From contig JAJYXW010000177.1 in assembly GCA_021801525.1 (NCBI GenBank), positions 1-32,397 on the forward strand: DNA of 32,397 nt. The letters are read 5' to 3'. Positions 1-32,397 of this stretch are shown here, piece after piece (the first letter of the stretch is position 1; every line of letters begins with the position of its first letter). Made by a program: the position numbers and the translations under genes. The stretch comes from Actinomycetes bacterium (GTDB lineage Bacteria > Actinomycetota > Acidimicrobiia > Acidimicrobiales > JAJYXR01). The notes beneath the pieces were generated by a model, which saw nothing but the letters and a program-made list of their open reading frames with translations, was not told the DNA's origin and did no database searches.

Positions 1-1
1 A

Positions 2-544
2 GCGCCCAACTTGCAGATCGCCATTCTCGGGCCTGGCTGCGAGGAGGTCGCGCCGGGCGAGACCGGAGAGATCGCCGTACGCGGGTCGACCGTCATGAAC
101 GGCTACCACAACCGCCCCGAGGTGAACGCCGAGCGCCAGCGCGGGGGATGGCACCACACAGGGGACCTCGGCCGGATCGAGGACGACGGGTCTCTCACCT
201 TCATCGGCCCCAAGACCAGGATCGTCAAATCAGCTGCGGAGAACATCTACCCCGTCGAGGTGGAGGCCTGCCTGAAGACTCATCCCGCCGTGGCCGATGC
301 CGCAGTCATAGGGGTGCCGGACCGCACGTGGGGCCAGAACGTGAAGGCGATCGTCGTCTTGAAGGATGGCGCGACGGCGTCGGAGTCCGAACTGATAGAG
401 CACTGCCGCGAGAACATCGCCTCCTACAAGAAGCCCAAGTCCGTGGAGCTCGTAGAGGAGCTGCCCCGCAAGGGATTTGCCGTCGACTACGACGCCCTCG
501 ACGAGCGCTTCGGCGGCGGCGGCTACCCCGGCACCGGCAGCTGA
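2..544 (+). CDS. AMP-forming acyl-CoA ligase, C-terminal part (5' truncated)
   Basis: The open frame enters from the left edge of the window, so the N-terminal part and the P-loop are missing. What remains is the end of the large domain and the small C-terminal domain of an ANL-family acyl-CoA ligase. GEIAVRGSTVMNGYHN and WHHTGDLGRIEDDG are the usual A6/A7 motifs, and SAAENIYPVEVE is the A8 hinge followed by the mobile C-domain. The expected end motif P-x4-G-K, whose lysine adenylates the acid, is absent: the protein ends LPRKGFAVDYDAL and then a glycine-rich tail. It converges on the acyl-CoA dehydrogenase with only a 4-base gap and no visible terminator. Family membership is clear; the substrate is unknown, and the missing lysine leaves the catalytic competence of the adenylation step open. 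Confidence 0.9.
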   Translation, partial: APNLQIAILGPGCEEVAPGETGEIAVRGSTVMNGYHNRPEVNAERQRGGWHHTGDLGRIEDDGSLTFIGPKTRIVKSAAENIYPVEVEACLKTHPAVADAAVIGVPDRTWGQNVKAIVVLKDGATASESELIEHCRENIASYKKPKSVELVEELPRKGFAVDYDALDERFGGGGYPGTGS

Positions 545-548
545 GCGC

Positions 549-1700
549 TCAGAGGCCGATCAGGCGGGCCACACGCTCCCGGTGCTCGGCAGCCGAGCCC
601 AGTAAGAGGGCGCCGGTCTTCGCCCTCTTCACGAACATGTGCATGTCGTGCTCCCAGGTGTAGCCGATGCCGCCGAGGCACTGGATCCCCTCTTCGGCGA
701 CCAGCTCCTGGCAGTCCCCGGCAGCGGCTTTCGCCATCGATGCGGCGAGCCCGGCCCGCTCGTCGTTCTCGGCAATGGCTGCTGCGGCAAAGTAGGTGAG
801 GGCCCTCGCCGACTCCACGGCCACGTACATGTTCGCGGCCTTGTGCTTCACCGCCTGGAAAGAGCCGATCTTCACGCCGAACTGCTCGCGGCTCGACACG
901 TGCGTCACGACCATGTCCAGTATCGACTGGCAGGTGCCCACGATCTCGGCGGCTAGAGCGACCGCTGCCTGGCAGAGCACCGCCTCGAGCTTCCCAGCTG
1001 AGCTCCCCGGAGCTCCGAGCACTCGGTCCGGGCCCACTCGCACCCCGCGCATCGACACCGTGGAGAGCTCCCTGGAGGTGTCCAGGGAAACGGTCGGCAC
1101 CACGTCCAGAGCACTGCGGGGAACTGCGAAGAGAGACAGGCCCTCCCTGCCCGAAGTGCCTTCGAGGCGGGCCGCTACCACTATCTCGGTTGCGCCCGAG
1201 GCTTCCATGACATAGTCCTTCGTGCCGCTCAGCACGAAGGCGTCGCCGTCGGGCCGGGCAACGGCGCGGACATCCTCCGGGGCGAAGCTGGCAGGGCGCT
1301 CGGCAAACGCCAAGGTGCCCTTCGACTCTCCTCGTGCCACCGGGCGGAGGAACCGTTCGCGCTGCTCAGCGTCGGCTGAGGCCAGGATGGCGGGAACGAA
1401 CTGCGAGACCGTCGGGAACAGCGGACCGGGCGCTACTGCCCGGCCGAGCTGCTCGGCAAGGAGCACCGTCTCGACGAAGCCGAGCCCGAGGCCGCCCTCT
1501 GCCTCGGGCACGCCGATGGCTGGCCAGTCAAGCTCCGCCATCTTGGCGAAGAGCGCATCCAGCTCCTTCGCCGCCCCCTCCGATCCGGCAAGCCTCCCTT
1601 CGACGACGGCGCGCACCAGCGAAGGCGGGCACTCGCGGGCGAGCAGGGCGGCGACTGCTCCCTGGAGGTCGCGCTGGTCGTCGGTGAGCTCCAGATCCAT
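549..1700 (-). CDS. Acyl-CoA dehydrogenase family protein
   Basis: 383 residues, normal for the family. It starts LELTDDQRDLQGAVAALL, the standard helical N-terminal domain, followed by the middle beta-barrel and a C-terminal helical domain with SREQFGVKIGSFQAVKHKAA and GGIGYTWEHDMHMFVKRAK. It would oxidise an acyl-CoA at C2-C3 using FAD. In my manual alignment neither usual catalytic-base position holds glutamate: the medium-chain type position reads leucine in GALLLG, and the isovaleryl type position reads alanine. This resembles the non-catalytic or alternative subunits of heteromeric mycobacterial FadE enzymes, but no second dehydrogenase is present in the window. It is the last gene of the operon that starts at 5927, with 7 bases between it and the NDP-forming synthetase upstream. 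Confidence 0.9.
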   Translation of the reverse strand: MDLELTDDQRDLQGAVAALLARECPPSLVRAVVEGRLAGSEGAAKELDALFAKMAELDWPAIGVPEAEGGLGLGFVETVLLAEQLGRAVAPGPLFPTVSQFVPAILASADAEQRERFLRPVARGESKGTLAFAERPASFAPEDVRAVARPDGDAFVLSGTKDYVMEASGATEIVVAARLEGTSGREGLSLFAVPRSALDVVPTVSLDTSRELSTVSMRGVRVGPDRVLGAPGSSAGKLEAVLCQAAVALAAEIVGTCQSILDMVVTHVSSREQFGVKIGSFQAVKHKAANMYVAVESARALTYFAAAAIAENDERAGLAASMAKAAAGDCQELVAEEGIQCLGGIGYTWEHDMHMFVKRAKTGALLLGSAAEHRERVARLIGL

Positions 1701-1707
1701 CGGGCCG

Positions 1708-3954
1708 TCAGCGGCTCGACTTCTTCGCTGCCGGAGGGCGCGCCTCTGCCGGCTTCGATGCGAGCACCACGAGGGAGTCGAGCGCCAGAGCTCCTGTGGG
1801 AAGGACGGTAACCGGGTTCAGGTCGAGCTCGAGAAGCTCTTCCCCGCAAGCCGAAGCCAGGCGTGCGACGGACATGATCACGTCCACCAGCGCCTTCAGG
1901 TCCCCTCGCGCGCGCCCGCGGGCACCAGCGAGGAGCGCGGCCCCCTTCAGCGACCTCACCATCTCCTCTGCGTCGCGCCGGTCGACCGGGAGGGGTCGTA
2001 CCGCCACGTCGGCCAGCACCTCTGCGAACACTCCCCCTGTTCCCACCATGATCGCCGGCCCGAGCACGGGGTCGCGAGTGACGCCGACGATCATCTCGAT
2101 GCCACCCTCCACCTGCTGGTGAACGGTCACGCCGTCGAGGTGGGCACCGGGCTTCACCTCCCTGGCACGCTCGACGAGCCTCGAGAATGTGCGCCTCGCC
2201 TCGGCCGGGGAGGGGACGCCCACGACGACCAGGCCGGCGTCCGACTTGTGCGGGAAGTCGGCGGAGGCGATCTTCATCACCACCGGCGGCCCGATCTCGG
2301 TAGCAAGCCTGGCCGCGTCCGCCGCCGTGCCCGCCAGGCCCTCGGCAGGCATCGGCACCCCGAACGACGCCAGCAGGGCCGTCGAGGAGACAGCGTCGAG
2401 CACGCGGCGCGAGGACCGGGGGGGGCCAGGCGGCAAGCTCTCCATGACTTCCCTCGCCGCCGCCGGGAGCCTCGCTGGCAAGCTCCGGCGGTGCCGGAAG
2501 CGCTCGGCTGCCCGCTGGTAGCCGGCGAAGGCGTCGAGAGCGGCAAAGCAGCCCCGGAAGGAACGGAACATCGGCAGACCGGTCTCGACTAGGAGGGAAA
2601 AGCCCTTGTCGTCGGTCTTGAAGGAGTTCCAGGTGACGACCACCGGCTTAGGGAGCTCGTCGGCGAAGGCCGCGAGGTCCTCTGCGAAGCGGTCGGTGAG
2701 CCTGCCGAGCGCGCCCGTGATGCCGACGACGATCACGTCGATCGCCGGGTCGGAGGCGACGAGCTCGAGCACCCTGCGCCGGTCGGCCTCGGGCGCCGAG
2801 ACGAGGAACTGGGCGCCGTTGTCCACGGGGTTGCCGACCGTCAGGTAGTCGGGAAGGACCTCGTGCAGGGCAGCCTGCGTCCTTGGCGAGAGCAGCGGGA
2901 CCGGCACGCCATGAGACTCGGCCACCTCGGCCATGAGCGCGCCGGAGCCGCCCGAGATCGAGTAGAGGCAGCAGTTGGGGCCCGTACCCGCGGGAAGCTT
3001 GGCGAACAGCGCGGCAGTCTCCAAGAGCTCGTCCAGATCGCGGACGCGCACCACGCCGTGCTGCGCGAAGAGCCCGCTCACCACCGCGTCGGATCCGGCC
3101 AGGTGCCCGGTGTGCGAGGCAGCCATGCGCGTACCAGCGCTCGTGGAGCCGACCTTCAGCGCCACCACCGGCTTGCGCTGGTCGTTGGCAGCCTCGAGGG
3201 CGCGCCTCAACTTGGACGGATCGCGGAAACCCTCGAAGTAGCCCGCGATAACAGCAGTCCTGTCGTCGTAGGCGAAGTACTCGATGAAGTCGGCCGCGTC
3301 GAGATCGAGCTCGTTGCCGGTCGGCACCCAGCGCGAGAACGCCACGCCGAACTCGGTGCCCTGGACGATGGGCCGCCCCTGGTGGCCGCTCTGGGTGACG
3401 AGGCCTATGCGGCCCCCGCGCACTCGCGGCGGCTCGGGCAGCGCCTCGAACGCGTTCGTGTTGGTATTGGGGCCGAACACGCGGATGCCGTAGCGGCCGG
3501 CCATCTCGCCCACCTCGCGCTCCAAGGCGGCGCCCTTTGGACCCACCTCGCTGAAGCCGGCGGTGAAGACCAGCACGTAGGGCACGCCGTGCTTTCCGCA
3601 CTCCTCCATCACCCCGGCCACCAGCTTGGTGCCGACGTTCACGACTGCGAGCGTCAGCGCAACCGGGACATCGGTCACTCTCTCGTAGATCCTCACGTCG
3701 CCGACCGAGCCGCCCTTGGCGTTGACCAGGTACCACTTGCCGGCGCCCCAGCGCTCGTCGTAGAAAGCCCTAAGCTTGCCCGGGTCCGCCTTGCGGTTCA
3801 CCGAACCGACTATCGCCACCGCGTCGGGGTGGAAGAGCCTCTCCAGGTCCTGGCGCTTGTTCGACCCGTTCTCGGGGGAGCGCGCCTTGCCCTTCGCGAC
3901 CCTCGCCTCGCGCTTGGTCCTTGCATCCATCTCGCGCATCACCCTGCTGGTCAC
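1708..3954 (-). CDS. NDP-forming acyl-CoA synthetase, fused alpha-beta (acetate/acyl-CoA ligase type)
   Basis: 748 residues. Order: basic N-terminal extension (1-35), CoA-binding Rossmann domain (about 38-165, HPDAVAIVGSVNRK), ligase-CoA domains (about 180-480), then an ATP-grasp domain (about 520-745). The conserved histidine of the AASHTGHLAGSD motif is His281; a second histidine lies in the ATP-grasp part at ADFPHKSDAG (His569). This architecture is that of enzymes that interconvert acyl-CoA plus ADP and phosphate with acid, CoA and ATP through phosphohistidines. In a degradative operon it may recover ATP from an end-product acyl-CoA or activate an acid; direction is inference. The GTG start overlaps the stop of the SDR gene by 4 bases (gtga), which supports it over the ATG 5 codons downstream. 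Confidence 0.88.
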   Translation of the reverse strand: MTSRVMREMDARTKREARVAKGKARSPENGSNKRQDLERLFHPDAVAIVGSVNRKADPGKLRAFYDERWGAGKWYLVNAKGGSVGDVRIYERVTDVPVALTLAVVNVGTKLVAGVMEECGKHGVPYVLVFTAGFSEVGPKGAALEREVGEMAGRYGIRVFGPNTNTNAFEALPEPPRVRGGRIGLVTQSGHQGRPIVQGTEFGVAFSRWVPTGNELDLDAADFIEYFAYDDRTAVIAGYFEGFRDPSKLRRALEAANDQRKPVVALKVGSTSAGTRMAASHTGHLAGSDAVVSGLFAQHGVVRVRDLDELLETAALFAKLPAGTGPNCCLYSISGGSGALMAEVAESHGVPVPLLSPRTQAALHEVLPDYLTVGNPVDNGAQFLVSAPEADRRRVLELVASDPAIDVIVVGITGALGRLTDRFAEDLAAFADELPKPVVVTWNSFKTDDKGFSLLVETGLPMFRSFRGCFAALDAFAGYQRAAERFRHRRSLPARLPAAAREVMESLPPGPPRSSRRVLDAVSSTALLASFGVPMPAEGLAGTAADAARLATEIGPPVVMKIASADFPHKSDAGLVVVGVPSPAEARRTFSRLVERAREVKPGAHLDGVTVHQQVEGGIEMIVGVTRDPVLGPAIMVGTGGVFAEVLADVAVRPLPVDRRDAEEMVRSLKGAALLAGARGRARGDLKALVDVIMSVARLASACGEELLELDLNPVTVLPTGALALDSLVVLASKPAEARPPAAKKSSR

Positions 3955-4763
3955 TGGAGGACCGAGAAGTCCAACCGGCCGGTGACCATACCCGCGGAGA
4001 AGCCCCCGTCGACGTAGATGTTGGCGCCGGTCAGGTACGAGGCGGCGTCACTGTTCATGAAGACGAGCATGTGGGCCTGCTCCGCCGCAGTCGAGTTCCG
4101 GCCCAGGGGCTTCGGGAAGCGATCCATGAAGTCTTTGCCCATGTAGGACTCGAAGGACGGCATCATGGGGGTGTTGGTCGGCCCGGGGCTCGTGCAGTTC
4201 ACCCGGATGCCTTTCGGCGCGAGGTCGATGGCGGCGTGCATGGTCCACACGATGATCGCCTGCTTCGAGAGCAGGTAGCCTTCGCCCACCGCCTCGGGAT
4301 GTTCCTCACACCATCTGCGGGCTGCCTCGTAGCCAGTTGTCGCCACCAGCTCCGCCACCTGGCCGATGGCCTGCTCCCATCCGTACGCGCCTGCAGAGGA
4401 GATCGTAGCCACGGCGCCACCTCCGGGCATCATGGCACTGACCCGGCCTGTGAGATGCCGTGCGGCAACGAAGTTGACGAGCATCACGTCGAGCCCGCTG
4501 AACGGCGGGCCGGGCAGCCCGGCGCAGTTGAACAGCGCGTCGATACGCCCGCCCATGCCGTCGACGGCCTCGTCGATCACCTGCGGATCGCGCAGGTCGA
4601 CCGCCGTGAAGCTGGTCACATCGACCGGGGGCTCCAACAGATCGAACACGTGCACCTCGGCGCCGAGAGAGACGAGGTCGCGCACGACCTCCGATCCCAT
4701 TCCGGCTCCGCCGCCGCCGCTCACCAGCACACGCTTACCCTCGTAATCCCACGGCGTCGCCAC
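3951..4763 (-). CDS. Short-chain dehydrogenase/reductase, 3-alpha-hydroxysteroid-dehydrogenase-like
   Basis: 270 residues. The nucleotide-binding glycine motif is SGGGGAGMG (15-23). Asp41 at the end of the second strand suggests NAD(H) over NADP(H). NCAG is at 79-82, the catalytic serine at 122/123 (TISSAG) and Tyr163-x3-Lys167 in GYLLSK. The gap of about 40 residues between serine and tyrosine, filled by an inserted helix, is the pattern of the 3-alpha-HSD/carbonyl reductase subgroup rather than classical FabG. It ends with YVDGGFSAG. It probably oxidises a hydroxyl of the pathway intermediate. The GTG start is preceded by GAGGAGGAA at good distance. The stop overlaps the next gene by 4 bases; the gene upstream ends 12 bases before this start. 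Confidence 0.9.
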   Translation of the reverse strand: MATPWDYEGKRVLVSGGGGAGMGSEVVRDLVSLGAEVHVFDLLEPPVDVTSFTAVDLRDPQVIDEAVDGMGGRIDALFNCAGLPGPPFSGLDVMLVNFVAARHLTGRVSAMMPGGGAVATISSAGAYGWEQAIGQVAELVATTGYEAARRWCEEHPEAVGEGYLLSKQAIIVWTMHAAIDLAPKGIRVNCTSPGPTNTPMMPSFESYMGKDFMDRFPKPLGRNSTAAEQAHMLVFMNSDAASYLTGANIYVDGGFSAGMVTGRLDFSVLQ

Positions 4764-4775
4764 GGATTCCTCCTC

Positions 4776-5927
4776 TCAGCCGAGCCGGTATAGCTCGTGA
4801 GCGTTGTCGCAGACCATGCGGCGGCGCTCCGCCTCTGGCACCCCAGCCATCGACTCCTCCACCACCCGCCGGCTGTAGGGCCAATCGTGCCGGTGATGAG
4901 GGTAGTCGGACGACCACATGAGGTTGTCGACGCCAATCCAATGGCGCACAGCAACCGCAAAGGGCTCCCGTATGAACGTTGCCTTCCAGTTCCGCCTGAA
5001 GTACTCGCTCGGGAGCATCTTCAGCTCCGAGCCCACCCAGGTGCGGTTGCGCCAGTAGTGGTCGTCCATGTGCTCGAGGAAGTGCGGGATCCAACCGGCT
5101 CCGCACTCGACCGCGACCATCTGCAGGCCCGGGAAGCGGTCGAAGAGCCCCGAGTAGATGAACTTGGACATGAACTGCGACGCGTCGCCGACGGCACCTC
5201 CCATCTGGGCGAGGCCGGGCGGCTTGCCCGCCTCGACGGCTGCACGCTGGCCCGAGCCGGACTTCTTGCGCTTGCCTGCCTGACGCAGCCCGCTGTGTAT
5301 GTGAACCGGCATCTGCTCGGCCTCGGCCACCTCGAAGAACGCGTCGTCGTCGCGAGAGAGGTCCGCGTTGCCCGACGGGTAGGCGGAGATGATCACGCCC
5401 TTGTACCCCGCCGCCTTGGCGTCGCGGAGCCACTTGATCGCGGTGGCCACGTCGACTCCCGGCATCTGGGCGAGGCCGATGAGGCGATCGGGGTCGGCCG
5501 CCATCAGCTCGTCGTGCATCCAGGTGTTGTAAGCCTCGAGGCCTGCCAGGTGGTAGTCGTCGTCTTCCTGCGCCATGAAAGCGGCCATGGTGCGCTGGGA
5601 CGGGAAGAGCACCTCGGCGTCCACGCCGTCGAAGTCCTGCTCCTCGAGACGCTCCTTGCCCGAGAAGGCCCCCTTCATGATGGTCTCGTAGGTGGAGCCG
5701 TACCACTCGAGCTCCTCGTAGCGCTTGCCATAGGGGCCGGCATTGGTGACTAGGCCTATCGGCATGGGCGGGGCGCCTGGCGCCAGCTCCCAGGCGTCTC
5801 CTCCCTTCGGGTCCTTCACCAAGCGCGGCGCACGGTCGTGAAAGCGCGCCGGCAGGTACTTCGTCCACATGTCAGGCGGCTCCACCACGTGCCCGTCGGC
5901 AGAGATCAACCGGTACTCGTGCGCCAT
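4776..5927 (-). CDS. Amidohydrolase-2 family metal-dependent hydrolase/decarboxylase
   Basis: 383 residues, a TIM-barrel protein of the amidohydrolase-2 (ACMSD-like) family. The N-terminal SADGHVVEPPDMW gives the metal-binding D-x-H and a following glutamate, MPVHIHSGL gives the central histidine, and SSDYPHHRHDWPYS supplies the late aspartate. Family members hydrolyse or decarboxylate carboxylated or ring-opened compounds; the exact reaction here is unknown. It is the first gene of a four-gene minus-strand operon. ATG at 5927 follows a strong ribosome site (GAGGGAGGAG). A candidate -10 box TACACT (5972-5977, minus) and the TGAC-N6-GTCA operator lie 32-50 bases upstream. It is a paralogue of the gene at 15486-16766. 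Confidence 0.88.
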   Translation of the reverse strand: MAHEYRLISADGHVVEPPDMWTKYLPARFHDRAPRLVKDPKGGDAWELAPGAPPMPIGLVTNAGPYGKRYEELEWYGSTYETIMKGAFSGKERLEEQDFDGVDAEVLFPSQRTMAAFMAQEDDDYHLAGLEAYNTWMHDELMAADPDRLIGLAQMPGVDVATAIKWLRDAKAAGYKGVIISAYPSGNADLSRDDDAFFEVAEAEQMPVHIHSGLRQAGKRKKSGSGQRAAVEAGKPPGLAQMGGAVGDASQFMSKFIYSGLFDRFPGLQMVAVECGAGWIPHFLEHMDDHYWRNRTWVGSELKMLPSEYFRRNWKATFIREPFAVAVRHWIGVDNLMWSSDYPHHRHDWPYSRRVVEESMAGVPEAERRRMVCDNAHELYRLG

Positions 5928-5958
5928 CGCTCCTCCCTCGCTTCCCCCGTCAGTTCCC

Positions 5959-5972
5959 TGACTCTCGTGTCA
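5959..5972. promoter_or_regulatory. TGAC-N6-GTCA operator 1 (before the amidohydrolase-SDR-synthetase-dehydrogenase operon)
   Basis: The sequence TGACTCTCGTGTCA is a palindrome with a 6-base spacer. On the minus strand a TACACT -10 box at 5972-5977 touches its edge, which puts the likely transcription start inside the site and leaves a leader of about 35-40 bases before the ATG at 5927. Binding there would block initiation. It is the first of five identical-format sites in the window. A further GTCA half-site lies next to it at 5950-5953. Confidence 0.7.
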
Positions 5973-6028
5973 GTGTACTTCACCTCGGCGGCGCTTGCCC
6001 AGTGCCGGCCTCGGGCGCCACTGGGTGC

Positions 6029-6901
6029 TTACCAACCCCTGAACTCCGGCTTGCGGCGCTCGGCGAAGGCCCTCATGCCCTCCGCCATGTCCGCCGTCTG
6101 AGTGACCAGCTCCTGCGCCATTGCCTCCTCGTCGAAGGCGGTGCGCCTGTCGGAGTCGAGCGAGCGGTTGAGCAGCCACTTGGCGGCACCGAGCGCCTTG
6201 GTGGGGCCAGAAGCCAGGCGCCCCGCCCACTCGCCGGCCGCGCGCTCCAGGTCCACTCTCGGGACCACCCGGTTGACCAGTCCCAACCTCTCCGCGTGAG
6301 CTGCAGGCAGGTCGTCGCCGAAGAACACGAGCTCTTTGGCTCGCTGCAGTCCGACCAGGCGTGGCAAGAGGTAGGCACCGCCTGCGTCGGGGGAGATCCC
6401 CCGGCGCACGAACACCTCGATGAAGCGCGCCTCTTCGGCCGCGACGACGAGGTCGCAGGCGAAGGCCAGGTGCGCACCAAGGCCCGCCGCGGTGCCGTTC
6501 ACGGCGGCCAGCACCGGCTTCTCGCAGTCGATGACTGCAGCGATCAGGCGCTGCGCACCCTGGCGGATCATCCGCGACACGTCGCCCATGGTGCGCTCGG
6601 GGGCCGCGACCGGGCGTGGTGCCCCGCCCGGGCGGCCTGCCCGGAGATCGGCCCCGGTGCAGAAACCCTCGCCCGTCGCCGTGATGACTACCGCACCCAC
6701 GTCCAGGGAGGCGCTCGCCTCGTCGAGCAGGGAGATAACCCTCTCGCGCTGGTCCGCTGTCATGGCGTTCCGGACCTCCGGGCGGTTCAGGGTTATCCAC
6801 GAGACCCGATCGGCCACCCGGTGGAGCACCTGCTCGTCCAATGGACGCTCTTCCGGTGGGCTGCCTACTGGTGCGCTGCCTGCTTGTGATTGCTCGGACA
6901 C
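6029..6901 (-). CDS. Enoyl-CoA hydratase/isomerase family protein (crotonase, isomerase-like active site)
   Basis: 290 residues. Crotonase fold: LNRPEVRNAM near residue 38, oxyanion-hole segments at GEGFCTGADL (77-86) and AVNGTAAGLGAH (133-144), then a C-terminal trimerisation part. By alignment to rat enoyl-CoA hydratase, catalytic Glu144 is replaced by His144 and Glu164 by Phe164. Instead GISPDAGG places Asp172 where ring-forming or double-bond isomerases of the PaaG/ECI type carry their catalytic acid, so an isomerase is more likely than a hydratase. The frame is open upstream to 7033, but GTG at 6901 has a strong ribosome site (GGAGGAGG, 7 bases away) and starts just before family homology. 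It has its own promoter beside operator 2 and may also read on into the operon below. Confidence 0.87.
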   Translation of the reverse strand: MSEQSQAGSAPVGSPPEERPLDEQVLHRVADRVSWITLNRPEVRNAMTADQRERVISLLDEASASLDVGAVVITATGEGFCTGADLRAGRPGGAPRPVAAPERTMGDVSRMIRQGAQRLIAAVIDCEKPVLAAVNGTAAGLGAHLAFACDLVVAAEEARFIEVFVRRGISPDAGGAYLLPRLVGLQRAKELVFFGDDLPAAHAERLGLVNRVVPRVDLERAAGEWAGRLASGPTKALGAAKWLLNRSLDSDRRTAFDEEAMAQELVTQTADMAEGMRAFAERRKPEFRGW

Positions 6902-7031
6902 GGGTAGCCTCCTCCTCGAGCGCCGGCACGTCGAACGGGGACCGGCGCATGTTGTTCTCGGTGTTTCGCTAGCGCTTGTGCGCGCCTGTACGCCAGTGCT
7001 TCGAACTTCTGGAACTTCTCCGGCCGGTGCC

Positions 7032-7051
7032 ACTCTATGACACGGGCGTCA
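7032..7051. promoter_or_regulatory. TGAC-N6-GTCA operator 2 with divergent promoters
   Basis: TGACACGGGCGTCA lies at 7038-7051 between the crotonase gene (minus) and the DUF35 gene (plus). For the minus direction, TAGAGT (7032-7037) directly abuts the site, so the operator fills the spacer between -10 and -35. For the plus direction, TAGCCT at 7063-7068 is 7 bases before the ATG at 7075, which suggests a leaderless transcript whose -35 region overlaps the operator. One bound dimer could thus control both directions. Promoter boxes are read by eye and less certain than the palindrome. Confidence 0.7.
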
Positions 7052-7074
7052 TCGCCGTCGGATAGCCTGGCAGC

Positions 7075-7497
7075 ATGACCACCACTGCTGCGTCCGAGGC
7101 ATCCACCCGCCAGATCCCGATCGTCGACTACCTGGTGCTGCAGGGCGATCCGCACCTGGTGGCAAACGCGTGTGCGTCGTGTGGAGCTCTCTTCTTCGAC
7201 CGGCGGAACGCCTGTGCCTCGTGCGGCACCACGAGCTTCGAGAAGAAGTCGCTCGCCACGACGGGGACGCTTCGCTCGTTCACCATCGTCAGCCGCGCTG
7301 CCCCCGGCGTCCCCGTTCCGTACGTGTCGTGCACGGTCGCCCTCGACGGAGACGGCATGGTGAAGGCAAACCTGGTCGGTGTGGAGCCCGATCCAGCTTC
7401 GATAGAGCTGGGCGCCCGGGTAAGGCTCACGACCTTCCCGTGCGGGGTGGACGAGGAGGGGACAGAGGCGGTGGCCTTCGGCTTCACGCCCGCGTGA
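7075..7497 (+). CDS. DUF35 OB-fold / zinc-ribbon protein, thiolase partner
   Basis: 140 residues. An N-terminal rubredoxin-like zinc ribbon has two pairs of cysteines, C33-x2-C36 and C47-x2-C50, followed by a small OB-fold (TGTLRSFTIV, VPYVSCTVALDG, GARVRLTTF). DUF35 proteins form complexes with thiolase-superfamily enzymes, either as shuttles between acetoacetyl-CoA thiolase and HMG-CoA synthase in archaea, or as partners of the Ltp aldolases in actinobacterial steroid side-chain breakdown. The next gene is such a thiolase, so the same partnership is inferred here. The ATG at 7075 has no ribosome site but a -10-like TAGCCT 7 bases upstream, consistent with leaderless translation. Confidence 0.88.
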   Translation: MTTTAASEASTRQIPIVDYLVLQGDPHLVANACASCGALFFDRRNACASCGTTSFEKKSLATTGTLRSFTIVSRAAPGVPVPYVSCTVALDGDGMVKANLVGVEPDPASIELGARVRLTTFPCGVDEEGTEAVAFGFTPA

Positions 7498-7575
7498 GGT
7501 CCGGGTGAGGTCCGGGTGAAGGCCGGGTGAAGGCCGGGTGAAGGCCGGGTGAAGGCCCGGGGTGAGGCCCGGGGT
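7494..7575 (+). repeat. Tandem 11-13-bp repeat in the DUF35-thiolase gap
   Basis: Seven near-identical units starting GTGA (two of GTGAGGTCCGG, three of GTGAAGGCCGG, then two 13-base forms) begin exactly at the stop codon of the DUF35 gene and fill over half of the 144-base gap before the thiolase. Because most units are 11 bases, a TGA stop falls in every reading frame. It looks like slippage expansion of the stop-codon region. A role in mRNA structure between the two genes is possible but not shown. Confidence 0.85.
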
Positions 7576-7641
7576 GAGAATGGAGAGGGACTGCAGGCAG
7601 GGACCGGCAGCACTCAGCACAGCGAGCGCACTGGAGGAGAG

Positions 7642-8847
7642 ATGAGCGCAGAAGCCTGGATAATCGGCGCGTCGATGACCCGCTTCGGGAGGTACCCGGA
7701 CCACGACGTAATAGACCTGGCAGCAGATGCGGCCCTGGCTGCGCTTGGCGATGCCCAGGCGACCATCCACGACATGCAGGTGATGGCGGTGGGATGCCTG
7801 TCGGAGGCCCCGAACATGCTCGGCCAGCGCCTACAGAAGCAGATAGGCCAGACGGGCATCCCCGTGTACAACGTGGCGAACGCGTGCGCCACCGGGGCAA
7901 CCGCGGTGCGCACTTCGATCCTCGCCATCAAGGCGGGCGAGGCGGACATGGCCCTGGCGGTCGGCGTCGAGCAGATGGGGAAGATGGGCTTGCTCGGCAA
8001 CGCCGGCAGGTCGCGTCCGAAGCCCGCCGGCTTCACCCCCTCGGGCCGCTACGGCTCCGTCATGCCTGTCGAAGGGATAATAGGAACGCAGCTGATGCCC
8101 GGGGTGTTCGCTCAGGTGGGGATGGAGTACGCGTACGAGCACGGAGGCGTCGGGTTGGAGCAGTTCGCCAAGGTGGCGGAGAAGAACCACGCCCACTCGA
8201 CCCTGAACCCGCTCGCCCAGTACCAGAAGCGCTTCAGCCTCGAGGAGATAATGGCAGCCGAGATGGTCGCCTACCCGAACACGCTCCTCATGTGCTGCCC
8301 GACTGGCGACGGCGCGGCGGCGCTCGTGCTCTGCTCGGACGCGAAGCTCGCGACCCTCGACCCCGACGTGCGCCGGCGGGCGGTGAAGATCTCCGCTTCG
8401 GTGCTCACAAGTGACCCGTACGTGCCGAGCGATATGGCCGACTTCGACGTATCCACCCTCACCAAGCTCGCCGCTGCCACCGCCTACGAGAAGGCCGGGA
8501 TAGGCCCCTCCGACCTCGACCTGGTGGAGCTGCACGACTGCTTCGCGACTGCCGAGCTGGTCCACTACGAGAACCTGCAGCTCTGCGAACCGGGCGGGGC
8601 AGGCGACTTCATCGACCGGCGTGCCCCCTGGCGCGACGGCACCACGCCGGTGAACGTGTCGGGCGGGCTCATCTCCAAGGGCCATCCAATCGGAGCGACG
8701 GGCGTCGCCAACCTCTACGAGGTGGCCACCCACCTGCGCGGCGAGGCAGGTGACCGCCAGGTCGACGGCGCGAAGGTCGGCCTCACGCACGTGATCGGCC
8801 TCGGATCGGCGTGCGCCGTCCACGTCCTCGAGAAGGCGGCGTCCTGA
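7642..8847 (+). CDS. Thiolase-superfamily protein, SCP2-thiolase / lipid-transfer type
   Basis: 401 residues. The nucleophile region is NVANACATGA with Cys82; ELHDCFA carries His298 and Cys300 (the HDCF signature of SCP2-type thiolases); GGLISKGHPIGATG carries His348; GSAC near the end holds Cys391. With Cys82, Cys300 and His348 present the protein looks catalytically complete for thiolytic cleavage of a 3-ketoacyl-CoA, whereas the Ltp2-like retro-aldolases have lost these cysteines. Pairing with the DUF35 gene 144 bases upstream implies a complex. The frame is open upstream to 7549 through the tandem repeat, but the ATG at 7642 has GGAGGAG just before it and begins at the conserved N-terminus. 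It is followed directly by the CoA-transferase. Confidence 0.9.
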   Translation: MSAEAWIIGASMTRFGRYPDHDVIDLAADAALAALGDAQATIHDMQVMAVGCLSEAPNMLGQRLQKQIGQTGIPVYNVANACATGATAVRTSILAIKAGEADMALAVGVEQMGKMGLLGNAGRSRPKPAGFTPSGRYGSVMPVEGIIGTQLMPGVFAQVGMEYAYEHGGVGLEQFAKVAEKNHAHSTLNPLAQYQKRFSLEEIMAAEMVAYPNTLLMCCPTGDGAAALVLCSDAKLATLDPDVRRRAVKISASVLTSDPYVPSDMADFDVSTLTKLAAATAYEKAGIGPSDLDLVELHDCFATAELVHYENLQLCEPGGAGDFIDRRAPWRDGTTPVNVSGGLISKGHPIGATGVANLYEVATHLRGEAGDRQVDGAKVGLTHVIGLGSACAVHVLEKAAS

Positions 8848-11201
8848 GCACCGAGGCATTGCTCCAGGGATTGGAGGTGCTCGACCTCGCGGGCGAGCCG
8901 GCCGCGCTCGCGGGGCGGATACTCGCTGACCTCGGCGCCAGGGTCGTGAAGGCGGAGCCGCCCGGGGGCGACCCACTCCGGCGAGTGCCGCCGCTCGGCC
9001 CCGACGGAACGTCCCTTCGCTTCGTCGCGTGGAGCGCCGGCAAGGAGCTGCTCGAACTAGAGGGGCCCGGCGATCCCGTGCTCGATGCCCTGCTTGCCCG
9101 ATCCGACGTCGTGATCGACACGCCGAGGTGGCCGGGCAGCGTCGTGATCGACCCCGCCCGGGCGCCGCACGCCGTATGGGTGTCAGTCACGCCCTTCGGA
9201 CTGGAGGGCCCACGCTCCGAATGGAGCGCCACGGACCTCGGGATAATGGCCTCGACGGGGAACATGTACTGCACCGGCGACCCTGACCGCCCGCCACTGC
9301 GCTGCGCCGAACCGGTCTCCTACGCTCACAGCGGCCCCGAGGCCGCGATGGCGGCGCTCAGCGCGCTTGCCTCGGGCAGGCCCCAGCGGGTCGACCTCTC
9401 CATGCAGGAATCGGTGATGATCGCCTCGATGGGTTGGCCCGGCCGCTACGCCAGGACCGCCAACCGGGGGCGGCGCCTAGGCGCCAATATCGGCGCGACA
9501 AGGGAGATATGGCCGTGCAAGGACGGCTTCGTGTCCTTCGGCCTGCGCGGTGGCAAGGCCCGCGTCGCCAACCTCGAGACCATCACCCGCCTCGTCGAAG
9601 AGGCGGGTCTCGCCACTCCGGCGCTGAGCGAGCGGGACTGGGCGAGCTTCGACCACACCTCGACGAGCCCCGAGGAGCTCGACGCGATCTCGCGCCCGGT
9701 GGCGGCGTTCTTCGCCACGCGAACGATGGCAGAGCTCTACGAGGCCGCATGCGCCACCAACTTGATGCTTGCCCCGATCAACTCGCCCGCCGAGCTGCTC
9801 GCCTCCAAGCAGCTAGCCGAGCGCGGCTTCTTCCGCCCGGCCGAGGGAGTGGAGAGGTTCCCCGCTTCGTTCCTCCAGGTGAAGCACCCAGACGGGCAAA
9901 TCGAACGCCCGGGGCCGGCCGGGAACGCCACCACCGAGCGCAGCGCCCGGAGCGGTCGTTACCAGCAGGAGCACTCTTCACCTGTCGCCGGGCACGGCAG
10001 CGGGGCATGGGAGGGCACCAGGCTCGTCGAGCTCGGCAGCGGAGCCGCCGGGCCCATCGCGCTGCGCTACTTCGCCGAGAACGGTGCGACGGTCGTCCGC
10101 ATAGAGTCCCGTGCACGCCCCGACTTCCTCCGCACCTACGGGCTGCGCCCCGGAAGCCCCTGCGGCCTCGACGGCTCCGACATGTTCGACTCGCTGAACG
10201 TGGGAAAGCTCGGCATCACGCTGAACCTCAAGTCGGCCGAAGGAAAGGAGATCGCCAGGCGGCTCGTCGCGTGGTCGGACGGCGTCGCGGAGAACTTCGC
10301 ACCCCGTGCACTGAGAGGGTTGGGCCTCGACTACGACTCCCTCCTCGAAGTGAAGCCGGACCTGGTGATGGTGAGCTCGTGCCTCCAGGGTCAGACCGGG
10401 CCACACCGTGACTACCCGGGCTTCGGAGGCCAGGGCTCTGCTCTCGCCGGCTACAACTACCTGACCGGATGGCCCGATCGCGAGCCCGTGGGCCCGTACG
10501 GCACCATCACCGACTCACTGGCCCCGCGCTTCGTCGCGACCGCGCTCGCGGCGGGCCTTCTCTACCGGAGGCGCACGGGGCTGGGACTGCACCTAGACGT
10601 GAGCCAGGTCGAGGCAGCCACTTACACGCTTGCGCCATGGGTGCTCGACTTCGAGGTGAACGGCCGGGCTGGCGGCAGGTGCGGCAACCGCTCGGAAAGG
10701 TTCGCCCCCCACGGCGCCTTCCCGTGCCAAGGAGACGACAGGTTCGTTGCGATAGCGTGCCACGACGACGAGGCCTGGGACCGGCTGGCAGGTCTCCTCG
10801 GCCCCGGTGCGCGCAACGCGTCTCTTCGCACCCTCGAAGGCCGGCTCTTGGAGGTCGAACGGGTCGAAGCGCTCGTCGGCGAGTGGACCATCACGCGCGA
10901 CGCAGCCGAGGTCGCAGCCGAGCTCCAGGCGCTTGGCATCGAGGCCGTCCCGGTGGCCGACTTCGCCGACGCATCGTTGGACCCCCAGCTAGCAGCCAGA
11001 GGCCACTTCGTGACCCTGGACCACCCCTGCATGGGGGCGTGCGGCTACGAGAGGAACGGGTTTCGCCTGTCGGACGCGAAGGCGGGCTACGACCGCCCGA
11101 GCCCGCTCCTCGGCGAGCACGAGGAGCTGGTTCTAGGTGAGATCCTCGGCATCGGGGAGGCTGAGCGCAAACGCCTCGCCGAAGCCGGCGTGCTCGCCTG
11201 A
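8811..11201 (+). CDS. Double-domain CaiB/BaiF (type III) CoA-transferase
   Basis: About 796 residues, twice the normal 400, made of two type III CoA-transferase domains in tandem (about 15-390 and 400-796). Each begins with the Rossmann-like segment (VLDLAGEPAALAGRILADLGARVVK; LVELGSGAAGPIALRYFAENGATVV, each quoted in part). In the type III family an aspartate (Asp169 in CaiB) forms the acyl anhydride. At the matching place the first half has His173 (SYAHSG) and the second half Asp568 (TITDSL), so only the second half appears catalytic. The two halves probably mimic the interlocked homodimer. It likely moves CoA between a donor acyl-CoA and a pathway acid. The start is uncertain: GTG 8811 overlaps the thiolase by 37 bases; TTG 8859 fits family alignment better. 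Its 3' end overlaps the convergent DUF2889-like gene by 69 bases. Confidence 0.85.
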   Translation: MRRPRPREGGVLSTEALLQGLEVLDLAGEPAALAGRILADLGARVVKAEPPGGDPLRRVPPLGPDGTSLRFVAWSAGKELLELEGPGDPVLDALLARSDVVIDTPRWPGSVVIDPARAPHAVWVSVTPFGLEGPRSEWSATDLGIMASTGNMYCTGDPDRPPLRCAEPVSYAHSGPEAAMAALSALASGRPQRVDLSMQESVMIASMGWPGRYARTANRGRRLGANIGATREIWPCKDGFVSFGLRGGKARVANLETITRLVEEAGLATPALSERDWASFDHTSTSPEELDAISRPVAAFFATRTMAELYEAACATNLMLAPINSPAELLASKQLAERGFFRPAEGVERFPASFLQVKHPDGQIERPGPAGNATTERSARSGRYQQEHSSPVAGHGSGAWEGTRLVELGSGAAGPIALRYFAENGATVVRIESRARPDFLRTYGLRPGSPCGLDGSDMFDSLNVGKLGITLNLKSAEGKEIARRLVAWSDGVAENFAPRALRGLGLDYDSLLEVKPDLVMVSSCLQGQTGPHRDYPGFGGQGSALAGYNYLTGWPDREPVGPYGTITDSLAPRFVATALAAGLLYRRRTGLGLHLDVSQVEAATYTLAPWVLDFEVNGRAGGRCGNRSERFAPHGAFPCQGDDRFVAIACHDDEAWDRLAGLLGPGARNASLRTLEGRLLEVERVEALVGEWTITRDAAEVAAELQALGIEAVPVADFADASLDPQLAARGHFVTLDHPCMGACGYERNGFRLSDAKAGYDRPSPLLGEHEELVLGEILGIGEAERKRLAEAGVLA

Positions 11202-12290
11202 GCGGCAAAGGGCGCGGGCCAGCTCGGAGATCGAGCCGAGCGAGCGAAGCAGGTCGTTCAGGTGCGTGCAGCATTCGACGCCACTAGAGCGCTCCAATGC
11301 CGCCGCGGGCAGGTCGGCGACCGCCACCCCGACCAGGCGCCCCACGAAGCCCGCTGCCGCGGGGCACTCCGGGAAGGGGAGGACTCTGGGCGCGGCTACG
11401 ATCCTTCGGACCACGAGAGCGTCGTGGTCGTGGTCGCGACCCGCGATCCTCTCGGCGTGCGGCGGTCCCACTTCGAGCTCCACCACGTACTCGTGCAATA
11501 CCGACTCCCCGCCCCCGGGCTCTCCGATGGTGTCCCGGAACATGGCCCAGACCGAGAACGACCCGTCCTCCCCCTGGCTCACGTCGACGAGGCGCCGGCG
11601 GCGCATGACGTCGGGAGCGAGAGGGCCGATCGCATGCCAACCGACCGGGTCACCGGCTGAGAGGTCGGTTGCCGGCGGGCAGTCCTGCACCGGTACTCCC
11701 AGCCCGGCCAGCACGGTCTCGAGCGCGTAGCCGCCCGGTCGCCAACCCGAGCACGTCCCCGAGAGCTTCTCTATCCTCTCGGGTGGGATGGTGACCGCCG
11801 GCTCGTGGCCGACCCGTTGCGCGAGTCGGATGAGCGAGTAGCCGGCGATCAGCGCCCCGGCTGGCAGGTCATCGAGGAGCTGGCGGGCGAGGGAGCGGTC
11901 GCCCTCCGGTGCCACTTCCTCGATGCGGCCTCGAAACCCGGCGGCGGCGCGGGTCCCGAGCAGCTTATCCGCCCAGGGCACCGGGGGATCCAGGCAGAGA
12001 TCGCCAAGTGCACGCTCGGGATCGAAGCCCGCAGACAGAGCCGTCTCTCCGAGCGCGGTCACGCCAGGCAGCAACCGCTCGCCCTCCAGAGCGCCACTCG
12101 ATCCGCCGGGGCCGGCTGTATCGGGCGTGACGGCATCGCGGGCCCAACCTTGCATCCAGAGCGCCCCGGGGCCGGCTGCCTCCCACGGGCCCACGTCGAG
12201 GTGCGTAGTCCGGCGTACGCTCCCGGGCTGGCGAGCGACGACCGAGCTGATCGGATCGCGAAGGCCGCGGGCACGCTCTGCGCGCATCAT
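11133..12290 (-). CDS. DUF2889-like protein
   Basis: 385 residues, function unknown. It shows the features I associate with DUF2889: an early RRTTHLDV segment, a short beta motif ALWMQGWARD, FPECPAAAGFVGRLVG, and CCTHLNDLLRSLG near residue 345. It is longer than usual because of an insertion rich in acidic and glycine residues (about 55-130). No signal peptide or membrane segment is visible. The ATG overlaps the aldehyde dehydrogenase stop by 4 bases, so the two are translationally coupled in an operon with an acyl-CoA ligase, which points to a role in the same acyl-CoA pathway. Its last 69 bases lie antisense to the end of the CoA-transferase gene. Gene reality is well supported; the family name is moderately sure. 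Confidence 0.72.
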   Translation of the reverse strand: MMRAERARGLRDPISSVVARQPGSVRRTTHLDVGPWEAAGPGALWMQGWARDAVTPDTAGPGGSSGALEGERLLPGVTALGETALSAGFDPERALGDLCLDPPVPWADKLLGTRAAAGFRGRIEEVAPEGDRSLARQLLDDLPAGALIAGYSLIRLAQRVGHEPAVTIPPERIEKLSGTCSGWRPGGYALETVLAGLGVPVQDCPPATDLSAGDPVGWHAIGPLAPDVMRRRRLVDVSQGEDGSFSVWAMFRDTIGEPGGGESVLHEYVVELEVGPPHAERIAGRDHDHDALVVRRIVAAPRVLPFPECPAAAGFVGRLVGVAVADLPAAALERSSGVECCTHLNDLLRSLGSISELARALCRSGEHAGFGEAFALSLPDAEDLT

Positions 12291-13777
12291 CCGGCTGGAA
12301 AGGCCATGGCCTTCACCTCTAGGTACTCTTCGAACCCCTCCACGCCGTTCTCACGGCCCACGCCGCTCTGCCGGTACCCGCCAAAGGGCACGTCGGGAGC
12401 AAACCACATCCCGCCGTTCACCGATACGGTGCCGGTGCGGATCCTGCGAGCCACAGCAAGAGCACGTTCCTCCGAAGCACTCGTCACTGCTCCGGAGAGG
12501 CCATATGCCGAGTCGTTGGCGATCCGCACGGCATCCTCGTCGTCCTCGAAAGGGATCACCACGAGCACAGGCCCGAATATCTCCTCCTGGGCGATGGTCG
12601 CCTTCGGGTCGACGTCGGCGAAGAGGGTGGGCTCCAGGTAGAAGCCGCGATCTAGCCCACTCGGGACCCCACCACCCGTCACGAGCCTCGCACCCTCGGA
12701 ACGGCCCTTCTCGATGTAGCCGAGCACCCGCTCCTTCTGGCGCGCGCTCACCTGCGGGCCCTGGAGCACCGAGGGGTCCCACGGGTCGCCTACCGCGACG
12801 TTTCCCATCCCCGCGGCAGCCAGCTCGACGCCTTCTTCGTAACGCGACCTGGGGAGTAGCAGGCGCGTGGTGATGGCGCAGCCCTGCCCGGCGTGGGTGC
12901 AGACGCCGATTGCGCTCATAGGGATGGCAGAAGCCATGTCCGCGTCGTCGAGGACGACGTTGGCCGACTTGCCGCCCAACTCTAGGAACACCTTCTTCAC
13001 CGTGGCCGAGGCGTTGGCCATGATGCGGCGCCCGGTGGCAGTCGAACCTGTGAAAGTGACCATGTCCACCCTCGGGTCGCCGGTGAGCACCTCCCCGACG
13101 AGGTGGTCCGACGAGGTGACCACGTTCAAGACGCCGGGCGGCAGGTCGGTCTCCTCGAGCGCGATCCTCCCGAGCAGCGTCGCGGACCAGGGCGTGTCAG
13201 GGGCGGGCTTCAGCACGACGGTGTTCCCAGCGGCGAGAGCAGGTCCGACCTTGGCAACGTTCAGGTAGAGGGGATAGTTCCAAGGCGTGATCGCCCCGAC
13301 CACGCCGACCGCCTCGCGCGCTACCAGGCGCCGGTGGCGCTGCCCGAACACCTCGCGCTCAGGAAGCCAGCGCTCGTAGGAGTACGAGCCTGCCATGTCG
13401 GCCCAGTAGGTGAGATCCGCTATCGGCTCCTCCACCTGCACCGCGTAGGTCATTGCGAGCGGGCTTCCGGCCTCCCCCACCACGACGGCGCGCAGCTCCT
13501 CCTTGTGGGCTTCCATGGCCTGCTGGAGCTGCTCCAGACAGCGCCGCCTGAAGGCGTGATCGGTGGACCACGAGGTCTCGTCGAAGGCACGCCGCGCCGC
13601 TGCTATCGCGCGGTCCATGTCTTCACCGGACGCGTCGGCCGTGCTGCCGAGCACCTCCTCCGTGGCCGGATCGACGTTCGGGAAGGTCTTGCCCGAGAGC
13701 GCTCCGTGCAGCTCGCCCCCGATCAGCATGCGCTCCTCGCCCCTCACCTCCGGGTGGCCTGCAACCGTGTCGCTCAT
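12287..13777 (-). CDS. NAD(P)-dependent aldehyde dehydrogenase
   Basis: 496 residues, standard length. PWNYP with Asn167, Lys190 in VVLKPAPDTP, TFTGSTATG at 241-249, general base Glu266 in LELGGKS and the nucleophile Cys300 in HAGQGCA are all in place, so the enzyme should be active. EEIFGPVL and PFGGYRQSGVGRENG close the protein. It would oxidise an aldehyde to an acid, and the ligase upstream in the same operon could then attach CoA. Both junctions are ATGA overlaps (ligase stop/ALDH start at 13774-13777; ALDH stop/DUF2889 start at 12287-12290). It belongs to the generic ALDH group, so the substrate cannot be read. Confidence 0.95.
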   Translation of the reverse strand: MSDTVAGHPEVRGEERMLIGGELHGALSGKTFPNVDPATEEVLGSTADASGEDMDRAIAAARRAFDETSWSTDHAFRRRCLEQLQQAMEAHKEELRAVVVGEAGSPLAMTYAVQVEEPIADLTYWADMAGSYSYERWLPEREVFGQRHRRLVAREAVGVVGAITPWNYPLYLNVAKVGPALAAGNTVVLKPAPDTPWSATLLGRIALEETDLPPGVLNVVTSSDHLVGEVLTGDPRVDMVTFTGSTATGRRIMANASATVKKVFLELGGKSANVVLDDADMASAIPMSAIGVCTHAGQGCAITTRLLLPRSRYEEGVELAAAGMGNVAVGDPWDPSVLQGPQVSARQKERVLGYIEKGRSEGARLVTGGGVPSGLDRGFYLEPTLFADVDPKATIAQEEIFGPVLVVIPFEDDEDAVRIANDSAYGLSGAVTSASEERALAVARRIRTGTVSVNGGMWFAPDVPFGGYRQSGVGRENGVEGFEEYLEVKAMAFPAG

Positions 13778-15372
13778 GTGGCTTGCCTCCTCGCTCCGCT
13801 GCGCTCCTCGCGCAGGCGGTTCTTCAGCACCTTTCCGTTCGGCTCGCGCTCGAGCGATCCGACGACCTCTACGCTCCGGGGAAGCTTGTAGCGAGCCAGC
13901 CGCGTGGACACCCTTGCAACGAGCTCGTCGGTGCCGATGCTCGTGCCGGGGCGAAGCTCCACCAACGCATGCACCCTCTGGCCCATCTCGTCGTCGGGCA
14001 GGCCTATCACCGCCACGTCGACTACGTCTGCCTCCTCCATGAAGGCCTGCTCGACCTCGGCAGGGTAGATGTTCACGCCCCCACTGATAATGAGGTCGTT
14101 CCGGCGGTCGGCCAGGAACAGGTAGCCGTCTTCATCGAGCCAGCCGAGGTCGCCGACGGTGAAGAACCCGTCGCGCCAAGCCGCCCGGGTCTTCTCCGGC
14201 GCGTTGTGGTAGTCGAAGCGCGCCGCGGGGGTAGTGGAGATGTAGACGGCCCCGATCTCGCCACGAGGCATCTCCTTGCCGTCGTCGTCGAGGATCCTGA
14301 TCTCGAGGCCGGGGAAAGGCCTGCCCACACTGCCGGGCTTTTCGAGCCACTCCTCTGGTGAGATGACAGATGCCATGCCCTCGCTCGCGCCGTAATACTC
14401 CCAGATCGTCCCGGGAGGGAACACCTCGAGGACCCGGCGCTTGAGCGCTACCGGGCAGGGGGCGGCGGCATGGAGGATCTTCCGGATGCTGGATCGGTCG
14501 AAAGAGCGCCAGTCGGCCTGGACGATCCTCACGAAGTTGGCCGGGACCATGTGCGAGGTGGTCACACGTTCGGCTTCGATCAGCCGCAGGCACTCGGTCG
14601 CGTCGAAGCGCTCCATGACCACGACCCTTCCGCCCTCGACCAGCGTCATGTGTGCGTAGGCCCCCGGCGCCGTGTGGTACGCGGGCCCGCACAGGAGGTG
14701 GACGTCACTAGGTCCGAAGCCCCAGAAGCGGGCAAAGGGCTGCGGCGGAGCCTCGCGGGCGGGAGCCGGGGCGGGGCGCACTATGCCCTTCGGCCTGCCG
14801 GTCGTGCCCGAGGTGTAACCCATCGCCGTGACGGGCGCCCCGAGGAACTCCTCAGCCGGTGGAGCGCTGGACGGCGTGGCTATAGGCGGGTCCGCCGGAT
14901 CTGCGCTCTCCACTCCCGCCAGAGCGGCTGCTTCGTTTGCGGCCGGCGAACCATCGTGGACGAAGAAGGCAGCACCCGAGTCCCCGAGGATGTAGGCGAT
15001 CTCGGGAGCGGTGAGCCTCCACGACACCGGCACGACCAGCGCCCCGAGACGCGCCACGCCGTGGTGGACGGAGAAGAGCTCGGGCACGTTGCCTAACATC
15101 ACCGCCACCCGGTCGCCTGGAGCAACCCCGGCCGCCGCGAGTCCCTGCGCCACTCCGTTGGCGGCTTGGTCCAGCCGCCGGAAGGTCCAGCTGCCCCCGG
15201 GAAGCACCAGCGCCACGCGCTCGGGGTCGCCAGCTGCGATCGCCGCGACACCTCGCAGCTCTGATGGCTCCCTGCCTGGCCCGGCGTTCGCCGGACCGGC
15301 CGGTGAGGGCCGCGAACCCCTTTGCCGAGCGCTCCCAGGGTCTCCGTCAAGCTCGCCCACGGAGGCGAGCAT
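13774..15372 (-). CDS. AMP-forming acyl-CoA ligase
   Basis: 532 residues. It is complete: P-loop YTSGTTGRPKG at 186-196, YYGASEG (A5), VGDLGWLDEDGYLFLADR (A7), ISGGVNIYPAEVE (A8) and the end motif PNGKVLKNRLR with the catalytic Lys514. This contrasts with the truncated ligase at the left edge, which lacks that lysine. The N-terminal 35 residues are proline- and glycine-rich and unlike the family; a later start is possible, but the frame is set by the ATG at 15372, 24 bases from operator 3. There is no clear ribosome site, so leaderless or short-leader translation is possible. It is first in an operon with ALDH and the DUF2889-like gene. It probably activates the acid made by the ALDH. Confidence 0.92.
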   Translation of the reverse strand: MLASVGELDGDPGSARQRGSRPSPAGPANAGPGREPSELRGVAAIAAGDPERVALVLPGGSWTFRRLDQAANGVAQGLAAAGVAPGDRVAVMLGNVPELFSVHHGVARLGALVVPVSWRLTAPEIAYILGDSGAAFFVHDGSPAANEAAALAGVESADPADPPIATPSSAPPAEEFLGAPVTAMGYTSGTTGRPKGIVRPAPAPAREAPPQPFARFWGFGPSDVHLLCGPAYHTAPGAYAHMTLVEGGRVVVMERFDATECLRLIEAERVTTSHMVPANFVRIVQADWRSFDRSSIRKILHAAAPCPVALKRRVLEVFPPGTIWEYYGASEGMASVISPEEWLEKPGSVGRPFPGLEIRILDDDGKEMPRGEIGAVYISTTPAARFDYHNAPEKTRAAWRDGFFTVGDLGWLDEDGYLFLADRRNDLIISGGVNIYPAEVEQAFMEEADVVDVAVIGLPDDEMGQRVHALVELRPGTSIGTDELVARVSTRLARYKLPRSVEVVGSLEREPNGKVLKNRLREERSGARRQAT

Positions 15373-15395
15373 AGGGCAACTTCGCGGGATGTGCC

Positions 15396-15419
15396 TGACG
15401 GCAACGTCAGAGTTATGAT
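15396..15419. promoter_or_regulatory. TGAC-N6-GTCA operator 3 with plus-strand TATGAT promoter
   Basis: TGACGGCAACGTCA at 15396-15409, flanked by C and G to make a 16-base palindrome CTGAC-N6-GTCAG, sits between the divergent ligase and second amidohydrolase genes. A good -10 box, TATGAT, follows at 15414-15419 on the plus strand, so the operator lies in the -10/-35 spacer of the amidohydrolase promoter. The ligase ATG is 24 bases away on the other side, so the same site can also control the minus-strand operon. Confidence 0.72.
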
Positions 15420-15485
15420 GGGGATCTGGTCAGCTACCCGGCCCTCGAGCGTGAGGTGGCCGGCGACCGGGGAGGAGGGATGGCC

Positions 15486-16766
15486 ATGCAGGCAGAGGAT
15501 CTCGTTCTCGTGAGCGTGGACGACCATGTAGTGGAGCCGCCCGACCTCTTCGAGGGCCGTGTTCCGGCTCGCTATCGCGACAGGGCGCCGAAGGTCGTTC
15601 GCAAGGAGGACGGCACCGACGTGTGGTCCTACGAGGGGTCGGAGATACCCAACATCGGGCTGAACGCGGTCGCCGGGCGATCTCCGGAAGAGTACGGGAT
15701 AGAGCCCACGTCGTTCGAGGAGATGCGAGCTGGCTGCTACGACATCCACGAGCGGGTGCGCGACATGAACGTGAACGGCGTGCTCGGCTCGATGTGCTTC
15801 CCCTCCTTCCCCCAGTTCTGCGGGCAGCTCTTCGCCCGCACCGAGGACAAGGAGCAGGCGCTGGCAATGCTCCAGGCGTACAACGACTGGCACGTCGAAG
15901 GCTGGTGCGGCGCGTACCCGGGCCGTTTCATACCCCTTGCCCTGCCCCCCCTCTGGGACCCCGAGCTGATGGGCGCCGAGGTACGTCGCATGGCTGCCAA
16001 AGGCTGCCACGCGGTGACCTTCTCGGAGAACCCCTCCAAGCTCGGCTACCCGAGCCTCCACTCCGAGCACTGGGACCCCTTCTGGAGCGCCTGCTCGGAC
16101 GAGGGGACCGTGGTGTGCCTCCACATCGGCTCCTCGTCACAGCTCGTCATCACCGCGCCGGACGCCCCCATCGACGTGCTCATAACCCTGCAGCCGATGA
16201 ACATCGTGCAGGCTGCCGCTGACCTCGTCTGGTCCCCGGTGCTGCGGAAGTACCCCGACCTGAAGATAGCCCTCTCCGAGGGGGGCATCGGCTGGATCCC
16301 GTACTTCCTGGAGCGGATCGACTACGTCTACCAGCACCACAAGGCCTGGACGGGCCAGAGCTTCGGCGACCAGCTCCCGAGCCAGGTATTCCTCGACCGG
16401 ATAGTCACCTGCTTCATCGACGACTCCTTCGGGGTGGAGAGCCGAGCGCACCTGAACCTCGACCAGGTCTGCTGGGAGTGCGACTACCCCCATTCGGACT
16501 CGACGTGGCCGAACGCTCCCGAGGCTGCAATGAAGTACTTGGCCGGGCTGCCGGACGCGGACGTGAACCGCATCACGCACGAGAACGCGATGAGGATCTT
16601 CTCCTACGACCCGTTCGCTTCGAGGGCCCGCGATCGGTGCACGGCCGGAGCCCTCAGGGCCGAAGCTGGTGATGTGGACGTGAGCATCGCTGCACGCAGG
16701 GCACCGGGTGAGCAGACCAAGCACACCCACGCCACAGACCTCGGCTCGCTCAGCTCCAAGCGCTGA
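15486..16766 (+). CDS. Amidohydrolase-2 family metal-dependent hydrolase/decarboxylase (second paralogue)
   Basis: 426 residues. SVDDHVVEPPDLF (10-22) holds the metal-binding D-x-H pattern; HIGSS gives the central histidine and WECDYPHSDSTWP the late aspartate. It aligns over its length with the protein at 4776-5927 but has a longer tail, about 35 residues after the last family motif, rich in Ala, Arg and Thr, with no recognised domain. The start is set by GGAGGAGG at 15471-15478: the ATG at 15480 would be too close, while 15486 has a 7-base spacer. It is monocistronic, transcribed away from the ligase operon, and converges on the ferredoxin gene with an 18-base gap. The reaction is unknown. 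Confidence 0.88.
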   Translation: MQAEDLVLVSVDDHVVEPPDLFEGRVPARYRDRAPKVVRKEDGTDVWSYEGSEIPNIGLNAVAGRSPEEYGIEPTSFEEMRAGCYDIHERVRDMNVNGVLGSMCFPSFPQFCGQLFARTEDKEQALAMLQAYNDWHVEGWCGAYPGRFIPLALPPLWDPELMGAEVRRMAAKGCHAVTFSENPSKLGYPSLHSEHWDPFWSACSDEGTVVCLHIGSSSQLVITAPDAPIDVLITLQPMNIVQAAADLVWSPVLRKYPDLKIALSEGGIGWIPYFLERIDYVYQHHKAWTGQSFGDQLPSQVFLDRIVTCFIDDSFGVESRAHLNLDQVCWECDYPHSDSTWPNAPEAAMKYLAGLPDADVNRITHENAMRIFSYDPFASRARDRCTAGALRAEAGDVDVSIAARRAPGEQTKHTHATDLGSLSSKR

Positions 16767-16784
16767 ACGACCAGAGGGCTCAGC

Positions 16785-16982
16785 TCACTCCTCGACGCTG
16801 AGCGCTTGCTCGGGGCAGTTGGCGACTCCGCTCAGAGCCGCCTCACGCAGCTCGGGCGGGACGTCCTTCGCCAAAGGGAGCACGACACAGTGGCCGAGGT
16901 CGTCGGGCTCGAAGAGCTCGGGCGTGAGCGTGTAGCAGCGGCCATGCCCCTGGCAGCGCTCCGGGTCCAAGATCACCCGCAC
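16785..16982 (-). CDS. 3Fe-4S ferredoxin of P450 type
   Basis: 65 residues. The cluster ligands are Cys10, Cys16 and Cys56 (followed by Pro57), with His13 where a fourth cysteine would stand in 4Fe-4S proteins: CQGHGRC then NCPEQAL. This C-x5-C...C-P pattern with His is that of the small ferredoxins that pass electrons to actinobacterial cytochromes P450, whose gene ends 17 bases upstream. The frame stays open far upstream inside the P450 gene; GTG at 16982 fits the family N-terminus (VRVILDPERC). A second GTG lies two codons on. No ferredoxin reductase is present in the window, so a shared cellular one must serve. Confidence 0.92.
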   Translation of the reverse strand: MRVILDPERCQGHGRCYTLTPELFEPDDLGHCVVLPLAKDVPPELREAALSGVANCPEQALSVEE

Positions 16983-16998
16983 CGCAGGACCACCATCG

Positions 16999-18198
16999 TC
17001 AACCCACGAACTCCGCGACGGGCGAGAACACGAGCGGCAGGCGTGACACCGACCGCAGGCCGGGCGTGTATTCGAGAACGGTTCCGGGCGCGAGCGAGTA
17101 CTCCGGTATGCGCTTGTGGAACTCGCGCAGCACCACGCGCAGCTCCACCCTCGCGAGATGCGACCCCAGGCAACGATGCACGCCGCCCCCGAAGGCAAGG
17201 TGCGGGTTGGGGTTACGCCTCAGGTCGACCACGTCCGCCCCCGGCATGGCTTCGTAGTCGGTGTTCGCCGACCCAAGCAGCAAGAACACGTTGTCCCCCG
17301 CGTGGACGGGGCAGCCACCCACCTCGGTGTCCTCGAGAGCCACGCGGGCGATACCCGGCACCGGGCTCTCCCAGCGCAGCAGCTCCTCCACCGACGAGGA
17401 TATGACGCCTGGGTCCTCCACTATCTGGCGGCGGTGCTCCGGGTGCTGGGCAAGGTGGGCGAAGAAGCAATCGAGCGAGTCTGTGACCGTGTCGAGGCCT
17501 GCGATCAGGAACAAGAAGCAGACGTCGAGCACCTCCTCCTTGGTGAGCTGCTCTCCGTCCACCTCGGAACCCATGATGCGGGTCAGAAGATCGTCGCCGG
17601 GCTTGGCGCGCCGCTCGTCAACCAAGTCGCCGAAGTAGGCGTAGATGGCGTCGGCGGTGCGCTTGCGCTCTGGCTCCTGCTCTTCCATAGTCGCCCCGGG
17701 AGGGCGGATGATCCCCTCCTTCAGCGACAAGAAGAGCTCCAGGTCACCCAAGGGCAGTCCCATCAGCCTGAGGAAGACCGTGCAGGGAAGCGGCACTGCC
17801 AGCTCCTCGTGGAAATCGCACTCGCCGCGACCCACGAACTTGCCCATCAGGTCATCCACCAGCTCGACGATCTCCCCCTCGAGAGCCGCCATCTGGCGTG
17901 GGGCGAACAGCGGGTCGAGAATGCGCCTGTACTTCACGTGCTTGGGCGGGTCTATCTGGAGAGGTATGAGCGGGCGCACGTTGCCCAGCTTCACCGCCTC
18001 CTCCCGCGAGGAGAACAGCGCCGGGTTGCGAAGCGCCGCTTCGATGTCGTGCCGCCGGGTAAGGGCGGCAAAGCCCGGTCCGATCTGCAGGACGGGCTGC
18101 TTGCGGAGCTCTTCGAACAGGGCCCTCGGATCATCCGACGAGGCCGGGTCGAAGCCGGCAAGGGAAGTTTGCTCTGTGCTCTCGTTCTCTCCGTACAT
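16999..18198 (-). CDS. Cytochrome P450 (bacterial class I monooxygenase)
   Basis: 399 residues, soluble bacterial length. Landmarks: I-helix AGLDTVTDS (233-241) with the acid-threonine pair replaced here by D238/T237-type order, ExxR in EELLR (Glu272, Arg275), and the haem loop FGGGVHRCLGSHLAR with Cys343 as haem ligand. DPPKHVKYRRIL near 83 is the usual C-helix region that contacts haem. It would hydroxylate a hydrophobic substrate using O2 and electrons from the ferredoxin gene just downstream. ATG at 18198 has a strong ribosome site AGGAGGGG. Control is probably by operator 4 about 90 bases upstream. The operon is P450-ferredoxin only. Family certain; substrate unknown, perhaps a terpenoid, steroid or alkyl compound judging by the neighbours. 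Confidence 0.96.
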   Translation of the reverse strand: MYGENESTEQTSLAGFDPASSDDPRALFEELRKQPVLQIGPGFAALTRRHDIEAALRNPALFSSREEAVKLGNVRPLIPLQIDPPKHVKYRRILDPLFAPRQMAALEGEIVELVDDLMGKFVGRGECDFHEELAVPLPCTVFLRLMGLPLGDLELFLSLKEGIIRPPGATMEEQEPERKRTADAIYAYFGDLVDERRAKPGDDLLTRIMGSEVDGEQLTKEEVLDVCFLFLIAGLDTVTDSLDCFFAHLAQHPEHRRQIVEDPGVISSSVEELLRWESPVPGIARVALEDTEVGGCPVHAGDNVFLLLGSANTDYEAMPGADVVDLRRNPNPHLAFGGGVHRCLGSHLARVELRVVLREFHKRIPEYSLAPGTVLEYTPGLRSVSRLPLVFSPVAEFVG

Positions 18199-18284
18199 CT
18201 CGGTCCCCCTCCTAGGTGGGCGAGCCGGCTGGCATAGGGCATCGCCCGGAGCATGCCTGAGGCGGTGCTGCTTTTCAGCGTATC

Positions 18285-18304
18285 AGTCTATGACGTCCTT
18301 GTCA
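18285..18304 (-). promoter_or_regulatory. TGAC-N6-GTCA operator 4 and P450 -10 box
   Basis: TGACGTCCTTGTCA at 18291-18304. On the minus strand the abutting TAGACT at 18285-18290 is a plausible -10 box, giving the same GTCA-TAGA(C/G)T junction as operator 2 has on its minus side. The operator would fill the -10/-35 spacer of the P450 promoter. The leader to the ATG at 18198 would be about 80 bases. Confidence 0.7.
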
Positions 18305-18317
18305 GCTTCGAACAGAC

Positions 18318-18329
18318 ACTGACGTCAGT
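18318..18329. promoter_or_regulatory. Palindrome ACTGACGTCAGT upstream of the P450 promoter
   Basis: A perfect 12-base palindrome, extended to 18 bases (18315-18332) with one mismatched pair. It joins the same TGAC and GTCA half-sites without the 6-base spacer and lies 13 bases beyond operator 4. It could be a second, differently spaced site for the same regulator or a site for another one. Confidence 0.5.
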
Positions 18330-18351
18330 ATCGGGAGCGCAGAGGCGCCCG

Positions 18352-18379
18352 CCTCGTTGCAAATCTCGTTGCAGCGAGG
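18352..18379 (-). terminator. Hairpin after the transporter operon
   Basis: CCTCGTTGCA and TGCAGCGAGG form a 10-base-pair stem (one G-U pair) with an 8-base loop, 33 bases past the stop of the last transporter-operon gene. No U-tract follows, which is common for GC-rich actinobacterial terminators. A second short stem (18342-18355) overlaps it, so the two would be mutually exclusive. Confidence 0.5.
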
Positions 18380-18411
18380 ACTGGCCCGGGTGCCGCTTCG
18401 CCATCAGGCCA

Positions 18412-19203
18412 TCAGGCATCAGGGTGGCAGATCCGGCAGGGCTGCATGCGGGCGCGCGCCGCCTCGTCCACCTCGTGCACTCCGCCGGTGAACGACGCCA
18501 CCACCGGGCAATCTCCGAGGTGGTAGGCGCTTCCCACCGCGGTCGCGTACAGTCGGCCCTTTGCGCCGCTCGCCGGGACACCCAATGCCTGGGGAGCCGG
18601 CACTAGAGACGGCACTAGAGACGGGGCTGGAGCCGGGGCTGGAGCCGGGGCTGGGGACGGCACTAGAGACGGCACTTCCGAGGGCTGCGCGATGCCTGGC
18701 ATGCCGGCGGGCAGGGAGCCGAGCCTGGACACTGCCTCGCTCAAGTCTCCGAGGACCTTCACGAGTGCCTGCTGGGTCACGGCTAGCTGCTCCTGGTGCA
18801 AGTCTGCCTGGTCGTAAATTCGGTAGAGCCACTGGGCCCAGAAGAGGAGCCCCCCTGTGACCATCAGCCCCAAGCCGATGAACGAGCCGCTCGCCATGAA
18901 GGGGATCTGCTGTTGCACGTAGGGAGTGTGAGCGGCTCCGTACCAGCCGAAGAGGATGATCACCACCCCGAGTGGGATTAGCACTGCGCCGACTCCGGCC
19001 TGCCAGGTCCTCTTCACGTCGAAACGGTCGCGCTTCGCCTCGACGGCACCGGGCTCGTTGCCGGTAGGCGCGACCGGGGGAATCCCGCCGCGCTCGGCTC
19101 CCTGCGCTCCTGTGGAGCCCGGGAGCGCACCGCCCACAGGCTCCTCGCTCGGCAAAGCGTCCGGCGCGGGACGATCACCTCTCAGCCTCTCCATCACCTG
19201 CAT
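18412..19203 (-). CDS. Two-pass membrane protein with C-terminal Ada-like zinc motif
   Basis: 263 residues, not recognised as a whole. Residues 1-65 are hydrophilic and Pro/Gly-rich. Two membrane helices follow at about 69-89 and 104-124. A probable amphipathic or coiled segment runs 131-162 (DLHQEQLAVTQQALVKVLGDL, quoted in part), then a Pro-Ser-Val-Ala linker (178-205) built from 12-base DNA repeats. The last 45 residues, YHLGDCP...PCRICHP with His228, Cys232, Cys256 and Cys259, match the short Ada-like metal-binding module (Y-H-x3-C then P-C-x2-C) often found at protein ends. ATG 19203 follows AAAGGAGG. It is the last gene of the importer operon, 28 bases after the surface-protein gene. 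A metal-sensing or scaffold role beside the importer is only a guess. Confidence 0.8.
   Translation of the reverse strand: MQVMERLRGDRPAPDALPSEEPVGGALPGSTGAQGAERGGIPPVAPTGNEPGAVEAKRDRFDVKRTWQAGVGAVLIPLGVVIILFGWYGAAHTPYVQQQIPFMASGSFIGLGLMVTGGLLFWAQWLYRIYDQADLHQEQLAVTQQALVKVLGDLSEAVSRLGSLPAGMPGIAQPSEVPSLVPSPAPAPAPAPAPSLVPSLVPAPQALGVPASGAKGRLYATAVGSAYHLGDCPVVASFTGGVHEVDEAARARMQPCRICHPDA
18599..18675 (-). repeat. 12-bp tandem repeats coding a Pro-Ser-Val-Ala linker
   Basis: Six 12-base units in the order A-A-B-B-B-A, A being GGCACTAGAGAC and B GGGGCTGGAGCC, plus a partial unit. In the minus-strand gene they encode PSLV and PAPA-like tetrapeptides forming a flexible linker between the helical part and the zinc motif. 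Length variation between strains is likely. Confidence 0.85.
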
Positions 19204-19231
19204 GAATGCCTCCTTTCCGACCTCGGGAACG

Positions 19232-20752
19232 TCACCTGCGGCGCCCGACGAGCAGTTGCCAGCGGCTGTAGAACAACAGTGGGCCCGAGAGAACGACCGA
19301 CGCGGCGATTCCGGCGACCACCCAGCCGAAGGGTACGGGGAAACCTAGCGGCGGCACCTTTGTGGACCCCGCGGGACTTGCCTCCAAGACGCTGGAGCCA
19401 CCCGAGGTGCCGCCCGTGCCGGGATTGCCGAGGGCCGCCGAGAGCGAGCTCCCCGGCCCGCTGGCCGGGAAGGTCTGCGACACGTTGCCGGTGCTGAAGG
19501 TGCTGCTCGGGTACTGCCCGCTTCCCGAGAGCGAGGACGGGAATGGACCACCCGTGGACAGGGGGCTCGAGCTCGAAAAGCTCGGGAGCGCCGTGGCGTT
19601 CACCGTCGAGGTGGCATACCCGAGGTCGATGGTCGTCACGGTCGGGATTGACGTGCCCGGTGAGAAGTTCCCGAGCCCCGGCAACGGGATGGGCGGCAGA
19701 CCGGTCGGCGGCAACGGGATCGAGCGCTCGATGGTGATCTCGAGGGCACCAGAAGTCGCCGTCACAGCACCGGTGCTCGCGTCGGTGCTCGTCTTGCCGG
19801 GCAGCTCGCGGATGGTGAGCTGGTCCTGCTGGAGCGTGTGGTCGAGCACCGAGGACACCTCGGCCGGCGACGGCACGCCTGCGGGCGTGGGGGACTGACC
19901 CACGACGTGGACGCCGTACTGGTCTATGTAGGCCTTCTGGCCATCCACCGTAACTGCGCCGATGTGTAGTGTGGCCACGGGTTTCGTGGTCGATCCGTCC
20001 GAGCTCACCCCGGCGGAGCTCTCGATGCCGGCGATATGGACCAGGCCGGCAATCGTGATGCTTCCCACACTCGACGTCGCCCCCGAGTCGACGCTCGAGG
20101 CGCCGTAGGTGACCTCGTTACCGGCGTCGAAGCTGCCCGCGCTGAAGAGCCCGGTCGACTGTGCAGGGAGGTCGAACCCGAGCTTTGCTGCAGTCGCCGT
20201 GACCGACGCCGCCGAGGCGCTCGCCGTCGCGCTCACCGAGCCGACCGAGGCAGCCGGACCGGTGCCGGAGGAAGCCGGCTGCCCGCCGGAGGGGAAGCTA
20301 GCGGAGGAACCGTGGTGGGCGGAGGCCGGGTAGTCGGCTTGGGCCACAACCGGGTAGTTCGGGATGTTGGACGGCGCCTGGCTGCTGAACTCGGGGATCT
20401 CCGAGCCGAGGTTAGCCGCGGGGTAACCAGGGTACAGAGGCGATCCAAGTGCCTCCACGGTCGGGCCCGACGAAGCGGTCGTGTCCGCGTACGGGACGTT
20501 CACCTCCATTAGCGGGTGCGTGATCGGAACGAGACCGGGGATGTTGAATGTGACTCGGACGGCCGCGGACCGCGCCTGCAGGGTGAAGCCCGCAAGCCCC
20601 CCGCCCGACCCGGTTCCACCGCTCGGAGCCGGTGAGGAAGAGGGGTACGCCGACGCCCATGCCGGCGCGCTCCCCAGTGCGACCACCAGCCCTCCGGCGA
20701 ACAGCGCTGCCAGGGGAGCTCTGAGCGTCCTGAAAACTCGATTCTCACCCAT
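19232..20752 (-). CDS. Secreted, C-terminally membrane-anchored Ser/Gly/Thr-rich surface protein
   Basis: 506 residues, not recognised. A signal peptide is clear: basic GENRVFRTLR, hydrophobic core to about 28, cleavage near AWA-SA (33/34). The body is rich in Ser, Gly, Thr and Pro with no cysteine, and contains beta-like segments such as VGSITIAGLVHIAGIESSAG and VTVDGQKAYIDQYGVHVVG. A single hydrophobic helix near 476-497 is followed by a basic tail RWQLLVGRRR, so the chain should sit outside the membrane anchored at its C-terminus. ATG 20752 is preferred over TTG 20761 because GGGAGG is 9 bases before it. It starts directly after livF, so it belongs to the importer operon, and may help capture substrate at the envelope (inference). 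Confidence 0.82.
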   Translation of the reverse strand: MGENRVFRTLRAPLAALFAGGLVVALGSAPAWASAYPSSSPAPSGGTGSGGGLAGFTLQARSAAVRVTFNIPGLVPITHPLMEVNVPYADTTASSGPTVEALGSPLYPGYPAANLGSEIPEFSSQAPSNIPNYPVVAQADYPASAHHGSSASFPSGGQPASSGTGPAASVGSVSATASASAASVTATAAKLGFDLPAQSTGLFSAGSFDAGNEVTYGASSVDSGATSSVGSITIAGLVHIAGIESSAGVSSDGSTTKPVATLHIGAVTVDGQKAYIDQYGVHVVGQSPTPAGVPSPAEVSSVLDHTLQQDQLTIRELPGKTSTDASTGAVTATSGALEITIERSIPLPPTGLPPIPLPGLGNFSPGTSIPTVTTIDLGYATSTVNATALPSFSSSSPLSTGGPFPSSLSGSGQYPSSTFSTGNVSQTFPASGPGSSLSAALGNPGTGGTSGGSSVLEASPAGSTKVPPLGFPVPFGWVVAGIAASVVLSGPLLFYSRWQLLVGRRR

Positions 20753-20757
20753 CGTTG

Positions 20758-21465
20758 TCAACCTCCCAAGTACGTAGCCAGCACACCACCGGAGCGGAGG
20801 TCGGCCGGCTCTCCCACGGACACCACGCGACCCTTGTCGAGGAGATAGGCATAGTCAGCCAAGCCCAAGGCTGCCTCGACGTACTGCTCGACCACGAGCG
20901 CTGTGACGCCGGTTTCCGTCATCTTCCTTACGGCGTCGAACAGCGCTGTCACAATGATCGGCGCGAGCCCCATCGAGATCTCGTCCAGCATCACCAGCTT
21001 CGGGCGCGCTAGCAGCCCGCGCGCGAGGGCCAGCATCTGCTGCTCCCCGCCCGAAAGCGAGCGGGCATGCTGCGAAAGTCTGTCCCCGAGACGCGGGAAC
21101 AGCTCTACCCCCCTCGCGACGACTTCGTCCACGTCGGAGCCCTGCGGCATGGAGTATGCGGCCATCCGCAGGTTCTCCTCCACGGTCAGGCTCGGGAAGA
21201 TGCCTCGTCCTTCGGGGACGTGAACCATGCCGAGACGGGCAATACGGTGAGGTGGCCAGCCGGTCACGTCCCTCCCCGCGAAGATGATCCTGCCACGCTC
21301 GATGTCAGCGAGGCCCGATGCTGCCCGGAGCAGGGTGGTCTTGCCGGCGCCGTTGGGCCCGAGAAGAGCCACCACGCAACCGGCCGGCACGCTCATGCTC
21401 ACACCCGACAGGGCACGCACACCACCGTAGGACACACTCAGGTCGCTGATCTCGAGCACGTTCAT
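20758..21465 (-). CDS. livF: ABC transporter ATP-binding protein, LivF type
   Basis: 235 residues. Walker A GPNGAGKTT, Q-loop region ending in MVHVPEGRGIFPSLTV (the PEGR variant typical of LivF), signature LSGGEQQMLALARGL, Walker B LVMLDEISMGLAP and the H-loop replaced by Gln in VVEQYV, which is normal for LivF. It is one of two ATPases powering the branched-chain-amino-acid-type importer; such systems in soil actinobacteria often carry aromatic or other organic acids. The frame is open upstream inside livG, but ATG 21465 overlaps the livG stop by 4 bases (ATGA) and begins the family N-terminus (MNVLEISDLSVSYGG). The symbol marks the family only. Confidence 0.94.
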   Translation of the reverse strand: MNVLEISDLSVSYGGVRALSGVSMSVPAGCVVALLGPNGAGKTTLLRAASGLADIERGRIIFAGRDVTGWPPHRIARLGMVHVPEGRGIFPSLTVEENLRMAAYSMPQGSDVDEVVARGVELFPRLGDRLSQHARSLSGGEQQMLALARGLLARPKLVMLDEISMGLAPIIVTALFDAVRKMTETGVTALVVEQYVEAALGLADYAYLLDKGRVVSVGEPADLRSGGVLATYLGG

Positions 21466-22256
21466 GGTGCGATCGCTCCCTCGGGCTCGATCGCTGATCC
21501 CTCGGGCTCGATCTCGGCACCCAGGTAAGCCTCGATGACGCGCGGGTCGTTGCGGATCTGCTCGGGCGGGCCATGGGCGATCCTCTGGCCGAAGTCGAGC
21601 ACGGTGATCTCGGCACACACCTCCATCACCAGCGACATGTCGTGCTCCACGAGGAGCACCGCCGGCTCGCCGTCGCGTGCACCGGCAACTTGTCCGAGCA
21701 CCTGAGCGAACCACGACGTCTCGACGTCGTCGAGGCCGGAAGAAGGCTCGTCGAGGAGCAGCACGCGCGGGGCGGTGACGATCGCGCGCGCCAGCTCCAC
21801 CAGTCGTGCCTGGCCAGTCGGCAAGGTGCCGGCGAGCCTCGTCGCCAGAGCACCGAGGTCGAGGCTCTCGATCACCTCCGCCACTCGCGCACGTCCCTCG
21901 GACTTGTGCCGCCCGAGGACCGCCCCGGGGGTCACTCCCTCCCACGCCGCGAGGAGGTTGTCGTACACGGTCAGCCGGTCGAATAGCTCGAGGCGCTGGA
22001 AGGTCCGGGCAATGCCTGCCCGGCCACGCCGGTGCGTGGGCCAGCGAGTCACGTCTGTGCCGCCGAGCAGCACGCGCCCCCCGTTCGGCTCTATCACGCC
22101 CGAGAGCACGTTGAACAACGTGGTCTTGCCTGCCCCGTTGGGCCCGATAAGCCCGACGATCTGGCCGCTCGGCACCTCGAGGTCCACCGAGTCGAGGGCT
22201 ACCACGCCGCCGAAGCGCACCGTCACGTCTTCAGCCTGCAATAACCCCTCAGGCAT
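21462..22256 (-). CDS. livG: ABC transporter ATP-binding protein, LivG type
   Basis: 264 residues. Walker A GPNGAGKTT, GIARTFQRLELF (Q-loop with the FQ typical of LivG), signature region LPTGQARLVELARAI, Walker B VLLLDEPSSGLD and H-loop VEHDMSLVM. The signature begins LPTGQ instead of LSxGQ; the serine that contacts ATP across the dimer is a threonine one place later, so activity is probably kept but unusual. The C-terminus repeats IEPEG twice, from a 21-base DNA duplication. ATG 22256 has GGAGG 8 bases upstream and is preferred over an upstream TTG. The start overlaps the end of the permease gene by 8 bases. Confidence 0.93.
   Translation of the reverse strand: MPEGLLQAEDVTVRFGGVVALDSVDLEVPSGQIVGLIGPNGAGKTTLFNVLSGVIEPNGGRVLLGGTDVTRWPTHRRGRAGIARTFQRLELFDRLTVYDNLLAAWEGVTPGAVLGRHKSEGRARVAEVIESLDLGALATRLAGTLPTGQARLVELARAIVTAPRVLLLDEPSSGLDDVETSWFAQVLGQVAGARDGEPAVLLVEHDMSLVMEVCAEITVLDFGQRIAHGPPEQIRNDPRVIEAYLGAEIEPEGSAIEPEGAIAP
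21478..21513 (-). repeat. 21-bp-period direct repeat at the 3' end of livG
   Basis: CCCTCGGGCTCGATC occurs at 21478-21492 and again at 21499-21513. In livG it encodes the duplicated acidic tail IEPEG-x2-IEPEG. It is probably a local duplication without effect on the ATPase core. Confidence 0.8.
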
Positions 22257-24453
22257 CCCCGCCACCGCCTCCGCCCCTGGTCGTTGCAACAAGCTCCTCT
22301 ACCGGCGAGCCGTCACCCGCCACGGAGCCCGCTACGCCACCCGCTACGCCGCCAAGGGGGCTCTCGCCCCCCCTGCCTGAAAGCGCCGCTGCGGGGTACA
22401 CCGCCGCGCCATCTCGGCCGTCCGATCCAGCGCTGTTCGCGCCTTGGTGCTGCTGCGCACCGTGCTGTAGCTGCGCGCCGTTCGCACCGCGCTGTAGCTG
22501 CGCGCCGTTCGCACCGCGCTCTAGCTGCGCGCCGTTCGCACCGCGCGCGTCCAAGGCCAAGGCAGCGGGCATCGGCGAGCCGGGCAGGCGCCGGAAGTTG
22601 TCCAGAGCCGCCCAGAACTGCTTGACCGTGAGGGCGACCGAGCCCTCGGGCACGGCGGCCACACTCACCACGCCTAGCGCGATGGTTATGGGGATGAACT
22701 TCTCGATCTCCGTCGGAATCGGCAGGAGCTGCGTCGTGTAGGTGAACCCTGCCAGCAACGCCCCGGCCACTAGCGACCTGCCGCCAAGCACCACCAAGAG
22801 CAGGAGCTCGAGGGACTGGGCGAAGGTGTAGTTGCTCGGGCTCACCGTCAGGTGCCACGCGCCGTCGAATGCGCCGGCGAAGGCGGCGGCAGCGCCTGCA
22901 AGGGCGAAGACGACGAGCTTGGTGGTGGTGAGGTTTACCCCGAATGTCGAAGCCGCGAGCGGGGAATCGCGCATCATCTTCAGCCGCCGGCCTACCGCGC
23001 TCCGCTGCACGGCGAGTGCTGCCACGCCGAACAGGACCAAGAGGACGACGCAGAGCTCGTAGAACGAGGTGGTGGAGGCGAAAGAGATCCCGAAGATCCG
23101 CGGTCGCGGCACCGACATGCCCGTGTAGCCACCGCTCACGTCGGTCCGCGGGAAGACCAGGTTGTCCATCAGCAGGGCAAATGCCATGGTGGCGAGAGCC
23201 AGGTACAGGCCCGAGAGCCTGAGAGACGGGAGGCCGACGAGGAGGCCGACGGGCACTGCTATCGCCGCCGCCAGTAGGGCCGCCCACAGGAAGTTCGAGC
23301 CGTGCGCGCCGGCGAAGTGCCCGGCCATGAAGGCTCCTATCCCGACAAAGCTGAACTGCGCGAGCGAAATCTGGCCGGCCCACCCGACCAGGACGACGAG
23401 CGTGAGCGCAATCGCGGCGTAGATGAGGCCTGCGGTCACGTCGCCGAGATCGGGTCCCCTGAGCAAGACGGGGAGGGCGAAGAGGCCGAGCGCCACGAGG
23501 CCGCCGCTCGTGAGGAGCTTCTGGCGCGACATGAGCAGCGGTGACATGACGCTCGCACCGATGACGGGCTTCACGCCCGAGCGGACCTCGGTAAGTCGCT
23601 TGCCGTAGACGACGAGGAGCACGAAGAGCGCAAGGTACGGGAACGCAGCTTCGATATCGGCCACCGTCCCCGAGGCGCCCCACCGCTGCAGCACGCTCTG
23701 CAGCACCCCCAGGCCCATCCCTCCTGCATAGGCAAGGGGGAGGCTGACCAGGCGGCCGAGCACCGCCGGGGCGAACGCGTAGATGACCACCGTCACGAGC
23801 ACGTAGACCTGGAGGCCCTGGCTCGGAGAGAGCAGTATCCCGACCAGGCCTGCGAACACCGAGGAGATCACCCACGACGTACGCCCTACCGCCGTCGCGT
23901 TCACTCCGAGGAGCCCGGCGAGGTCGCGGTTGTCGATGACGGCACGTGAGGCCATCCCGAAGCGTGTGTGGCGAAGCAGCACGTAGAGCCCGAGGGCCAA
24001 AATGGCCGTTAGGAGGAAGGTCGCGAGCTGCGCCCACGACACCCTCAGTATCGAGCCCACCCCGAAGGTCGATATGGGGAAGATGCTCTGGATCGCCCGC
24101 GTGCGACCCCCGAAGGCGAGGGGCACGCCCGCCTCGAAGAACGCGAGGATGCCGAGGGAGACGACGATCTGGACCTCTGTGGAGACCCCCACCAGAGGCC
24201 GGTACAGGCGGTCGGAGACGAAGCCGACCACGGGAGCCACGACGAGCAGCACGAGGAGGAGGGAGATCCATTCGGGGAGATGCCAGCCGTCGCGGAACTG
24301 CCAGTAGGTGAACGCGCAGAACATGGCCACCGCGCCGTACGCGAAGTTGAAGACGCCCGATGTCCGGTAGGTGAGCACTATGCCCATCGAGGCGAGCGCG
24401 TAGACGCTCCCTGAGAAGAGCCCGATCACGAAGAACGGCCAGAGGGAGCTCAC
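22249..24453 (-). CDS. Fused LivH-LivM permease with hydrophilic repeat tail
   Basis: 734 residues. The first half (1 to about 290) is a LivH permease: GLFSGSVYALASMGIVLTYR, FNFAYGAVAM, and RAVIDNRDLAGLLGVN as the ATPase-contact loop. The second half (about 310-640) is a LivM permease: GWAGQISLAQFSFVGIGAFM, LYLALATMAFALLMDN, and MRDSPLAASTFGVN as its coupling loop. LivH and LivM are normally separate; here one chain gives the whole transmembrane channel. The last 95 residues are hydrophilic and Gly/Ala/Gln-rich with three RGANGAQLQ-type repeats and a glycine run, predicted cytoplasmic. GTG 24453 follows GAGGAG. Located between livK and livG in the operon. Transport role secure; substrate unknown. 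Confidence 0.93.
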   Translation of the reverse strand: MSSLWPFFVIGLFSGSVYALASMGIVLTYRTSGVFNFAYGAVAMFCAFTYWQFRDGWHLPEWISLLLVLLVVAPVVGFVSDRLYRPLVGVSTEVQIVVSLGILAFFEAGVPLAFGGRTRAIQSIFPISTFGVGSILRVSWAQLATFLLTAILALGLYVLLRHTRFGMASRAVIDNRDLAGLLGVNATAVGRTSWVISSVFAGLVGILLSPSQGLQVYVLVTVVIYAFAPAVLGRLVSLPLAYAGGMGLGVLQSVLQRWGASGTVADIEAAFPYLALFVLLVVYGKRLTEVRSGVKPVIGASVMSPLLMSRQKLLTSGGLVALGLFALPVLLRGPDLGDVTAGLIYAAIALTLVVLVGWAGQISLAQFSFVGIGAFMAGHFAGAHGSNFLWAALLAAAIAVPVGLLVGLPSLRLSGLYLALATMAFALLMDNLVFPRTDVSGGYTGMSVPRPRIFGISFASTTSFYELCVVLLVLFGVAALAVQRSAVGRRLKMMRDSPLAASTFGVNLTTTKLVVFALAGAAAAFAGAFDGAWHLTVSPSNYTFAQSLELLLLVVLGGRSLVAGALLAGFTYTTQLLPIPTEIEKFIPITIALGVVSVAAVPEGSVALTVKQFWAALDNFRRLPGSPMPAALALDARGANGAQLERGANGAQLQRGANGAQLQHGAQQHQGANSAGSDGRDGAAVYPAAALSGRGGESPLGGVAGGVAGSVAGDGSPVEELVATTRGGGGGGDA
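22464..22544 (-). repeat. 27-bp tandem repeat (3 copies) in the permease tail
   Basis: Three copies of a 27-base unit at 22464-22490, 22491-22517 and 22518-22544, differing by a single base in the third. In frame they encode the nonapeptide repeat RGANGAQLQ (third form ends LE). The near-identity shows recent expansion. Confidence 0.9.
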
Positions 24454-24530
24454 GTGGTCTCCTCGGGTGCCGCGGGCTGCCCTTTGCCCCCGAACCCCTC
24501 CCCGCAGATGCAGTCCACCTCAGGTGCCTT

Positions 24531-26144
24531 TCACTCGCCGTAGTTGCTTGCGGGACCGACCGGGAGCATGGCCCCGCCGCAATAGAGGCCATGGGCGGGC
24601 CAGTCGCGAACGAACTGGTTCCCCTGCACCTTCATCTCGACATAACAGCTGGGAGTGAGCCCGAACCACGGGGGGGAGGTCCCGGGCGGGTTCGGAGGAC
24701 GCTCCGAAGGCGTGCCCGGGCTGATCGCGCCCCATGCTGTCCAATTATGGATGGAGTCGAACACGTTGACGATGCTCTGGCGCGTGGGGGCATGGCCGGA
24801 CTTCACGAGCGCGTAGAAGAGCATCTCCGCGTTCACGAAGTCCTGGAAGCCGAACTCGCTCGGCTGCTTGCCCGGCTCGTAGCGGGCGAGCTCGGAGATA
24901 TAAAGCCGCACGAGTGGGTTGGAGCTGTTCAGCGGAAGGGCCGGAAGGGAAGTCTGGAACCCCTGGGCCGCCGACTGCCCTGCTTCTGTTATCTGGGCTG
25001 GGGTGTAAGTGTCGAACGTGCTGGCGAAGAACGGCGGGTACCAGTTCTGCTGCTGCATCGCCTGGAGCATCTTCGAATTCCCCACCACGTCCATCGTCGT
25101 GTATACGCCGTTGCAGTGGTTCGACTCCATCTGGATCACGTCCCCCTGCAGGGATGCAGTGGCCACCGAGATCGAGTAGTCGGTGTAGCAGATCGACGCG
25201 CCGCTCTCCTTGTAGAGGGTGGCGTACATCTGAGCGGCGGAGGCCGAGATGCTGATGTTGTACGACAGGAAGGCCATGCGCGTCGGGAACTGCCCGAACT
25301 GCTTCTGCGCAGCCATGATCGTGTTGGGGGCGTATGCGATACCGTTCCTCACGTAGAGGCCGCTCCCCCCGCCGGCAGACCAGTAATCGGGCGAGAGAGA
25401 CCTGTTCGTGTTGATGGCGAACCCGATGTCGGGGACGTTGGCCTGCTGCATCTCCTGTACCCCGCCGTTGTCGGCGTCCGACAGCGAGCCGGCGAAGGCG
25501 AACACCGGGTGTGCTATCAGGTTCGCCACGTCGGCTGCGTTGGTCGAGGCATCCTGGTTGTCGTTCTCGACCAGGAGCTCGAGCTTGCGCCCGCAGATCC
25601 CTCCGGCGGCGTTCACGCCATCGAAAGCGGCCTGCACCGCCTCGTAGCCCGCGCCGAAGGTGCCCGTGAGGGCACCCGTCAGGCCGCTCACGTTCCCGAA
25701 GACGATGCTAGAGGGGGTGACCCCGGGGGCCGATGCGGTGTTGCCGTTCGCGTTGGGGCAGTAGGCCGCCTGGGTTGCGGGGTCATAGCTGAAGTTGGCG
25801 AGGCTGAGAGCGCTGGGCGGAGGCGTGGAACCGGTGGTGCGAACGTTGCCACCGGAGGTGGGGGCGGTGCTGACTCCCGGGGAGTTGGACCCTGCCGAGC
25901 TCGAGGCAGCACCCTGGCCGGGGTTCACGACCGCGTTGGAGACGGAAGTACCATTCGCGCCATTGGCGCCGGAGCTCCCCGAGCTGACGGGGCGGACCGT
26001 TCCCGCAGCAAGGTTCCCCTGGCCGATGCCCGCGCCCGCGCCCAGGTAGGGCGCCACGCGGGCGCCACAAGCGCTGAGGGCAACGCCACCGAGGGAGACT
26101 GCCAAAGCAACTGCCGTGACCCTCGCCAGCCGTGAACAGCTCAT
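24531..26144 (-). CDS. Substrate-binding lipoprotein, LivK / periplasmic-binding type 6
   Basis: 537 residues. Lipoprotein signal: hydrophobic stretch 9-23 then lipobox LSAC with Cys26. A Gly/Ser/Asn/Thr-rich linker of about 100 residues follows, much longer than usual, which would let the binding domain reach out from the membrane. The binding domain begins near NGNTASAPGVTPSSIVFGNVSG, quoted in part, and contains GYEAVQAAFDGVNAAGGICG, the usual type 1 periplasmic fold opening, and GDVIQMESNHCNGVYTTMD. The frame is open upstream to 26525, but ATG 26144 has AGGAGGGG before it and starts the signal peptide. First gene of the importer operon, 77 bases before the permease start; operator 5 is about 105 bases upstream. 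Confidence 0.93.
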   Translation of the reverse strand: MSCSRLARVTAVALAVSLGGVALSACGARVAPYLGAGAGIGQGNLAAGTVRPVSSGSSGANGANGTSVSNAVVNPGQGAASSSAGSNSPGVSTAPTSGGNVRTTGSTPPPSALSLANFSYDPATQAAYCPNANGNTASAPGVTPSSIVFGNVSGLTGALTGTFGAGYEAVQAAFDGVNAAGGICGRKLELLVENDNQDASTNAADVANLIAHPVFAFAGSLSDADNGGVQEMQQANVPDIGFAINTNRSLSPDYWSAGGGSGLYVRNGIAYAPNTIMAAQKQFGQFPTRMAFLSYNISISASAAQMYATLYKESGASICYTDYSISVATASLQGDVIQMESNHCNGVYTTMDVVGNSKMLQAMQQQNWYPPFFASTFDTYTPAQITEAGQSAAQGFQTSLPALPLNSSNPLVRLYISELARYEPGKQPSEFGFQDFVNAEMLFYALVKSGHAPTRQSIVNVFDSIHNWTAWGAISPGTPSERPPNPPGTSPPWFGLTPSCYVEMKVQGNQFVRDWPAHGLYCGGAMLPVGPASNYGE

Positions 26145-26248
26145 ATTCCCCTCCTGCGAAGCATCGCCCGAGACATCCCCGGTGAGACCCGATGCATCCC
26201 CTATGACAGAGGAACGGGCGACCAGGTAGAACCTTTCGACTTCGAGGC

Positions 26249-26262
26249 TGACATATGCGTCA
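26249..26262. promoter_or_regulatory. TGAC-N6-GTCA operator 5 (importer operon / esterase)
   Basis: TGACATATGCGTCA, with C and G flanks making a 16-base palindrome CTGAC-N6-GTCAG. It lies in the 286-base gap between the divergent importer operon (ATG 26144) and the esterase (ATG 26431), nearer to the importer. I see no convincing -10/-35 pair for livK next to it. A further half-site with the same GTCATAG junction as operators 2 and 4 lies on the minus strand at 26202-26208. The rest of this gap holds no gene; only the 19-base repeat described separately. Confidence 0.68.
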
Positions 26263-26383
26263 GCTCCCCTGGCGAGAACGCAGCGGCGGCCGGCTACTTG
26301 CGGTCGGGCTCCTCGGAATCGGGCTCTCCGCTCCGCTTCGAGGCGTCGCCGAGCAGCCAGTCCGCCGGCCCTATACGTATTTG

Positions 26384-26423
26384 GTGCCCTCCACGCCTTA
26401 GAGTGCCCTCCACGCCTTAGAGT
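26384..26423 (+). repeat. 19-bp tandem duplication carrying two TAGAGT -10 boxes before the esterase
   Basis: GTGCCCTCCACGCCTTAGA occurs twice head to tail (26384-26402, 26403-26421). The junction creates TAGAGT at 26399-26404 and again at 26418-26423. The second is 7 bases before the ATG at 26431, which would give a leaderless mRNA; the first would give a leader of about 20 bases. No clear -35 box is visible for either, so promoter function is a proposal. Confidence 0.65.
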
Positions 26424-26430
26424 GGTGGCC

Positions 26431-27636
26431 ATGCCACCAGCGATCCACGAGCCCAGGCCCGGCGGCAGCGTCCGGGGCGAGGTAGATCCTCGCTTCGAGC
26501 CGCTGCGCGCGGCGTTCAACCGCAACTTCAGCGAACTAGGTGATGTGGGCGCAGCCGTTTGCGTCTACTACCAGGGCCGCAAGGTCGTAGACCTCTGGGG
26601 GGGCTGGGCCGACCCCAAGGCAGGCCAGCCCTACGAGGAGGACACCCTCCAGCTCGTCTTCTCCTCGACCAAGGGGATGACCGCGCTGTGCGCCCACATC
26701 CTCGCCGAGGAGGGAAAGCTCGACCTCGATAGCCCGGTTGCCTACTACTGGCCCGAGTTCGCGCGGGCAGGCAAAGGTGACATCCCCGTGCGCTGGCTGC
26801 TCTCCCACCAGGCCGGACTTCCTACCGTCGACGCCGAGCTCTCGCTCGACGAGGCACTGGCCTGGGAACCGGTCGTCCAGGCCCTCGCGGCTCAGCGCCC
26901 CTACTGGGAGCCTGGCAGCGCTCACGGGTACCACGCGCTCACCTTCGGATGGCTGGTCGGAGAGGTTGTGAGACGCGTAGCAGGCCAGAGCATCGGCGCG
27001 TTCTTCGCCGAGCGGGTAGCCGATCCTCTCGGGCTGCAAACCTGGATCGGGCTCCCCGAAGAGCACGAGCCGCGCGTGGCCCCGCTCCGTAGCGCGCCGA
27101 TGCCCAGTCCGGACGACCTCGATCCGAAGACGCTCGAGACCTTCAGCGCCTTCCTGTCCGGCGACGGGCTCGCGCTTCGAGCGCTCAGCCTGAACGGGAC
27201 CTTCGGGTGGCTCTCCCGGCGCGGGGGGCCTTTCAATAGCCGGGAGCTGCACGCCGCCGAGGTGCCTGCGGCAAACGGCATCACCGACGCGCGCTCTCTC
27301 GCTCGGATGTACGCGGCGATGATCGGCGAGGTGGACGGCGTGCGCCTGATCGGACCGGCTCGAGTCGACTTGGCACGCACTCCTGCTGCCGACGGACCCG
27401 ACCGAGTGCTGCTCGTGCCCAGCCGCTTCGGGCTTGGGTTCATGTGCCACTCCGAGTTCTCGCCGCTCTTGGCCCCGGGCTCTTTCGGACACTCGGGAGC
27501 AGGCGGATCGCTTGGCTTCGCCGACCCCGAGAGCGCGGTGGCCTTCGCTTACGTCATGAACGAGATGCGCCTCGGTCTCGCTGGCGACGAGCGCACCGTC
27601 GCGCTGCTCGACGGCCTCCGGTCCTCCCTCACCTGA
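26431..27636 (+). CDS. Beta-lactamase-fold serine esterase (EstB / class C-like hydrolase)
   Basis: 401 residues, no signal peptide, so cytoplasmic. The S-x-x-K nucleophile motif is FSSTKG with Ser78 and Lys81; the tyrosine motif is GYHALTFGWL with Tyr167; FGHSGAGGS late in the chain takes the place of the K-T-G motif. WLLSHQAGLP and YWEPGSAHGYHALTFG are typical of the EstB/LipL family of esterases, which cleave short-chain or bulky esters rather than beta-lactams. It could release an alcohol or acid that feeds the pathway, or act separately. It is divergent from the importer operon and converges with the CtaG-like gene after 58 bases. ATG 26431 has no good ribosome site, in keeping with a leaderless start. 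Confidence 0.9.
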   Translation: MPPAIHEPRPGGSVRGEVDPRFEPLRAAFNRNFSELGDVGAAVCVYYQGRKVVDLWGGWADPKAGQPYEEDTLQLVFSSTKGMTALCAHILAEEGKLDLDSPVAYYWPEFARAGKGDIPVRWLLSHQAGLPTVDAELSLDEALAWEPVVQALAAQRPYWEPGSAHGYHALTFGWLVGEVVRRVAGQSIGAFFAERVADPLGLQTWIGLPEEHEPRVAPLRSAPMPSPDDLDPKTLETFSAFLSGDGLALRALSLNGTFGWLSRRGGPFNSRELHAAEVPAANGITDARSLARMYAAMIGEVDGVRLIGPARVDLARTPAADGPDRVLLVPSRFGLGFMCHSEFSPLLAPGSFGHSGAGGSLGFADPESAVAFAYVMNEMRLGLAGDERTVALLDGLRSSLT

Positions 27637-27694
27637 GGCCTCCTCCGGGGGAGTGCCAGCCAGCTTCGCCGGGCGGCCGCAGGAAGCAGGGCGC

Positions 27695-28609
27695 TCAGTC
27701 CCCCTCGGATCGCGCGACCCACCACGGGGTGATGAGGTCATCGGAGCGTTCCGGCTCACGCTCGAGCTGGCGATCCAGCTCCCGGTCCATGCGCTCGGCC
27801 TTGCGCTCCTCGTCTTGCATCCAGTGGTAGACGAGGCTGATCAGGCCTATGAGCATGAGGAGCCCACCGAGGATCCAGAAGAGCTCTCCCCCGGTATGAG
27901 TGTCCGCAAGGGTGTGCTCGGGTGCTATCGGCTTGTCCATGCTCATTATCGATATGCCCACGAAGGAGACGACCGGCACGCCCGGCACCAGCATCAACAG
28001 GCGGGTGCCGTACCCGAGCCGCGGATGGAGCGGGTCGAGCCCTACGATCCGCCACCAGAAGAGGCACCCCGATACGAGGAACCACAGATGGGTGAGGTCG
28101 TGGAAGAGCGGGTGCGCCTCGGAGTAGGGGTAGAGGAAGGTGAGCAGGTATGCCGGCATGGTTAGGTAGTAAAGGGGAACGGTGAGCATAGGGTGGGTGA
28201 GGGCTTTGGCCACCCTGGAATGGAGCGCTCGCGCGAGCATGCTCTGGCGCGGGCGGCTCAGTGCCTGCAATGTGAGCGTCACGGGCGCGCCGAATGCCAG
28301 CATTGGCGGTGCGAAGTCCATCAACAGGTAGTGCTGGATTATGTGGAGGGTGAAGACCGAGTCGTCGTAATAGGCGAGCCCGGAGTTGACGGCCACGACT
28401 ATCGCTGCGATCCCGACCATGAACGGCAAGGTTCGAGACCAGGGCCAGCTCCTCTCGCGCGCTCTGAGGCGCCGGCGCGCGACCAGGTACCAGGCCACCA
28501 GCACCAGGTCCAACGCCGCTGCAACAAGTGCTCCGGCACCGCTTTGCCACGCGAAGAGCAGGGTGTGGAGATACACCGGTGGCGAACGCACGAGGCCGGC
28601 GATAGGCAT
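27695..28609 (-). CDS. CtaG-like membrane protein (caa3-type cytochrome oxidase assembly family)
   Basis: About 304 residues with seven or so membrane helices. Family landmarks: FTLHIIQHYLLMDFAPPMLAFGAPVTL, quoted in part, with the paired histidines, HPLFHDLTHLWFLVSGCLFWW and PLHPRLGYGTRLLML. The family is linked to copper delivery to cytochrome c oxidase of Bacillus and is widespread in actinobacteria; copper role is family knowledge. The C-terminal tail after the last helix is strongly charged (RKAERMDRELDRQLEREPER). The frame is open to an ATG at 28660; ATG 28609 is chosen because homology-like sequence starts there, but neither has a clear ribosome site. No oxidase gene is nearby. Confidence 0.87.
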   Translation of the reverse strand: MPIAGLVRSPPVYLHTLLFAWQSGAGALVAAALDLVLVAWYLVARRRLRARERSWPWSRTLPFMVGIAAIVVAVNSGLAYYDDSVFTLHIIQHYLLMDFAPPMLAFGAPVTLTLQALSRPRQSMLARALHSRVAKALTHPMLTVPLYYLTMPAYLLTFLYPYSEAHPLFHDLTHLWFLVSGCLFWWRIVGLDPLHPRLGYGTRLLMLVPGVPVVSFVGISIMSMDKPIAPEHTLADTHTGGELFWILGGLLMLIGLISLVYHWMQDEERKAERMDRELDRQLEREPERSDDLITPWWVARSEGD

Positions 28610-28687
28610 CGCTAATCCCACGCGCGTCGATCCTAAGGCACCCGCCGGCGGCTGTAACATGGCAGCAGCTATCGAGGAGCATGCGGC

Positions 28688-29845
28688 GTGAGAGGCGCAC
28701 GAAGCACGAGCGCGGTGAGCCGGCGGTCGACCAGGCGCGCTGGGGGCACGCCGGGCGGGGCTCCGGCGCGTTCGAGCGCGGAGGAGGTGGGGGCTGTGCT
28801 CGCAGCAGAGCGAGCCTCCCGTGGCATCGACCTCTCATCGGTGCAGGATCGCACCGGTGTGGCGCGCCGCCTGTTGGAGGATCTCGAGCGCGGCGATCTA
28901 TCCGCTTTCGCCAGCCGCACAGAGCTCGCCGGAGCGCTCAGGCGCTACGCGGAGCTGCTGGGACTCGACCCCGCACCACTTTGGGCGCAGCTTGTCACCA
29001 CCGCCTCCCAGGGAATGCCGAACGTGACCGACCCCTCAGCAGCTGGCTCCCGCTCGAACGCGGTCCTGCCCGCCATCGCTGCCATGGCTACCGCACCCGT
29101 CCCCGGAAAGGCCACAGCGCTGGCCGACGACCCGTTCCTCTCCACGACCAGAAGCCGCCTCGGAGCGTTCACCCAGACCGCTCCCGTTCCGGTGGTGGCC
29201 CGCCCGGCGGCAGCCGGCAGCCGGCGCTCGGCTGAGGCTTCCCGAAGGCGCGCTGCCCGCGCTAACGCACCGGCTGGGCTTCGCGCTGCCGTATGGCTGG
29301 CCGTGCTGGCTCTGGCGGTTGCCTCGGCGGCATTGGGCGTGGAGCACTGGCGGCCGCGGTGGCTCCGACCCATCAGTGCCCATTCGCTGGCTTCCTTCGT
29401 CGACGGGATCACGGGTGCCACCGGGTCGCACTCTCCGGCCCAGCAGGCTGGCCCAGGCGGGGTAAACCACTCGAACGGGAGTGGCAGGACGTCACAACCC
29501 ACAACAAGACCGCAGGGCACGTCGCTCGTGACTAGCTCGACCACCGGCTCTGCCAGCTCCACCGTGAGCGTGCGCACCGGCAGCTTCACCGTCGTCTTTG
29601 CCGCGTTCGCGCCGTGCTGGCTACAGGTCACGAGCAGCACCGGCAAGAGCCAGCTCTTCGCCGGGATCGTAGCGGGGGGCCAGCAAAAGCGCTTCGGCGT
29701 CGGCGCGGGTGCGGAGCTGACCATGAAACTGGGCGCCTCGCACGTGCTCGTCAGCTTGCTGGTCAGGGGCAAGCTCGTGAAGGGCTGGCTCTTCGCGCCT
29801 CCCGTCGCTCCTTTCACGCTCCACATCCGCAGCGTGCCCGCTTAG
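28688..29845 (+). CDS. RodZ-like protein: cytoplasmic HTH, one membrane helix, DUF4115-like tail
   Basis: 385 residues. A helix-turn-helix of the Cro/RodZ kind lies at about 31-95 (VGAVLAAERASRGIDLSSVQ, then LEDLERGDLSAFASRTELAG). A basic linker leads to one membrane helix near 196-216, a Ser/Thr/Gly-rich spacer follows, and the last 85 residues (FTVVFAAFAPCWLQVTSSTG ... FTLHIRSVPA) look like the beta-rich outer DUF4115 domain. RodZ proteins link the cytoskeleton or division machinery to the cell wall. GTG 28688 is preceded by GAGGAG at a good distance. It is divergent from the CtaG-like gene. Confidence 0.85.
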   Translation: MRGARSTSAVSRRSTRRAGGTPGGAPARSSAEEVGAVLAAERASRGIDLSSVQDRTGVARRLLEDLERGDLSAFASRTELAGALRRYAELLGLDPAPLWAQLVTTASQGMPNVTDPSAAGSRSNAVLPAIAAMATAPVPGKATALADDPFLSTTRSRLGAFTQTAPVPVVARPAAAGSRRSAEASRRRAARANAPAGLRAAVWLAVLALAVASAALGVEHWRPRWLRPISAHSLASFVDGITGATGSHSPAQQAGPGGVNHSNGSGRTSQPTTRPQGTSLVTSSTTGSASSTVSVRTGSFTVVFAAFAPCWLQVTSSTGKSQLFAGIVAGGQQKRFGVGAGAELTMKLGASHVLVSLLVRGKLVKGWLFAPPVAPFTLHIRSVPA

Positions 29846-29963
29846 AGAGCTCTCGTGCTTCAGGCTCTTCAGGGTGGCTCGTTCCCGGTTGCCGGCTCCG
29901 GGGCCGCGCTCGCCCACTCTGGCCCGTACTAATGCGAGCTGGTTGCACTAGGGTGGGCCCGCG

Positions 29964-31391
29964 ATGGAGCCCCCCGGTGCAGTACAAGCGCATCGCCCCC
30001 TTGCCCAGGTGCTCCGGATCTTCGACCTGCTGCCTCTCTCGGTTTCCAGCATCGGCCCTGTCTTCTCCGTAGCGGCCACAGGGGGTGTCATGGCAGCCGA
30101 GGCGGGCTGGTGGACCCTTCCGGCGATTGCCCTCCTCGCGGTTCCCTTCCTCATCTCCAGTTTCGTGTTTCGCCTGCTGAACCGGCACTTCCCCCACGCC
30201 GGGGCTTCGTACCACTGGTCACGCCGGGTCATGGGGCAACGGGTAGCCCGTTACCAGGCCTGGATACTCATCCTGGCCTACTTCACCTCCATCCCCCCGA
30301 TAGCCATACCCGCGGCGAGCTACACCCTTGCCCTGATCGCCCCGGGTTACCGGGCTCCGCCGGTGGTGCAGCTCGCGCTCAGCTTGTTCTGGATCGGCTT
30401 TGCGGCAGTGCCCCTGCTACTCGGCGCAAGACCTACCGCGCAGCTCACCAAGGTGTTCTTCGCTCTGGAGATGGTGTCGCTCGGAGCGTTCGCCGTCGTA
30501 GGCCTTGCGAACCTGCATCGGCTGGCGGTGCCCGTGCACTTCGGCCATTTTCCCGTCGGGGGAGTACTAGTCGTGGCGGTGATCGCCGCCACCGTCCTCG
30601 ACGGGTGGGAGATCGACTCCTACGCGGCCGAGGAGTCGCGGCGCCCCAGCAAGGACCCGGGCCTGAGCGGGCTCATCGGAGCCTTCCTCGCGCTCGGCTT
30701 CTACGGCGTCCTCTACCCTCTCATGTTCGCAGAGACGCCCATGAGAACGCTGGCCGGCTCCAGAGATCCCCTTTCTGTTTGGGCGCACAGGCTGGTGCCC
30801 GGTTACCACTGGGCGATGCTGGTGCCCATCCTGGCCTCGACGGCAGGTGGGCTCTGGCTCACCACTTACATCCTCACACGTGCCTTGTACGCGATGGGCC
30901 GAGAGAGCCTCGTATCACCGGCGTTTGCTCGCACGAACCGGGCACGTGCCCCTCATGTGGCAACGCTCGCGGTCCTCGGCGCCACGCTGGCAGTAACAGC
31001 GCTGGAGACGCTGGTGGGCTCCCTCGCTGGCTTCTTCGAGCTGGTGCTCTCCGCCGCGGGATTCTTCCTCCTCGCGGAGTTCTTCCTCGACTCCCTCACT
31101 TGCGCCGTGTTCTTGACCACCGGCCACCGTCGCTTGCCCGATGTCGTCCTCCGCCCCCACACGCACAGGCTGCTGCGCGTGGGGGCAATCACGTCGAGCA
31201 CGATGATGGGCGCCCTCATGGTGCTCTTCTTCGTCTACGGTCCGAAGGTCATCGGGGGCGGGATCGACCAGGCTCTCGCAGTTATGCTGCTCCTGGGCCT
31301 CGTGTTCGCCTGGGCAACGGGCCGTAGGGTTCGAGAGGCGGTCCGGTTCCGGGGGCACGATACTGTCGAGCCGGTTACCCCGAGCACCTGA
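29964..31391 (+). CDS. APC-superfamily amino acid / amine permease
   Basis: 475 residues with about 12 membrane helices. It opens with LPLSVSSIGPVFSVAATGG, the usual first helix with the unwound GPxxS-like segment, and RHFPHAGASYHWSRRVMGQR is the conserved loop after helix 2. DSYAAEESRRPSKDPG is the conserved loop near helix 6, and TRALYAMGRESLVSPAFARTN, quoted in full, is typical after helix 8. It would import an amino acid or amine by proton symport. It follows the RodZ-like gene by 118 bases on the same strand and has no visible tie to the catabolic genes. ATG 29964 has only a weak ribosome site. Confidence 0.9.
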   Translation: MEPPGAVQAHRPLAQVLRIFDLLPLSVSSIGPVFSVAATGGVMAAEAGWWTLPAIALLAVPFLISSFVFRLLNRHFPHAGASYHWSRRVMGQRVARYQAWILILAYFTSIPPIAIPAASYTLALIAPGYRAPPVVQLALSLFWIGFAAVPLLLGARPTAQLTKVFFALEMVSLGAFAVVGLANLHRLAVPVHFGHFPVGGVLVVAVIAATVLDGWEIDSYAAEESRRPSKDPGLSGLIGAFLALGFYGVLYPLMFAETPMRTLAGSRDPLSVWAHRLVPGYHWAMLVPILASTAGGLWLTTYILTRALYAMGRESLVSPAFARTNRARAPHVATLAVLGATLAVTALETLVGSLAGFFELVLSAAGFFLLAEFFLDSLTCAVFLTTGHRRLPDVVLRPHTHRLLRVGAITSSTMMGALMVLFFVYGPKVIGGGIDQALAVMLLLGLVFAWATGRRVREAVRFRGHDTVEPVTPST

Positions 31392-31412
31392 GCTGCCGCC
31401 CACGGATGGCTG

Positions 31413-31898
31413 TCACGCGCAGGACGAGCACCGGCCGAAGACAGCGAAGTGGCAAGGGTCTATCGAGAACCCGAGACTGGCCTTGGCCGACCGGGCTAGC
31501 TCCCCGAAGAGCCCGTCCGGCGCCTCGAGCACCGCGCCGCAGAGCTCGCAGATGAGGTGGGCGTGCGCGAGCGATGCGAGCTGGTACGTGGCGGGGCCGT
31601 GGCCCAGATGGGAGTGGACGACCACCCCGAGGCGCTGGAGATCCTCGAGGTTCCTGTAGATGGTGGAGATGTGCACTTCGGGTGCACGCTGTTGCACAGC
31701 GCGGGCCAGCTCCTCCGCGCTCATGTGCTCGCCCGACTCGAACAGCACCTTCAGCAGGATGCGCCTCGGAGAGCTGGCACGGCCCCCTCGCGCGCGCACG
31801 AGCGCCAGCACGTCCTCCACGCAGGCCGGCGCCACTGGGTTTGCCGGCGCTACCCGGTCTGCTGGGTCTGCCGCCTTGCTCGGATGAGGCCTCCCCAC
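31413..31898 (-). CDS. Fur-family metalloregulator (Fur/Zur/PerR type)
   Basis: 161 residues. The winged-helix DNA-binding part lies at about 27-98, with the recognition region HISTIYRNLEDLQRLGVV. The dimer domain has GHGPATYQL, then AHAHLICELCG and, at the very end, FGRCSSCA: Cys117, Cys120, Cys157 and Cys160 form the structural zinc site. Several histidines (95, 97, 100, 112, 114) can form the sensor site, but Fur, Zur and PerR cannot be told apart by reading. The first 25 residues are poorly conserved; GTG 31898 has no good spacing to a ribosome site, so a start at one of the GTG codons near 31820-31835 is possible. It is not an obvious candidate for the TGAC-N6-GTCA sites. Confidence 0.88.
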   Translation of the reverse strand: MGRPHPSKAADPADRVAPANPVAPACVEDVLALVRARGGRASSPRRILLKVLFESGEHMSAEELARAVQQRAPEVHISTIYRNLEDLQRLGVVVHSHLGHGPATYQLASLAHAHLICELCGAVLEAPDGLFGELARSAKASLGFSIDPCHFAVFGRCSSCA

Positions 31899-32002
31899 GC
31901 TCCCAAGATAGCGGTACTACCCGAGCAAGCCCGGCACGGAGGCACCGCGACTGTGGCCGTATCCCCCGCCGGCGGTGACCACACACCTAGGATGGCCTCC
32001 CA

Positions 32003-32397
32003 ATGGTGAGGCGGTCGACTTCCACTTCGGCCTTCGGGGTTTCGAGGCGGGAGAGCCACGACGCCAGCGGCTTCTACCGACGTTTCACCCCGCCCGATCT
32101 TTCGTCCGATTCGGAGGTGGCAAGCTTCCGCGCGCTCGACAAGCTGATCGTGGGTGACGCTCGCCACATGGACGAGATTCCCGACTCCTCGGTGGCCCTG
32201 GTGGTCACCTCACCGCCGTATTTCGCCGGCAAGGAGTACGAGGAGGCGCTTGGGGAAGGGGGTGTCCCCGCTACGTACCTCGAGTATCTCGAGCTCCTGC
32301 GTGACGTGTTCGGCGAATGTGTGCAGAAGTTGGAGCCCGGCGGACGCATCGCCGTGAATGTGGCCAATCTCGGCCGACGGCCGTACCGCTCCCTCTC
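32003..32397 (+). CDS. DNA methyltransferase (N4-cytosine/N6-adenine type), 3' truncated by the window
   Basis: 131 codons are present and the frame runs off the right edge. From residue 51 it reads KLIVGDARHMDEIPDSSVAL, then VVTSPPYF, the catalytic motif IV of amino-methyltransferases (S/D-P-P-Y), and later LEPGGRIAVNVANLGRRPYR, usual for the family. The order, with the catalytic motif first, suits beta-class enzymes such as CcrM- or NgoMXV-like proteins. The first 45 residues are basic and not conserved. Whether it is an orphan enzyme or part of a restriction-modification system lies beyond the window. It is divergent from the Fur-family gene with a 104-base gap. Confidence 0.85.
   Translation, partial: MVRRSTSTSAFGVSRRESHDASGFYRRFTPPDLSSDSEVASFRALDKLIVGDARHMDEIPDSSVALVVTSPPYFAGKEYEEALGEGGVPATYLEYLELLRDVFGECVQKLEPGGRIAVNVANLGRRPYRSL

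Follow-up and report, generated by a model that had tools for sequence, protein, structure and literature searches.

A stalked surface protein and ORF263, a putative conserved pair of accessory membrane proteins of LIV-type importers in Actinomycetota

The usual description of a LIV importer lists five canonical parts. In many Actinomycetota, these importers are accompanied by two further membrane proteins, a stalked surface protein here called SURF and a protein here called ORF263, which, judged from sequence, appear to be a real and conserved accessory pair of the importer. The window, i.e. the whole stretch of 32,397 nucleotides from a soil actinobacterium analysed here, contains an operon that shares with LIV-type importers (branched-chain amino acid, HAAT family) the ATPases LivF and LivG, a BPD_transp_2 permease and a Peripla_BP_6 binding protein, but differs from them in the fusion of LivH and LivM, in the binding-lipoprotein tether of about 120 residues between lipobox Cys and folded domain, and in the additional SURF and ORF263 genes (Table 1). 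According to our preferred reading, to which we assign a probability of about one half, SURF serves a six-part LIV importer as a dedicated accessory subunit on the exoplasmic side, where it concentrates the ligand or presents it to the binding protein. Its part in substrate capture and its contact with the binding protein, as well as the substrate and the role of ORF263, are assignments that we infer. The pair is apparently new to the literature; open-licence papers yielded nothing on choice-of-anchor P proteins and nothing on accessory subunits of LIV importers.

An earlier note on this DNA had proposed a 506-residue surface protein at this place within the importer operon, without naming a strand. 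The gene is confirmed on the minus strand, beginning with an ATG at 20752 and ending with a TGA at 19234-19232, and a plus-strand gene in the same interval was ruled out by six stops. It was said to follow livF without a gap; it does lie directly downstream, but 5 nt separate the end of livF (20758) from the SURF start. The GC content by codon position is 61/63/84%, with a high third position that matches the neighbouring genes, and because homologues keep the frame as well, SURF is a real gene. A chance ORF or a wrong strand is excluded by the kept frame, the ribosome-binding site and the linkage described below. ORF263 follows the SURF stop after 28 nt and is preceded by its own ribosome-binding site, AAAGGAGG at 19216-19209. 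A simple scan of 18200-27000 found no terminator-like sites.

Table 1. Features of the importer operon and its surroundings in the window.
Feature	Positions	Strand	Basis or remark
SURF, predicted 506-aa stalked surface protein	19232..20752	minus	ORF, conserved linkage, AlphaFold2
SURF signal sequence, about residues 1-35	20648..20752	minus	hydropathy; sequence AWASA
SURF beta-rich exoplasmic domain, residues 53-388	19589..20596	minus	AlphaFold2, most blocks pLDDT 70-98
SURF disordered Ser/Gly/Pro stalk, residues 389-474	19331..19588	minus	pLDDT mostly <50
SURF membrane helix and basic tail, residues 475-506	19235..19330	minus	AlphaFold2, hydropathy
SURF ribosome-binding site GGGAGG, within last codons of livF	20767-20762	minus	precedes ATG
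livF ATPase	20758..21465	minus	ABC_tran; start chosen at MNVLEISD
livG ATPase	21462..22292	minus	ABC_tran, BCA_ABC_TP_C
Fused LivH-LivM permease (LivHM)	22249..24453	minus	BPD_transp_2, two stretches
Substrate-binding lipoprotein	24531..26144	minus	Peripla_BP_6; start chosen at MSCSRL
Disordered tether of binding protein, lipobox Cys26 to about residue 146	25707..26069	minus	
ORF263: membrane hairpin, long cytoplasmic helix, C-terminal H-x3-C...C-x2-C knuckle	18412..19203	minus	model, alignment
Cytochrome P450 beside importer (context)	16999..18198	minus	
Amidohydrolase-related protein, closest solved structure DitZ (context)	15456..16766	plus	

Hydropathy, composition and an AlphaFold2 model built from an alignment of 49 relatives bear out the signal peptide, the Ser/Gly/Thr-rich beta-like body and the C-terminal anchor with basic tail that had been claimed for the protein. 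The model reached a mean pLDDT of 76, with values mostly between 70 and 98 per 10-residue block in the strand-rich part and a few less confident blocks near residues 104-166; it places the stalk, about 85 residues long and modelled as disordered from about residue 407 to 472, before a terminal helix at residues 475-505. An N-terminal hydrophobic and a C-terminal membrane segment were found in all 50 full-length family members, the window protein included, the segments being called by crude hydropathy rather than by SignalP or TMHMM. The body contains 16.5% S, 13.3% G, 12.1% A, 10.5% P and 10.0% T and is free of Cys and Trp. Across the family, a Cys is present in 37 of 50 tails, and the tail end (V/L)P(N/D)LR is common to several Actinomycetes members (L150, L161, L172, L178, L190 and others); the window protein differs there.

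The protein had also been called unrecognised. This holds for the window SURF itself, for which Pfam and NCBIfam gave no match (NCBIfam up to E 1), but not for its family, since 23 of 50 members match the choice-of-anchor P family choice_anch_P (NCBIfam NF040603; best E 3e-11). The curated 27-bit cut-off was reached by 7 of 10 chosen members (6 above, 1 equal), and the paralogue in the window's genome scored 41.4 bits. The model NF040603 aligns to the central part of SURF relatives, and its proteins are likewise secreted and anchored at the C-terminus; the LIV-linked branch differs by an N-terminal part, the stalk and the fixed partner ORF263. In the same order, choice_anch_P proteins also occur away from LIV genes (L219-L221, L227, L230, L231), which represent other uses of the SURF-like surface domain.

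The structural side of the distant-homology check gave a confident beta domain but no convincing solved relative, the best hit of a profile search of solved structures having an E value of 0.027. Fold comparison with Foldseek and VIA returned only outer-membrane barrels and the like with low scores (TM-scores of at most 0.25 among the 50 Foldseek matches listed; best VIA Z 7.4). We do not take these low-scoring matches to barrels such as porins or FadL as evidence for a barrel, and SURF also bears a membrane helix. No match in either comparison implied ligand binding. In Mla/Mce lipid transporters, an ABC transporter is joined by an additional partner protein and by an additional exoplasmic subunit that a single helix anchors. 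The SURF set can be compared to them only in the way it may work. SURF and its 49 relatives gave no MCE-domain match (Pfam, E 0.1), and the ATPases and permease in the window are of the LIV type.

Evidence for the pair comes from its linkage to the transporter. Loss of this linkage in relatives had been named beforehand as what would refute a place of SURF in the importer operon; SURF and the LIV genes remain linked. A second SURF lies behind a second livF in the window's genome, and a SURF match was found in 9 of the 59 genomes searched as relatives (own genome counted). Neighbourhoods read whole showed the order binding protein-LivHM-LivG-LivF-SURF-ORF263 in close relatives and variants elsewhere, among which L124, L126, L127, L129, L159 and L173 keep SURF and ORF263 in the operon. 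An independent test, in which ORF263 was the sole query of the genome collection, yielded 55 actinobacterial loci, and SURF, detected with a profile that was iterated over all loci and then held (120 ORFs in the first, 125 in the last), adjoins ORF263 at every one of them. Within 9 kb, LivHM was present at 50, LivG at 48, LivF at 48 and the binding protein at 46 of these 55 loci, a count that leaves out the window and L013; at least one of LivHM, LivG and LivF was found at 51, and at the remaining four the contig ends within SURF. The distance from the SURF stop to the ORF263 start has a median of 3.5 nt, being at most 100 nt in 42 of 48 cases and an overlap or abutment in 22.

Generally, ORF263 is more widespread than SURF, with 46 versus 11 of 296 genomes in a sample of the class and 51 versus 18 of 396 in a sample of the phylum, for which deeper alignments were used and the weakest matches may be untrue. 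ORF263 genes without a detected SURF also belong to LIV operons, as 35 of the 37 ORF263 loci among L232-L271 lie near LIV genes; these are the best-scoring loci, and three of the 37 perhaps have a SURF (L236, weakly, L246 and L251). Many actinobacteria carry the ORF263 family in their LIV operons, among them some with genomes of 9-10 Mb (L240, L241). Conversely, many LIV operons lack SURF; it accompanies about 2 of the 8 in the window's genome, an estimate read from LivG matches of at least 41% identity. SURF and ORF263 accompany LIV importers also in the cultured genera Nocardioides, Lentzea, Catelliglobosispora, Allorhizocola and Micromonospora, which opens the function of both proteins to gene-removal tests. 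Two contigs of the window's genome, G000:C155 (L013) and G000:C193 (L251), end in the same ORF263 gene and overlap by 335 bp with 98.8% identity; they represent one operon divided by the assembly. The operon at locus L146, from a record assigned to Acidobacteriota (REEB240), closely resembles those of Acidimicrobiia; it stems from a mislabelled or contaminated bin or from a recent transfer.

SURF was also inherited together with the transporter. The distance matrices of SURF and LivHM correlate with a Spearman coefficient of 0.72 (50 loci, permutation p 0.001), LivHM and LivG somewhat more strongly with 0.85. For 31 of 32 paralogues, the nearest SURF is found in another genome, and only for one in the same genome. 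Hence, SURF follows the transporter type rather than the genome, and the matched distances indicate that the whole set, not the single gene, is inherited. Together with the conserved linkage and the order variants that keep SURF with ORF263, this co-inheritance supports the earlier placement of SURF in the importer operon and its assignment as a putative LIV importer subunit.

ORF263 was overlooked in the earlier note, which had seen one accessory gene. In its model, a membrane hairpin, the second helix of which is long, leads to a small domain at the C-terminus that contains H-x3-C and C-x2-C, i.e. two membrane helices and an H-C-C-C knuckle that the positive-inside rule assigns to the cytoplasm. 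Neither a fold search with the model (no match with E of 0.001 or below) nor a profile search of solved structures (best E 0.49) gave a convincing relative. The spacing of the metal ligands resembles the Ada metal-binding domain (PF02805). In ORF263, however, the first ligand is His, the scores are weak (at E 0.1, 5 of 54 members match, the best of them with 0.0064, the window ORF263 not being among the matches listed), and several members lack the motif, e.g. L161, L175 and L190. Inspection by eye suggested no link between loss of the knuckle and the Cys in the SURF tail.

The binding lipoprotein had been credited with an extra-long linker. It measures about 120 residues, and such long tethers are found throughout this transporter family and not in the window alone. 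Among loci with a fused permease, tethers measure 70-128 residues with SURF (median 98, n=47) and 25-114 without it (median 61, n=24, L251 included). The upper value of the latter is that of L251 (114), a contig cut whose SURF lies on the other contig, C155; once it is removed, the range is 25-75 (n=23). The Mann-Whitney comparison of both groups ignores relatedness and counts L251 as lacking SURF. On the permease tree, the presence of SURF changes about three times, and well-supported branches require two of these changes. Both independent pairs fit the tether difference, but two pairs cannot yield a significant result. At loci with a split permease, the medians are 105 with and 95 without SURF (10 each), with no clear difference, which argues against a simple rule connecting SURF and tether.

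The tether also correlates with the SURF stalk (Spearman 0.76, 51 loci), and independent contrasts for 48 loci likewise give 0.76, 42 of 46 having the same sign. It does not correlate with the SURF length minus the stalk (-0.05). However, tethers and stalks taken from mismatched loci of one genome are equally correlated (0.78 vs 0.75), and of 17 informative pairs within genomes, 8 differ in the same direction for both lengths and 9 in opposite directions, so that a locus-specific matching of tether and stalk is unsupported. Because mismatched loci correlate equally, both lengths follow a property of the organism rather than of the locus. This may be the thickness of the wall, which is attractive but unproven, or a genome-wide habit. 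The cytoplasmic spacer of ORF263 shows a weaker correlation, with a raw coefficient of 0.30 that is not significant and contrasts of 0.42 and 0.50 with tether and stalk (n=33). The envelope-spanning capture device proposed earlier is partly supported by the anatomy, the long disordered tethers and the lengths correlated across organisms; the equal correlation of mismatched loci speaks against a special pairing of the two tethers, and the capture part is a hypothesis.

In our preferred reading, the importer would consist of the tethered binding lipoprotein, the fused LivHM, LivG, LivF, SURF and ORF263. SURF would be secreted and anchored by its single C-terminal helix, with the beta domain held on the disordered stalk, and the similar reach of the binding-protein tether would bring both folded domains within reach of each other above the permease, inside the cell wall. 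There, SURF would most likely offer the binding protein a ligand that, according to the neighbouring genes, is probably a hydrophobic acid or terpenoid-like compound, while ORF263, which has a hairpin in the membrane and a metal-knuckle tail in the cytoplasm, may link SURF to the permease or signal to the ATPases. A farther-reaching version, to which we give less than even odds, is a monoderm relay, in which binding protein and stalked SURF on tethers matched to the thickness of the envelope catch poorly soluble compounds at the outer wall and pass them to the permease, SURF and ORF263 being ancestral and SURF lost at least two times together with tether shortening. If SURF works in the wall, it would bear on the uptake of water-shy nutrients across the thick wall of single-membrane bacteria and on what very long lipoprotein tethers are for.

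Linkage and co-inheritance would also fit structural or gating subunits, with SURF docking the binding protein or stabilising the permease from outside without binding a ligand. The occurrence of ORF263 in SURF-free LIV operons agrees with this, since ORF263 would then be a general LIV partner and SURF an add-on, and SURF is weakly conserved (3 invariant columns across 50 sequences), unlike a specific ligand pocket. Nevertheless, a stalk of 85 residues is needless for a mere stabiliser, and weak conservation is equally expected if paralogues differ in their substrates; we regard such a role as rather unlikely. It is considerably less probable that SURF is a general choice-of-anchor P surface protein that is merely co-expressed with the uptake operon and has another job, e.g. 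adhesion to a solid substrate. The matches of almost half of the family to choice_anch_P and the proteins of this kind away from LIV genes speak for it, but the LIV-linked branch keeps ORF263 and the transporter despite changes in gene order and across paralogues of the same genome. Finally, SURF might sense the ligand-loaded binding protein and the ORF263 knuckle signal inside, tuning transport or expression. ORF263 crosses the membrane and ends in a modelled knuckle on the cytoplasmic side, and most SURF tails contain a Cys; however, the knuckle is missing from several ORF263 proteins and no regulator was seen to recur, which makes a sensor the least probable of these options.

The guess on the substrate within our preferred reading comes from the neighbouring genes. 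PtmU3 and the dit genes are known from diterpenoid pathways. The importer is surrounded by a catabolic cluster with acyl-CoA dehydrogenase, CoA ligases, hydratase, thiolase, CoA transferase, P450 and two amidohydrolase-related proteins, of which the one at 15456-16766 is closest to DitZ (E 5e-105) and the one at 4776-5927 to PtmU3 (E 5e-40). Because of this cluster and the likeness to DitZ and PtmU3, a terpenoid-like hydrophobic acid is a reasonable guess but not more than that, and the poorly soluble substrate assumed in the earlier note is suggested solely by the same gene context, namely the DitZ/PtmU3-like amidohydrolase and the adjacent P450. Both amidohydrolase-related proteins sit in the CoA-ester catabolic cluster together with P450 and ferredoxin, and they are possibly dinuclear oxygenases of terpenoid breakdown; PtmU3 has been described as an amidohydrolase-related dinuclear oxygenase (PMC10811679). 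The catabolic cluster also includes a DUF2889 protein at 11133-12290.
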